From assembly GCA_905480405.1 (NCBI GenBank), contig CAJQQH010000003.1, positions 1-56,425 on the forward strand: 56,425 nt of DNA. The letters are read 5' to 3'. The position numbers and the translations under genes are program-made. The first letter of the stretch is position 1; every line of letters starts with the position of its first letter. The notes under the pieces are model-generated. The model did not search any database. It was not told the DNA's origin and saw only the letters and a list, made by a program, of their open reading frames with translations. Source of the DNA: an uncultured Polaribacter sp. (GTDB lineage Bacteria; Bacteroidota; Bacteroidia; Flavobacteriales; Flavobacteriaceae). Below, one piece after another: positions 1-56,425 of this stretch.

Positions 1-517
1 TGTAAACTAAGATTTTACACTCGAAAAAATATTGTGATTTATTTCTTCAACTTTACAAAACAACCATATACAAGTATAAAAGGCACAAAAACCTATTCTA
101 TATAATAATACAAGCTACCAATAAAATAGATGTAAACTCTCGAGAAAAAGAAAACTACAAAACCATTTTATACTAGTTACTGCAATAATTATCAATATAA
201 AAAACATAACGATTGCATATAATTCGAGTTTTATTTTCGATTATCAACAAAGAAACATTTTAAAAAGAATAAGTTACTGTAATTTTAAAAAGAAAATTAA
301 ACTTATATTACATATAAAAAGGAAGGATATCTTAAAAAAAGAGTTTTAAAACAACAAGACTAACCTAATTAACACTAAAAAAACCTCAATAATAAACCGT
401 AAAACAAATAGAAACACCTATAACTAAGCCTTGGAATCTTAAAAAATATAGTTTAACTAACTTTATAAACGTAGTATATATGTATAATGATAAATAAAAA
501 AAAGCAAACAAAGAAAA

Positions 518-1294
518 CTACTCTATTAAGAAACTACACACCTCTTTATAAAAATCTTTAGGGTTTTCTGCATGTAGCCAGTGACCAGCTTTTGAAATCT
601 CTACAACTTTGTTATACGGAAAATGAACGTCAATTACCATTTTTTCTGACAAGAGTATATAATCTGAATTTTCACCTTTTAAAAATAATGTTGATTTATT
701 ATAAACTGTACCTTTAGGCAAAGGTTTACCTATTTCATTATTATTTTCTATAAGTGATTCTGCATTAAATCTAAAATCTAATACTCCTTTTTCTCTCCAA
801 TATACATTTTTCATCAAAAATTGACGCACTCCTACTTCTGGTATAAATTTAGACAAATGTTCATCAATCAATTTTCTTGAGTTATGAATTGAAAAGTCAA
901 CAGATTTTAAACCAGCTAAAATAGCATTATGATGTGGTTGATACTCTTTAGGCGAAATATCTACAAGGATTAACTTATCTACCAAACCAGGATAAGTAAC
1001 AGCAAATAACATTGCTGTTTTACCTCCCATAGAATGACCTACTAAATAAACACTTTCTAAGTTATGATACTTAATATAGTTACATAAGTCTTCTACTAGT
1101 ACCTTATAAGAGAACTCATACTCATGAAAACTTCTTCCATGATTTCTTTGATCTATTAAATGCACCTGATACTCTTCTGCAAATTGATTTCCAAGAGTTT
1201 TCCAATTATCACTCATACCAAAATACCCATGTAAGATTAACAAAGGTTTTCCTTCTCCTTTTATTGTTGAGTGTAAAATTTTATTTTCTTGCAT
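518..1294 (-). CDS. alpha/beta fold hydrolase (YbfF-like esterase)
   Basis: 258 aa ORF; LILHGYFGMSDNW, GHSMGGKTAM nucleophile elbow, C-terminal GHWLHAENP. Confidence 0.9.
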   Translation of the reverse strand: MQENKILHSTIKGEGKPLLILHGYFGMSDNWKTLGNQFAEEYQVHLIDQRNHGRSFHEYEFSYKVLVEDLCNYIKYHNLESVYLVGHSMGGKTAMLFAVTYPGLVDKLILVDISPKEYQPHHNAILAGLKSVDFSIHNSRKLIDEHLSKFIPEVGVRQFLMKNVYWREKGVLDFRFNAESLIENNNEIGKPLPKGTVYNKSTLFLKGENSDYILLSEKMVIDVHFPYNKVVEISKAGHWLHAENPKDFYKEVCSFLIE

Positions 1295-1365
1295 TACTTC
1301 TTTTTATTAAACAGGTAATATTTAATTAATAGACACTTAAAAAACAACATTATATATAATGTATA

Positions 1366-2079
1366 CTACTTTAATTTATCAATATACATACTAACAACAT
1401 TTTCTAAGCCTAAGTATAGACTTTCAGCTATCAAAGCGTGCCCGATTGACACTTCTGCTAAATTAGGTATATTTTCTTTAAAGAATTTAATATTATCTAA
1501 ACTCAAATCATGACCTGCATTTATACCTAACCCTAACTTATTCGCTAAAATAGCTGCTTGAGTATAAGGGGTTATTGCTTCCCTATTACCTAGATCAAAT
1601 TGTGTTGCAAAATCTTCTGTATATAACTCAATTCTATCTGCTCCAGTTTTTGCTGCAGCTTCGATCAATTTTACATCCGTATCAATAAAAACAGAAGTTC
1701 TAATTCCATTTTGTTTAAATTCTTTAATTACTTCTTGTAAAAAAGATTGATTTGCAACTGTATCCCAACCAGAATTAGAAGTTATTGCATCAACTGCATC
1801 AGGAACCAAAGTAACTTGTGTTGGTTTCGTTTCTAACACTAAATCCATAAAAGATTGAATTGGGTTACCTTCTATATTATACTCTGTAGTAACAATCTTT
1901 TTTAAATCTCTTGCATCTTGATAACGAATATGTCGTTCATCTGGTCTAGGATGAATTGTAATACCTTCTGCTCCAAAGGATTCTATATCTGATGCTACTT
2001 TTAATAAATTAGGAACATTACCACCTCTAGAATTACGTAAAGTTGCTATTTTATTAATATTTACACTTAACTTTGTCAT
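1366..2079 (-). CDS. pdxJ: pyridoxine 5'-phosphate synthase
   Basis: 237 aa; [17 protein letters not shown]..., [33 protein letters not shown] motifs. Confidence 0.95.
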
Positions 2080-2139
2080 TGTCTAAAATTAGGCTGTAAA
2101 GATAATTTATTAAATCATTTTATCCTATATTCGTAGAGA

Positions 2140-2799
2140 ATGAATATTAACGACTACATACTTAAAGAGATTAAGGCAATCAGCTTAAATAACACTGTAA
2201 AAAGTGCACAAAAGTTGTTTAAAAATTACCCTATTACACATTTTCCTGCTGTAGAAAATAATAAACTATTAGGTTCTTTTGCTGAAGATGACATACAAAC
2301 TATTGAACATAAAGAGGATAAACTAGAAGAATATGCTCATTTACTTAATTCTTTTTTTACTGATGAGAAAGCATCTGTTTTAGAATTATTGAAAATTTTT
2401 GCGGATAATGACACTAATATAATTCCTGTTTTAGGTAAAAACAAAAATTACATAGGTTATTATGACCTTTGTGATGTTTTAGATGTTTTTTCTACAAGTC
2501 CGTTTATGCTTGAGGAAAGTGAAACTTTAGTTATTGAAAAACTTGAAGTAGATTACTCTATGGGAGAAGTTTCTCAAATTGTAGAAGCCAATGGAGCTAA
2601 ATTATTAGGAGTGTATATATCTAAAAAAGATAATGATTTTATACAAGTTACTTTAAAAATAGTAACAAACGAAGTAAATGAAATTATACAAACATTTAGA
2701 CGATACGATTACAAAATAGTATCTAATCATGAAAATGATATTTATTTAGAAGATTTAAAAAATAGATCTGATTATTTACAGAAATACTTAGAAATGTAA
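2140..2799 (+). CDS. CBS domain-containing protein
   Basis: 219 aa; two CBS-like repeats (ITHFPAVENNKLLGSF, TNIIPVLGKNKNYIGYYDL); next to nadK. Confidence 0.8.
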   Translation: MNINDYILKEIKAISLNNTVKSAQKLFKNYPITHFPAVENNKLLGSFAEDDIQTIEHKEDKLEEYAHLLNSFFTDEKASVLELLKIFADNDTNIIPVLGKNKNYIGYYDLCDVLDVFSTSPFMLEESETLVIEKLEVDYSMGEVSQIVEANGAKLLGVYISKKDNDFIQVTLKIVTNEVNEIIQTFRRYDYKIVSNHENDIYLEDLKNRSDYLQKYLEM

Positions 2800-2831
2800 G
2801 TCTCATAAATACAAAAAGCAAAAAAAATATT

Positions 2832-3731
2832 GTGAAAAAAGTTGCAATTTACGGTCAATCCTATTCAATTTCTGCAGAGAAGGAAATTCAAATTTTACTA
2901 GAAGTACTTACAGATAACAATATTACCTGTTTTATAGAACAAAAATTTTACGATCTATTGATTCAAGGAAATATTTTAGATAAAAAATATCCAACTTTCT
3001 CTCATTTTAACGACCTAAATGATTCTTTTGAAGTTATGTTTACTTTAGGTGGCGATGGAACCATCTTAAGGGCTGTAACTTATATTAGAAATTTAGGAAT
3101 CCCTATTTTAGGAATTAACACTGGTAGATTAGGTTTCTTAGCTACCATCAATAAAAAAACAATAAAAGAAAGTATAAATCTAATTTTAAAAGGAGAATAC
3201 TCTATTCAAGAAAGAACACTATTAACAGTAAAGACCTTGCCGAAAACTGATGAATTTTCTGAACTTAACTTTGCTTTAAATGAAGTTACAATTGCAAGAA
3301 AAAACACCACTTCTATGATTGGGGTTAGAACTAGTTTAAATAACGAGTATTTAACAAATTACTGGGCAGATGGTTTAATAATTGCAACACCAACAGGCTC
3401 TACAGGATATTCTTTAAGCTGTAATGGCCCAGTGGTATCACCCGATTCTAAAAACCTAGTAATTACACCAATTGCTCCCCATAATTTAACTGCGAGAACA
3501 ATGGTAATTTCTGATGAGACAAGTATTCAATTAACAATAGATTCTAGAGAAAAAGATTTTTTAATTTCGTTAGATTCTAGAATTACAACTGTACCAAAAA
3601 ACACAGAAGTTTTAATTGAAAAAGCTGCATTTACAATTAAAAGTATTATTCCTAAAAATCAATCATTTTTACAAACTCTTCGCAGTAAATTATTATGGGG
3701 AGAAGACACGAGAAATGAAACAAACCTTTAA
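2832..3731 (+). CDS. nadK: NAD kinase
   Basis: 299 aa, GTG start; FTLGGDGTILRAVTYIRN, GINTGRLGFLA, TPTGSTGYSLSCNGPVV. Confidence 0.95.
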   Translation: MKKVAIYGQSYSISAEKEIQILLEVLTDNNITCFIEQKFYDLLIQGNILDKKYPTFSHFNDLNDSFEVMFTLGGDGTILRAVTYIRNLGIPILGINTGRLGFLATINKKTIKESINLILKGEYSIQERTLLTVKTLPKTDEFSELNFALNEVTIARKNTTSMIGVRTSLNNEYLTNYWADGLIIATPTGSTGYSLSCNGPVVSPDSKNLVITPIAPHNLTARTMVISDETSIQLTIDSREKDFLISLDSRITTVPKNTEVLIEKAAFTIKSIIPKNQSFLQTLRSKLLWGEDTRNETNL

Positions 3732-3813
3732 CAACTAAGCAACAATAAAACTTTAAAATATTAGTTATTCAAAAAAGACTATATATTAACTCTATAAAGC
3801 AAATTGAAATAAC

Positions 3814-3821
3814 TATATTTG
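3814..3821 (+). promoter_or_regulatory. Bacteroidota-type -7 box TATATTTG (TAnnTTTG)
   Basis: Exact TAnnTTTG match 17 bp upstream of the ATG at 3838. Confidence 0.5.
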
Positions 3822-3837
3822 CACGCTATTTTTTAGG

Positions 3838-4530
3838 ATGAAAAAAAGTATACTATTAATTATTTTCGTTAGCTTTTCTACTGTTCTATTGGGACAAGTG
3901 TATGAAATTGGTGTTTTCATTGGAGGCTCTAATTATGTAGGAGATATTGGAAGAACGAATTACATATACCCAAACAAAGTTGCTGGAGCAGCTTTTTTTA
4001 AGTACAACTTAAACCCTAAAATGGCATTAAGAGCAACTTATAGTTATATACCAATTACTGGTGACGATAAAGATGCTGACACAGATTATAGAAGAACGAG
4101 AGGGCCAAATAATATTGGTTATAACTTTTCAAATACAATAAACGAATTGGCTTTAGGCTTAGAATATAATTTTTATGAATATGATTTATCTACGCCAGGT
4201 AAAACATGGACTCCTTATATTTTATTAGAACTAGCTGGTTTTAATTATAGATATATTGCATCTGAGCCACAGGCTAACCAATATATTTATAAAACAAAAA
4301 ACTCTGTTGCTGTACCGATTGGAGTTGGTTTTAAATCGAAATTATCTGGATCATTAGCTTTTGCTTTAGAAGTTAAGTTTAGATATACTTTTGAAGACGA
4401 TTTAGATTATACTACAAGTAAAATAACAAGCTTAAACATTGGTAATCAAGGAAAAGACTGGTATATGTTTACTGGTTTTTCTCTAACTTATACTTTTGGA
4501 AGACCTGCTTGTTACACAAAAGGATTATAA
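3838..4530 (+). CDS. DUF6089-like outer membrane beta-barrel protein
   Basis: 230 aa with signal peptide, GGSNYVGDIG start, alternating barrel pattern; upstream of uppS/bamA. Confidence 0.8.
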   Translation: MKKSILLIIFVSFSTVLLGQVYEIGVFIGGSNYVGDIGRTNYIYPNKVAGAAFFKYNLNPKMALRATYSYIPITGDDKDADTDYRRTRGPNNIGYNFSNTINELALGLEYNFYEYDLSTPGKTWTPYILLELAGFNYRYIASEPQANQYIYKTKNSVAVPIGVGFKSKLSGSLAFALEVKFRYTFEDDLDYTTSKITSLNIGNQGKDWYMFTGFSLTYTFGRPACYTKGL

Positions 4531-4533
4531 CAT

Positions 4534-5277
4534 ATGGATAAAAAACTACAAATCGATTTACTTAAAGTTCCTAAACACGTTGCTATTATTATGGATGGTA
4601 ATGGACGTTGGGCTAAAAGTCAAGGGATGAATAGAATTTTTGGTCATAGAAATGCTTTAACAGCAGTTAGAGAATCTGTAAAAGCCGCATCTCAAATAAA
4701 TGTAGAAGCTATAACTTTATATGCTTTTTCTACAGAAAATTGGAATCGACCTAAATTAGAAGTAGACGCATTAATGAGTTTATTAATAAATTCACTAAAA
4801 AAAGAATTACCAGATTTCATGAAAAATGGAGTTAAGGTTAATTCTATTGGAGCAATTGAAAGTCTACCTAAAAAAGCTCAAAGAGTTTTAAACGATGTAA
4901 TATCTCAAACTAAAAACAATACAGATATCACATTAACTTTTGCATTAAGTTACGGTTCTAGAGAAGAAATTGTTAACGCAATCAAAAACATATCTAAAAA
5001 AGTTGTTAATAAAGAGCTTGAATTAGAAAAAATAGATGAAAACACTATAAATAACCATTTATATACATTTAATTTGCCCGAGGTTGATTTAATGATAAGA
5101 ACTAGTGGAGAACAACGCATTAGTAATTTCTTATTATGGCAAATGGCTTATGCCGAATTATATTTTACAGATGTACTTTGGCCAGATTTTAGACAAGAAC
5201 ATTTTTATGATGCCATCATAGAATATCAGAATAGAGAAAGACGATTTGGAAAAACAAGCGAACAAATTACAGAATAA
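4534..5277 (+). CDS. uppS: isoprenyl (undecaprenyl diphosphate) synthase
   Basis: 247 aa; HVAIIMDGNGRWAK, YAFSTENWNRP, LMIRTSGEQRISNFLLWQMAYAELYF. Confidence 0.95.
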   Translation: MDKKLQIDLLKVPKHVAIIMDGNGRWAKSQGMNRIFGHRNALTAVRESVKAASQINVEAITLYAFSTENWNRPKLEVDALMSLLINSLKKELPDFMKNGVKVNSIGAIESLPKKAQRVLNDVISQTKNNTDITLTFALSYGSREEIVNAIKNISKKVVNKELELEKIDENTINNHLYTFNLPEVDLMIRTSGEQRISNFLLWQMAYAELYFTDVLWPDFRQEHFYDAIIEYQNRERRFGKTSEQITE

Positions 5278-5284
5278 ATTTTTT

Positions 5285-7789
5285 ATGAAATTATTTTCTG
5301 CTGCATTAGTGTTAACAGCACTATTTTTTAATTTTAGTGCAAATGCACAAATTAAAAACGATACAATTACCAACAATAAAAATATTTCTTTCGAAAAAGG
5401 GAAAGAATACATTTTAGGCGGTATTACTGTAACTGGTTTAAAGAAGTTTAGTGAAGAGACGGTAAAGGTATTTACTGGTTTAAGAGATGGACAAGTAATA
5501 AAATTACCAGGAGATAAACTTACAAGTGCAATTAAAAAACTATACGAAAGCAAACAGTTTAGCGATGTAGATGTTTATCTAGCCAAATTAGATGGTAATG
5601 CTGTTTATCTTCAGTTTGATGTACAAGAACTACCTCAACTAAATAAATTTAAGATTAACGGTGTAAAAAAGTCTAAGGCAAAAGAACTTATTAAAGATAC
5701 AGAGTTAAAAGAAGGTATAATGGTTACAGACAATTTAGTTGTAACTACAAAAAATTATATTACTAAAAAATATACTGACAAAGGTTTCTTAAAAACAAAA
5801 GTTAATTTAAATGTTGTTAAAGACACTTCTGATATAAATACAGTTAATATGACTGTACTTGTTGATAAAGGAAGAAGAATTAAGATAAAAGACATTATTT
5901 TTACAGGAAATAAAGCTCTTTCTGGTAAAAAACTTAGAAAAACGATGAAGAACACCAAGGAAAAATTGATTGGTCGTTTCTGGAAATCATCAAAATATAT
6001 AGAAGAAGACTACCAAGAAGACTTAGAAAGTATCCTTGATAAATATAGTAGGTTAGGTTATAGAGATGCACGTATTTTAAGTGATAACATTACTTGGAAT
6101 GAAGACAATACAATTAATATAAATATCGATTTAGAAGAAGGAAAACAATATCGATTTGCAGAAATCTTGTTTGTAGGAAATAAAGAGTACACAGATGAAC
6201 AATTAAGAGCGATCTTAAAAATTGATAAAGGAGATGTATATAATGGTGCTGTATTAGAAGAAAGAGTAAAAGGAGACGGAACACCAAATTCTGTTGATAT
6301 CTCTACTACTTACCAAGATAATGGATTCTTGTTCTCACAAATTAACGCCGTAGAAACAAAAGTAAAAAATGATTCTATTACCGTTGAAATTAGAATAAGA
6401 GAAGATGAAAAAGCACGTATTAAAAAAGTAACCGTTTCTGGTAATGACAAAACAAATGACCACGTAATCTTCAGAGAACTAAGAGTAAAACCAGGAGATT
6501 TATTTAGTAGAAGTGCAATAATTAGATCTATAAGGGAAATTGGGCAATTAGGTTTCTTTGATCAAAACGTATCTCCAGATGTTGTTCCTGATTATCAAAA
6601 TAAAACGGCAGATATCGACTTTACTGTAATTGAAAAAGGAGGAAGCCAAATAGAATTACAAGGTGGTTATGGTGGTGGATCTTTTATAGGTACATTAGGC
6701 TTATCTTTTAACAACTTTTCTATAAGAAATCTATTTAATAAAGAAGCATACACACCATTACCAATGGGTGATGGACAAAAATTGGCTTTACGATTACAAT
6801 CTAGTAGAACATTTAATACGTATAGTTTTTCATTTACGGAGCCTTGGCTAGGTGGTAAAAAACCAAAGTCTTTATCATTTTCTATATATTCTTCTAATCA
6901 ATATCAATACAACTTTCAAACTGGAAACGTAGATAGAGGTCAAAGTTTAGGTATTGTTGGTGCATCTATAGGTTTAGGACAACGTTTAAAATGGCCAGAT
7001 GATTATTTTCAGTTATCACAAACAATTAGTTACCAAAGTTTCAACTTAAACAACTATGGTTTTCAAGTAGGAACAGATGTTTTAAGTAACGGTACATTAA
7101 ATAACTTATCATATAGTGCAGTAATAAGTAGAAGTTCTGCAGGACCTAGTTTAATTTTTCCAACTTACGGGTCAGAATTTTCTTTTGCCGTAAAAGCAAC
7201 ATTACCTTATTCTTTACTTAATGATAAAGATTATAGTAACTTAGAAACACAGGATAAATACAAATGGTTAGAATATTACAAACTAACTGCTAAAGGTAAA
7301 TGGTATACACCGTTTACAAATAAGTTGGTTTTAATGACTAACACAGAAATGGGTTACTTAGGATTTTATAATGATGAATTAGGGCAAAACCCATTTGAGC
7401 GTTATTTTGTTGGAGGTGATGGTATTGCTCAGTTTCAATTAGATGGTAGAGAAACTGTTGGTTTAAGAGGTTATGAAAACAGCCAATTATCTTCTGCTGA
7501 AGGAGGAACAATTTATAATAAATTTCAGATGGAATTAAGGTATTCTATTACAGATTCTCCATCTGCATCAATATATACATTAGGTTTCTTAGAAGCTGGA
7601 AATTCCTATGACAATTTTAGTTCATATAATCCGTTTGAATTAAAACGTTCAGCAGGATTAGGTATAAGAATTTTTATGCCTGCGTTTGGTTTATTAGGTA
7701 TAGACTTTGCACATGGTTTTGATCCTTTACCAGGACAAACAGAAAAATCTGGTTGGCAAACACATTTTATTATTGGAAGACAATTCTAG
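5285..7789 (+). CDS. bamA: outer membrane protein assembly factor BamA
   Basis: POTRA repeats and C-terminal barrel ending in F. ATG at 5285 gives a signal peptide MKLFSAALVLTALFFNFSANAQ; the ORF-track start at 5246 overlaps uppS and is less likely. Confidence 0.93.
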   Translation: MKLFSAALVLTALFFNFSANAQIKNDTITNNKNISFEKGKEYILGGITVTGLKKFSEETVKVFTGLRDGQVIKLPGDKLTSAIKKLYESKQFSDVDVYLAKLDGNAVYLQFDVQELPQLNKFKINGVKKSKAKELIKDTELKEGIMVTDNLVVTTKNYITKKYTDKGFLKTKVNLNVVKDTSDINTVNMTVLVDKGRRIKIKDIIFTGNKALSGKKLRKTMKNTKEKLIGRFWKSSKYIEEDYQEDLESILDKYSRLGYRDARILSDNITWNEDNTININIDLEEGKQYRFAEILFVGNKEYTDEQLRAILKIDKGDVYNGAVLEERVKGDGTPNSVDISTTYQDNGFLFSQINAVETKVKNDSITVEIRIREDEKARIKKVTVSGNDKTNDHVIFRELRVKPGDLFSRSAIIRSIREIGQLGFFDQNVSPDVVPDYQNKTADIDFTVIEKGGSQIELQGGYGGGSFIGTLGLSFNNFSIRNLFNKEAYTPLPMGDGQKLALRLQSSRTFNTYSFSFTEPWLGGKKPKSLSFSIYSSNQYQYNFQTGNVDRGQSLGIVGASIGLGQRLKWPDDYFQLSQTISYQSFNLNNYGFQVGTDVLSNGTLNNLSYSAVISRSSAGPSLIFPTYGSEFSFAVKATLPYSLLNDKDYSNLETQDKYKWLEYYKLTAKGKWYTPFTNKLVLMTNTEMGYLGFYNDELGQNPFERYFVGGDGIAQFQLDGRETVGLRGYENSQLSSAEGGTIYNKFQMELRYSITDSPSASIYTLGFLEAGNSYDNFSSYNPFELKRSAGLGIRIFMPAFGLLGIDFAHGFDPLPGQTEKSGWQTHFIIGRQF

Positions 7790-7854
7790 GAAAACTGTAC
7801 ATTTGTAATGTCGAAAGTTTTTTTGGCACGGTTTTTTCTAAATACATTATACAA

Positions 7855-8673
7855 ATGAAAAAAATATTTTTATTAGTCGTTCTTTTATTTAGCGTATCAA
7901 CTTCTTGGTCACAAAGAGGTCAAATAATAGCTTACATAGATATGGAATACATTCTAGAAAATGTTCCAGAATATCTGCAAGCGCAAAATACTCTTGACTC
8001 TAAAGTTGCAAAGTGGAGAAAAAAATTAGACAAACAAACACGTCATATAGAAGTGCTTAAATCTGATTTAGCAAACGAAAAGGCAATTTTAACTAAAGAT
8101 TTAATTGAAGAAAAAGAGGAAGAAATTACCTTAAAACAAATAGAACTAAGAAGATTAGAATCTTTATACTTTGGACCTAAAGGAGATATGTTTTTGGTTA
8201 GAAAACAATTGGTTAAGCCTATCCAAGATCAAGTTTATAATGCAATACAAGCAATAGCGAAAAGAAAAAAATACGATTTTGTTTTTGAAAAATCTAGTGA
8301 CTTAGTTATGCTTTATTCAAATAAAAAATATGATATTAGCGACCTCGTTTTATCTACTATAGACAGAACTAGACTTTCCAATAAGAAAAAAGAGGAAAGA
8401 AACAAGAAAAGAGAAAAAGCTTCTACTCCTAAAGTGTTAACAGAAAAGCAAAAAGACATTGTTGCTAAAAAAGAAGAAGTTAAAAATAAAAAGGTAGAAG
8501 CAATCGCTAAGAAAGTTGCAGATAAAGAAGCAAAAAAGAAAGCAATAGCTGACAAGAGAGCTGCTTTAATTAAAAAGAGAGAAGAGAAAAGACAATTATT
8601 AAGAGAGAAGAAAGAAGCGTTAAGAAAAAAGAAAGAAGAGGAACAAAACAAAAAAGACAAGAATAACAATTAA
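7855..8673 (+). CDS. OmpH/Skp family chaperone with Lys/Glu-rich C-terminal tail
   Basis: Signal peptide MKKIFLLVVLLFSVSTSWSQ, IAYIDMEYILENVPEY, coiled coil, about 95 aa basic/charged tail. Confidence 0.88.
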   Translation: MKKIFLLVVLLFSVSTSWSQRGQIIAYIDMEYILENVPEYLQAQNTLDSKVAKWRKKLDKQTRHIEVLKSDLANEKAILTKDLIEEKEEEITLKQIELRRLESLYFGPKGDMFLVRKQLVKPIQDQVYNAIQAIAKRKKYDFVFEKSSDLVMLYSNKKYDISDLVLSTIDRTRLSNKKKEERNKKREKASTPKVLTEKQKDIVAKKEEVKNKKVEAIAKKVADKEAKKKAIADKRAALIKKREEKRQLLREKKEALRKKKEEEQNKKDKNNN

Positions 8674-8685
8674 ATTAAAACAAGA

Positions 8686-9216
8686 ATGAAAAATTTAAAA
8701 ACGTTACTATTAATTACAGTAATAACATTAGGATTAAATAGTAGTGTAAATGCACAAAAAATAGGTCATGTTAATTCTATTAGAGTATTAGCAAATATGC
8801 CAGAAACCAGAGCTGCTACAGTAGAACTAGAAAAAACTGCTAAAACTCATTCTGGTGATATTGTTGCCATGAAGAAAAAAGGCGAAAATAAAATTACAAA
8901 ATATAGAGCTGAGGCTTCTGCACAAACTGAAGAAACAAATGCTCAAAGAGCTCAAGAAATTCAAGTAATAAACTTAAAATTACAAGAGCTTCAAAAAACG
9001 GCTCAAGAGACTTTAGGTAAAAAAGAAGCTACTTTAATGGCTCCTATATACAACAAACTTCAAAAAACATTAGAAGAAGTTGCTAAAGCTAAAGGACTTT
9101 TATACATTTTAGATGTATCTAAAGGAAGTGTTATAGTTGCAAATGGTACAGATATTTATGAAGACTTAAAAGTAAAATTAGGTTTATTAAAAGATCAACC
9201 AGCACCGAAACAATAG
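8686..9216 (+). CDS. OmpH/Skp family outer membrane chaperone
   Basis: 176 aa; signal peptide; KIGHVNSIRVLANMPE; LLYILDVSKGSVIVANG. Confidence 0.92.
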   Translation: MKNLKTLLLITVITLGLNSSVNAQKIGHVNSIRVLANMPETRAATVELEKTAKTHSGDIVAMKKKGENKITKYRAEASAQTEETNAQRAQEIQVINLKLQELQKTAQETLGKKEATLMAPIYNKLQKTLEEVAKAKGLLYILDVSKGSVIVANGTDIYEDLKVKLGLLKDQPAPKQ

Positions 9217-9247
9217 ACTAGTTAATACTTACGAATAAAATATATTT

Positions 9248-9278
9248 AAAACCTACTTTTTATAAGTAGGTTTTTTTA
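9248..9278 (+). terminator. intrinsic terminator
   Basis: AAAACCTACTT-tttat-AAGTAGGTTTT followed by T-tract. Confidence 0.8.
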
Positions 9279-9291
9279 TTTTTACGACTAT

Positions 9292-10089
9292 ATGAAATCT
9301 AATAATTCTCCTATTGGCATTTTTGATTCTGGAATTGGAGGCACTTCTATCTGGAAAGAAATAACTACACTTTTACCAAATGAAAATACTATCTATCTTT
9401 CTGATAGTAAAAACGCTCCTTATGGAGAAAAAAGTAAAGAAGAAATTATTAATCTATCAAAAAAAAACACAGAATTTTTACTGAATCAAAATTGTAAAAT
9501 AATAATTGTTGCTTGTAATACAGCAACTACAAATGCTATAAAAATTTTAAGACATAAATACAATGTTCACTTTATAGGTATAGAGCCTGCGATTAAACCT
9601 GCTGCACTTAAAACAAAATCGAATATAATAGGCATACTTGCAACTAAAGGCACCTTAAATAGCGAATTATTTGAAAAAACATCAAGTACAATTAGTAAAC
9701 AAATTATTATTAAAGAAAAGATAGGTAAAGGATTAGTAGAACTAATTGAGAGTGGAAAAATAACATCTAAGGAAACAACAACTTTATTAACAAATTACAT
9801 AACTCCAATGATTGATGAAAATGTAGATTGCTTAGTTCTTGGTTGTACACATTACCCATATTTAATACCTCAAATAAGAGAAATAGTGGGTAACAAAATG
9901 CAAATAATAGATTCTGGTGAGGCTGTTGCTAAACAAACAAAAGTGATATTAGAGCAAAATAACCTTTTAAGTAATAATAGTAAAAATGGTGTACATAAGT
10001 TTTACATCAATAAAAATAAAAAAGTTTTAGAAACAATTATTTCTAATGGTGCTAACAAAATAATAACTGTTACCGAGAAAGAGTTTTAA
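9292..10089 (+). CDS. murI: glutamate racemase
   Basis: 265 aa; IGIFDSGIGGTSI, IVACNTATTNAI, LVLGCTHYPYL. Confidence 0.95.
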   Translation: MKSNNSPIGIFDSGIGGTSIWKEITTLLPNENTIYLSDSKNAPYGEKSKEEIINLSKKNTEFLLNQNCKIIIVACNTATTNAIKILRHKYNVHFIGIEPAIKPAALKTKSNIIGILATKGTLNSELFEKTSSTISKQIIIKEKIGKGLVELIESGKITSKETTTLLTNYITPMIDENVDCLVLGCTHYPYLIPQIREIVGNKMQIIDSGEAVAKQTKVILEQNNLLSNNSKNGVHKFYINKNKKVLETIISNGANKIITVTEKEF

Positions 10090-11069
10090 AACCCGCCAAA
10101 AGAAGTATTAATGTTAGGGCAAGCTGCAGCTCTTTGTTTTCTAGTCCAAAGGTTTATACCTAAAGAAATTTGATGAAAACCAGAACTAGAAAACACTACA
10201 TCATTCATTTGATTTGTATAGGTGTAAGAAAACATTAAATTTTGATAATTTAAACCTATAATTGGTGAAATAAATTGAGAGTTTTCTATTGCATTAGCAT
10301 CAAAACTTCTTCTATAAGATAATGCCGCCCAAAGTTGAGTTTGAGAAATGTTTTTATAAGCTTTAATGTTAAAATCTGCTATTCTTTCTCCAGTTCCTTC
10401 TTTAAACTGTAACATTACAGAAGGCTCAAATTGTACAAAAAGATCTTGTCCAAAATAATAACCAGCTGAAAATATATAATTTCTTAAATCTAAAGGTTCT
10501 AGAACGTTTAGATTATTTTTTGCAGTTAATAATAGATTTTTAACTGTAAAGTAAGAAGATAAACCACCTAAATGATAAGCTACACTAAAATCTGCATTAT
10601 AATAACTTGTGCTTTCAACAATTGCTGCTACTGCTCTATCTCCAGTAAAAGTTCTTTGATCAGATTGGTTTTGAACAAATGTAAAAGCTAAACCAAACGA
10701 AAGTTGGTTAAAAATGTTTGTATTACTTAATGGTAAATGATATGAATAAGAACCTTGAATTCCTTTTTGAGAATGAAAGCCGTTTTTATCATTAAAAAGG
10801 ACAAAACCATATCCTGCTCTAGACTCATCACTAAGTCTTGTATGAAAACTTATAGTCTGTAATTCTGGTGCGTTTGGTATACCAGCCCACTGTTGTCTTG
10901 CGGTAAACCTTAACTTACTAGAGTTACCTATACCTGCTGCAGAAGGATGAACTAAATACACGTTATCTGATAGATAATCTGTATAGATTGGTAATGTTTC
11001 TTGAGAATTACTATTTAAGGTAAAAAAGAAGAAAAACAATAAACAAAACTGTATGTAAATTAACTTCAT
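10086..11069 (-). CDS. PorP/SprF family type IX secretion system membrane protein
   Basis: YSDNVYLVHPSAAG... RQQWAGIPNAPELQTISFHTRL, LSFGLAFTFVQN; likely ATG at 11069 gives signal peptide MKLIYIQFCLLFFFFFTLNSNSQ (ORF track extends to 11132). Confidence 0.88.
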   Translation of the reverse strand: MKLIYIQFCLLFFFFFTLNSNSQETLPIYTDYLSDNVYLVHPSAAGIGNSSKLRFTARQQWAGIPNAPELQTISFHTRLSDESRAGYGFVLFNDKNGFHSQKGIQGSYSYHLPLSNTNIFNQLSFGLAFTFVQNQSDQRTFTGDRAVAAIVESTSYYNADFSVAYHLGGLSSYFTVKNLLLTAKNNLNVLEPLDLRNYIFSAGYYFGQDLFVQFEPSVMLQFKEGTGERIADFNIKAYKNISQTQLWAALSYRRSFDANAIENSQFISPIIGLNYQNLMFSYTYTNQMNDVVFSSSGFHQISLGINLWTRKQRAAACPNINTSFGGF

Positions 11070-11255
11070 TGAGGATTCTAATATTTTTGAGATTCCAAAT
11101 ATATTGTTTTTATAAGAATAAATACTTTTCAACTGAAAGATTTAACATTATTATTAAACAGAAAACTTATGGATTTATTATCCTCATTAAAAGTTATTTA
11201 ATATTCGTAAAGTAAACAATCGAAAAAAGGAAATTCTTTGTATTTATATCAATCT

Positions 11256-11954
11256 CTAATGGCAAGCATTTGTAGAAGAAACTAAATCTGTAATTGGTGC
11301 AGGAGAAATATAGGGAATTCCTAAACCAAGGCCTCTTAAAATAAACAATGCCCCAATAAAAATAACAAAAACAGGTATTATTTTTTGAATTTTTAACCTG
11401 AGATTACCTTTAGCAAAAGCCCCTAGATAAACTACTGCAGTCATAAGTGGAATTGTACCCAAACCAAATAAAAACATATATAAACTACCTTCATAAGCAT
11501 TAGAAGTTGCTAATGCTCCAAAAATTGCCATATACACTAATCCGCAAGGTAAAAATCCATTTAGAAAACCAATAGTAAAAAAAGTATCATTCCCTTTTTT
11601 CTTCAATTCATTTCCTAAATTATTTTTTATTTTTAAAATGACTTTACTAATTCTATTAGAAAAGCTAATTTTTTGAAATAACTTTGGAAATAGAATTACC
11701 AAAATCATACTAACACCAACCATTATAGATAACTGCTGTTGGAACCCAAAGAAATAAAAACCTTTTCCTAAAAGCCCGAATAATAAACCAATTAAACTAT
11801 AAGTAAGTAATCTACCAAAATGATAACTAAGTATTTGAAAGAATTTTTTTACGGGTTTATTTCTATCTACTGGCAACATAAAGGCTATTGGCCCACACAT
11901 ACCTATGCAATGGAAACTACCCAATAAACCAAATATGATTGCAGAAAGAAACAT
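11256..11954 (-). CDS. sulfite exporter TauE/SafE family membrane protein of cbb3 locus
   Basis: 232 aa; GLLGSFHCIGMCGPIAFMLPV, NGFLPCGLVYMAIFGAL. Confidence 0.88.
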   Translation of the reverse strand: MFLSAIIFGLLGSFHCIGMCGPIAFMLPVDRNKPVKKFFQILSYHFGRLLTYSLIGLLFGLLGKGFYFFGFQQQLSIMVGVSMILVILFPKLFQKISFSNRISKVILKIKNNLGNELKKKGNDTFFTIGFLNGFLPCGLVYMAIFGALATSNAYEGSLYMFLFGLGTIPLMTAVVYLGAFAKGNLRLKIQKIIPVFVIFIGALFILRGLGLGIPYISPAPITDLVSSTNACH

Positions 11955-12400
11955 TATAGGTTCAATTCTTTTTTAAATAAATATTCTTTATTATTGTAAG
12001 ACCAAGCAACAGAAATGTTCCAACGACCATCCAATAAACGTTTCTCAGGCACGAGCAAATATTTATTAGAAATTGAAATTGGTATTTCAAAATCTAATTG
12101 TTTATTAGATGGTCTATATAGGAACACTTTTCCTTTAATCATATTATATTCAAAATCTTTTGGGAAGTTTATGTTTAACCCTTTTTCAGTTCTATTTATA
12201 GTTATATTTTCCTTTAATTCTGTTGCATTTTTTTTGGCATCTATTTCTTGTTGATACTTTAGTTCTTGTTGATAATATTTATCTGTAACTAAATCATAAC
12301 TATACGTTTTATCTGTGCTCATTGTTATCACAAAATATAATATAAAACCAATAAATGCGACAATTGCAATAACAATACCTGTACCCCAGTTTATTTTCAT
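11954..12400 (-). CDS. FixH family protein (cbb3 oxidase maturation)
   Basis: 148 aa; N-terminal TM helix followed by YYQQELKYQQEIDAKKNA; located between ccoG and TauE/SafE. Confidence 0.88.
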   Translation of the reverse strand: MKINWGTGIVIAIVAFIGFILYFVITMSTDKTYSYDLVTDKYYQQELKYQQEIDAKKNATELKENITINRTEKGLNINFPKDFEYNMIKGKVFLYRPSNKQLDFEIPISISNKYLLVPEKRLLDGRWNISVAWSYNNKEYLFKKELNL

Positions 12401-12410
12401 AACGTTTATT

Positions 12411-13832
12411 TTATCTATAACTTCTTGGTCCTAAAAAATTTGTAATGGTAGTTTCAATTAATTTATCACCACTAAAAACACCTATTTCTATTTTAATCTT
12501 ATCTTTTTCTAAGGCAGATTCATTTATTTCTATAAACAAAGTCCCTTCTGCCAAACCTTGTTTTGGAACCATAAAATTATGGTTAGAAACTAGCTTTATT
12601 GCTCCTTGATGGGACAAAATTTTATAGCTAACATCTGTAATATCTTTTGTCGTTTTATTAATAACTTTATAGGTGTATACATTGCTAATAATGTTATTTT
12701 CTTTGTGTTCATATAATTGCCCGGGTAATCTTAAAATATTTGCTTCTACCTCATTTCTTAAAAACAACATACCTATTAAAATACCAACTAAGATGAATAG
12801 TACTGCAGAATATCCTTTTATTCTTGCAGAAAACTCAAAAGGTTTCTTTTTAGCAATATTATCTTCACTTGCATACCTTATCAACCCTTTAGGATAACCA
12901 ACACTTTCCATTATATGATCGCATTCATCTATACAAGCTGTGCAATTTACACACTCTAACTGCGTACCATTTCTTATATCTATTCCTGTAGGACAAACAA
13001 CAACACATTGTTTACAATCTATACAATCTCCTTTACCAACAGCGTTTCTATCTTCATTTTTTCTAAATTTCGACCTTCCCTTCTCACCTTCTCCTCTCTT
13101 GTAATCATAAGCAACATTAATTGTTTTATTGTCTAATAAAACTCCTTGTAATCTACCATATGGACAAGCAATAATACAAACCTGTTCTCTAAACCAAGCA
13201 AATATAAAATAGAAAACACATGTAAAAATAGTAAGAGAAATAAGTGTTCTAATATTATCTAAAGGATTACCTGTTATATAACTTATAACAGTATCACCAC
13301 CTATTAAATAAGCTAAAAACACATTGGCAATAATAAAGGATATGATAAAGAAAATGGTCCATTTTAAAACACGTTTTCTAATTTTCTCTGCATTCCAGGG
13401 TTGTTTCTCTAATCGTATTTGCTTTCCCCTGTCACCATCAATCCAATATTCTATTTTTCTAAAAACCATTTCTAAAAAAATGGTTTGTGGACAAATCCAT
13501 CCGCAGAAAATACGACCAAAAACAACTGTAAAAAGGATTACAAAAACAACACCAACAATCATTGAAATTACTAACAAATGAAAGTCTTGAGGCCAAAACG
13601 GAAATCCGAAAATATTAAACTTACGTTCTAATACATTAAAAAGTAAAAACTGATTTCCTTCAATTTTAATAAAAGGAGCAGAAAGTAAAAAAAGTAATAA
13701 AAAATAACTTACATAACTTCTATACTTGTAATATTTTCCGCTTGGTTTTTTAGGATACACCCAAGAACGCTTTCCTTCTGTATCTATAGTACCAATACTA
13801 TCTCTAAATTGTTCGTTCTTGGATGTTTCCAT
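12411..13832 (-). CDS. ccoG: cytochrome c oxidase accessory protein CcoG (RdxA/FixG)
   Basis: 473 aa; GRIFCGWICPQTIFLEMVFRKIEYWIDG, CIDCKQCVVVCPTGIDIRNGTQLECVNCTACIDECD. Confidence 0.95.
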   Translation of the reverse strand: METSKNEQFRDSIGTIDTEGKRSWVYPKKPSGKYYKYRSYVSYFLLLFLLSAPFIKIEGNQFLLFNVLERKFNIFGFPFWPQDFHLLVISMIVGVVFVILFTVVFGRIFCGWICPQTIFLEMVFRKIEYWIDGDRGKQIRLEKQPWNAEKIRKRVLKWTIFFIISFIIANVFLAYLIGGDTVISYITGNPLDNIRTLISLTIFTCVFYFIFAWFREQVCIIACPYGRLQGVLLDNKTINVAYDYKRGEGEKGRSKFRKNEDRNAVGKGDCIDCKQCVVVCPTGIDIRNGTQLECVNCTACIDECDHIMESVGYPKGLIRYASEDNIAKKKPFEFSARIKGYSAVLFILVGILIGMLFLRNEVEANILRLPGQLYEHKENNIISNVYTYKVINKTTKDITDVSYKILSHQGAIKLVSNHNFMVPKQGLAEGTLFIEINESALEKDKIKIEIGVFSGDKLIETTITNFLGPRSYR

Positions 13833-13876
13833 GCTAACTAATAAAAAATTAACTTATTAAAACTCTCTTTTTCTAA

Positions 13877-14731
13877 CTATTCTCCCCACTTTTCTCCTTG
13901 AGGCGCTTTTGCTTTTGCGGGTGTAGTACCTTGTAACGATAATACATAACTAGCTACTTTTGCAATATCTGCAGCCTTTAATGTTTTATTCCAAGCAATC
14001 ATTCCTTTTCCGTCTCTACCTCCGTTAGAAATAGTCGTAAAAACATTTTTAACTCCTCCTCCTAAAATCCAAAATTCATCTGTTAAATTTGGTCCTATAG
14101 AACCTCCACCATCACCTAAATGACATGAGGCACAATTTAAATTAAATACCGCCTTTCCTCTTTTTAAATCTTTGGCATCTGTTAATAATGTGACACTTTC
14201 TGCTGTAATTAAGTCGGTTGCTGTAGACTTATATTTATTAATTTCCATTCTTGCTTCAGCTACAGCTTTCTCATATTCCATTACTTGCGTATCTCCATCA
14301 AGAACTTCAAATCTTACTAAATAAACAACTGCAAAAACAATTGATGCATAAAACATGTATTTCCACCATGGCGGAAGAGAATTATCTAATTCTCTTATTC
14401 CATCATAATTATGATCTAAAATAATTTCTTGTTCCTCTTCTATCGCTTTAGCTTTTGTCCAGGATTTTAGTAAATTTTGTATCCAAGCTTTTGGTGCCTC
14501 TGGTATAATACCATCTTTTTCATTTTGAAGTTCCCTAGCTTTAGAAGTAGCAATAACATTAACTGCTTCTTTAACAACAATAACCAAAACAAACCCTATT
14601 AATGCTAACCACACAAGGGGGTTTTCATAAATATTTAACGGATTTTCATAAACCATAAAAGATTTTGCAAGTGCTATAAACGTAACAATAACAAAAATTA
14701 CATATACTGTAGATTGAAAATATTTTTTCAT
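13877..14731 (-). CDS. ccoP: cbb3-type cytochrome c oxidase subunit III (c-type cytochrome)
   Basis: 284 aa; PPWWKYMFYASIVFAVVYL N-terminal domain, haem motif CASCH, MIAWNKTL. Confidence 0.93.
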   Translation of the reverse strand: MKKYFQSTVYVIFVIVTFIALAKSFMVYENPLNIYENPLVWLALIGFVLVIVVKEAVNVIATSKARELQNEKDGIIPEAPKAWIQNLLKSWTKAKAIEEEQEIILDHNYDGIRELDNSLPPWWKYMFYASIVFAVVYLVRFEVLDGDTQVMEYEKAVAEARMEINKYKSTATDLITAESVTLLTDAKDLKRGKAVFNLNCASCHLGDGGGSIGPNLTDEFWILGGGVKNVFTTISNGGRDGKGMIAWNKTLKAADIAKVASYVLSLQGTTPAKAKAPQGEKWGE

Positions 14732-14743
14732 TTTGATTTATTT

Positions 14744-14911
14744 TTAATGATCTAATGGTAAATTACTGACCTTATTTATATATTCTTTTTTTGCTGTAAA
14801 AACCCACCAAAATAAGGTTACAAAAAAGGTGAAAAATATGATTAATGATATCATTGGATATATTTCTATACCAGTAATACTTTCTAGATGACCTTTTATA
14901 AATTTAAACAT
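14744..14911 (-). CDS. CcoQ-like small cbb3 subunit (missing from supplied ORF track)
   Basis: 55 aa MFKFIKGHLESITGIEIYPMISLIIFFTFFVTLFWWVFTAKKEYINKVSNLPLDH, single TM, between ccoN/O and ccoP. Confidence 0.85.
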   Translation of the reverse strand: MFKFIKGHLESITGIEIYPMISLIIFFTFFVTLFWWVFTAKKEYINKVSNLPLDH

Positions 14912-14915
14912 GGTA

Positions 14916-17111
14916 TTAGTTTTTAGCAGTTTTTTGTTCGTCTTTTACTTTAATATCTGTACCTAATCTTTGAATGTAAGCTATGATAGCAACGATCTCT
15001 CTATCCTTCATTTCAATAAATTCTTTTCCGTTTTCTTTAGCATACTTTTTATCAGCTTCATAATTTTTTGCAAAATCTGGATCTTGATATAAGTTTTCCT
15101 CAATTTTTTGACCTTGAGCGTCCATTAATGCTTGCGCATTTGTAATTTCTTCTTCAGAATATGGAACTCCTAAAGTTACCATTGCATTCATTTTTCCTTC
15201 AGTATCTGATTTATCAAGCTTATTATTTAATAACCATTTATAAGAAGGCATTATAGAACCTGGAGATGTACTTTGTGGATCGTACATATGGTTTAAGTGC
15301 CAACTATCAGAATACTTTGCACCAATTCTATGTAAATCTGGTCCTGTACGTTTTGAACCCCATAAGAAAGGATGATCGTATACAAACTCACCTGCTTTAG
15401 AGTATTCTCCATAACGCTCAACCTCACTTCTAAATGGTCTTACCATTTGAGAGTGACACCCCACACAACCTTCTCGTATGTATAAGTCTCTACCTTCTAA
15501 CTCTAAAGGTGTATAAGGTTTTACACTCGTAATTGTTGGTATGTTAGACTTTACTAATAACGTTGGTACAATTTGTACAATACCACCTATTAAAATAGCA
15601 ACAGTTGCGTAAATAGTTAATTTAATTGGTTTTCTTTCTAACCAAGTATGCCATCCTTCTCCTTTAGTTCTGTACTTAGAAACTTTAGTTAGAGCTGCTG
15701 CTTCTGCTAACTCATCTTCTACTCCACTTCCTTGTTTTACAGTTCTTACTACATTGTACAACATTACAATTGCACCTATAATAAACATTGTACCACCAAT
15801 AGCACGCATCCAATACATTGGAATAATTTCATTTACTGTTTCTAAGAAATTTCCGTAGGTTAAAGAACCATCTGGGTTAAACTGTTTCCACATAGAAGCC
15901 TGAACAAAACCAGCAACATACATTGGTAAAGTATATAAGATAATACCTAAAGTTCCTATCCAAAAATGGAAATTTGCTAATGCTTTAGAGTATAATGTAG
16001 TTTTAAACATTCTTGGAATCATCCAATACAACATACCAAATGTGAAGAAACCGTTCCAAGCTAATGCGCCAACGTGAACGTGAGCAATAATCCAATCAGA
16101 AAAATGGGCAATTGCATTTACATTTTTAAGTGATAGCATTGGTCCTTCAAAAGTTGCCATACCATAACCGGTAATTGCAACTACCATAAATTTTAAAACG
16201 GGATCTGTCCTTACTTTATCCCAAGCACCACGAAGGGTTAATAATCCATTTATCATTCCACCCCAAGATGGAGCTAATAACATAATAGAAAATGCTACAC
16301 CTAAATTTTGAGCCCAATCGGGTAATGAAGTATATAATAAGTGGTGAGGTCCTGCCCAGATATAAATAAAAATTAACGACCAAAAGTGTACAATTGATAA
16401 ACGATACGAATATACCGGTCTGTTTGCTGCTTTAGGTACAAAATAATACATCAACCCTAAAAACGGAGTTGTTAAGAAAAATGCTACAGCATTATGACCA
16501 TACCACCATTGCACCAACGCATCCTGAACTCCTGCATACACAGAATAAGATTTAAATATACTAACAGGTAATGCTAAACTATTAAAAATATGAAGTACTG
16601 CAACGGTTACAAAGGTTCCTAAATAAAACCATATAGCTACATATAAATGTCGTTGTCTTCTTTGTAAAATTGTCCAAATCATATTTACACCAAAAGCAAC
16701 CCAAACTAAAGCTATTGCAATATCTATTGGCCATTCTAACTCTGCGTATTCTTTAGAACTAGAATACCCTAAAGGAAGTGTTATTGCTGCTGCAACTATA
16801 ATTAATTGCCATCCCCAGAAATTAAAATTACTTAAAAAATTACTTGCCATTCTCGCTTTTAACAACCTCTGCAATGAATAATACACACCTGCATAAATTG
16901 CATTTCCTACAAAGGCAAAAATCACAGCATTCGTATGTAATGGTCTTAAACGACCAAAACTTAACCACGAAATGCCATCTGTAACATTTGGGAATAAAAA
17001 CATAAAAGCAAGTAGTAAACCAACAGAGAATCCTACAATTCCCCAAAGTAGTGTTGCGTAGATGAATTTTTTTACGATTTTATTATCGTAATAAAATTGT
17101 TGCATTTCCAT
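14916..17111 (-). CDS. ccoN: cbb3-type cytochrome c oxidase subunits I/II fusion (CcoN-CcoO)
   Basis: 731 aa; haem-copper core (LHTNAVIFAFVGNAI, VQWWYGHNAVAFFLTTPFLGLMYYF, HVHVGALAWNGF) fused to a CcoO domain with EGCVGCHSQMVRPFRSE. Confidence 0.96.
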   Translation of the reverse strand: MEMQQFYYDNKIVKKFIYATLLWGIVGFSVGLLLAFMFLFPNVTDGISWLSFGRLRPLHTNAVIFAFVGNAIYAGVYYSLQRLLKARMASNFLSNFNFWGWQLIIVAAAITLPLGYSSSKEYAELEWPIDIAIALVWVAFGVNMIWTILQRRQRHLYVAIWFYLGTFVTVAVLHIFNSLALPVSIFKSYSVYAGVQDALVQWWYGHNAVAFFLTTPFLGLMYYFVPKAANRPVYSYRLSIVHFWSLIFIYIWAGPHHLLYTSLPDWAQNLGVAFSIMLLAPSWGGMINGLLTLRGAWDKVRTDPVLKFMVVAITGYGMATFEGPMLSLKNVNAIAHFSDWIIAHVHVGALAWNGFFTFGMLYWMIPRMFKTTLYSKALANFHFWIGTLGIILYTLPMYVAGFVQASMWKQFNPDGSLTYGNFLETVNEIIPMYWMRAIGGTMFIIGAIVMLYNVVRTVKQGSGVEDELAEAAALTKVSKYRTKGEGWHTWLERKPIKLTIYATVAILIGGIVQIVPTLLVKSNIPTITSVKPYTPLELEGRDLYIREGCVGCHSQMVRPFRSEVERYGEYSKAGEFVYDHPFLWGSKRTGPDLHRIGAKYSDSWHLNHMYDPQSTSPGSIMPSYKWLLNNKLDKSDTEGKMNAMVTLGVPYSEEEITNAQALMDAQGQKIEENLYQDPDFAKNYEADKKYAKENGKEFIEMKDREIVAIIAYIQRLGTDIKVKDEQKTAKN

Positions 17112-17128
17112 AATTTAATATTTAAAGT

Positions 17129-17296
17129 CTAGTTAATTTTCTTATTCTCTTTTACAAGTTCATCATCAAACAGCATTCTAACTGAAGGTGTATATGAATC
17201 ATCATATTGTCCTTTCTTTACTGAATAAATAAATGCGATAAAGAATACAATTGCCACTAAAATACTTAGTGTTAGTAGTAGGTATATTACGCTCAT
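17129..17296 (-). CDS. ccoS: cbb3-type oxidase assembly protein CcoS
   Basis: MSVIYLLLTLSILVAIVFFIAFIYSVKKGQYDDSYTPSVRMLFDDE; internal ATG at 17296 preferred because the track start (17323) overlaps the predicted -7 box. Confidence 0.88.
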   Translation of the reverse strand: MSVIYLLLTLSILVAIVFFIAFIYSVKKGQYDDSYTPSVRMLFDDELVKENKKIN

Positions 17297-17320
17297 ATCT
17301 TGCCTGATAATTTGATACAT

Positions 17321-17328
17321 CAAAAATA
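17321..17328 (-). promoter_or_regulatory. predicted -7 box TATTTTTG of cco operon
   Basis: Minus-strand TAnnTTTG match upstream of the ccoS ATG at 17296. Confidence 0.55.
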
Positions 17329-17351
17329 ATTATGAAGCAGTTCTTAAAATA

Positions 17352-17363
17352 TGACTTTTATCA
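17352..17363 (-). promoter_or_regulatory. putative FNR-type operator TGAT-AAAA-GTCA
   Basis: Near-palindrome TGAY-N4-RTCA; centre exactly 33 bp upstream of the centre of the predicted -7 box. Confidence 0.6.
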
Positions 17364-17440
17364 TGTTTCTATGACTTTTACTAAATAGTTCTAAATTGAA
17401 ACCAACTTTCCTTGATTTATATATTTAGAATAAAAACATA

Positions 17441-17474
17441 AAAAGGTTTAAACTCTAAGAGTTTAAACCTTTTT
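17441..17474. terminator. inverted repeat, probable bidirectional terminator or stem-loop
   Basis: AAAAGGTTTAAACTCT-a-AGAGTTTAAACCTTTT perfect palindrome with A/T flanks. Confidence 0.6.
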
Positions 17475-17517
17475 ATACTTATAACTAAATAGAAAATATG
17501 TTTACTTATTTTACAAC

Positions 17518-17935
17518 TTATTAAATGTACCTATAATAGTTACATTTCGACTCTTAATAACATCACCATAAATGGCAAAACTAAAACCTGTTTCTAAAAA
17601 TTCTATACTAACTCCGTAATTAAGAATCATGTTTCCATAAATTACCAAGCTGCCCTCTACTATATATCAAAGTTACATTGCAATTAATATTAAATGAATT
17701 TCATTTATTATATACACTTCCTTGTGCTAAAGAACCACTCATATAAAAGTTTCCTCAACTGTTTATTTTTAAACCATTTTGTAGGGCTACAAGATCCATA
17801 AAAAGTTAAATATGCATTAATATTTACTCCTGATAAATTAGCAAAATCACTACAGGAATGAGAATCATTAAAATTAACATTTAACCAACAGTCATCTATA
17901 TAAGCAGGCAAATTACTATATGTAATTTATGAAAC
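17518..17935 (-). pseudogene. degraded coding remnant with frameshifts
   Basis: Minus-strand frames continue one another: MPAYIDDCWLNVNFNDSHSCSDFANLSGVNINAYLTFYGSCSPTKWFKN..., then NSGNFYMSGSLAQGSVYNK, then YGNMILNYGVSIEFLETGFSFAIYGDVIKSRNVTIIGTFNKL*. Confidence 0.5.
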
Positions 17936-17975
17936 AGAAGTATTTGTATTTTATATTTAAATACGAAAAAATGTA

Positions 17976-18110
17976 TTAACTTAAAATAGCTTCAACAAGG
18001 AATCCAATACTAATAAGTAATATTATAAATATCAGAAATACTCCAAAAGGATTGGTTTCTTCTTCCTGATTATAATTTGATCGGATTTTATTAATTTGGG
18101 GGAAATTCAT
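17976..18110 (-). CDS. small single-pass membrane protein (44 aa, unannotated in ORF track)
   Basis: MNFPQINKIRSNYNQEEETNPFGVFLIFIILLISIGFLVEAILS, start ATG and stop TAA, one hydrophobic helix. Confidence 0.5.
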   Translation of the reverse strand: MNFPQINKIRSNYNQEEETNPFGVFLIFIILLISIGFLVEAILS

Positions 18111-18626
18111 ACTCTTAAAATTTTAATATTGAACTTAGTTTAAATAACTCTTAAAAACTTCTCATTAAATAAGCACTACTTACAAATTAATGATGCAAAC
18201 TACACTAAAATCTATGTATTAGTATAATAACGAACTTAAAAAAGTTACAGAAAATTAAATTATAGATAATAAGAAATTTGTAGAGAAAAGTTAAATGTTT
18301 AATTACATTTTTGCCATACCTGAAAAACAATAGACTAAAGTAGCCAAAGATGTTTTAAATACCCAAAAAAGGGTTTTTACTAATTTAACAGATAAATTGC
18401 TTTTTACTCTTGTAAAATTGAAGTTGTTTTTTTTAAATTTCATAATAGGGGGGTGTATAAAATTAAATATTAAAAATGTTTAGCTATAAAGATAGCAATG
18501 TAATTATGATACTAATATATGAAAAATAAATTAAAAAAGAGCAATCGATCTATTTTTTAATCTTAAAACCATATATATTTTAACACTTTCTTAATAAAAA
18601 TGGTGATTCGTTAACATTAATTCAAA

Positions 18627-19988
18627 CTAAATAGTCATTGAAAACAATTTTTTATCATCATTTTTTTTAATTAACTTCTTATCAAAAGCCATACAAATGT
18701 TCCTAACAAAAGGTCTAGCTTTCTCTGGTACGGATAAAGATTTTTTATTAATAATTACCAAACCGTCTTTTTTTAAATCTTCTAATAGTAATAAATGATG
18801 TTCAATATTTTTAATTTTTGTATCTTGTTTATCCCATGATGTATAAAAGTTACACATAATATTTAAAATATGTTTTCGAATAATTTTATCTTCTTCGGAT
18901 AAAATATGTCCTCTAAAAACAGGAATTACGCCAGAATTTACAATATTTTCATATTCTTTTACCGTTTTTACGTTTTGAGCAAATCCGTACCAAGAATCTG
19001 AAATAGCAGACATTCCTAAGCCAATCATTAATTGAGTTTTATTAGAAGTATAACCCATAAAATTTCTATGCAACGTTTTATGCACAGTTGCTTTATATAA
19101 ACTATCTGTTTTTAATGCAAAATGATCCATACCAATTTCTTCGTAACCTAACTCAGAAAAAAGCTTTTTGCCTATTTCATATAACTCTCTTTTTTTATCA
19201 TTTTTTGGCAAATTTTTTTCATCAAATCCTCTTTGACCAACTCCTTTAACCCAAGGTACATGTGCATAACTATAAAAAGAAATTCTATCTGGCTGTAATT
19301 CTTTTGTTTTGTTGATGCTATAAATTACATCCTCTTTTGTTTGAAATGGCAACCCAAAAATTAAATCGTGACTGATAGATGTATACCCAATTTCTCTAGC
19401 CCAATTAGTTACATTTTTTACAGCTTTAAAAGGCTGAATTCTATGTATTGCTTGCTGTACCTTCTCATTATAATCTTGTACACCAAAACTAACTCTAGTA
19501 AAACCTACATTATATAAGGTCTGTAATTGTTCTTTTGTCGTATTATTTGGGTGTCCTTCAAAACTAAATTCCGATTCAGGATGCTTAACTGCTTTTTCTA
19601 ATAATCCATCAATTAGAGATTTTAAATTTTCTTTAGAAAAAAAAGTGGGAGTTCCACCACCTAAATGCAGTTCTTTAATGATCGGTTTTTCATCTACCAA
19701 ATTTGTATATAAATTCCATTCTTTTAACACTGTTTTTAAATACTCCTCCTCTACTTCGTGTCGTTTTGTTATATGTTTATGGCAAGCACAAAACGTACAC
19801 AAGCTCTCGCAAAAAGGTAAATGAATATATAAACTAATCCCTTCTAAATGATTACTTTCTATAAATGAATCTTTAAAAGTTTGAATCCATTTTTCTTTTG
19901 TAAAAGTATCAGCATCCCAAAAAGGAACCGTTGGATAACTTGTATATCTTGGCCCGGGAATATTATATTTTGTAATTAATGAATTCAT
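18627..19988 (-). CDS. hemN: oxygen-independent coproporphyrinogen III oxidase
   Basis: 453 aa; YTSYPTVPFW, LYIHLPFCESLCTFCACHKHI radical-SAM cluster, LHLGGGTPTFF. Confidence 0.95.
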   Translation of the reverse strand: MNSLITKYNIPGPRYTSYPTVPFWDADTFTKEKWIQTFKDSFIESNHLEGISLYIHLPFCESLCTFCACHKHITKRHEVEEEYLKTVLKEWNLYTNLVDEKPIIKELHLGGGTPTFFSKENLKSLIDGLLEKAVKHPESEFSFEGHPNNTTKEQLQTLYNVGFTRVSFGVQDYNEKVQQAIHRIQPFKAVKNVTNWAREIGYTSISHDLIFGLPFQTKEDVIYSINKTKELQPDRISFYSYAHVPWVKGVGQRGFDEKNLPKNDKKRELYEIGKKLFSELGYEEIGMDHFALKTDSLYKATVHKTLHRNFMGYTSNKTQLMIGLGMSAISDSWYGFAQNVKTVKEYENIVNSGVIPVFRGHILSEEDKIIRKHILNIMCNFYTSWDKQDTKIKNIEHHLLLLEDLKKDGLVIINKKSLSVPEKARPFVRNICMAFDKKLIKKNDDKKLFSMTI

Positions 19989-19990
19989 AA

Positions 19991-22366
19991 TTATTTTATT
20001 TTTTTACCTAAAAAATTTGTAGAAATAGTTGTAAAAACGACAATACTAATAGAACTTAGGGGCATTAAAATTGCAGCTATAACAGGCATTAATTGACCTG
20101 TTACCGCAAAATACAATCCAATGGCATTATAACAGATTGATAATAAAAAAGCTTGCTTAATAATTTTAATTCCTTTTTTAGATACTTTTAAAAAACCATC
20201 AATTTTATGAAATTGAGAAGCATCTAAAATAGCATCACAAGCAGGCGAAAAAACATTAATGCTTTCTGACAGCGCAACACCAACATCACTTTTTGCTAAT
20301 GCACCTGCATCATTTAAACCATCACCAATCATCATTACTTTTTTACTATCTTTTTGAAAATTGGCTACAACTTCTAGTTTATCTTGTGGTTTTTGGCGGA
20401 ATAACAGTTTCGTTTCTTTTGGCAAATTTTCTAGTAAGTAACTTTTTTCCCCTTCATTATCTCCAGACACAACAGCTAAATCATAATTACTTTTTAAGGA
20501 ATTAAAAAGTGAATTAACTGCTTTTCTATATGAATTTTTAAAAGTAAATTTTCCTTTATAAACATCATTAAAACTAATATGAACTGCAGTATCTAAAGAA
20601 ACTATTTCATCTGCTTTTTTTACAAAATTAGCAGCTCCTAGCTTTAAATAACTTCCATTATATTCTACTTCTATTCCTTTACCTACTACTTCATTATAAT
20701 TAGAAATTGTTAGTATTTCTGCATCTAAAAAGCTATTATATAATGTTCTACTTAAAGGATGATTTGAAGCTCTTAATGCACTTTTTAAAATACTTTTCTC
20801 TTTTTTACTTAAGTCAACACCTTTATAAGAAATTGTATTTTCTTTATTGGTTGTTAATGTACCTGTTTTATCAAAAATAATAGAATCTATACACGCCAAT
20901 TGCTCAATAACCATGGCATTTTTTAAATAGAATTTTTTCTTACCAAAAATACGCAATAGGTTTCCTAAAGTAAATGGAGCAGCCAATGCAATAGCACAAG
21001 GACAAGCAATAATTAAAACCGCTGTAAAAACATTTAAGGCTTTAGTTGCATCATAAAAGAACCAAAAAACAGTAGACAAAATAGCTATCGATAAAACAAT
21101 AATTGTAAAATTTTTACTTATTTTATCTGTTAACGTTTTAAAAGATGAAGATTTATCTTTTTTAAACACATCATTACTCCAAAGTTGTGTTAAATAACTT
21201 TGAGAAACTGATGATAATACTTCCATTTCTAAAATACCAGAAAGTTGTTTTCCTCCAGCAAATAATTTATCTCCAGACTTTTTAGAAACCGGTTCAGCTT
21301 CACCAGTAACAAAACTATAATCTATTTGTGCATTTCCGTTAATAAGAATACCATCTACTGGTATTAACTCTTCATTTCTTATTAATAATCTGTCTCCTTT
21401 TTTAACATCATATATTTCAACATTTTCTTCTTTTTGATCAGTAGTTATTCTAGTAACCGCAATTGGAAAATAGGATTTATAATCTCGTTCAAAAGACAAA
21501 AAATTATAGGTTTTTTGTTGAAAAAACTTACCTAAAAGAAGAAAGAATACCAACCCGGTTAAGCTATCAAAAAAACCAGTTCCTAAATCAAACAAAACTT
21601 CTATAGTACTTCTTATAAATAAAACAGAAATTCCTAAAGCAATAGGCACATCAATATTTAAAATTTTAGAGCGTAGACCTTTATAAGCAGATATAAAGTA
21701 ATCTTTCGCCGAATAAAAAACCACAGGTAATGAAAAGAAAAGCATTAACCATCTAAAAATGTTTTTATATTGATCTAACCAAAAACCAGAAACTTCAAAA
21801 TATTCTGGAAAAGATAAAAACATAACATTTCCAAAAGCAAAACCTGCTATACCTAACTTATAAATTAAACTTCTATCTACTTTCTTTTTTCCGCTAGAAT
21901 AATCTTCTAAACTAATGTAAGGCTCGTAACCGATTGAACTTAATAAAAGTACAATTTCTTTAAGTGAAGTAATTTCAGAATTAAAAGAAATTCTAACTGT
22001 TTTCTTTGGAAAATCTACTTGAGAACTTGCTATTTTGGTATTTAATTTGTGTAAATTTTCTAAAACCCAAATACAAGAACTACAGTGAATATGCGGAATG
22101 TATAAGGTTATTATTTGTGTATTATCATCATTAAAATCTAGTAACTTTTCTATGATTTCTTTGTTCTCTAAAAAATCATATTTACCCTGTATTTCGGTTG
22201 GTATTGCTCCAGGATTCTCTTGGAAATCGTAGTAACATGTTAAATCATTTTCAGAGAAAATTTCATATACAGTTTTACATCCATTACAACAGAAAGATTT
22301 TTCTTCAACCTGAATTATAGAATCGTTACAAGAATCTCCACAGTGATAACATTGTGTAGTTTTCAT
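19991..22366 (-). CDS. ccoI: heavy metal translocating P-type ATPase (CcoI/FixI-like)
   Basis: 791 aa; N-terminal CYHCGDSCND, HIHCSSCIW, TGEAEPV, IIACPCAIALAAPF, DKTGTLT, MIGDGLNDAGAL. Confidence 0.93.
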   Translation of the reverse strand: MKTTQCYHCGDSCNDSIIQVEEKSFCCNGCKTVYEIFSENDLTCYYDFQENPGAIPTEIQGKYDFLENKEIIEKLLDFNDDNTQIITLYIPHIHCSSCIWVLENLHKLNTKIASSQVDFPKKTVRISFNSEITSLKEIVLLLSSIGYEPYISLEDYSSGKKKVDRSLIYKLGIAGFAFGNVMFLSFPEYFEVSGFWLDQYKNIFRWLMLFFSLPVVFYSAKDYFISAYKGLRSKILNIDVPIALGISVLFIRSTIEVLFDLGTGFFDSLTGLVFFLLLGKFFQQKTYNFLSFERDYKSYFPIAVTRITTDQKEENVEIYDVKKGDRLLIRNEELIPVDGILINGNAQIDYSFVTGEAEPVSKKSGDKLFAGGKQLSGILEMEVLSSVSQSYLTQLWSNDVFKKDKSSSFKTLTDKISKNFTIIVLSIAILSTVFWFFYDATKALNVFTAVLIIACPCAIALAAPFTLGNLLRIFGKKKFYLKNAMVIEQLACIDSIIFDKTGTLTTNKENTISYKGVDLSKKEKSILKSALRASNHPLSRTLYNSFLDAEILTISNYNEVVGKGIEVEYNGSYLKLGAANFVKKADEIVSLDTAVHISFNDVYKGKFTFKNSYRKAVNSLFNSLKSNYDLAVVSGDNEGEKSYLLENLPKETKLLFRQKPQDKLEVVANFQKDSKKVMMIGDGLNDAGALAKSDVGVALSESINVFSPACDAILDASQFHKIDGFLKVSKKGIKIIKQAFLLSICYNAIGLYFAVTGQLMPVIAAILMPLSSISIVVFTTISTNFLGKKIK

Positions 22367-22386
22367 ATTTACTCGTTTGCCTACTG

Positions 22387-22394
22387 CAAATTAA
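22387..22394 (-). promoter_or_regulatory. predicted -7-like box TTAATTTG for ccoI-hemN
   Basis: One mismatch to TAnnTTTG on minus strand; 33 bp from the palindrome centre at 22423.5. Confidence 0.4.
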
Positions 22395-22417
22395 AAACAT
22401 TAGTTCTCTTTAAAATA

Positions 22418-22429
22418 TGATATTTGTCA
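22418..22429 (+). promoter_or_regulatory. putative FNR-type operator TGAT-ATTT-GTCA in the ccoI / crp-fnr divergent promoter
   Basis: Same TGAT-AWWW-GTCA core as 17352-17363, with shared AAAATATGA flank. Confidence 0.6.
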
Positions 22430-22438
22430 GCTTTTCAA

Positions 22439-22446
22439 TATATTTG
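22439..22446 (+). promoter_or_regulatory. -7 box TATATTTG of the Crp/Fnr gene
   Basis: Exact TAnnTTTG match 23 bp upstream of the ATG at 22469. Confidence 0.5.
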
Positions 22447-22468
22447 AACTACCCAAATAAATCAGAAA

Positions 22469-23155
22469 ATGAACAAATGTTCTCAATGTATTGTACGTCA
22501 ATTTAGTTCTTTAAAGCATCTTACTAAAGAAGAATTACTGCGCGTTTCTGCTTGTAAAACCTCTAAAATCATTAAAAAAGGAGATTTTTTGTTTGAAGAA
22601 GGAGAACATATTAATGGGGTTTTTTGCATTAAAGATGGTGTTTGTAAAGTTTCTAAAATGAGTGAAAATGGTAAAAATCAGATTATTAATTTGATTAACC
22701 ATGGGAATATAATTGGTGAAAGAAGTTTAATTTCTAACGAAGTATCTAACTTAAGTGCAATTGCATTAAATGATATGACGGTTTGTTTTATTCCTAAAGA
22801 TGAAATTATGAAGGATTTAGAAATGAATACAGCATTTTCTTTTGATGTTTTAAAAACAATGGCAAATTCTTTAAAAAGTGCAGATAATTTAATTGTAGAT
22901 ATGGCACAGAAAAGTGTAAAACAGCGTTTAGCTGAATCTCTTTTAAATTTAAAAGAAAAATTTGGCACTACTAACCAAGGCGTTATAGACATTCATCTTT
23001 CTAGAGAAGATATTGCCAACATTATTGGTACTGCAACAGAATCTGCAATTCGATTACTTTCTGAACTTAAAAAGAAAGATATTATTGAGTTTAAAGGAAA
23101 AGATATTGTTATAAAAAACGAACAGGAATTAGAAAAAATTGCATACGGTTTTTAA
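22469..23155 (+). CDS. Crp/Fnr family transcriptional regulator
   Basis: 228 aa; N-terminal CSQC, cNMP-like beta-roll, HTH LSREDIANIIGTATESAIRLLSELKKKDII. Confidence 0.93.
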   Translation: MNKCSQCIVRQFSSLKHLTKEELLRVSACKTSKIIKKGDFLFEEGEHINGVFCIKDGVCKVSKMSENGKNQIINLINHGNIIGERSLISNEVSNLSAIALNDMTVCFIPKDEIMKDLEMNTAFSFDVLKTMANSLKSADNLIVDMAQKSVKQRLAESLLNLKEKFGTTNQGVIDIHLSREDIANIIGTATESAIRLLSELKKKDIIEFKGKDIVIKNEQELEKIAYGF

Positions 23156-23565
23156 CCAAATAAGTTATTTACTTTCGTTTTATACGTTTGCCCAATAGGA
23201 ATTTTATGTTCGTTGATAAGGATTCTATTTCCTTCTATCTGCTGAATTTTATTCTTTGAAACTATAAACGATTTATGAGTTCGTATAAAAGTATTTGGCA
23301 AAGATGCTTCAAAAGAGGATATTTTATCATTAAATAAAATCATTTTGTCCTTTAAATAAACTTTACAATAATGACCATAAGCTTCTAAAAACAAAATGTT
23401 ACTAAAATGAACTTGATGGTGTTTTTTATCACTCTTAATATAAATACTATCGGTGTTTAAACTAGAATTTGTGATTGCTATATTATGAGTTGGTGTTTGC
23501 TTGTTATTTAAATTTACAATAGTCTTATTTATTGCTTTTACAAAACGTTGAAAACTAAAAGGCTT
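23152..23565 (-). pseudogene. 5'-truncated LytTR response regulator (receiver domain missing)
   Basis: Open minus frame KPFSFQRFVKAINK...SDKKHHQVHFSNILFLEAYGH...EGNRILINEHKIPIGQTYKTKVNNLFG, homologous to the intact regulator at 23936-24640; homology stops at the K of the receiver KPF motif. Confidence 0.85.
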
Positions 23566-23919
23566 GCAGGTGATGATAAAACGATTAAGATTTGGGATAC
23601 ATCGAACTGGAAACTGTTACATACTTTAAAAGGTGAAAATCAAGCAATTCATTCGGTTATGTTTTTAGATAATAATAGGGTTTTTGCTGGCGGAACGGAT
23701 AAATCGATGGTAGGTGAAATATTAGAATACCATTTTAAATTTAATGGTCTTGTAAAACCTGTTATTGCTACACTTTGGGATGTGAAAAATGAAAAAATTT
23801 TACAGACAATTTCAAACCATACAGATGACATTGGTTTAGGTATGGACATTAGTTCTGATGGAAAACTATTAGCAACACCAAGTAAAGATAGAACTGTTAA
23901 AATTTGGAGTGTAAATTAA
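23563..23919 (+). pseudogene. 5'-truncated WD40 repeat protein remnant
   Basis: LAGDDKTIKIWDTSNWKLLHTLKG...ISSDGKLLATPSKDRTVKIWSVN; C-terminal WD40 repeats only. First residues of the track ORF (MKTKR) are antisense to the LytTR remnant. Confidence 0.8.
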
Positions 23920-23935
23920 AAAAGTAAAAAGAGTT

Positions 23936-24640
23936 TTAAGAATTTAAAAGCTTACTCACCCTACTTTTATAGGTTTGTCCAACCGGAATTTTATGTTCGT
24001 TGATTAGTATTCTGTTTCCTTCAATAAACTTAATTTTATCTATGGCAATAATAAATGATTTATGAACTCTTAAAAAATTACCATTTGTTAAAATTGCTTC
24101 GTAATGTGATATTTTTTCATGACTGACAATCATTTCATTAGTTAAAAAAAGTTTTGTGTAATTTCCGTATGCTTCAATATATAACAAATCGTTTAAATCT
24201 ATTTGATGGTGTTTTTTATCACCTTTCACAAAAAAACGAGTTGTAGATGAAGCATCATTAGAAACGTCTTTAATAACTGTTTTTGTAGGTTTATTTTCTG
24301 ATATCTTATTTACCGCTTTTACCAAACGATTAAAACTAAATGGTTTTAAAATATAGTCAACAACATTTAATTCAAATCCTTCTAAAGCATGTTCTTTATA
24401 TGCTGTGGTAATAATTGTTTTAGGAGGATTTGTTAATGTTTTTAGAAAATCTAACCCTCTTAATTTAGGCATATTGATATCTAAAAACATGAAATCAATT
24501 GTGTTTTCATTTAAAAACTGCATTGCCTCCATAGCATTATAACATTTTTTTTCTAATTGTACATGCGGCAACATACTACAAAACTCTTCAATAATTTCGT
24601 GCGCTAAAGGTTCGTCGTCTATGATAATATATTTAAGCAT
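23936..24640 (-). CDS. LytTR family response regulator
   Basis: MLKYIIIDDEPLAHEII, FLDINMPKLRGLDFL, YILKPFSF, LytTR LLYIEAYGNYTKLFL...RVHKSFIIAIDKI; start overlaps the kinase stop. Confidence 0.93.
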   Translation of the reverse strand: MLKYIIIDDEPLAHEIIEEFCSMLPHVQLEKKCYNAMEAMQFLNENTIDFMFLDINMPKLRGLDFLKTLTNPPKTIITTAYKEHALEGFELNVVDYILKPFSFNRLVKAVNKISENKPTKTVIKDVSNDASSTTRFFVKGDKKHHQIDLNDLLYIEAYGNYTKLFLTNEMIVSHEKISHYEAILTNGNFLRVHKSFIIAIDKIKFIEGNRILINEHKIPVGQTYKSRVSKLLNS

Positions 24641-25763
24641 GTTTAGCAATTTTTAAAGTTGTTTTATAGATGTTTTTTGTTGTTTCAACCTTTAATTCAT
24701 GATTGTTTTTATATAATAAAGCTAATCTTCTTTTTAGATTTATTAATCCAATTCCGCCAGATTCACTTTTTTCTATCTCGTCAAAATTGTTTTCAATTTT
24801 AAAATATATAAAGCTATCATCTTCAAACAAATCAATTTTAACAAAAGCATTTTCAGAAAGAGAATCTATTCCGTGTTTAAAAGCATTTTCTAAAAGGATA
24901 ATATATAATAATGGAGTAATTGTTAAACGAGTATCTATTATATAATTAAACGAGATCTCTACTGTTTTTTTATAACGTATTTTATGTAATTCTATATAGT
25001 TTTTTAAGTATTCTATTTCATCAGAAAGTGCAACCTTTTCTTTTTCTCCTTCATAAATAGTGTAACGCATCATGTCAGATAATTTTAAAATAACTTCAGG
25101 TGCTTGTTTTGAGTTTTTAATTGTTAAAGCGTATAAATTATTTAATGTATTGAAAAAAAAATGCGGATTTATTTGAGCCCTTAATAAAGATAGTTCTGCA
25201 TTCGATTTTTCTGCTTTTAAGTTCTGCAACCATTTCCATTGTTCAATAAGCCAAAGCATAAATAAAATAGGAATTGGTATAAAAAAAAATTTAAAAGGAA
25301 ACTCTTTTTTAATTTCTAAATACGTTTCTAATCCGCCAGTAAACAATCTCAAATACATGAAATATAGAAATATTGGAACATAAAAGAAAGCAATTACTTT
25401 CCAATATTTTTTAAAAAAAGTAGGTGCTAATAAATACGCGCTTCCAATCCAAAAACCAATTAATAAAATAAATGTAATTGGGTTGTCTGGTAGTTGCATA
25501 TATGTATCTATTGCTAATGCAATAAAAAATAAGACAAATAAAACAAATACACTAAGAGCTGTTTTCTTATTTCTTTTTAAATACTTATAATTATGAATAG
25601 GCAATGAAATTACCAATCCCCAAATAAATGCGAAAATAAAGATCTCAAAGGTTTTATCTTCAGGTAGAATAATTAGACTTAAATAGTCTAATAAATAGAA
25701 AATGGGAACTATAATAGAAAACCCAAATACAAAGGCTCGGTATTGTTTTAAAAACTGAATCAT
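24633..25763 (-). CDS. LytS/YehU-type sensor histidine kinase
   Basis: 376 aa multi-TM; AQINPHFFFNTLNNLYAL, LLENAFKHGID, GIGLINLKRRL. Confidence 0.92.
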   Translation of the reverse strand: MIQFLKQYRAFVFGFSIIVPIFYLLDYLSLIILPEDKTFEIFIFAFIWGLVISLPIHNYKYLKRNKKTALSVFVLFVLFFIALAIDTYMQLPDNPITFILLIGFWIGSAYLLAPTFFKKYWKVIAFFYVPIFLYFMYLRLFTGGLETYLEIKKEFPFKFFFIPIPILFMLWLIEQWKWLQNLKAEKSNAELSLLRAQINPHFFFNTLNNLYALTIKNSKQAPEVILKLSDMMRYTIYEGEKEKVALSDEIEYLKNYIELHKIRYKKTVEISFNYIIDTRLTITPLLYIILLENAFKHGIDSLSENAFVKIDLFEDDSFIYFKIENNFDEIEKSESGGIGLINLKRRLALLYKNNHELKVETTKNIYKTTLKIAKHA

Positions 25764-25937
25764 ATTCCAAAATTACCATTGTTCTATCGTTTTTGCAACA
25801 TTATTGATATACACTGTTAATTTTAAGTCAAACAAGGTCCTTTTTTAGATGAACCTTATTCAGCTAATATTTTAGTATATGTAACTTAATAATTACCATG
25901 TACAACATATTAGTTTTAAAACGTTTTCTTTCGTTTT

Positions 25938-25945
25938 TATGTTTG
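25938..25945 (+). promoter_or_regulatory. -7 box TATGTTTG
   Basis: Exact TAnnTTTG match upstream of the ORF at 25997. Confidence 0.45.
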
Positions 25946-25996
25946 CTTCAAATTGATTTAAATATCAAAAAAATATTAATTATAATTTGAAATAAG

Positions 25997-27673
25997 ATGA
26001 AATATTTAAAAATAGTATTATTTAGTCTTTTAAGCATTTTCTCAGTAAGTGCACAAGAGACAATTCCGCAGCAAACAAAAATAGATGCCATTTTCTCTAA
26101 ATGGAATAATCCAAATACTCCTGGAGGAACTGTAGGAGTTATTAAAGAAGGAAAATTAATTTTTGCAAAAGGATATGGAATGGCAAACTTAGATTACAAC
26201 ATTCCTAATGGACCAGAAACTGTATTTAAAATTGCTTCTACTTCTAAGCAATTTACAGCAGCGAGTATTATTTTGTTATCACAACAAGGAAAACTTTCTT
26301 TAGATGATAAGTTGAGTACATTTTTTCCAGAATTTCCTTCGTATGCTAATGATATTACCATTCAACATTTATTAAATCATACAAGTGGTATTAGAGATTA
26401 TATAATTCTTGCTAGACTCTCTGGTTTAGGCGTAAATGATTACTATACTGATAAAACGGTTGGTAAGTTATTAATGAGTCAACAAGAATTAAATTTTAAT
26501 CCTGGAGAAGAATTTGTATATAGTAATTCTGGTTATTGGTTGTTGGGTCAAATTGTCGAAAAAGTAAGTAATGAAAGTTTGGCAGTTTTTGCAAAGAAAA
26601 ATATTTTTGATCCTTTGAAAATGAAAAACTCTCGTTTTCATGATAATTTTGTTGAGATTGTAAAAAACAGAGCAACTGGCTATAGATCAGATAGAAAAGA
26701 TGGGTTTCACCAATATATGACCACACTTAATATGGTTGGTGATGGTGGAGTAATAACGACTATTAATGATCTTGTTAAATGGGACGCTTCATTTTATGAT
26801 ACTTCAGTTTTTAATAAAGATTTTTGGAACCAAATGTTACAATTAGGAATTTTAAATAATGGTAAAAAAACACCATATGCTTCCGGTTTAGCATTTAGGA
26901 ATTATAAAGGATTAGAAGTAATTCATCATAGTGGTTCTTTTGTAGGATATAGAACGCAGTTTATTCGATTTCCAAAAGCAAAGTTTTCTGTGATTGCTTT
27001 AGCCAACAGAACTGATACTGATCCGTCAAAATTGGCTTATAAAATTGCTGATTTGTTTTTAGAGAATGAATACAAATCAAATAACACGATTAAAACAGAA
27101 AAGTCTGCGTCAAAAAAGAGTAGCAAAAAAGCAGTATTTGTTACGTTATCAGAAAAAGAATTGAAGGTTTTTGAGGGGAATTATTGGGATAATAAAAGTA
27201 AATCTAGTCGTAAACTTGTTGTACGTGATGGTATGTTAAATTATGTAAGAAGTAATGGGAAAGCTACTAAAATGCGACCAATAGCAAAAAATAAATTCCA
27301 AATGATTGGACCACGTGTTCCAGTAATACTAACAGTAAATTCTAAAGCTAATAATTTTAGTATTAAACTTCCAAATGCAACGCCAACATTTTTTGTTGCT
27401 TATCAACCAGTAACAACTTATAGTCAAGAAGATTTAAAAACATATTCTGGCGAATATTATAGTGTTGAATTAGATGTTGTTTATTCGTTAAAAGTTAAAA
27501 AAAATCGTGTGTTTCTTTTTGTAAAAGGTGATTCAGTTGGAGAAGTAACACCAATTAAAAAGAATTTACTAAACATTAATGGAAGACAAATATTTGAATT
27601 TAATGAAACAAGAAATGTATTTAGATTATCTATGTTAGGAAGGGTTAAAAATATAAAATTTGTTAAGAAATAG
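25997..27673 (+). CDS. secreted serine hydrolase (class C beta-lactamase fold)
   Basis: 558 aa; signal peptide; FKIASTSKQFTA (SxxK), YSNSGYWLLG (YxN), HHSGSFVGY. Confidence 0.92.
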   Translation: MKYLKIVLFSLLSIFSVSAQETIPQQTKIDAIFSKWNNPNTPGGTVGVIKEGKLIFAKGYGMANLDYNIPNGPETVFKIASTSKQFTAASIILLSQQGKLSLDDKLSTFFPEFPSYANDITIQHLLNHTSGIRDYIILARLSGLGVNDYYTDKTVGKLLMSQQELNFNPGEEFVYSNSGYWLLGQIVEKVSNESLAVFAKKNIFDPLKMKNSRFHDNFVEIVKNRATGYRSDRKDGFHQYMTTLNMVGDGGVITTINDLVKWDASFYDTSVFNKDFWNQMLQLGILNNGKKTPYASGLAFRNYKGLEVIHHSGSFVGYRTQFIRFPKAKFSVIALANRTDTDPSKLAYKIADLFLENEYKSNNTIKTEKSASKKSSKKAVFVTLSEKELKVFEGNYWDNKSKSSRKLVVRDGMLNYVRSNGKATKMRPIAKNKFQMIGPRVPVILTVNSKANNFSIKLPNATPTFFVAYQPVTTYSQEDLKTYSGEYYSVELDVVYSLKVKKNRVFLFVKGDSVGEVTPIKKNLLNINGRQIFEFNETRNVFRLSMLGRVKNIKFVKK

Positions 27674-27699
27674 AAATTTTAAAATACAATCTAGTCACT

Positions 27700-27730
27700 C
27701 AAAAGTCCCTTAATTGGGACTTTTGTTATT
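27700..27730 (+). terminator. intrinsic terminator
   Basis: CAAAAGTCCC-ttaatt-GGGACTTTTG plus T-rich tail. Confidence 0.8.
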
Positions 27731-27942
27731 TAATAAACATATTTAAAATAACTAGATCATCTTTTAAAGGTTAAAACTGTTTAAACAACAGTAAATTTTA
27801 TATAAACAACACGTTTTTTTAGTTGAACTTAAGATAGCTTAAAATTCAAGTTATCTGAATTGAAAAAAGTCTTGTTTATCATCTTTAATTTAAGGAAAAG
27901 TTAAAAAATTTCATATTTGTGTATAATTTAAAACATCAGAAA

Positions 27943-28827
27943 ATGAATACTTTAAAAATAAAAAACTTAACAAAAACATATCCCAATGGTGTAAAAGCAT
28001 TAAACGGAATTAGCTTAGAAATTACCAACGGAATGTTTGGATTGTTAGGAGCAAACGGAGCAGGAAAATCTTCTTTAATGCGAACAATTGCTACTTTGCA
28101 AGAACCCACTTCTGGAAGTGTTTCGTTTAATGATGTTGACATTATTGAAAAGCCAAATAACTTAAGAAAAGATTTAGGGTATTTACCGCAAGAATTTGGT
28201 GTATATCCAAAAATATCAGCAGAAAAATTGCTAGATCATTTAGCTGTTTTAAAAGGGATTTTAAATAAAAAAGAGCGCAAAAAACAAGTTACTGCTTTAT
28301 TACAGCAAGTAAATTTATATCAGCATAGAAAAAAATCGGTATTTACTTTTTCTGGTGGAATGCGTCAACGTTTTGGTATTGCACAAGCATTATTGAGCAA
28401 TCCACAAATTATAATTGTAGACGAACCTACTGCAGGATTAGATCCAGAAGAAAGCAATCGTTTTTTAAACTTATTAAGTGAAATTGGCGAAAATGTAATT
28501 GTTATTCTTTCTACTCATATTGTTGAGGATGTTAAAAATTTATGTCCAAAAATGGCAATTATGTCTAATGGTGAAATTATATCACAAGGAAATCCAAAAG
28601 AATTAGTGGCAAGTATTGAAGGGAAGATTTGGTCAAGGATTATTCCCAAAGCAGATATTGCTATATACAAAAATACATTTCAAGTAATTTCTACAAAATT
28701 GGTTGCCGGTGAAACTCAAATTAGAGTTTTATCTGACCATAAACCCGAAAGTGGTTTTGAAATGATTGCTCCAAACTTAGAAGATTTTTACTTCGCAACA
28801 TTGTTTAATCAAACTTTAAAAGCTTAA
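27943..28827 (+). CDS. ABC transporter ATP-binding protein (cassette A)
   Basis: GLLGANGAGKSSLMR Walker A, FSGGMRQRFGIAQAL signature, IIIVDEPTAGLDPEE Walker B; ATG at 27943 preferred over 27919. Confidence 0.94.
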   Translation: MNTLKIKNLTKTYPNGVKALNGISLEITNGMFGLLGANGAGKSSLMRTIATLQEPTSGSVSFNDVDIIEKPNNLRKDLGYLPQEFGVYPKISAEKLLDHLAVLKGILNKKERKKQVTALLQQVNLYQHRKKSVFTFSGGMRQRFGIAQALLSNPQIIIVDEPTAGLDPEESNRFLNLLSEIGENVIVILSTHIVEDVKNLCPKMAIMSNGEIISQGNPKELVASIEGKIWSRIIPKADIAIYKNTFQVISTKLVAGETQIRVLSDHKPESGFEMIAPNLEDFYFATLFNQTLKA

Positions 28828-28830
28828 ATT

Positions 28831-31800
28831 ATGTTTAAAAAATTAATCCAATTCGAAGTTTTTTATCAATTAAAACAAAGAGCATTTCCAATATTTGTAA
28901 CCTTATTTTTAGCATTAGGTGTATTTATTGGTAGACAAGGTTTTGCGCCTACAGGTGTTAATTTTAATGCTGTATATCAAGTTTATTTTTACACCAATAT
29001 AATTACTTTAGGAAGTGTATTTATAACTATGTTTTTTGCAATAAGTGCTATACTAAGAGATAAACAGCATAATATGGAGAGTTTAATTTACAGTTCTTCA
29101 ATAACCAAAGCACAGTATTTTTGGAGTCGTTTTTTAGGAACTTTTATTTTTAGTGTGTTGGCTTTTTCTCCTTTTCTTTTAGGATATTTCTTAGGAGTAA
29201 ACCTCTCAGATTTAGATCCAGAGCGTATCAATGAATTTCATATAATGACTTATCTACAGCCGTTATTATATATGGTAATTCCGAATATTTTCATTTGTTC
29301 TACAATTATTTTTTCTGTAAGTACAATCACAAAAAATAGTACAGCAACCTATGTAAGTGCCGTATTTATTTACATGCTGTATTTTGTGAGTTCTATTTTT
29401 TTAAACTCACCGTTAATGGCGCAATCTGTACCTGCATCATCAGAAAGTATGGCGATGGCAGCGATTGCAGATCCATTTGGAATTGCAGCTTTTTTTGAGC
29501 AAACACAGTATTGGACACCTTTTCAGAAAAACACACAGTTACTTTCGTTATCAGGATTGTTTTTAAAGAACAGAATTTTTTGGGTTCTTGTTTCTCTTGG
29601 TTTTCTGTTGGCTACTTATAAACTGTTTTCTTTCAGAAAAATCACTAAAAAAGTAAAAAAAGAACCAAAAATTAAAAATGTGAAACAAGAGTTATTGGCT
29701 TATAAACCAATAAAAGGATTGCATAATTTTAAAGCACAAAGACTAGCCTTTTTTGCATTGTTAAAAATAGAATTGAAAAGTGTTTTTAGGAGTTTACCAT
29801 TTATAGCAGTCTTATTGATGTGGATGTTTATAGTGTTCTCAGAGTTATATTCGTCTGTTATTGGAGGTGGAGAATATGGCGTAAGTGTGTATCCGTTTAC
29901 CAATAAATTAACCGAATTAATTGTAGGTCCGTTAACTATCTTTAGTTTGATATTGATCATTTTTTATAGCTCAGAAATTGTTTGGAAAGAACGAATCCTA
30001 CATTTTAATTTGATAATTGATGCGACACCTGTAAAAAATAGCACATTCTTTTTTTCAAAGTTTAGTGCTTTGATATTACTTCCAATAATTTTGATAACTG
30101 TTGGAGTTGTTCTTTGTATTGCATTTCAAATGGCTTTAGGATATTCTAATTTTGAATTCGGTTTATATGCATCATTATATTACCATTACGGATTGCAATT
30201 AGTCGTTTTTTGTATGATTGCTTTATTTGTTAATAGTTTGGCAAAGACTAAATATATGGGAATGGGAATTTTTGGATTGATTGTATTATTAACACTTAAA
30301 TCTGAAATGTTAGGATTAGAACATCCACTTACAAGTCTTGGTTTTTTACCAAGATTGGAATCTAATAATATGGATGGTTTCAACGGTGTTTCAAATTTAT
30401 ATAATCATTTAGCAATGTATTGGTTGGCTTTTGGATTGTTGTTAATTGTACTTTCTTTCAAAATTTGGAATCGTGGAATTATAGCTAGTTTTTCAGTAAA
30501 AGTGAAGCAGTTTTTTACAAATTGGACCAAGATTCAGAAATTGAGTTTCTCATTTTTAATGTTAATATTTATTGGTTTTGGAAGCTTGGTTTTTTACAAT
30601 ATAAATATCGTTTCTGAGTATAATACATCTAATGACAGATTAGATTTTAGCGAAAACTACGAAAGAAAATTCAAAAAATATCAAAAAGTAAAAAGAGTGT
30701 ATCCAACTTCAAAAAAGACAAAAGTTGATATTTACCCTAAAGAAAGAACTTACTTGTTAACTGCAAATTATATGATGATGAATCGTAGCGAGAAACCTAT
30801 GTCACATGTATTTGTTACAGAAAGAATGGCATTAGAATCTTTGCAAATAGAAAACGCTACATTAATAAAACACGATTCTGATTTTGGCACTTATCTTTTC
30901 GAATTTAATAACGCATTGCAACCAAATGATTCTGTTGTATGTAACTTTAAATTAATAAATAAAGTAAAAGGTTATGAAAATGACAATTCTATTGTAAACA
31001 ATGGAACGTATCTTAATCGTTTTAGAAATTTTGAACCAATTTTTGGGTATACAACTAGTTTTGAAATTTCGAACGCAAGAGAACGTCAAAAAAGGGATTT
31101 ACCAAAACGTATAGAAGAAGATGAAAGTTCTGATACGCATATTGCTTTTAAAGATGTTAAGTATGAAAAGATAAATTTCGAAACTATTATTTCAACATCA
31201 AACGATCAAACAGCTATTAGTTCTGGTAAATTAATAAAAGAATGGACAGAAAATAATCGAAACTATTTTTATTATAAGTCTAGTGTGAAAATTTCACCAG
31301 AAGTAGGGTATTTTTCAGCTAAATATAAAACTAAGAAAACAAATTATAAAGGTGTTGCTATTGAGCAATATTATGATGAAAACCACGATTTTAATATTGA
31401 TGATATTGAAAAAAGCATCCAAGAGACGTTAGATTACTGTCAAGAAAATTTTGGTGCATATCAATTTGATCACATAAGAATTGCAGAAGTGCCTGCACAT
31501 TGGCCTTTTGGTGGTTTTGCTCATCCTGGAGTTATTAGTATGGTTGAAGATAGATTGTATTTATCTGATGTTAGTAACGAAGATACTTTTAATGTGGTGG
31601 CTAAAAGAACCATTCACGAAGTAGCACATCAATGGTGGGGACACACATTATCTTCTAAACCTGTTGCAGGTGGTTCTTTTCTTGTTGAAGGACTTGCAAA
31701 ATATACAGAAGCTGTTGTGATGGAAAAAATGTATGGAAAAAGTGCTTTGTACACATTAGCGGAAGACACAAGAAGCAGGTATTTTTCTGGAAGATCTTTT

Positions 31801-32394
31801 GCTTCTGAAATTGAACCACCAGTTTATAAAGTAGACGGACAAAGTTATATTTCTTACGGAAAAGCATTAAATACACTATTAGCTTTAAGAGATTTAGTAG
31901 GCGAAAAACAAATAAATTTAGTCTTAAAAACGTTAACTGATACTTATAGAAATAGTAATAAATTAGAAGCAACTACGTTAGATTTCTTAAAAGAAATTTA
32001 TAAAATTACACCAACTCATCAGCATCATTTAATAGAAGATTGGTTTAAAAAAGTAATTACTTATGATTTAGGTATTGAAAATGCTACAACAAAAGCATTA
32101 GCAAACGGAACATTTGAAGTATCGATAAAAGTAATAGCAAAACGTTTAGAAACTTTAAATTCTGGAGAGGTAAAACAAATAGCAATAGATGAACCTATTA
32201 AAATTGGGTTGTTCTCTAAGCATCCATCAAATGTGAAAGATGATAGTTCGGTATTATATTATGAATCCAATAAAATCAATAAAGAAATAACTGAGATTAA
32301 AATTATCGTAAAAGAAAAGCCAAGTTATGTCGCAATTGATCCTTATGGAACACGAAGTGATGAAAATCTGGTAGATAATATTTTTCAATTATAA
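28831..32394 (+). CDS. ABC permease fused to C-terminal M1-family aminopeptidase domain (cassette A)
   Basis: 1187 aa: two multi-TM permease halves then a peptidase domain with TIHEVAHQWWGH and downstream VEGLAKYTE; 3 bp after the ATPase gene. Confidence 0.93.
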   Translation: MFKKLIQFEVFYQLKQRAFPIFVTLFLALGVFIGRQGFAPTGVNFNAVYQVYFYTNIITLGSVFITMFFAISAILRDKQHNMESLIYSSSITKAQYFWSRFLGTFIFSVLAFSPFLLGYFLGVNLSDLDPERINEFHIMTYLQPLLYMVIPNIFICSTIIFSVSTITKNSTATYVSAVFIYMLYFVSSIFLNSPLMAQSVPASSESMAMAAIADPFGIAAFFEQTQYWTPFQKNTQLLSLSGLFLKNRIFWVLVSLGFLLATYKLFSFRKITKKVKKEPKIKNVKQELLAYKPIKGLHNFKAQRLAFFALLKIELKSVFRSLPFIAVLLMWMFIVFSELYSSVIGGGEYGVSVYPFTNKLTELIVGPLTIFSLILIIFYSSEIVWKERILHFNLIIDATPVKNSTFFFSKFSALILLPIILITVGVVLCIAFQMALGYSNFEFGLYASLYYHYGLQLVVFCMIALFVNSLAKTKYMGMGIFGLIVLLTLKSEMLGLEHPLTSLGFLPRLESNNMDGFNGVSNLYNHLAMYWLAFGLLLIVLSFKIWNRGIIASFSVKVKQFFTNWTKIQKLSFSFLMLIFIGFGSLVFYNINIVSEYNTSNDRLDFSENYERKFKKYQKVKRVYPTSKKTKVDIYPKERTYLLTANYMMMNRSEKPMSHVFVTERMALESLQIENATLIKHDSDFGTYLFEFNNALQPNDSVVCNFKLINKVKGYENDNSIVNNGTYLNRFRNFEPIFGYTTSFEISNARERQKRDLPKRIEEDESSDTHIAFKDVKYEKINFETIISTSNDQTAISSGKLIKEWTENNRNYFYYKSSVKISPEVGYFSAKYKTKKTNYKGVAIEQYYDENHDFNIDDIEKSIQETLDYCQENFGAYQFDHIRIAEVPAHWPFGGFAHPGVISMVEDRLYLSDVSNEDTFNVVAKRTIHEVAHQWWGHTLSSKPVAGGSFLVEGLAKYTEAVVMEKMYGKSALYTLAEDTRSRYFSGRSFASEIEPPVYKVDGQSYISYGKALNTLLALRDLVGEKQINLVLKTLTDTYRNSNKLEATTLDFLKEIYKITPTHQHHLIEDWFKKVITYDLGIENATTKALANGTFEVSIKVIAKRLETLNSGEVKQIAIDEPIKIGLFSKHPSNVKDDSSVLYYESNKINKEITEIKIIVKEKPSYVAIDPYGTRSDENLVDNIFQL

Positions 32395-32677
32395 GAATTA
32401 ATTTTTCTCTATCATTTTGTTAATAGTAGTTCATTATAACTAGTAATTGTTTTGTAATCATACATAAAAAAGGTGTAAAAAAGTTTCCGAAATCTATTCG
32501 ATTACAAAATAGATTAGAAGAAGTTAACAAATTGTTCGAAAAGGATTAAAATGAATTTTATCATCTATTTTTAGCTGTTTATTATACTTAAACACCCATT
32601 TGTCATTAAGTTTTATTCATATGTGTAATAATTCTTAATTTTACGTTACTAATTGCAAACAAACTCCTAATAGCAAA

Positions 32678-33574
32678 ATGAAAAAAAGTATCACATATTA
32701 TTTAACATTATTGGTTATAAAACTAAAGGGAGTAAAAAAAGAGTTCAGTAAAGACCCTATAGATTATTTAGAAATTAGGAAAGAAAACGTAATCCATCCT
32801 AAAAATAATTTATTTAAAAACAGAAAAACACGAAACTTTAAAGTAGATAAAACCTTAATTACAGAAATTAAACCAGCACATTCGTCAGATAAATTATTGC
32901 TATTTATTCACGGAGGTGCTTTTATTTCTGGACCAGCAAAACATCATTGGGATTCTTTACAAGAAATATCTAAACACACAAATTTAACAATTTGGATGTG
33001 TAATTACCCAAAAGCTCCAGAGCATAAGATTTTGGAAATTTCAAAAAATATTGATGCAGTATATGAACATGCATTAAAAACTTATAGTGGAGATCAAATA
33101 ACATTAATTGGCGATTCAGTTGGTGGAACTTTAGTTGCAACTTTAACGCAACGATTGATTCAATATAAAAAAATAGTGCCAAAAAAAATCATTCTTATTT
33201 CTCCAGTAATGGATGCAACAATGTCTAATAAACAAATTGACATTGTAGATAAAAAAGATCCAATGTTATCTAAAAAAGGCGTACTAAGTGCAAAGAAAAT
33301 GTGCGCAGGAGACACCGATTTAAATAATGAGTTAATTTCTCCTCTTTACGGAAGTTTTAATCAGTTTCCAAAAACAATGTTGTTTTTAGCTGAGCATGAT
33401 ATTACGTATCCTGATCAACAATTGGCTGTTAAAAAAATGAAAGAATCTAATGTTGATTTTGAAATTATTTTTGGAGAGGAGATGCCACACATTTGGCCAT
33501 TATTACCTGTTATGAAAGAATCAAAAAAGGCTTTAAGATTAATTATTGATACTATAAATAATAAAGAGATTTGA
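32678..33574 (+). CDS. alpha/beta hydrolase (acetyl-hydrolase/HSL-like)
   Basis: 298 aa; LLLFIHGGAFISGPAKHHW, LIGDSVGGTLVATL, EEMPHIWPL. Confidence 0.9.
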   Translation: MKKSITYYLTLLVIKLKGVKKEFSKDPIDYLEIRKENVIHPKNNLFKNRKTRNFKVDKTLITEIKPAHSSDKLLLFIHGGAFISGPAKHHWDSLQEISKHTNLTIWMCNYPKAPEHKILEISKNIDAVYEHALKTYSGDQITLIGDSVGGTLVATLTQRLIQYKKIVPKKIILISPVMDATMSNKQIDIVDKKDPMLSKKGVLSAKKMCAGDTDLNNELISPLYGSFNQFPKTMLFLAEHDITYPDQQLAVKKMKESNVDFEIIFGEEMPHIWPLLPVMKESKKALRLIIDTINNKEI

Positions 33575-33906
33575 AATTAAACAACAAGAGGTTTATAACT
33601 ATTGAAAATAAAAAAGGAATATCTTCTAACGAGACTATTTTTTTCTATTCTCAATATAAAAATATAATAACAGGAACCTATAAAGGTGGAGAAATAGAAG
33701 AAGGTTTAATAATTGGTAAGCAAATAGATAACTCGAGAGTAGAACTTTTATTTCAATGTTTAACTAAAGATGGCAATCTTAAAGCTGGAGAATCAAAAGG
33801 AATTATTTCAAAAAATAAGTCAGGTAAATTAGAGTTGAAATTTGAATGGAATTGGTTGAATGGAGATTTATCAGGAGGAACATCTGCATACATTGAAATA
33901 ACTTAA
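33571..33906 (+). CDS. conserved hypothetical protein (n-acetylglutamate synthase-like annotation family)
   Basis: 111 aa, TTG start overlapping previous stop; YKGGEIEEGLIIGKQIDNSRVELLFQCLTKDGNLKAGES. Confidence 0.7.
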   Translation: MKLNNKRFITIENKKGISSNETIFFYSQYKNIITGTYKGGEIEEGLIIGKQIDNSRVELLFQCLTKDGNLKAGESKGIISKNKSGKLELKFEWNWLNGDLSGGTSAYIEIT

Positions 33907-33917
33907 AAAAACAAAAA

Positions 33918-34679
33918 ATGTCGATAACAAAAGAAGAAGAATTAGTAGGAATGCAAAAAGTTAGCGAAGCTGTAGGAACTACACTAAAAAAGATGAAAGC
34001 TTTTGCTAAAATAGGTATGTCTACTAAAGAATTAGACGATTATGGTGCTAAATTATTAAAAAATTACGGTGCTAAATCAGCTCCTTTCGAAACTTACGGG
34101 TTTCCAGGCTATACTTGCATTAGTGTAAATGAGGTTGCAGCTCACGGAATTCCATCAAAAAAAATTATTTTAAAAGAAGGCGATTTAATAAATATTGATG
34201 TTTCTGCAGAGTTAAATGGTTTTTGGTCAGACAATGGGAGTTCTTTTATTTTAGGTAAAGACATTCATAAACATAAAACTTTAGTTAAGGCATCTAAAGA
34301 GATTTTAATGGAAGCAATTAATTGCACAAAAGAAGGTGTGAAAATTGCAGATATTGGTCATATAATTGAAACTGAAGCTCTAAAAAGAGGATTTAAAGTT
34401 ATAGAAAACTTAGCAGGTCATGGCGTTGGAAGAAGTTTACATGAAAAACCAGAAAACATTTTAAATTACAGCGTTAAAAGTAATAGAGAACGCTTTAAAA
34501 AAAATACAACTGTAGCTATAGAAACCTTTATTTCTACAAAATCATCTATTGCAATAGAGCTTAATGATGGTTGGACTTTGGTTGGAGATAAAGGTGGTTA
34601 TGTTGCACAGCATGAACATACTATTTTAATTACAGATAAAAAACCAATCATTTTAACTGCTGCAAATGGATGTATTTAA
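33918..34679 (+). CDS. map: type I methionyl aminopeptidase
   Basis: 253 aa; NEVAAHGIP, NIDVSAELNGFWSDNGSSF, AGHGVGRSLHE, AIETFIS, AQHEHTILIT. Confidence 0.92.
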   Translation: MSITKEEELVGMQKVSEAVGTTLKKMKAFAKIGMSTKELDDYGAKLLKNYGAKSAPFETYGFPGYTCISVNEVAAHGIPSKKIILKEGDLINIDVSAELNGFWSDNGSSFILGKDIHKHKTLVKASKEILMEAINCTKEGVKIADIGHIIETEALKRGFKVIENLAGHGVGRSLHEKPENILNYSVKSNRERFKKNTTVAIETFISTKSSIAIELNDGWTLVGDKGGYVAQHEHTILITDKKPIILTAANGCI

Positions 34680-34682
34680 AAA

Positions 34683-35498
34683 ATGAAAAAAACTCTATAT
34701 TTCTTTATCCTAGTTTTTACCTTTTTTTCTTGTAAAAAAAATAAAGTAGAAAACATTGAAAACAAAAAAGTAATACAACCTGAGTTTCAAAATATTTTAA
34801 ATGCTAAAAACGTCAAAGGATCGGTATTAATTTATGATTTTAAAAAAGAAACATATTATTCTAATGATTTTGATTGGGCAACAATTGGTTTTTTACCTGC
34901 TTCTACATTTAAAATTCCGAACTCTATAATTGCTTTAGAACTTGGTGTTGTTAAAAATGACAGCACCTTATTTACTTGGAATGGAGAGAAAAGAGATTAT
35001 AAAGTTTGGGAACAAGATTTAGTTTTAAAACAAGCGTTTCATTATTCTTGTGTGCCTTGTTATCAAGAAATAGCAAGAGCAGTTGGAGTAAATAAAATGA
35101 AAACTCTATTAGAAAAATTACAATTTGGAAACATGAAATTCGATGCATCTACAATTGATAATTTTTGGTTAGAAGGTAACTCTAAAATCAACCAATTTCA
35201 ACAAATCGATTTCTTAAAACGACTTTATAAATCGAAACTACCTATCTCTAAGCGAACAGAAGTTATTATGAAAAAAATGATGCTTGTAAATGAAAAGGAA
35301 AATTATAAATTAAGAGGTAAAACGGGCTTATCTGTTAGAAGCAATAAAAGAAATGGATGGTTTGTTGGTTATCTCGAAAAAAATAAAAATGTCTATTTTT
35401 TCGCAACAAATATAGAACCTAATAAAGACTCAAATATAAATTTATTTGTAAAAGCACGAAAGGAAATTACTTTTGAAGCGTTACAATTACTTAAATAA
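34683..35498 (+). CDS. class D (OXA-type) beta-lactamase, predicted lipoprotein
   Basis: 271 aa; lipobox FFSC; PASTFKIPNSIIALELG (STFK), SCV (SxV), FGN, WLEG, KTG, GWFVGY. Confidence 0.92.
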   Translation: MKKTLYFFILVFTFFSCKKNKVENIENKKVIQPEFQNILNAKNVKGSVLIYDFKKETYYSNDFDWATIGFLPASTFKIPNSIIALELGVVKNDSTLFTWNGEKRDYKVWEQDLVLKQAFHYSCVPCYQEIARAVGVNKMKTLLEKLQFGNMKFDASTIDNFWLEGNSKINQFQQIDFLKRLYKSKLPISKRTEVIMKKMMLVNEKENYKLRGKTGLSVRSNKRNGWFVGYLEKNKNVYFFATNIEPNKDSNINLFVKARKEITFEALQLLK

Positions 35499-35502
35499 AA
35501 TA

Positions 35503-36129
35503 ATGATGAACGGACCAGATACAAACCAAAAATTTCCATTAGCTAATTACGATAGACTTTGTTTTTTAATAAACATCATTAAAAATCCAAATATTATTGT
35601 GGGTGATTATACCTATTATGATGATTTTGAAAATGTAGAAAATTTTGAGAAAAATGTAAAATACCATTTCGATTTTACTGGCGATCAATTAATAATTGGA
35701 AAATTTTGCATGATAGCCTCTGATGTTAAATTTATAATGAACGGAGCTAATCATTTAACTGATAGTATTTCTACTTATCCGTTTGCTATTTTTGGAAATG
35801 GTTGGGAGAATGCTATGGAAGGAAAAACATACCCTCAAAAAGGAAATATCAATATTGGCAATGATGTTTGGATTGGTTACAATGCTACAATTATGGCTGG
35901 TGTAACTATTGGAGACGGAGCTATTATTGCTACAAATGCAACCGTAGTAAAAGATGTAGAGCCTTATTCTATTGTTGGTGGTAATCCAGCAAAAGAAATT
36001 AAAAAACGTTTTTCTGATGAAAAAATAGCACAACTTTTAAAGCTAAAGTGGTGGAATTGGGATATTGAAAAAATTACTAAAAATGTTCAGAATTTAACGG
36101 GTAAAGAATTTCATAAAATAGTATCGTAA
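35503..36129 (+). CDS. Vat/CatB-family O-acetyltransferase (xenobiotic acetyltransferase type)
   Basis: Start MMNGPDTNQKFPL (not the upstream 35473 start); left-handed beta-helix hexapeptides; GANHLTD; GNDVWIGYNATIMAGVTIGDGAIIATNATVVKDV. Confidence 0.9.
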   Translation: MMNGPDTNQKFPLANYDRLCFLINIIKNPNIIVGDYTYYDDFENVENFEKNVKYHFDFTGDQLIIGKFCMIASDVKFIMNGANHLTDSISTYPFAIFGNGWENAMEGKTYPQKGNINIGNDVWIGYNATIMAGVTIGDGAIIATNATVVKDVEPYSIVGGNPAKEIKKRFSDEKIAQLLKLKWWNWDIEKITKNVQNLTGKEFHKIVS

Positions 36130-37184
36130 TGAAAAAAACAGTTTTAATCTTACTCTTTTGCTTACCAACATTACTCTTTTCTCAAAATTGTAATTGTACA
36201 TCTAATTTTAATTGGTTAAAAACAACTTTTGAAAAAAATGATGCCGGTTTTTCATATGCAATTAGCAAAAAAGGAGAACAAGCTTACGAAATGCATAATA
36301 AAGTTTTTATCAAAAAAACTGCGAATGTTACAAATATTAATGATTGCCAAAAATTGATGGCAGAATGGCTTGCTTTTTTCCGTTCAGGCCATTTAAAAAT
36401 AAAAAATATAAATAAGTCAAAACTTAACACTAAGAAAGAAAACAGAAAACTGCCAGAAATTTATTTTAAGACTATTAATAAACAAACTGTATATCTAAGA
36501 ATTTCAACATTTAGTGGTGCTGTAAGAAAAACGATAGATAGTGTTATTTTAAAACATAAAAAAACAATATTAAAAACACCTAACTTTATTATTGATATTA
36601 GAAATAATGGTGGAGGAAGTGATAGTAGCTACAGTAAATTATTACCTCTTTTATATACCAATCCTATAAGATCAATTGGTATAGAATTTTTATCTACAAC
36701 ATTAAACAATCAGCGAATGCTTGATTTTATTAATAACCCAAAATGGGGTTTTGATCAGGATGGTAAAAAATGGGCTAAACAATCATTTGATAAACTAGAA
36801 AAGCAAAAAGGAAGTTTTGTTAATTTAAGCTCAACCATGGTTGATGAAATAAAATATGATACTATTTATAAATTTCCTAAAAGAGTTGGTATCATTATTA
36901 ATGGTAAAAACGGAAGTACAGCGGAACAATTTTTATTAGATGCTAAACAAAGTAAAAAAGTTAAACTATTTGGAACAACAACAAAAGGTGTACTAGATAT
37001 TTCTAATATGCATTTTGTAACATTTCCGAGTGGAAAATTTGAATTAGGATATGGTTTATCAAGAAGTATGAGGATTCCAGAAATGGCAATTGATGAAAAA
37101 GGGATACAACCTGATTTTTTTTTAGATGAAGAAATTAAAAAAGAAGATTGGATTGAGTTTGTAACTAAATCATTAGAAAAATAG
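36129..37184 (+). CDS. secreted S41 family peptidase
   Basis: 351 aa; signal peptide; FIIDIRNNGGGSDSSY, NGKNGSTAEQFLLDAKQ. Confidence 0.85.
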   Translation: MKKTVLILLFCLPTLLFSQNCNCTSNFNWLKTTFEKNDAGFSYAISKKGEQAYEMHNKVFIKKTANVTNINDCQKLMAEWLAFFRSGHLKIKNINKSKLNTKKENRKLPEIYFKTINKQTVYLRISTFSGAVRKTIDSVILKHKKTILKTPNFIIDIRNNGGGSDSSYSKLLPLLYTNPIRSIGIEFLSTTLNNQRMLDFINNPKWGFDQDGKKWAKQSFDKLEKQKGSFVNLSSTMVDEIKYDTIYKFPKRVGIIINGKNGSTAEQFLLDAKQSKKVKLFGTTTKGVLDISNMHFVTFPSGKFELGYGLSRSMRIPEMAIDEKGIQPDFFLDEEIKKEDWIEFVTKSLEK

Positions 37185-37305
37185 ATTCGTAAGCGTTAAA
37201 ATTTTAGATGTAGGTAACAATAGAGCTACTTTTAATTAAAAAAGGAATAGTTAGATTTCCAATAAAAAATAACGAAAAAGCAGCAGATTATTTAAGTACA
37301 AAAAT

Positions 37306-37340
37306 AAAAAAGGACTGTATTAATAATACAGTCCTTTTTT
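37306..37340. terminator. bidirectional intrinsic terminator
   Basis: AAAAAAGGACTGTATT-aat-AATACAGTCCTTTTTT between convergent genes. Confidence 0.88.
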
Positions 37341-37356
37341 ACAAATTCAGGTACTA

Positions 37357-38448
37357 CTATTTGTTATCCGAATGCCATTTTGCCCAATCTTGCAAACTAC
37401 CGAATAAGACTTTTCTTCCAGCATCTCCGTTTGTAAGAATAATAATTCCAGATTTTGATGCAAAATCAAGCATAAACCCAGAGTGCCAACCTTCATTAGA
37501 ACCACCATGACCGTTTAAAGTAAAATCTCCAAAACGATTCATAGCCATATAACCCATTCCATAATTCCCTTTAGATAATTTAGTTGGAATAATTAAAAGG
37601 TTGATACTTTTTTGTGACAAAACATTATTCTCGCTAAAAGAAGCATTTGCAAAAAGAATAAGATCATTTAAGGTTGTGTGCAAACCTGCTGCTGCTTGTG
37701 CATTGAATAATCTTAACGGAATTTCTTTTGCATTTTCATCATAAGCTTTTGCTGATTTTTTTAAAATTCGTTTACTAATGGTAAAACTTGTGTGTTTCAT
37801 TTTTAAAGGTTTAAAAATATTTCTTTGCATATAATCTGCAAATGTTCTTCCTGTAATCTCTTCTATTACTAATTGTAAGATAGTGTAACCTCCACCAGAA
37901 TATTTAAACCTACTTTCTGGTTCCATAATTAACTTTACAGCTTCATCTGGATTTGTAATACCTGATAAAGATTTTACAGTTGATGTTAGCTCATTTTTAG
38001 TTTCATATCCGTTGTAACCATGTACAGATAAACCAGCTGTGTGTTGTAATAAATTTCTTATGGTTACTTTCTTTGAATTAAATTTACTAGAAGGCAATTT
38101 CCAACTTGAAATATAGTTTGAAGCAGGTGCGTCTAAATTAAGTTTTCCTTCTTCTACCAATTTCATTATTCCCCAAGCTGTAAACATCTTTGATATAGAA
38201 CCAATATTGAATCCTGTTGTAGAATTTACTTCAAGTTTCTTATCAACATTAGCATAACCATATCCTTTTTTAAGAATTACTTTACCATCTTTAATTACTG
38301 CGATAGCAATTCCTGGCACTTTATTTTTTTCTAAAGATTTAGGTGTACTCTCATCAAAAGACTTTTGCAAATTTTGAATTGAAGTATTTTGAGCATTTGT
38401 AAAAAAAATTGACAATGCCATTAAGATAATTGTAATAGGTGTTTTCAT
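37357..38448 (-). CDS. secreted serine hydrolase (class C beta-lactamase fold)
   Basis: MKTPITIILMALSIFFTNAQ signal peptide; NIGSISKMFTAWG, YSGGGYTILQ, NGHGGSNEGWHSG. Confidence 0.92.
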   Translation of the reverse strand: MKTPITIILMALSIFFTNAQNTSIQNLQKSFDESTPKSLEKNKVPGIAIAVIKDGKVILKKGYGYANVDKKLEVNSTTGFNIGSISKMFTAWGIMKLVEEGKLNLDAPASNYISSWKLPSSKFNSKKVTIRNLLQHTAGLSVHGYNGYETKNELTSTVKSLSGITNPDEAVKLIMEPESRFKYSGGGYTILQLVIEEITGRTFADYMQRNIFKPLKMKHTSFTISKRILKKSAKAYDENAKEIPLRLFNAQAAAGLHTTLNDLILFANASFSENNVLSQKSINLLIIPTKLSKGNYGMGYMAMNRFGDFTLNGHGGSNEGWHSGFMLDFASKSGIIILTNGDAGRKVLFGSLQDWAKWHSDNK

Positions 38449-38581
38449 TTTTATTTGTTTTATAATTTGATACAAACCTAAAACCCTATTCTTACTTCTT
38501 ATAAATAATTTGACGAACCCCGTTTTGTGTATGGCGTTCAGCTATTTATGATTTACAAAGTTACTTCACAAGCTAATTAAG

Positions 38582-38611
38582 GATGTTTACAATATAAAAA
38601 TAGACGTTGAT
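38582..38611 (+). promoter_or_regulatory. candidate LytTR direct repeats (GATGTTTAC-N12-GACGTTGAT) upstream of ABC cassette B
   Basis: 21 bp period; proximal repeat begins 41 bp before a -7-like TAAGTTCG at 38644. Confidence 0.4.
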
Positions 38612-38671
38612 AAAAATAAATAGCAGCTCTTTAAAACTCAAAGTAAGTTCGCACTATATAAAAATAATAGT

Positions 38672-39550
38672 ATGAATACACTCATAATTAAAAACGTAAG
38701 CAAAACATACCCAAATGGAGTTAGTGCGCTAAAAAACATCAACTTAACTATAACTAATGGAATGTTTGGTTTATTGGGTCCTAACGGAGCTGGAAAATCG
38801 TCTTTAATGCGAACTTTAGCAACTTTACAAGAATCTACACAAGGTAACATTAGTTTTAATGATATAAATAGTAACGACAATCCGCAAAACATAAGAAAAC
38901 AACTTGGGTATTTACCCCAAGAATTTGGTGTTTATCCTAAAATATCTGCGCTTCAATTATTAGATCATTTGGCAATATTAAAAGGTGTTTTAAATTCTAA
39001 AGAACGTAAAGAACAAATTGAAGCACTTCTTCATCAAACTAACTTATATGCGGTTAGAAAAAAAGCAGTTAGTACTTTTTCTGGAGGTATGCGCCAGCGT
39101 TTTGGTATTGCACAAGCATTACTTGGTAATCCTAAATTAATTATTGTTGATGAACCAACTGCCGGTTTAGATCCTGAAGAACGAAATAGATTTCATAATT
39201 TATTAAGTGATATTGGTGAACAAGTAATTGTTATTCTCTCTACTCACATCGTTGAAGATGTAAAAAATTTATGCAGTAAAATGGCAATTTTAGGAAAAGG
39301 TGAATTACTAGCACAAGGTGAACCTTCTAAACTAATATTAAATCTTGATGGAAAAGTTTGGTCTAAAACTATTTTGAAAGAAGATTTAGATTCTTTTAAA
39401 TCTAAATTTAATGTTTTGTCTTCTCGTTTGTCTTCTGGTAAACTAGAAATTAGAGTATTAGCAGACGCTCAACCAAAAGTTGGGTTTGTAGCTACCAAAG
39501 CAGATTTAGAAGATGTTTATTTTGCAACACTTAATCAAAAAAACATTTAA
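38672..39550 (+). CDS. ABC transporter ATP-binding protein (cassette B)
   Basis: 292 aa; GLLGPNGAGKSSLMR, FSGGMRQRFGIAQAL, LIIVDEPTAGLDPEE; closely similar to cassette A. Confidence 0.94.
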   Translation: MNTLIIKNVSKTYPNGVSALKNINLTITNGMFGLLGPNGAGKSSLMRTLATLQESTQGNISFNDINSNDNPQNIRKQLGYLPQEFGVYPKISALQLLDHLAILKGVLNSKERKEQIEALLHQTNLYAVRKKAVSTFSGGMRQRFGIAQALLGNPKLIIVDEPTAGLDPEERNRFHNLLSDIGEQVIVILSTHIVEDVKNLCSKMAILGKGELLAQGEPSKLILNLDGKVWSKTILKEDLDSFKSKFNVLSSRLSSGKLEIRVLADAQPKVGFVATKADLEDVYFATLNQKNI

Positions 39551-39554
39551 TACC

Positions 39555-42500
39555 ATGATTAATAAACTATTACAATTCGAATTAAAATTTCATAGTAAGC
39601 AAATATCTTTTATCATTTTATCGATTCTATTTACTGCTTACGGATTTTTAGCAATCAATCAAGGTTTTAAATATTTAGAATTTAGTTCTATGTATAACGA
39701 TGCTTTTAACCTTAGTTTTATATCAGGTATTGTAAGTATAGTATCAACATTTGCTACAGTCTTTCTTTGCATAAACGCAGGACTTCGTGATAAGTTATTC
39801 AATTTTGAAGGCCTTGTTTTTAGCACAGGTATTAAAAAATTGAATTTCTTTTTAAGTCGGTTTTTAGGAGTATTTTTAATCATACTTTTATTAAATACAA
39901 TTGCTATGTTGGGTGTTTTTATTGGCACTTGTATTAATAGTTTAGATCCAGAAACTTTACATCAATTTAATTTTACACATTATTTTTGGCCTTGGTTATT
40001 ACTTATTTTACCAAATGTATTTGTAACTACAGTTATCATTTTTTCGACAACCTTACTAACAAAAAAAACGATTGTTACCTATATTACAGCTTTAGTTTTT
40101 ATTGCTATTAATTGGGTTTGTGGCTTCTTTATTAACTCACCTTTATTTGGAGGCTCATCTTTAGCATCAAAAGAAATATTAGACATTGCATCATTGATAG
40201 ATCCTATTGGATTGGCTGCCTTTTTTGAGCAAACACAATTCTTAACTCCTCTTGAAAAAAATGATATGGTTTTATCATTATCAAATAATTTTCTTTGGAA
40301 TAGAGCTATTTGGTTAAGTTTTAGCATCATTTTATTATTAATCACTTACAAAAAGTTTTCTTTTAGAGCTATTCAGAAAAAGGTAAAAAAACAAGTTACA
40401 TCCGAAGAAAATAAAAATAGTAACTCAACTTATAAGCCAACTGAAATATCAATAAATTCATTTAAATCGATGTTAGTTAACCTTAAATCGGTTGTTAAAC
40501 TAGATGTACAAATAATTCTTAGCGGAATCCCTTTTAAACTGATTATGATATTATGGTGTATTATTCTTTCTTTAGTATTTAATTATAGTATATCTAGTAA
40601 AGAAATATACGGAAGCCGCTACCCTACAACAGATTTATTTATTGGTCAAGCTATAGAAGTATTGCCAATTCTTGGATTATTTTTAATCGTTTTTTACAGT
40701 AGCGAATTGGTTTGGAAATCTAGACAACATCGTTTTTCTGGAATTATTGAAGCAACACCAAGTAGAAATAGTATGTTTTATACTTCAAAAATTATAGCTA
40801 TATCTATAATACCTATCGTTTTAATTTTATTGACTATTGCGGTTTCTTTAATATTTCAAATCACAAATAATTACTACGATTTTCAATTGCACCAATACTT
40901 TTCATTATGCTATTATGCTGGTGTACAAATTATATTATATGCTATTTTTTCTTTATTCATTCAAACCATCGTATCCAATAAGTATTTAGGAATAATTATT
41001 TCTGCTCTTATTCTAATATTCTTTACTGCTTCTAGAAGTGTTTTTGGGTTAGAACATCCGTTATTCTTTTTTAACAAATTACCAAGTATGGCAAGATCAT
41101 ATTCAGATTTTGTAGGATATGGTCAATATGTTTCAAAATTTAATACACTTGCCTTGTATTGGATAACCTTTTCTGGAGTACTAATTGTATTAAGTAATAA
41201 GTTTTGGAAACGAGGTACATCAGTAGAATTTAAGAAAATTATTAAAACAGTTTTCAATAAAAAAGAGAAACTACAATTAATAAGTTTAGTACTTATGTTT
41301 GTTACTATTGGTAGTTATGCATATTACAATTTGAATATAGTTAATGATTACGTTACTAGTAACGAAAGGCTTGATTTTAATGAACAATATGAACGAAAAT
41401 ATAAAAAATACGATCAACTTGCTGTTCCTCAATTAGTGTCTTTAAAAACGAATATAGATATCTATCCAAATTCAGAAAAGTATAATGTACAGTCAAATAC
41501 AATCATAGCAAACAAGACCAAAAAACCTATGAAAAATATTTTTGTAACGGTACCACAACCTTTAAAATCAATTAACATTGAAGGTAGTAAACAAATATTT
41601 TATGATGCCGTTTTAGGTACATATTTGTTTGAATTAAATGCGCCACTTTTTCCTGAAGAATCTCTTAAAATGTCTTATACCATGGAAAAAAAAGTAAAAG
41701 GATTTGAAACAAATAAAACGATAAACAGCAACGGAACTTATATTAAAAACCAAAATTTTAATCCGATTTTAGGCTATGTAAATAATTACGAAATTGAATA
41801 TAATTATGAGCGTTTACAACGTGGATTACCTAAAAGAGATAGCGTAATAGTAGATGAAAGTTATTTGCAATTGGATAGTAAATTTAATTTTGAGAACATA
41901 AAGTTTGAAACCATTATTTCTACTTCTAAAGAGCAGACAGCTATATCGTCAGGAAGTTTAATAAAACAGTGGCAAAAAGATGATAGAAATTATTATCATT
42001 ATAAAGCTTCTGATACCATTAATAGTATGGTTGCTTATTTTTCTGCTCGCTACACCGTAAAAAAAGAAGTCTATAAAGGAATTAAATTAGAATTGTTCCA
42101 TCTTCCTAATCATACACAAAATGTAGATGAAATGATGAGAGTTGCAAAAAAGACAATTGATTATTGTTCTGATAATTTTGAAAAATATCCTTATGATTAT
42201 TTACGTATTGTAGAAACATCAAACCACGATAGTTCTAATGGTAAAGCAATGCCAGGAGTTATTACTATCAATGAAAAAATATTTAAACGTAATGTAGAAA
42301 ATTTAGATTCATTTAATGTTGTTGCAAGAGTATTAATTCATGAAATATCTCATCAATGGTGGGGATTTTTATTAACTCCAAAACGTGTAGAAGGTTATAT
42401 GGTTTTGTCTGAATCATTCGCAAAGTATACAGAAAGTATTGTTCTTGAAAAAATGTACGGTAAAGCGATGGCAAACAAACTATCTGTAAGTACAATTAAT

Positions 42501-43124
42501 AAATATTTTAGTGGAAGATCTTATGCATCAGAAATAGAACCATCGTTATACTTAAGTAATCATCAAGCTTATTTAGGATACAGTAAAGGTGCTATTATAA
42601 TGTCTGCAATTAAAGAATTAATAGGTGAAAAAAAATTGAATAAAGTATTAAAAAAACTAGTTGATGATTACCAAAACAAACCTGTTGCAACTACATTAAA
42701 CTTAATGGAAGAATTATATAAAGTAACACCAAAAGAGCATCACAAATTAATAAATGATTGGTTTAAAAAAGTAATTACTTACGATTTAAAAATAACGAAC
42801 TCTGTATATAAAAAGATGCAAGATGGTAAATATGAACTTACAATAACAGTTAATACTAAGCGTTTTGAAACTAATTCTTTAGGCGAAGAAGTTGAAATTA
42901 ATATTGATGAACCAATACATATAGGTGTCTTTAAAAAGCACCCAAATGTATTAAATAATCACAAAGATATTAGGTATTTAAAACCACATCAAATCAATAA
43001 TAAAGAAACAAAAATTAAAATTATTACAGATTTTGAACCGATTTATGTTGGAATTGACCCCAACAACAATAGGTTAGATAAAAATCTAGAGGATAATTTC
43101 ATTTCTTCACAACAATTTAATTAA
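39555..43124 (+). CDS. ABC permease fused to C-terminal M1-family aminopeptidase domain (cassette B)
   Basis: MINKLLQFELKFHSKQ... with ATG at 39555; same architecture as 28831-32394; LIHEISHQWWGF, SESFAKYTE. Confidence 0.93.
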   Translation: MINKLLQFELKFHSKQISFIILSILFTAYGFLAINQGFKYLEFSSMYNDAFNLSFISGIVSIVSTFATVFLCINAGLRDKLFNFEGLVFSTGIKKLNFFLSRFLGVFLIILLLNTIAMLGVFIGTCINSLDPETLHQFNFTHYFWPWLLLILPNVFVTTVIIFSTTLLTKKTIVTYITALVFIAINWVCGFFINSPLFGGSSLASKEILDIASLIDPIGLAAFFEQTQFLTPLEKNDMVLSLSNNFLWNRAIWLSFSIILLLITYKKFSFRAIQKKVKKQVTSEENKNSNSTYKPTEISINSFKSMLVNLKSVVKLDVQIILSGIPFKLIMILWCIILSLVFNYSISSKEIYGSRYPTTDLFIGQAIEVLPILGLFLIVFYSSELVWKSRQHRFSGIIEATPSRNSMFYTSKIIAISIIPIVLILLTIAVSLIFQITNNYYDFQLHQYFSLCYYAGVQIILYAIFSLFIQTIVSNKYLGIIISALILIFFTASRSVFGLEHPLFFFNKLPSMARSYSDFVGYGQYVSKFNTLALYWITFSGVLIVLSNKFWKRGTSVEFKKIIKTVFNKKEKLQLISLVLMFVTIGSYAYYNLNIVNDYVTSNERLDFNEQYERKYKKYDQLAVPQLVSLKTNIDIYPNSEKYNVQSNTIIANKTKKPMKNIFVTVPQPLKSINIEGSKQIFYDAVLGTYLFELNAPLFPEESLKMSYTMEKKVKGFETNKTINSNGTYIKNQNFNPILGYVNNYEIEYNYERLQRGLPKRDSVIVDESYLQLDSKFNFENIKFETIISTSKEQTAISSGSLIKQWQKDDRNYYHYKASDTINSMVAYFSARYTVKKEVYKGIKLELFHLPNHTQNVDEMMRVAKKTIDYCSDNFEKYPYDYLRIVETSNHDSSNGKAMPGVITINEKIFKRNVENLDSFNVVARVLIHEISHQWWGFLLTPKRVEGYMVLSESFAKYTESIVLEKMYGKAMANKLSVSTINKYFSGRSYASEIEPSLYLSNHQAYLGYSKGAIIMSAIKELIGEKKLNKVLKKLVDDYQNKPVATTLNLMEELYKVTPKEHHKLINDWFKKVITYDLKITNSVYKKMQDGKYELTITVNTKRFETNSLGEEVEINIDEPIHIGVFKKHPNVLNNHKDIRYLKPHQINNKETKIKIITDFEPIYVGIDPNNNRLDKNLEDNFISSQQFN

Positions 43125-43142
43125 TCTTTAATATTTTTGAAT

Positions 43143-44129
43143 ATGACATTAAAAAGAAGATTTTACTTAACATCTTTTGTTGCAGCTATTTTTGGCGTTT
43201 TAAGTTTCTTTTTTAAAGATGAACAGAACGAAATTCCAATAATTTTAAACATGTTATTGGGTGGCACAGTTCTATATATATTGTTCTTCTATTTATTAGA
43301 AACGGGTAAACTAAAAACGAGTTGGACAAAACCCTTTTATAGAAATATTTTTTATGGGTTAACTATATTGGTTCTAATTATTAGTATTACTCTAGCTAGT
43401 AAAATTGATGAAAACGGAGATAGTTTATGGGTTGTAAATTATAATATTTGGTTATTTGATTTACTTGTATTTCTATTAATTTCGTTTATTTTTTATATTG
43501 TTTTCTCTTGGTTTTTTGAAAGATGGAAAGCAGTTAAAACATTAAAAAATGAAAAATCGAAAGCAGAATTATCGTTATTAAAAGAACAAATAAATCCTCA
43601 CTTCTTTTTTAACACATTAAATAATTTATATTCTTTAATAAAAAAAGACCCAGACGCAGCGCAAGAATATGTTTTAAAATTATCCGATTTAATGCGCTTT
43701 ACCATTTACGATAGTGGAAAAGAAAGTGTAATTTTAGGAGATGAAATTAATTATTTAACTAATTTTATAGATTTACAAACCTCTAGATATCATAAAGAAA
43801 TTGAGATTAGTTTTGTAAAAGATGTTGAAAATCTAAATACCAAAATTGCGCCTTTGTTGTTAATTATTTTATTAGAAAACGCCTTTAAACATGGTGTAGA
43901 AAAATTAACAGAAGACACTTTTATAAAGGTAGAATTAAAAGAGAATAATGATACTATTCATTTTTCGGTTGTAAATAATTTTGATAAAAATGAGTCTTCA
44001 AAAATAAGAGGAATTGGGCTAAAAAATTTAAAAGAACGTTTAGAATTAGTGTATCCCAATAAGTACAATTTATCGCATAAGATCGAAAATAACATATATT
44101 CTGCAACATTAGAAATACTTAAAAAATGA
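43143..44129 (+). CDS. LytS/YehU-type sensor histidine kinase (cassette B)
   Basis: KEQINPHFFFNTLNNLYSL, LLENAFKHGVE, GIGLKNLKERL. Confidence 0.92.
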   Translation: MTLKRRFYLTSFVAAIFGVLSFFFKDEQNEIPIILNMLLGGTVLYILFFYLLETGKLKTSWTKPFYRNIFYGLTILVLIISITLASKIDENGDSLWVVNYNIWLFDLLVFLLISFIFYIVFSWFFERWKAVKTLKNEKSKAELSLLKEQINPHFFFNTLNNLYSLIKKDPDAAQEYVLKLSDLMRFTIYDSGKESVILGDEINYLTNFIDLQTSRYHKEIEISFVKDVENLNTKIAPLLLIILLENAFKHGVEKLTEDTFIKVELKENNDTIHFSVVNNFDKNESSKIRGIGLKNLKERLELVYPNKYNLSHKIENNIYSATLEILKK

Positions 44130-44824
44130 TAAAATATATAATTGTAGATGATGAAACAGCATCGCACGATATTATAAAAGATTATGCTAATAATCTTTCT
44201 TATTTATCGTTTCAAAAAAGTTGTTTTAATGCTTTTGAAGCTATCGAGTATTTGAATAACAATTCGGTTAATCTTATTTTTTTAGACATTAATATGCCTA
44301 AACTTTCTGGTTTAGATTTTTTAAAAACGCTTTCTAACCCTCCTAAAATTATTATTACAACTGCTTATAAAGAATATGCTTTAGAAGGTTATGAGCTAAA
44401 TATTTCTGATTATTTATTAAAACCATTTAACTTTTTACGTTTTGTAAAAGCAGTTAATAAAGTGTATGATTTATCTGCAATAGCTTCAGATTCTTTTCAT
44501 GTACAAGACTCTTTAAAGGATGCAAAAATTTTTATAAAAGATGATAAGAAACATCGCCAAATTACTTTAAGTAATATTCTTTTTATAGAAGGTTATGGAA
44601 ATTATGTAAAGATTCATATGATTGATAAAATGATTGTTTCTCATCAAACTTTATCATCATTTACAAATATCTTACCTGAAAATCAATTTATGCAAGTTCA
44701 TAAATCGTTTATTATTTCAAAAGATAAAATAGATTTAATTGAAGGTAACAGAATTAGCATTCAACAACACAACATTCCTATTGGGAAGGTTTATAAAATG
44801 AATGTAAATAAAATGATTAAATAG
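44126..44824 (+). CDS. LytTR family response regulator (cassette B)
   Basis: 232 aa; YIIVDDETASHDII, FLDINMPKLSGLDFL, YLLKPFNF, LytTR domain; ATGA overlap with kinase. Confidence 0.93.
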   Translation: MIKYIIVDDETASHDIIKDYANNLSYLSFQKSCFNAFEAIEYLNNNSVNLIFLDINMPKLSGLDFLKTLSNPPKIIITTAYKEYALEGYELNISDYLLKPFNFLRFVKAVNKVYDLSAIASDSFHVQDSLKDAKIFIKDDKKHRQITLSNILFIEGYGNYVKIHMIDKMIVSHQTLSSFTNILPENQFMQVHKSFIISKDKIDLIEGNRISIQQHNIPIGKVYKMNVNKMIK

Positions 44825-45007
44825 ATTTTGAAATAAAGTATTTCTAATCATTTAACCTCTTGTTCTGCATCATTTATAAATTATATTTTTTAAAAATTCA
44901 TTCTACTTTGAAATGTTAATTATTTTTTTTTGAAAAATTAACATTTTTACCTGTAATATATTTTCGAACAAAGTACTAATTACAATAATAACTAAGAGTT
45001 GTTAATA

Positions 45008-45058
45008 GACGTTTAGTGTCTTAAAATGGCAGTTTATGCTCGTTAATCTCTAGTTCGT
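45008..45058 (+). promoter_or_regulatory. candidate triple LytTR-binding repeat
   Basis: GACGTTTAG / GCAGTTTAT / CTAGTTCGT with exact 21 bp period; each fits [CA]GTTN[AG][TG]. Confidence 0.55.
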
Positions 45059-45090
45059 CATTTATAATTTTTGGAAAGAACTATAAATTA

Positions 45091-45098
45091 TATGTTTG
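45091..45098 (+). promoter_or_regulatory. -7 box TATGTTTG
   Basis: Exact TAnnTTTG; TTG at 45071-45073, 17 bp upstream. Confidence 0.5.
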
Positions 45099-45150
45099 TG
45101 CATAATTGTGATATAAATTCACAAAAATGTAAGGTTAGTAAAATTGAATC

Positions 45151-46006
45151 TATGTATACGTCTGAGAAAGGAAGAAAAGAAATATTAAGTCTTTACGATC
45201 AAAAACTAGAAGAATTAAACATCAATTATAAGTATAAGTTAATAGACACTTCTTTTGGTGTAACAAATTTAATAATTACTGGTAATACATCTAAACCACC
45301 AATTATATTAGTACATGGTTCTAATGGTTGTGCACCAATTGCTTTAGAAACTTATAAGGGTTTAGAAAATGATTTTCAAATTTTTGCTGTTGATGTTTTA
45401 GCACAACCAAATAAAAGTGCTGATACAAGATTATCTATGAAAAATGATGATTATGGTAAATGGATGCATGAAATAATAGATGCATTAAAACTTAAAAACG
45501 TTACGCTAGCTGGCTTCTCATTTGGAGGATTAATAATTTTAAAAACATTAGAGTATAGTGAAAAAAAAATAACACAAGTTTTCTTAACTGCCCCAGCTTA
45601 TATTGTAAATGGAAATCCGTTTAAGGCTTTGTTTAAGGTTTTTATACCAATGAAGTTTTATATGAAAACAAAAAAAATAAAATATGTAGAATGCTTTTTA
45701 AAAGAAGTTTTTACAAAACAAGACGGTTTTGCATTACAATTTTTGTCAAAAGTTTTTTTGCATTTTAAAATGGATTTTACTCCAGTTCCTGTTGTTAAAA
45801 CATCCGCTGCAAAATTTATAAAAACACCTTTAACAATATTTGCTGCTAAAAACGATTTAATGTTTCCAGGAAAAAAAATGATACAACGTTCTCGTGAAAT
45901 TTTCCCGTCATCTTTACAAACAATTTTACTTAGCGAATCTAAGCATGTACAGAATAATTTTGATAATAAATACATTGTAGAAATTATTAAAAACACACAA
46001 AATTAA
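45151..46006 (+). CDS. alpha/beta hydrolase
   Basis: MYTSEKGRKEILSLYDQ start preferred (track TTG start at 45071 lies in the promoter); IILVHGSNGCAPIA, LAGFSFGGLIIL. Confidence 0.88.
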
Positions 46007-46011
46007 TTGCA

Positions 46012-46941
46012 ATGAGACATTTTAAATTAGTCTTATCACTAATAACTTTAATAGGCATGTTTAGCTGTAAAACTGATACTAAAATTGAAAAACCAAAAAT
46101 CTCCTTTTCATTTGATGATGGTTCTTTACAAGATTTTCCTGGTTATGAAAATTCTAAATGGAATCAATTATTGTTAGATAAATTGGCTGCGCAAAAGGTA
46201 AAAGCAGTTCTATTTGTAAAAGGTAAAAATTTAGACAATAAAGAAGGAAAATCTATTATTAAAAGTTGGGATAATTCTGGGCATTTAATTGCAAACCATA
46301 CGTATTCTCATCCTTATTTTAATAGTAAAAAAGTAACTTTAAAACAATTTAAGAACGAATTAATTAAAAACGATTCGTTTATAAAGGAATATGCTAACTA
46401 TACAAAATTATTCCGTTTTCCGTATTTAAAAGAAGGAAATACTATTGAAAAAAGAGATGGTTTTAGAAGATATTTAAAAGAACAAAACTACAAAATAGGT
46501 CATGTAACAATTGATGCTTCAGATTGGTACATAAACCAAAGACTCGTAAAACGTTTAAAAGAAAACAATATAGCAGACATTTCTGGTTTTAAAGATTTTT
46601 ATATAAAGCATCTTTTTAATCGTGCAGAATATTACAATTCACTTGGAAAAAAATTAACTGGGCGACAAATTCATCACAATATATTATTACATCACAACTT
46701 AACATCTGCACTTTTTATTGATGATTTAATCAATCATTTTAAAGAGAACGGATGGGAAGTTATTAATGTTAGAAAAGCATATAAAGATCCTGTTTATAAA
46801 GAAATTCCTGTAACAATTCCGGCAGGAGAAAGTCTTTTATGGGCATTAGCTAAACAAACAAAAAAATACGATTCAATTTTACGTTATCCTGCAGAAGATA
46901 GTCGTTACGAAAAAGAAGCAATGGACCGTTTAGGTTTGTAA
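46012..46941 (+). CDS. polysaccharide deacetylase family lipoprotein
   Basis: 309 aa; lipobox GMFSC; ISFSFDDGSLQDFPG, IANHTYSHPYF, LFRFPYLKEG. Confidence 0.88.
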   Translation: MRHFKLVLSLITLIGMFSCKTDTKIEKPKISFSFDDGSLQDFPGYENSKWNQLLLDKLAAQKVKAVLFVKGKNLDNKEGKSIIKSWDNSGHLIANHTYSHPYFNSKKVTLKQFKNELIKNDSFIKEYANYTKLFRFPYLKEGNTIEKRDGFRRYLKEQNYKIGHVTIDASDWYINQRLVKRLKENNIADISGFKDFYIKHLFNRAEYYNSLGKKLTGRQIHHNILLHHNLTSALFIDDLINHFKENGWEVINVRKAYKDPVYKEIPVTIPAGESLLWALAKQTKKYDSILRYPAEDSRYEKEAMDRLGL

Positions 46942-46957
46942 AATAAAAATAGGAACA

Positions 46958-47428
46958 ATGAATTCAATAGAAATAATCTTATTAAACTTTTATGAAATAA
47001 GAAGACGAAGCTTAAAGTTATGGAGTGGGATTCCTAATGAATATTTGAATTGGAAACCAGATGAAGATGCCTTTACTATTATTGAAATGATAAGACACAT
47101 TTTAGAAGGCGAGCATCTTTTTCATCAAATAATAGAAAATCGTGGAGATTTAGGAGATTATCAGTCGCCTTGGAAAGAATTAACATATACAAATTTGAAA
47201 AATGAAATAACATTTTCTAAAAAATATAGAGCTGAGTTTTTAAATATGATAAATGATTTAAATGAATCTGATTTAAAAAGCATAAAAATTGAAAGAAAAG
47301 AAGTTGGACAAAGTAAAATACTTGGTGATTACTTAAACAGAATTGCTTACCATGAAGCTGTTCATACGGGGCAATTGTTAGACTACTTAAGAACAATAGG
47401 AATTAACAGACCTCAAATTTGGGATTAA
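46958..47428 (+). CDS. DinB family protein
   Basis: 156 aa; WSGIPNEYLNWKPDEDAFTIIEMIRHILEGEHLF, RIAYHEAVHTGQLLDYLRTIG. Confidence 0.85.
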   Translation: MNSIEIILLNFYEIRRRSLKLWSGIPNEYLNWKPDEDAFTIIEMIRHILEGEHLFHQIIENRGDLGDYQSPWKELTYTNLKNEITFSKKYRAEFLNMINDLNESDLKSIKIERKEVGQSKILGDYLNRIAYHEAVHTGQLLDYLRTIGINRPQIWD

Positions 47429-47480
47429 ATATAATTGGTAAAAACAACAACAATTTCATTATAATAATTCACCTAAAAAG

Positions 47481-48305
47481 ATGAAAAAAAACATATTATT
47501 TATTGCATTAACCCTTCTCGTATTAACAAGTAAAGCCCAAGAATATAAAGAACTTTATAAGAATGGCACTTTAAAAGTATTTGGAGCTAAAAAGAATAGC
47601 TTAAAAACTGGAGAATGGAAATACTATTTTGAAAATGGAAAAATAAGTAAAACCGGTAATTATTTAGAGGGAAAATTAAATGGCGAATGGAAATATTACC
47701 ACAAGAACGGTGTTTTAAGAATCATTGGAAAATACAAAAAGGGAAAAGACAAAGGTCTTTGGAAATATTATCATGATAATAGTGCTTTAAGAGCAATTGG
47801 GAAATATAAGAACGGAAAGCAAACTGGGAAATGGAAATACTTTTATAAAAATGCTGTTTTAAGTAAAACAGGTAAAAAAGTAAAAGGAGAAGATGTAGGT
47901 GAGTGGAAATATTTTAATGAAGATGGATCATTAAGTAAAATTGAAAAAAAAGAAAATGATAAAGAGGCAATTGAGAGAATATTAAGTTATTATTTTAAAG
48001 GCTCTAAAACTGATAATCCAGATTTACTTAAGAAAGCATTTCATGCAGATGCTACTTTAAAGTTTATCAATAAAAAAGGCACTTACACAAAAATACCAAT
48101 TCAAACGTTTTTCACTTATTTCAAAAACACGAAAACTAGGTCATTTAAAACTAAAATTTACTACATAGACATTTCTGAAACTACTGCAAATGTAAAACTC
48201 TCTACAGAGTATAAAACCTATCAATATATAGATTATATGAATATGCTTAAAACAAAAGAGGGCTGGAAAATTGTAAGTAAAATTTCTCATCAAGAATTTT
48301 TTTAA
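47481..48305 (+). CDS. secreted MORN/YwqK-type repeat protein with C-terminal NTF2-like domain
   Basis: Repeats GEWKYYFENGKISKTGNYLEGKLN / GEWKYYHKNGVLR... / GLWKYYHDNSALR... / GKWKYFYKNAVLS... / GEWKYFNEDGSLS...; C-terminus IERILSYYFKGSKTDNPDLLKKAFHADATLKF. Confidence 0.85.
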   Translation: MKKNILFIALTLLVLTSKAQEYKELYKNGTLKVFGAKKNSLKTGEWKYYFENGKISKTGNYLEGKLNGEWKYYHKNGVLRIIGKYKKGKDKGLWKYYHDNSALRAIGKYKNGKQTGKWKYFYKNAVLSKTGKKVKGEDVGEWKYFNEDGSLSKIEKKENDKEAIERILSYYFKGSKTDNPDLLKKAFHADATLKFINKKGTYTKIPIQTFFTYFKNTKTRSFKTKIYYIDISETTANVKLSTEYKTYQYIDYMNMLKTKEGWKIVSKISHQEFF

Positions 48306-48343
48306 GAATAACTAGAATAAATAAACTTTAAGATTTAGAATTA

Positions 48344-48667
48344 ATGCAATACGATAAAGACTTACTATCAACACATAAAGCTCTTTTTTTAAAAGCACGA
48401 GAATTTCTTTTGTCTTTTAATGGGATAATAGAAACAAAAAAAGAACGAATTACAACTTATTCAAATAAAAATGGCGGTGTTTGCCACCTAAGAACAATGC
48501 CTTATGGAATTGATTTTGGCTTTTTAAAAGGAGCAAAAATGAAGGATGAATTAGGCCTTCTTACTGGAAAAGGAAAAGCAATTCGGGTTTTACCAATAAA
48601 AGAATTAGATAAAAATGTGGTTACCTATTATTTAAAACAAGCCATAGAATTAAACGAAAAAAAGTAG
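48344..48667 (+). CDS. DUF1801-like protein
   Basis: 107 aa; HLRTMPYGIDFGFLKGAKMKDE...GKGKAIRVLPI. Confidence 0.65.
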   Translation: MQYDKDLLSTHKALFLKAREFLLSFNGIIETKKERITTYSNKNGGVCHLRTMPYGIDFGFLKGAKMKDELGLLTGKGKAIRVLPIKELDKNVVTYYLKQAIELNEKK

Positions 48668-48685
48668 TACTAAAAAAAAGTGAAA

Positions 48686-49582
48686 ATGAAAAAATTACAA
48701 TTATCAATTAAAACATTGCTAGTTACAGCTGTATTATTTATTTCTTGTTCAGAAAATGAACCAGACATAGAAGAAATCTGTACTTCAGAAAATTATACTG
48801 TCAATTTTGATAGATATGTTGATGAAACAGTAAGAACTCCAACAAACATTGGTCAAATAGGTAAAACAACAGCGTTTTCTTATAATGAATATAATCTTTT
48901 AAGTAGCATTTATAACTATAATATAGACAATCAAAACATAAACGATGTTCTTTATAAATGTAACAACAATGTAAGCTCTATGTTTACAAATGTTTACACA
49001 TATAATTCAGAAAATAAATTAATTACTTCTATTACAGCCACAAACCCTAGTGCTTCTTATAATTTAATTTACAATGAAAACACTGTAGAGGCTGAAGGTG
49101 TTCTTGAGTCGAATATGTATAATGGTATTACTTTAGAATTGAATTCAAATGGTCTAGTAAATAAAATTTTACGTTCAAACAATTATTCGGTTTTAGAATA
49201 CGATGCTAATCTTAATTTAATAAAAACTACAGACTTTGATTTAAATAATACTCTATTAAATACAATAGATATAGAATACGATCAAAATCCAAATTCGTTT
49301 TATGGACAATTAACCTCTGTTTATTTGGATAGAATTTTAAGGTATTTTAATGAATCTACAGAAGACGGATTCATGGAACTAGCATTTGATACATCTTTAG
49401 AATCTAATTTCCCATATTTTAAAAATAATATTTTAAAAATTTACAGAACGACAGGGAATTCATCATTTAAAGAAGAAATTTTAAAAAGAGAATTTACTTA
49501 TGACAACCAAAACTATCCTATAGAATTTGAATTTATAACAGTTGGTTATCATGATAGTACAGTTACAATAACATACAAATAA
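48686..49582 (+). CDS. hypothetical lipoprotein
   Basis: MKKLQLSIKTLLVTAVLFISCSENE lipobox; repeat-like YNEYNLLSSIYNY segments. Confidence 0.75.
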   Translation: MKKLQLSIKTLLVTAVLFISCSENEPDIEEICTSENYTVNFDRYVDETVRTPTNIGQIGKTTAFSYNEYNLLSSIYNYNIDNQNINDVLYKCNNNVSSMFTNVYTYNSENKLITSITATNPSASYNLIYNENTVEAEGVLESNMYNGITLELNSNGLVNKILRSNNYSVLEYDANLNLIKTTDFDLNNTLLNTIDIEYDQNPNSFYGQLTSVYLDRILRYFNESTEDGFMELAFDTSLESNFPYFKNNILKIYRTTGNSSFKEEILKREFTYDNQNYPIEFEFITVGYHDSTVTITYK

Positions 49583-49593
49583 TACTAATTAAT

Positions 49594-50430
49594 ATGAAAA
49601 AATTACAATTAACAATCAAAGTATTACTATTAACATCTATATTATTTGTTTCTTGCTCAAAAGATACAGAAATTGAAATACCGTTACCTGGAAACGAATT
49701 TGTGGAAATACCAGATATTGAATTCGAAAAAGAATTAATTAGAGTTGGTATAGATTCAGATGGAGAAATCAATCAAAAATTATTAAAAACCGATGCTGAA
49801 AAAGTTACAAAATTATCACTCTATAATACTGATATAAATACTTTAAAAGGTATTGAAGCATTTGTGAATTTAAAAAATCTAGATGCCGAAGCAAATAAAT
49901 TAACATCAATCGATTTAAGTAATAATGTATTGTTAGACACCATTCATTTAGGGTTTAATAACTTAACCACTATTAAAGGTTTAAATAATGCATTAAACTT
50001 AAAGTGGTTGAGTTTAAGTGGAAACCTGTTTACAGAGTTTACAATAGAAAACCCAAGTATTGAAAGCATATTAATGAGTCATAACGAGTTAACATCTTTT
50101 AATGTAAACCAATGCCCAAAATTAACTGGAGTATTATTGCACATAAACAAGCTAGAAGCTTTAGATTTTAGTAATAATCCTTTACTTGAAACCTTAATTT
50201 TTTCAGATAATAAAGTAAAAACAATAGATTTAGACAACAATGTTAATTTAGAATATATTTATTGTTCAAGTAATTTATTTACAAGCTTTGATGTAAGTAA
50301 ACTTAACAAACTAGTAGACTTAAGAGTTGACAGAAACCCAACTTTAACATGTATAAAAATTGCTGAAGATCAAGAAATTTTAACTTTAAGTTTATCAGAT
50401 TACCAGGAAACAAATATTAATTGTAATTAA
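49594..50430 (+). CDS. leucine-rich repeat lipoprotein
   Basis: 278 aa; lipobox LFVSC; LRRs such as LKNLDAEANKLTSIDLSNNVLLDTIHLGFNNLT. Confidence 0.85.
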   Translation: MKKLQLTIKVLLLTSILFVSCSKDTEIEIPLPGNEFVEIPDIEFEKELIRVGIDSDGEINQKLLKTDAEKVTKLSLYNTDINTLKGIEAFVNLKNLDAEANKLTSIDLSNNVLLDTIHLGFNNLTTIKGLNNALNLKWLSLSGNLFTEFTIENPSIESILMSHNELTSFNVNQCPKLTGVLLHINKLEALDFSNNPLLETLIFSDNKVKTIDLDNNVNLEYIYCSSNLFTSFDVSKLNKLVDLRVDRNPTLTCIKIAEDQEILTLSLSDYQETNINCN

Positions 50431-50454
50431 TATTTGAGTAAAATACCTATCTTT

Positions 50455-50490
50455 AAAACCCATTTTTATAAAAAAAATGGGTTTTTTCTT
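50455..50490 (+). terminator. intrinsic terminator
   Basis: AAAACCCATTTTT ... AAAAATGGGTTTTTT hairpin with T-tract. Confidence 0.8.
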
Positions 50491-50493
50491 TTA

Positions 50494-50522
50494 CACGTTT
50501 ATCCTCAAATTATGTCGCTTGT
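50494..50522 (+). promoter_or_regulatory. candidate LytTR repeat pair upstream of kinase/regulator operon
   Basis: CACGTTTAT-N11-GTCGCTTGT, collinear with 53612-53640. Confidence 0.45.
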
Positions 50523-50571
50523 GTACTTTTTCTTTCGATTTTAAAAAGTATTTCGTTGCTTTGTTGTAGAT

Positions 50572-51660
50572 ATGATTCAAAAAATAAATACACAAAATAA
50601 AAGAAGTACTTTTCCACTATATTGGAAATGTCAACTTTCTGGTTGGAGCTTAGTTTCTATTTATTGGGCGTACACAGTTTATACGAGAGATAATTATGGT
50701 GTATGGTATACATTTTTAAATTATGTTTTGGATGCATCCATAGGAATATTTCTAACGCACATGTATAGAGAACTTGCTTTAAAGGCAGGTTGGAAACAAT
50801 TATCAATTAAAAAACTTTTAATTCGTATTGTTCCTATAATATTTATTTTTGCTGTTTTATACACTCTTATTAATAATTTAAAATGGCATTTCTTCTGGAC
50901 AATACTTATTGGTGAAGAAAAAAATATTTTAGAATCTCTAGCCTTTTGGGATCCGATATTTATTACAGGCTTGCGTTTAATGTCTATTTGGATATTGGCA
51001 TATCATTTATATCATTATTATCAGAAAGAAGTAGTTACAGCAAAAGAAAATGCTCAATTAACTATCATAGCAAAACAAGCACAATTAGATAATTTATCAG
51101 CACAATTAAATCCACATTTTTTATTTAACTCCTTAAACTCAATTAAATCTTTAGTAATTGAAAATCCAGATACAGCAAGGAGATCTATCGATTTACTGTC
51201 TGATTTATTACGGTCGTCTTTGTACGAAAAAGACAAAGATTTCATCTCTATTAAAGAAGAGTTATCTTTAGTAAAAGATTATATCGAATTAGAAAAAATG
51301 CGTTTCGAAGAGCGTTTACAATTAGATATATCGATTGATAAAACGTTGAACAAATTCAAAATTCCAACATTAAGTATTCAATTATTGGTTGAAAATGCCA
51401 TTAAACACGGAATCGATTTAATTGTTAAAGGAGGAATTATTAACCTTACTATTAAAAAAGAACACAATCTTGTAGAAATTATAGTTGTAAATCCAGGAAA
51501 GATAAAAAGTAAAAAAACAACAGGATTAGGCATAAAAAATTTACAAGAACGATTAGCTATTCAATATAAAAACAAAGCAACTTTTAGTTTATTAGCGTTA
51601 AATACTAATGAAGTTGAAGCAAAAATAATTATACCATTTACAGCTGATGAAAACATTTAA
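50572..51660 (+). CDS. LytS/YehU-type sensor histidine kinase (pair C)
   Basis: 362 aa; AQLNPHFLFNSLNSIKSL, LVENAIKHGID, GLGIKNLQERL. Confidence 0.92.
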   Translation: MIQKINTQNKRSTFPLYWKCQLSGWSLVSIYWAYTVYTRDNYGVWYTFLNYVLDASIGIFLTHMYRELALKAGWKQLSIKKLLIRIVPIIFIFAVLYTLINNLKWHFFWTILIGEEKNILESLAFWDPIFITGLRLMSIWILAYHLYHYYQKEVVTAKENAQLTIIAKQAQLDNLSAQLNPHFLFNSLNSIKSLVIENPDTARRSIDLLSDLLRSSLYEKDKDFISIKEELSLVKDYIELEKMRFEERLQLDISIDKTLNKFKIPTLSIQLLVENAIKHGIDLIVKGGIINLTIKKEHNLVEIIVVNPGKIKSKKTTGLGIKNLQERLAIQYKNKATFSLLALNTNEVEAKIIIPFTADENI

Positions 51661-52370
51661 AACCATCATTATTGATGATGAACGTTTGGCTAGAGAAGAA
51701 GTAAAACGTGCATTAAAAAGTTACCCAGAGTTTGAAATAGTTGGTGAAGCCAATAATGTAGATGCTGCTTTAAGTTTAATTGACGAACTAAACCCAGATA
51801 TTCTTTTTTTAGACATTCATATGCCAGAAAAATCTGGTTTTGATTTATTAGAAGAATTAACAACTGTACCAGAAGTTGTTTTTACAACAGCTTACGATCA
51901 ATATGCTGTAAAAGCTTTTGAGTTAAACGCTTTAGATTATTTAGTAAAACCATTAAGAGATGAACGTTTTTCTAAAACTATAGAAAAAGTAAAAGTAGAA
52001 TTGGCAAAAAAAGAAGAAATAAAAGTTGATGTTTTGCCAATGCATCGTAAAATATTTATCAAAGATGGAGAGAAATGTTTTTTTATTCCTTTATCAGAAA
52101 TTTATTTTATTGAATCTATTGGCAATTATGTTCGCTTATATTTTGGTAGTGAAAAAGCAATGATAAAACGTTCTTTAAAATTATTAGAAGAAAAATTAGA
52201 TGCCACTGTTTTTTTTTAGAATAAACAGAAGTCAAATTATAAATACACACTTTATTAAAGAAATTCACCCATATTTTAATAACAAACTTCAAATTAAATT
52301 AATAACCGGCGAAAAGTTGGAAGCTTCAAGTAGACAATCTATAAAGTTTAAAAACTGGAATAGCCTTTAA
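51647..52370 (+). pseudogene. LytTR response regulator with single-base frameshift in a T9 run
   Basis: Frame 1 ends ...LEEKLDATVFF* at 52219; dropping one T from 52209-52217 continues as FRINRSQIINTHFIKEIHPYFNNKLQIKLITGEKLEASSRQSIKFKNWNSL* to 52370. Confidence 0.85.
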
Positions 52371-52381
52371 ATTCAAAAAAA

Positions 52382-53560
52382 ATGACTCAAAAAAATTATG
52401 TAACAAAAATGCTTATCGTGTTTTTGATGTTCTTGCAATACACAGTAGTTTCGCAAAATGCAACTTCTTATTCAATAGGAAAAACCTATAAAATTAAGTC
52501 CAAAGTTTTAAATGAAGAACGTACTTATATTCTTGAATTACCTAGTTCTTATAAAACAGGTGAAACCAAGTATCCTATTTTAGTTTTATTAGATGGTGAA
52601 ATGAGCTATCACTCTCATTCGGGAATACTAAACCATATGACACAAGGACGTCAAATTCCTGAAATGATTATTGTTGCCATTACAAATGTGGATAGAAACA
52701 GAGATTATACACCAACAAAATATTTAACTAATTTAAATGGATCTAGTGCTGTAGAAAATCATAAAACTACAGGAGGTAGCGCAAAATTTCTAGAATTTAT
52801 TGAACAAGAATTATTACCTAAAGTTGAAAAAAAGTACAGAACCAATGGGTTTAAAACTTTAGTTGGGATTTCACATGGTGGTTTGCTTGTAGGATCTGCG
52901 TTTTTATCAAAAGAAACTACATTTAATGGGTTTGTTTCTATGGACCCAAGTTTTTGGTGGGACAATCAACAGGTAGTGAGACAATTAGAGAAAACGGATT
53001 TGAATCAAATAAAAAACAAAAGATTTTATTTATCTACTGCAGATAAATTTGAAAATTTTGATAAAATTCCACATGTGTTTACTGCAAACATTAATAGCCA
53101 TGAAAAATTTAATACAACCTTAAAAAACAAGGGGTTTTCACCATCAAATATTGCTCTAGAATATTTTAAAGAAGAAAACCATTGGACAGTTGCTCTAATG
53201 AGTTTGTATCATGGAATGCAATTCATCTACAAAGGTCTTAAAATGAAAAATATGAATAGTAGTTCTATTGATGAAATTGAACTTTATTATAAAAACAATT
53301 ATAATGGAAGTTTTTTACCTCCAGAAAACGATATAAATTCTTTAGGCTATAGCTTTTTAATTAATAACCCAAAGAAAGCATTAACGTACTTTAAATTAAA
53401 TGTGAAAAATCACCCAAAATCATCTAATGCTTTTGATAGTTTAGGAGAAGTATATTTTAATTTAGATGATAAGGTGAATGCTTTAAAAAGCTATAAAAAG
53501 TCTTTTGATTTAGACCCGAATAATAAAAATGCCTTAAAAATGATAAACAAATTAAACTAA
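52382..53560 (+). CDS. secreted esterase (esterase D/enterochelin-esterase-like) with C-terminal TPR
   Basis: 392 aa; YPILVLLDGEMSYHSHSG, LVGISHGGLLVGS, ENHWTVALMSLYHG; TPR LGEVYFNLDDKVNALKSYKKSFDLDPNN. Confidence 0.88.
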   Translation: MTQKNYVTKMLIVFLMFLQYTVVSQNATSYSIGKTYKIKSKVLNEERTYILELPSSYKTGETKYPILVLLDGEMSYHSHSGILNHMTQGRQIPEMIIVAITNVDRNRDYTPTKYLTNLNGSSAVENHKTTGGSAKFLEFIEQELLPKVEKKYRTNGFKTLVGISHGGLLVGSAFLSKETTFNGFVSMDPSFWWDNQQVVRQLEKTDLNQIKNKRFYLSTADKFENFDKIPHVFTANINSHEKFNTTLKNKGFSPSNIALEYFKEENHWTVALMSLYHGMQFIYKGLKMKNMNSSSIDEIELYYKNNYNGSFLPPENDINSLGYSFLINNPKKALTYFKLNVKNHPKSSNAFDSLGEVYFNLDDKVNALKSYKKSFDLDPNNKNALKMINKLN

Positions 53561-53611
53561 CTGTATTTCAAGTGAATACAATTAGTTTTGCTTTTCAAAA
53601 CTTAATATTTT

Positions 53612-53640
53612 AACGTTTGTAAGCGTATTTCTACGTTGCT
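53612..53640 (+). promoter_or_regulatory. candidate LytTR repeat pair
   Basis: AACGTTTGT-N11-TACGTTGCT; first repeat 62 bp before -7-like TTTCTTTG at 53674. Confidence 0.5.
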
Positions 53641-53710
53641 GTACTTTCTCTTTTAATCTCTTTATACAATTCATTTCTTTGTACTATAAATGAATAAAAA
53701 CGAAAATATT

Positions 53711-54331
53711 ATGACACATTTTAAAAATAAATTATCCTTTTCAAAAGTATTATTTTTCTTAACAGTACTAATAATGAGTTCTTGCTTTAAAAAGTATGAA
53801 AAGATAACTAATCAGCCAAAATTAAAGGATTATTCAGTTGGCGAAAATTGGGTTTGGAAGTATAAAGGTGTAACTGATAAAGGAGAGGTTCGTTCTGATG
53901 GAGAAGATGCTAGAAGAATAGTTAGTATTGATGGTGTTTTATCAATTTTGGTAGGAAAAGATACAGTTTCAGTTTCTGACCTTGTAAAACCAGAGGTAAG
54001 TGAAACACCAAGATATAAATGGCCTTTAGAAGTTGGTAAGAAATGGAAGTATGAGAAAAACTGGACAAGTCAAGATGGTACAACAGGAAAACAAAGTCAA
54101 GAAGCTGAAGTTTTATCTTTTAAAGAAGAAACTGTAGGAGCTGGTACATTTATGGCTTACACAATCCAATACTTAGGTAAAACTACAAATTCTAGAGGTT
54201 ATAACGCAAGAACCGATGAGGTTTGGTTATATGCTCCAAAAGTTAAAAATTTTATTAAATTAACGCAAACTCAAGATGATTTTGTTTACAATGAAGAGTT
54301 AATAAAGTATTCAAATCCGAATAAAAAATAA
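53711..54331 (+). CDS. hypothetical lipoprotein
   Basis: MTHFKNKLSFSKVLFFLTVLIMSSCFKKYEK lipobox; soluble domain ...WPLEVGKKWKYEKNWTSQDG. Confidence 0.75.
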   Translation: MTHFKNKLSFSKVLFFLTVLIMSSCFKKYEKITNQPKLKDYSVGENWVWKYKGVTDKGEVRSDGEDARRIVSIDGVLSILVGKDTVSVSDLVKPEVSETPRYKWPLEVGKKWKYEKNWTSQDGTTGKQSQEAEVLSFKEETVGAGTFMAYTIQYLGKTTNSRGYNARTDEVWLYAPKVKNFIKLTQTQDDFVYNEELIKYSNPNKK

Positions 54332-54364
54332 CATTGTTTGCTAACAACTCTTAATAAAAAAACA

Positions 54365-56425
54365 ATGAAAAAATCAATATTTTTATTTGCGCTCTTAGTT
54401 AATAATATTTATTCTTTTGGGCAAGAACTACCCTTTAAGAAGGCGGATTTATCAAATGCTGTAGCACTTGAAAATCAAATGCAACAGTTGGCCGCATTAT
54501 GTGATACTCAAAATTTATCTGAATTAGACTTATTTAAGTTTCAGTTAATTAAAGAAAACTACACAGATGCATTAAGTACTATAAAAAAAAGAATAAAAGA
54601 TACTCCAAAAGAAGAGCGTGTTTATTTAGACCTATATCTGCAATACGTAGAAGCTAAATTAGCTAAGAATTTTATAAAAACATTTAAAAATTCTTATAAA
54701 AACTACTTAATTAAATCGGATGATATCTTTGTTATTAATTTAGATAAAACATTAATTCTTAGAGATGGTACGGATTATTTTATTTCTAATTTCAAAAATA
54801 TTTATAATAATATTAAATCTAACAAAATTTCTAATGCTACTGCTCAAAACTTAATCAAAAAATATTTTTTGAATAAAGTATATGCTGCAACTAGAGACAT
54901 TTTCTTTGAGGAAATAAAACAAGACCACAAACGAAGATATAGTATAAATGACAGTATTGTAATTTCGATGAAAGATGGTGCAGAAGTTTCAATTGTAGTT
55001 GTAAAACGAAAAGGAACTTTATCAACAAAAAAAGCCGCAATATTAGCATCGTCAATTTACACAGGAACAAATGAGCCTTCTGCAATGTTAGCAGCATCCA
55101 AAGGATATATTGGAGTTATTGCGAACACAAGAGGAAAAAGGTTGAGTAAAAGTGAAATAAAGCCTCTTGAATATGAACATACAGATGTGTATGAAGTTAT
55201 TGATTGGATAAGTAAACAAACTTGGTCTAATAAAAAAGTAGCAATGGTTGGCGGAAGTTATAATGGGTTTACACAATGGGCTTCGATGAAACACAAAGTA
55301 CATCCTGCATTAAAAACAATTGTTCCAATGGTGGCAGTTGCTCCTGGAATTGATTATCCGATGGAAAATAATATTCTGCACAATTATTCGTATTCATGGA
55401 ATTTTTATGTAACCAATAATAAATTTTTAGATTTTAAAGCCTCAAATGACTATAATCGTTGGAATACTTTAAAAAACACTTGGTACAAAACAGGAGTTGC
55501 ATTTAACAAACTAGATAGTTTAGATGGTAAAGTAAATAAATTATGGAATACTTATATGAGGCATCCTAGTTATGATAATTTTTGGAAAAAAATGATCCCA
55601 TATAAACAAGAGTTTTCAAAAATCGACATTCCTGTTTTAACTATTACGGGTTATTATGATGACTCACAAAGAGGTGCAATGTATTATTACAATCAGCATC
55701 ATAAATATGCAAAAAATCCAAACCATTATTTAGTAGTTGGACCTTATGATCATTGGACGGCACAAACGAAGCCAGTAGAAAATTTTAGAAATTATAAATT
55801 AGACAAATCTGCTTTGATAAATATTGATGAAGATCTTATTTATCAATGGTTTGATTACATTTTAAAAGGTAAAAACAAGCCAAGTATTTTAAAAGACAAA
55901 GTAAACTTTCAAGTAATGGATACTGATACTTGGATGCATAAACCAAGTTTATCTGCAATGACAAATGATACTTTAAAGTTTCATTTAAACGCAACCAAAA
56001 AAGATAGTTTTTTCTCTTTAAAATCGAAAGCTACTTCTTCTAAAATTGACTTGATTGTAGATTTTAAAGATAGAAAGACTATGAATAATACAGATTATTA
56101 TCCTTGGCCTTTAGAAAAAGACAACATTAACTTAAAAGATGGATTAATTTTTAAATCTGAAGCCATAAAAGATGATGTAATTATGAACGGCTCATTTTTA
56201 GGAAACCTAGAATTTATTGTCAATAAAAAAGATGTAGACTATTCTGTTACAGTTTATCAATTAACTCCAGAAAACAAATATTTTCACTTAAGTTATTATA
56301 TTGGTAGAGCTAGTTTTGCTAAAGATAGAGAGCATAGAAATTTATTGGTTCCAAATGAAAAAACGAGTATTTCTTTTGATAACTCTAAGTTAGTCAGTAA
56401 AAAAATACAAAAAGGTAGCAAGATT
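54365..56425 (+). CDS. CocE/NonD family hydrolase (X-Pro dipeptidyl-peptidase type), truncated by window end
   Basis: Open frame to the window edge (absent from ORF track); signal peptide MKKSIFLFALLVNNIYSFGQ; KKVAMVGGSYNGFTQWASMKHKVHPALKTIVPM, VLTITGYYDD, VVGPYDHW. Confidence 0.9.
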   Translation, partial: MKKSIFLFALLVNNIYSFGQELPFKKADLSNAVALENQMQQLAALCDTQNLSELDLFKFQLIKENYTDALSTIKKRIKDTPKEERVYLDLYLQYVEAKLAKNFIKTFKNSYKNYLIKSDDIFVINLDKTLILRDGTDYFISNFKNIYNNIKSNKISNATAQNLIKKYFLNKVYAATRDIFFEEIKQDHKRRYSINDSIVISMKDGAEVSIVVVKRKGTLSTKKAAILASSIYTGTNEPSAMLAASKGYIGVIANTRGKRLSKSEIKPLEYEHTDVYEVIDWISKQTWSNKKVAMVGGSYNGFTQWASMKHKVHPALKTIVPMVAVAPGIDYPMENNILHNYSYSWNFYVTNNKFLDFKASNDYNRWNTLKNTWYKTGVAFNKLDSLDGKVNKLWNTYMRHPSYDNFWKKMIPYKQEFSKIDIPVLTITGYYDDSQRGAMYYYNQHHKYAKNPNHYLVVGPYDHWTAQTKPVENFRNYKLDKSALINIDEDLIYQWFDYILKGKNKPSILKDKVNFQVMDTDTWMHKPSLSAMTNDTLKFHLNATKKDSFFSLKSKATSSKIDLIVDFKDRKTMNNTDYYPWPLEKDNINLKDGLIFKSEAIKDDVIMNGSFLGNLEFIVNKKDVDYSVTVYQLTPENKYFHLSYYIGRASFAKDREHRNLLVPNEKTSISFDNSKLVSKKIQKGSKI

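Follow-up and report, generated by a model that had tools for sequence, protein, structure and literature searches.

Known peptidase-containing ABC exporters (PCATs) carry a cysteine peptidase that is cytoplasmic, and to our knowledge the coupling of transport and proteolysis within one polypeptide is uncommon. PmtCD exports phenol-soluble modulin, an amphipathic peptide; NosDFY has a copper-related role; and structures 8k1m–8k1p represent a mycobacterial ABC drug efflux pump that we take to be Rv1217c–Rv1218c. In BceRS–BceAB modules, a two-component pair whose sensor has little extracellular sequence lies beside an ABC transporter whose permease, BceB, is of the FtsX type. In M1 aminopeptidases, the Glu of the GXMEN motif binds the N-terminus of the substrate.

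Here we describe, in a 56,425-nucleotide stretch of DNA from an uncultured Polaribacter sp. (contig CAJQQH010000003.1; hereafter the window), an ABC ATPase gene followed by a gene for a single protein in which an ABC-2-type permease is joined to an M1-like ectodomain. Compared with the PCATs, the putative peptidase of this fusion is a zinc peptidase, and it is predicted to lie outside rather than inside the cytoplasm. Each module comes from a known family, and the M1 part already figures in database annotation; it is the combination that is unusual. NCBIfam contains no model that covers the permease–peptidase fusion, Pfam covers it only piecewise, and we found no paper describing it in the open-access literature searched.

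Results

Two cassettes encode an ATPase and a permease–peptidase fusion

The first gene of cassette A (27943–28827, + strand, as are all features below unless stated otherwise) specifies an ABC-2-type ATPase subunit, homologs of which adjoin the fusion elsewhere; an alternative GTG start is also open at 27919. The ATPase matches ABC_tran in Pfam (4e-30), its nearest relative in the PDB is ABCA1, and by reading it contains a Walker A motif (GANGAGKSS), a signature motif (FSGGMRQR), a Walker B motif (IIVDEPTAGLD) and an H-loop (STHIVED). After a gap of 3 bp comes the gene for the 1187-aa fusion (28831–32394), which is delineated by Pfam, alignment and AlphaFold. Matches to ABC2_membrane families cover residues 50–193 and 245–496, and a match to Peptidase_M1 covers residues 864–1060 (2e-13). 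Open reading frames and Pfam thus agree with the preliminary description of this DNA, which had claimed an ATPase and, 3 bp on, a 1187-aa protein with two permease halves and an M1 domain.

Several findings indicate that the fusion is no accident of the reading frame. Using a 76-sequence alignment, AlphaFold2 gave a confident model of the whole chain (pLDDT 90, pTM 0.89); the same layout is common to the 76 aligned homologs; and dN/dS was ~0.1–0.25 in both modules and in every domain where it was computable, whether close Tenacibaculum pairs were compared or Tenacibaculum with cassette A. The permease and peptidase modules are both under purifying selection. Architecture, Pfam and the model therefore support the notion that transport and peptidase parts reside in a single chain.

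The label ‘cassette A’ had implied a second cassette, and one is present. Cassette B comprises an ATPase gene identified by Pfam (38672–39550) and a gene for a fusion of 1189 aa from this start (39555–43124) that is 42% identical to fusion A; its permease has no Pfam ABC2 match, yet it aligns end to end with that of A. Two more copies of the fusion are found on other contigs of the same genome, and a homologous ATPase gene immediately precedes each of them.

The permease is of the ABC-2 type and the ectodomain is predicted to be extracytoplasmic

Pfam, the model, topology and fold matching indicate that the N-terminal part of fusion A consists of two six-TM ABC-2 permease halves (approximately residues 1–267 and 318–566; 28831–30528) with a basic cytoplasmic linker between them. 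According to the model and the topology, a 13th TM helix (residues 567–594) and a helix at residues 600–617 (together 30529–30681) would then lift the ectodomain out of the membrane. Hydropathy and the model together give 13 membrane helices in all. Across the 76 members, net charge is clearly positive for the cytoplasmic N-terminus and for two loops predicted to be cytoplasmic (+2.0, +5.9 and +4.3), and most of the loops predicted to face outward are neutral or negatively charged. Because the number of helices is odd and the positive-inside rule holds family-wide, the peptidase ectodomain is predicted to sit outside the cytoplasm, the location on which the preliminary description had made its proposal depend.

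By its components, an ABC ATPase and ABC2_membrane permease halves, the cassette belongs to the ABC-2 (type V) transporters; PF12698 scores above its cut-off for fusion A, and the second half falls below it. By analogy with the ABC-2 family, transport would be outward. The ATPases score below the cut-offs of two named subfamilies: they reach 177.3 and 163.9 bits with the GldA equivalog model (cut-off 402.6), so that the GldA-like kinship proposed earlier, and with it a GldA/GldFG identity, is not supported, and 183 and 173.1 bits with the model for the drug-resistance ATPase DrrA (cut-off 312.45).

When residues 1–618 were modelled separately (pLDDT 88), the fold that matched the permease best was that of 8k1p, the mycobacterial efflux pump (TM by target length 0.65, E 3e-4), with a sequence identity of ~11%; the pump chain, at ~510–530 residues, leaves no room for such a peptidase ectodomain or a 13th helix. 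The next fold matches were NosY, ABCG transporters and PmtD. In profile comparisons, the first permease half matched NosY (3e-5) and the second matched PmtD (5e-5), both matches being weak and confined to one half-permease each. PmtD, unlike the fusion, is a single half-permease without a peptidase, and NosD, the extracytoplasmic partner in NosDFY, is a separate protein with no M1 peptidase, unlike the fused ectodomain.

These likenesses bear on a reading in which the fusion serves envelope maintenance, either extracting lipids or proteins or transmitting force in the manner of NosDFY or ABCA, with the M1 part acting on envelope proteins or peptides and with no xenobiotic role. Such a function would fit the kinship of the ATPase to ABCA1, the resemblance to NosY, whose partner protein and target both lie in the periplasm, and the wide but patchy distribution of the fusion. 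However, the best match to the whole permease fold is a drug pump, and the conserved catalytic set (below) speaks for a real peptidase; we regard this reading as unlikely.

The ectodomain resembles M1 peptidases but does not contain the N-terminus anchor

The model, Foldseek and Pfam divide the M1-like ectodomain (30682–32391) into an N-terminal beta domain (residues ~618–850), a catalytic domain (851–1075) and a C-terminal beta domain (1076–1187), after which the chain ends, so that there is no helical cap domain. The ectodomain folds like ERAP2, IRAP and PepN (Foldseek E ~1e-19 to 1e-17). Scores of 50.8 and 67.5 bits with PF01433 (cut-off 27.7) place the window's two fusions in the M1 family (clan MA), and the same model matched 24 of 24 diverse ectodomains. 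In common with ERAP2, IRAP, PepN and LTA4H, the ectodomain has, besides the fold, HExxH, the third-ligand Glu and the catalytic Tyr. Specifically, alignment locates a zinc-binding and catalytic HEVAH motif (H929, E930 and H933; 31615–31629) within the sequence HEVAHQWWGH (residues 929–938, 31615–31644), the third zinc ligand E953, 19 residues past H933 (31687–31689), and the equivalent of the catalytic Tyr, Y1009, in a Y-x-K motif (31855–31857). All five residues are kept in 76 of 76 aligned members. Note that the scan of the genome collection was pre-selected on HEx[AS]HQWW; HExxH was therefore rechecked in loci from a whole-protein search without a motif filter, and was present in all 29.

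Although HEVAHQWWGH and a downstream Glu are both present as the preliminary description had claimed, the site departs from that of canonical M1 enzymes in two respects. First, the spacing from HExxH to the Glu is x19 in 74 of the 76 members and x20 in the other 2, with all zinc and Tyr residues present, as against x18 in ERAP2. Second, GGFAHP (31510–31527) stands in place of the GXMEN motif in cassette A, and across the family this position usually reads FAQ[AS]FP; the GXMEN Glu occurs in 0 of 76 aligned members, and the motif in 0 of 29 matches from the unfiltered search. Fusion B likewise retains HEISH-x19-E and the Tyr and has no GXMEN. Among other acidic residues, E906 aligns with the Glu of the ERAP2 YRE element and is therefore not new; E886 is invariant in the aligned family and has no Glu counterpart in ERAP2.

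The ectodomain thus differs from M1 aminopeptidases in its missing GXMEN Glu, in its spacing, in ending at the C-terminal beta domain and in being fused to a transporter. Relatives are named ‘M1 family aminopeptidase’ in databases, and the preliminary description had used the same term; with the GXMEN Glu missing family-wide and x19 in place of x18, the label is unproven, and we consider it doubtful on the sequence. Conservation of the catalytic residue set argues for a real peptidase, and the ectodomain likely cleaves peptides in some form, exopeptidase activity being uncertain. The open GXMEN position suggests that a free N-terminus may not be needed, in which case internal cuts, or the cleavage of blocked peptides, would be possible.

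The ATPase is a constant partner of a widely distributed fusion

Matches were found in 70 of 297 sampled Bacteroidota genomes, of which, on our reading, ~65 are the fusion and the remainder soluble M1 enzymes or fragments. The scan of the collection yielded at least 80 loci with the fusion, and the matches listed come from Bacteroidota, Balneolota, Pseudomonadota, Acidobacteriota, Planctomycetota, Bdellovibrionota and one actinobacterial MAG; no fusion was found in viral contigs, which speaks against a phage or viral origin. In 76 of the 80 loci listed, an ATPase gene immediately precedes the fusion gene on the same strand. Two others have it directly downstream and 967 bp upstream, respectively, and in the remaining two the contig breaks off immediately 5′ of the fusion, leaving 78 loci to test. 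The co-occurrence of fusion and ATPase anticipated by the preliminary description is therefore seen in 78 of 78 testable loci among the matches listed.

One distant homolog, from Zymomonas, has lost the catalytic residues, and transport can therefore persist without peptidase activity. On Zymomonas plasmids this degenerate homolog adjoins a TonB-dependent receptor and two ABC half-transporters, an arrangement that would suit the processing or recycling of a peptide-like ligand in concert with outer-membrane receptors, linked to nutrients or siderophores. No TonB receptor is recurrent near the catalytic members, however, and we consider such a role highly improbable for the family.

When 185 proteins of about 110 aa or more encoded nearby were pooled and scanned with Pfam, no recurrent partner family was found in more than three loci, and resistance or biosynthesis genes were not recurrent near the cassettes. 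Only a PF00756-TPR esterase recurs, in six loci. PADLOC, a search for defence systems, gave nothing beyond generic ATPase matches and none for the fusions. These neighbourhoods bear on the possibility that the pump exports a peptide or lipopeptide made by the cell itself, such as a signal, a bacteriocin-like product or an envelope factor, which the ectodomain trims at the exit. The coupling of an exporter to a peptidase, the likeness of one permease half to the modulin exporter PmtD and the presence of several paralogs per genome are all in keeping with this possibility, whereas the pooled neighbours include no recurrent biosynthetic or precursor-like partner, with the proviso that a small precursor could escape the size limit of the scan. 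We hold it to be a rather doubtful, if serious, alternative.

A LytS/LytTR pair accompanies the cassette in the window's clade

On the − strand, upstream of cassette A, lie genes for a LytS-type histidine kinase with a hydrophobic N-terminal half (His_kinase PF06580; 24633–25763), identified by Pfam and by homologs divergent from the ATPase gene, and for a LytTR response regulator (23936–24649), identified by Pfam and neighbourhood. The same evidence places genes for a LytS-type kinase and a LytTR regulator directly 3′ of cassette B (43137–44824). Both pairs (23936–25763 and 43137–44824) contain the PF06580, Response_reg and LytTR domains that define the LytS/LytTR class. Besides the two window cassettes, 24 of 84 other loci examined adjoin such a pair. 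On the tree, the pair occurs in 18 of 20 rows of the window's clade, and the label is strongly clustered: it requires 7 changes, against 20.2 when labels are shuffled, and none of 500 shuffles came out as low. In most of this clade the kinase gene sits just ahead of the ATPase gene and is divergent from it; outside the clade, most members have no LytS/LytTR neighbour. LytS/LytTR, which the preliminary description had named as a neighbour, thus does partner the cassette, chiefly within the clade of the window. The beta-lactamase-fold hydrolase, encoded here between the kinase and the ATPase and likewise named there as a neighbour, drops out as a component, its homologs lying near no other copy.

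A gapped-repeat search of 14 promoter regions, some of them from close relatives, returned the direct repeat tGAtgAACAc with a spacing of 21 bp and a score of 142, compared with 110–125 in 12 simulated sets. Motif searching locates three such repeats ahead of the ATPase gene of cassette A (27782–27830), their AAC cores spaced by 21 bp, and a further three with the same spacing in the interval that separates the kinase gene from the beta-lactamase-fold gene (25805–25856). Direct repeats with this spacing fit known LytTR operators; both sets are candidate LytTR sites, and in the window's clade LytS/LytTR would induce the cassette.

Discussion

The reading we favour, if tentatively, is that the cassette encodes an ABC-2 exporter that expels a probably peptidic substrate and, with a built-in M1-fold zinc peptidase facing out of the membrane, cleaves it. 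One polypeptide would provide both permease halves and, by way of the 13th helix, hold the M1-fold peptidase against the inner membrane on its outer side; two copies of the ATPase encoded next to it would form the dimer that powers the pump. The ATPase cycle would move substrate outward from the cytoplasm or the inner leaflet, and the ectodomain would cut either the emerging substrate itself or some peptide bound to it, so that cleavage would be coupled to export.

Such an exporter would most likely serve to clear and destroy membrane-active peptides whose presence the LytS kinase detects. In the window's clade detoxification is our leading guess, because LytS/LytTR with a mostly hydrophobic sensor, a partly PmtD-like pump and a peptidase occur together. 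By analogy, a logic of detoxification may apply like that of Bce modules, which likewise set a two-component pair, its sensor short of extracellular sequence, beside an ABC transporter. The likeness is one of logic only, as the preliminary description had allowed: BceS and BceR are of other kinase and regulator families, and the permease here matches ABC2 families only and no FtsX-type permease, which sets a BceAB-type transporter aside. Since LytS/LytTR genes are not found next to most of the family beyond the window's clade, the sensing of peptide stress cannot be its defining trait, and for the same reason the general role may be wider.

A bolder and rather doubtful extension is that these proteins form a widespread group of transporters with an outer zinc endopeptidase that has lost its N-terminus anchor, cutting membrane-active or exported peptides during their expulsion, and that in one clade the transporter informs LytS/LytTR. 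Database names give only the aminopeptidase half of the fusion, a label itself doubtful by sequence, and about a fifth of the Bacteroidota sampled have the fusion, which also occurs in several further phyla.

Genes neighbouring the fusion cassettes

Two hydrolases of the beta-lactamase fold (PF00144; 25997-27673 and 37357-38475) each flank a cassette of the window, and we found counterparts of neither near the other cassette copies. Because the first of these genes (25997-27673) has its own 21-bp repeats upstream, it may be controlled by the same regulator as the cassette. An 80-aa ORF on the minus strand (23152-23394), whose similarity to LytTR regulators is confined to their C-terminal part, adjoins a short WD40-like ORF (23548-23919); the two are probably leftovers of more such genes. 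A third LytS/LytTR pair is present within the 56 kb (50572-52219), and the next gene encodes a PF00756 esterase with TPR (52382-53560). Homologs of this esterase occur in six fusion loci, and one lies directly 3' of the fusion gene in three (L039, L045 and L061). Locus L004, which carries the third of the genome's four cassettes, likewise has a LytS-type kinase (L004 1-200, minus strand) divergent from the ATPase gene.

Homologs were also detected on plasmids. The Sphingomonas fusion (locus L006, 8001-11589) is read in two overlapping frames (8001-9830 and 9604-11589), reflecting either a frameshift or a natural split. The distant homolog from Zymomonas mobilis (locus L009, 7368-10484), whose gene adjoins that of its ATPase and those of a TonB-dependent receptor and two ABC half-transporters, has lost the M1 motif, with REMGR where HExxH would be expected, and is likely a pseudoenzyme version of the fusion.
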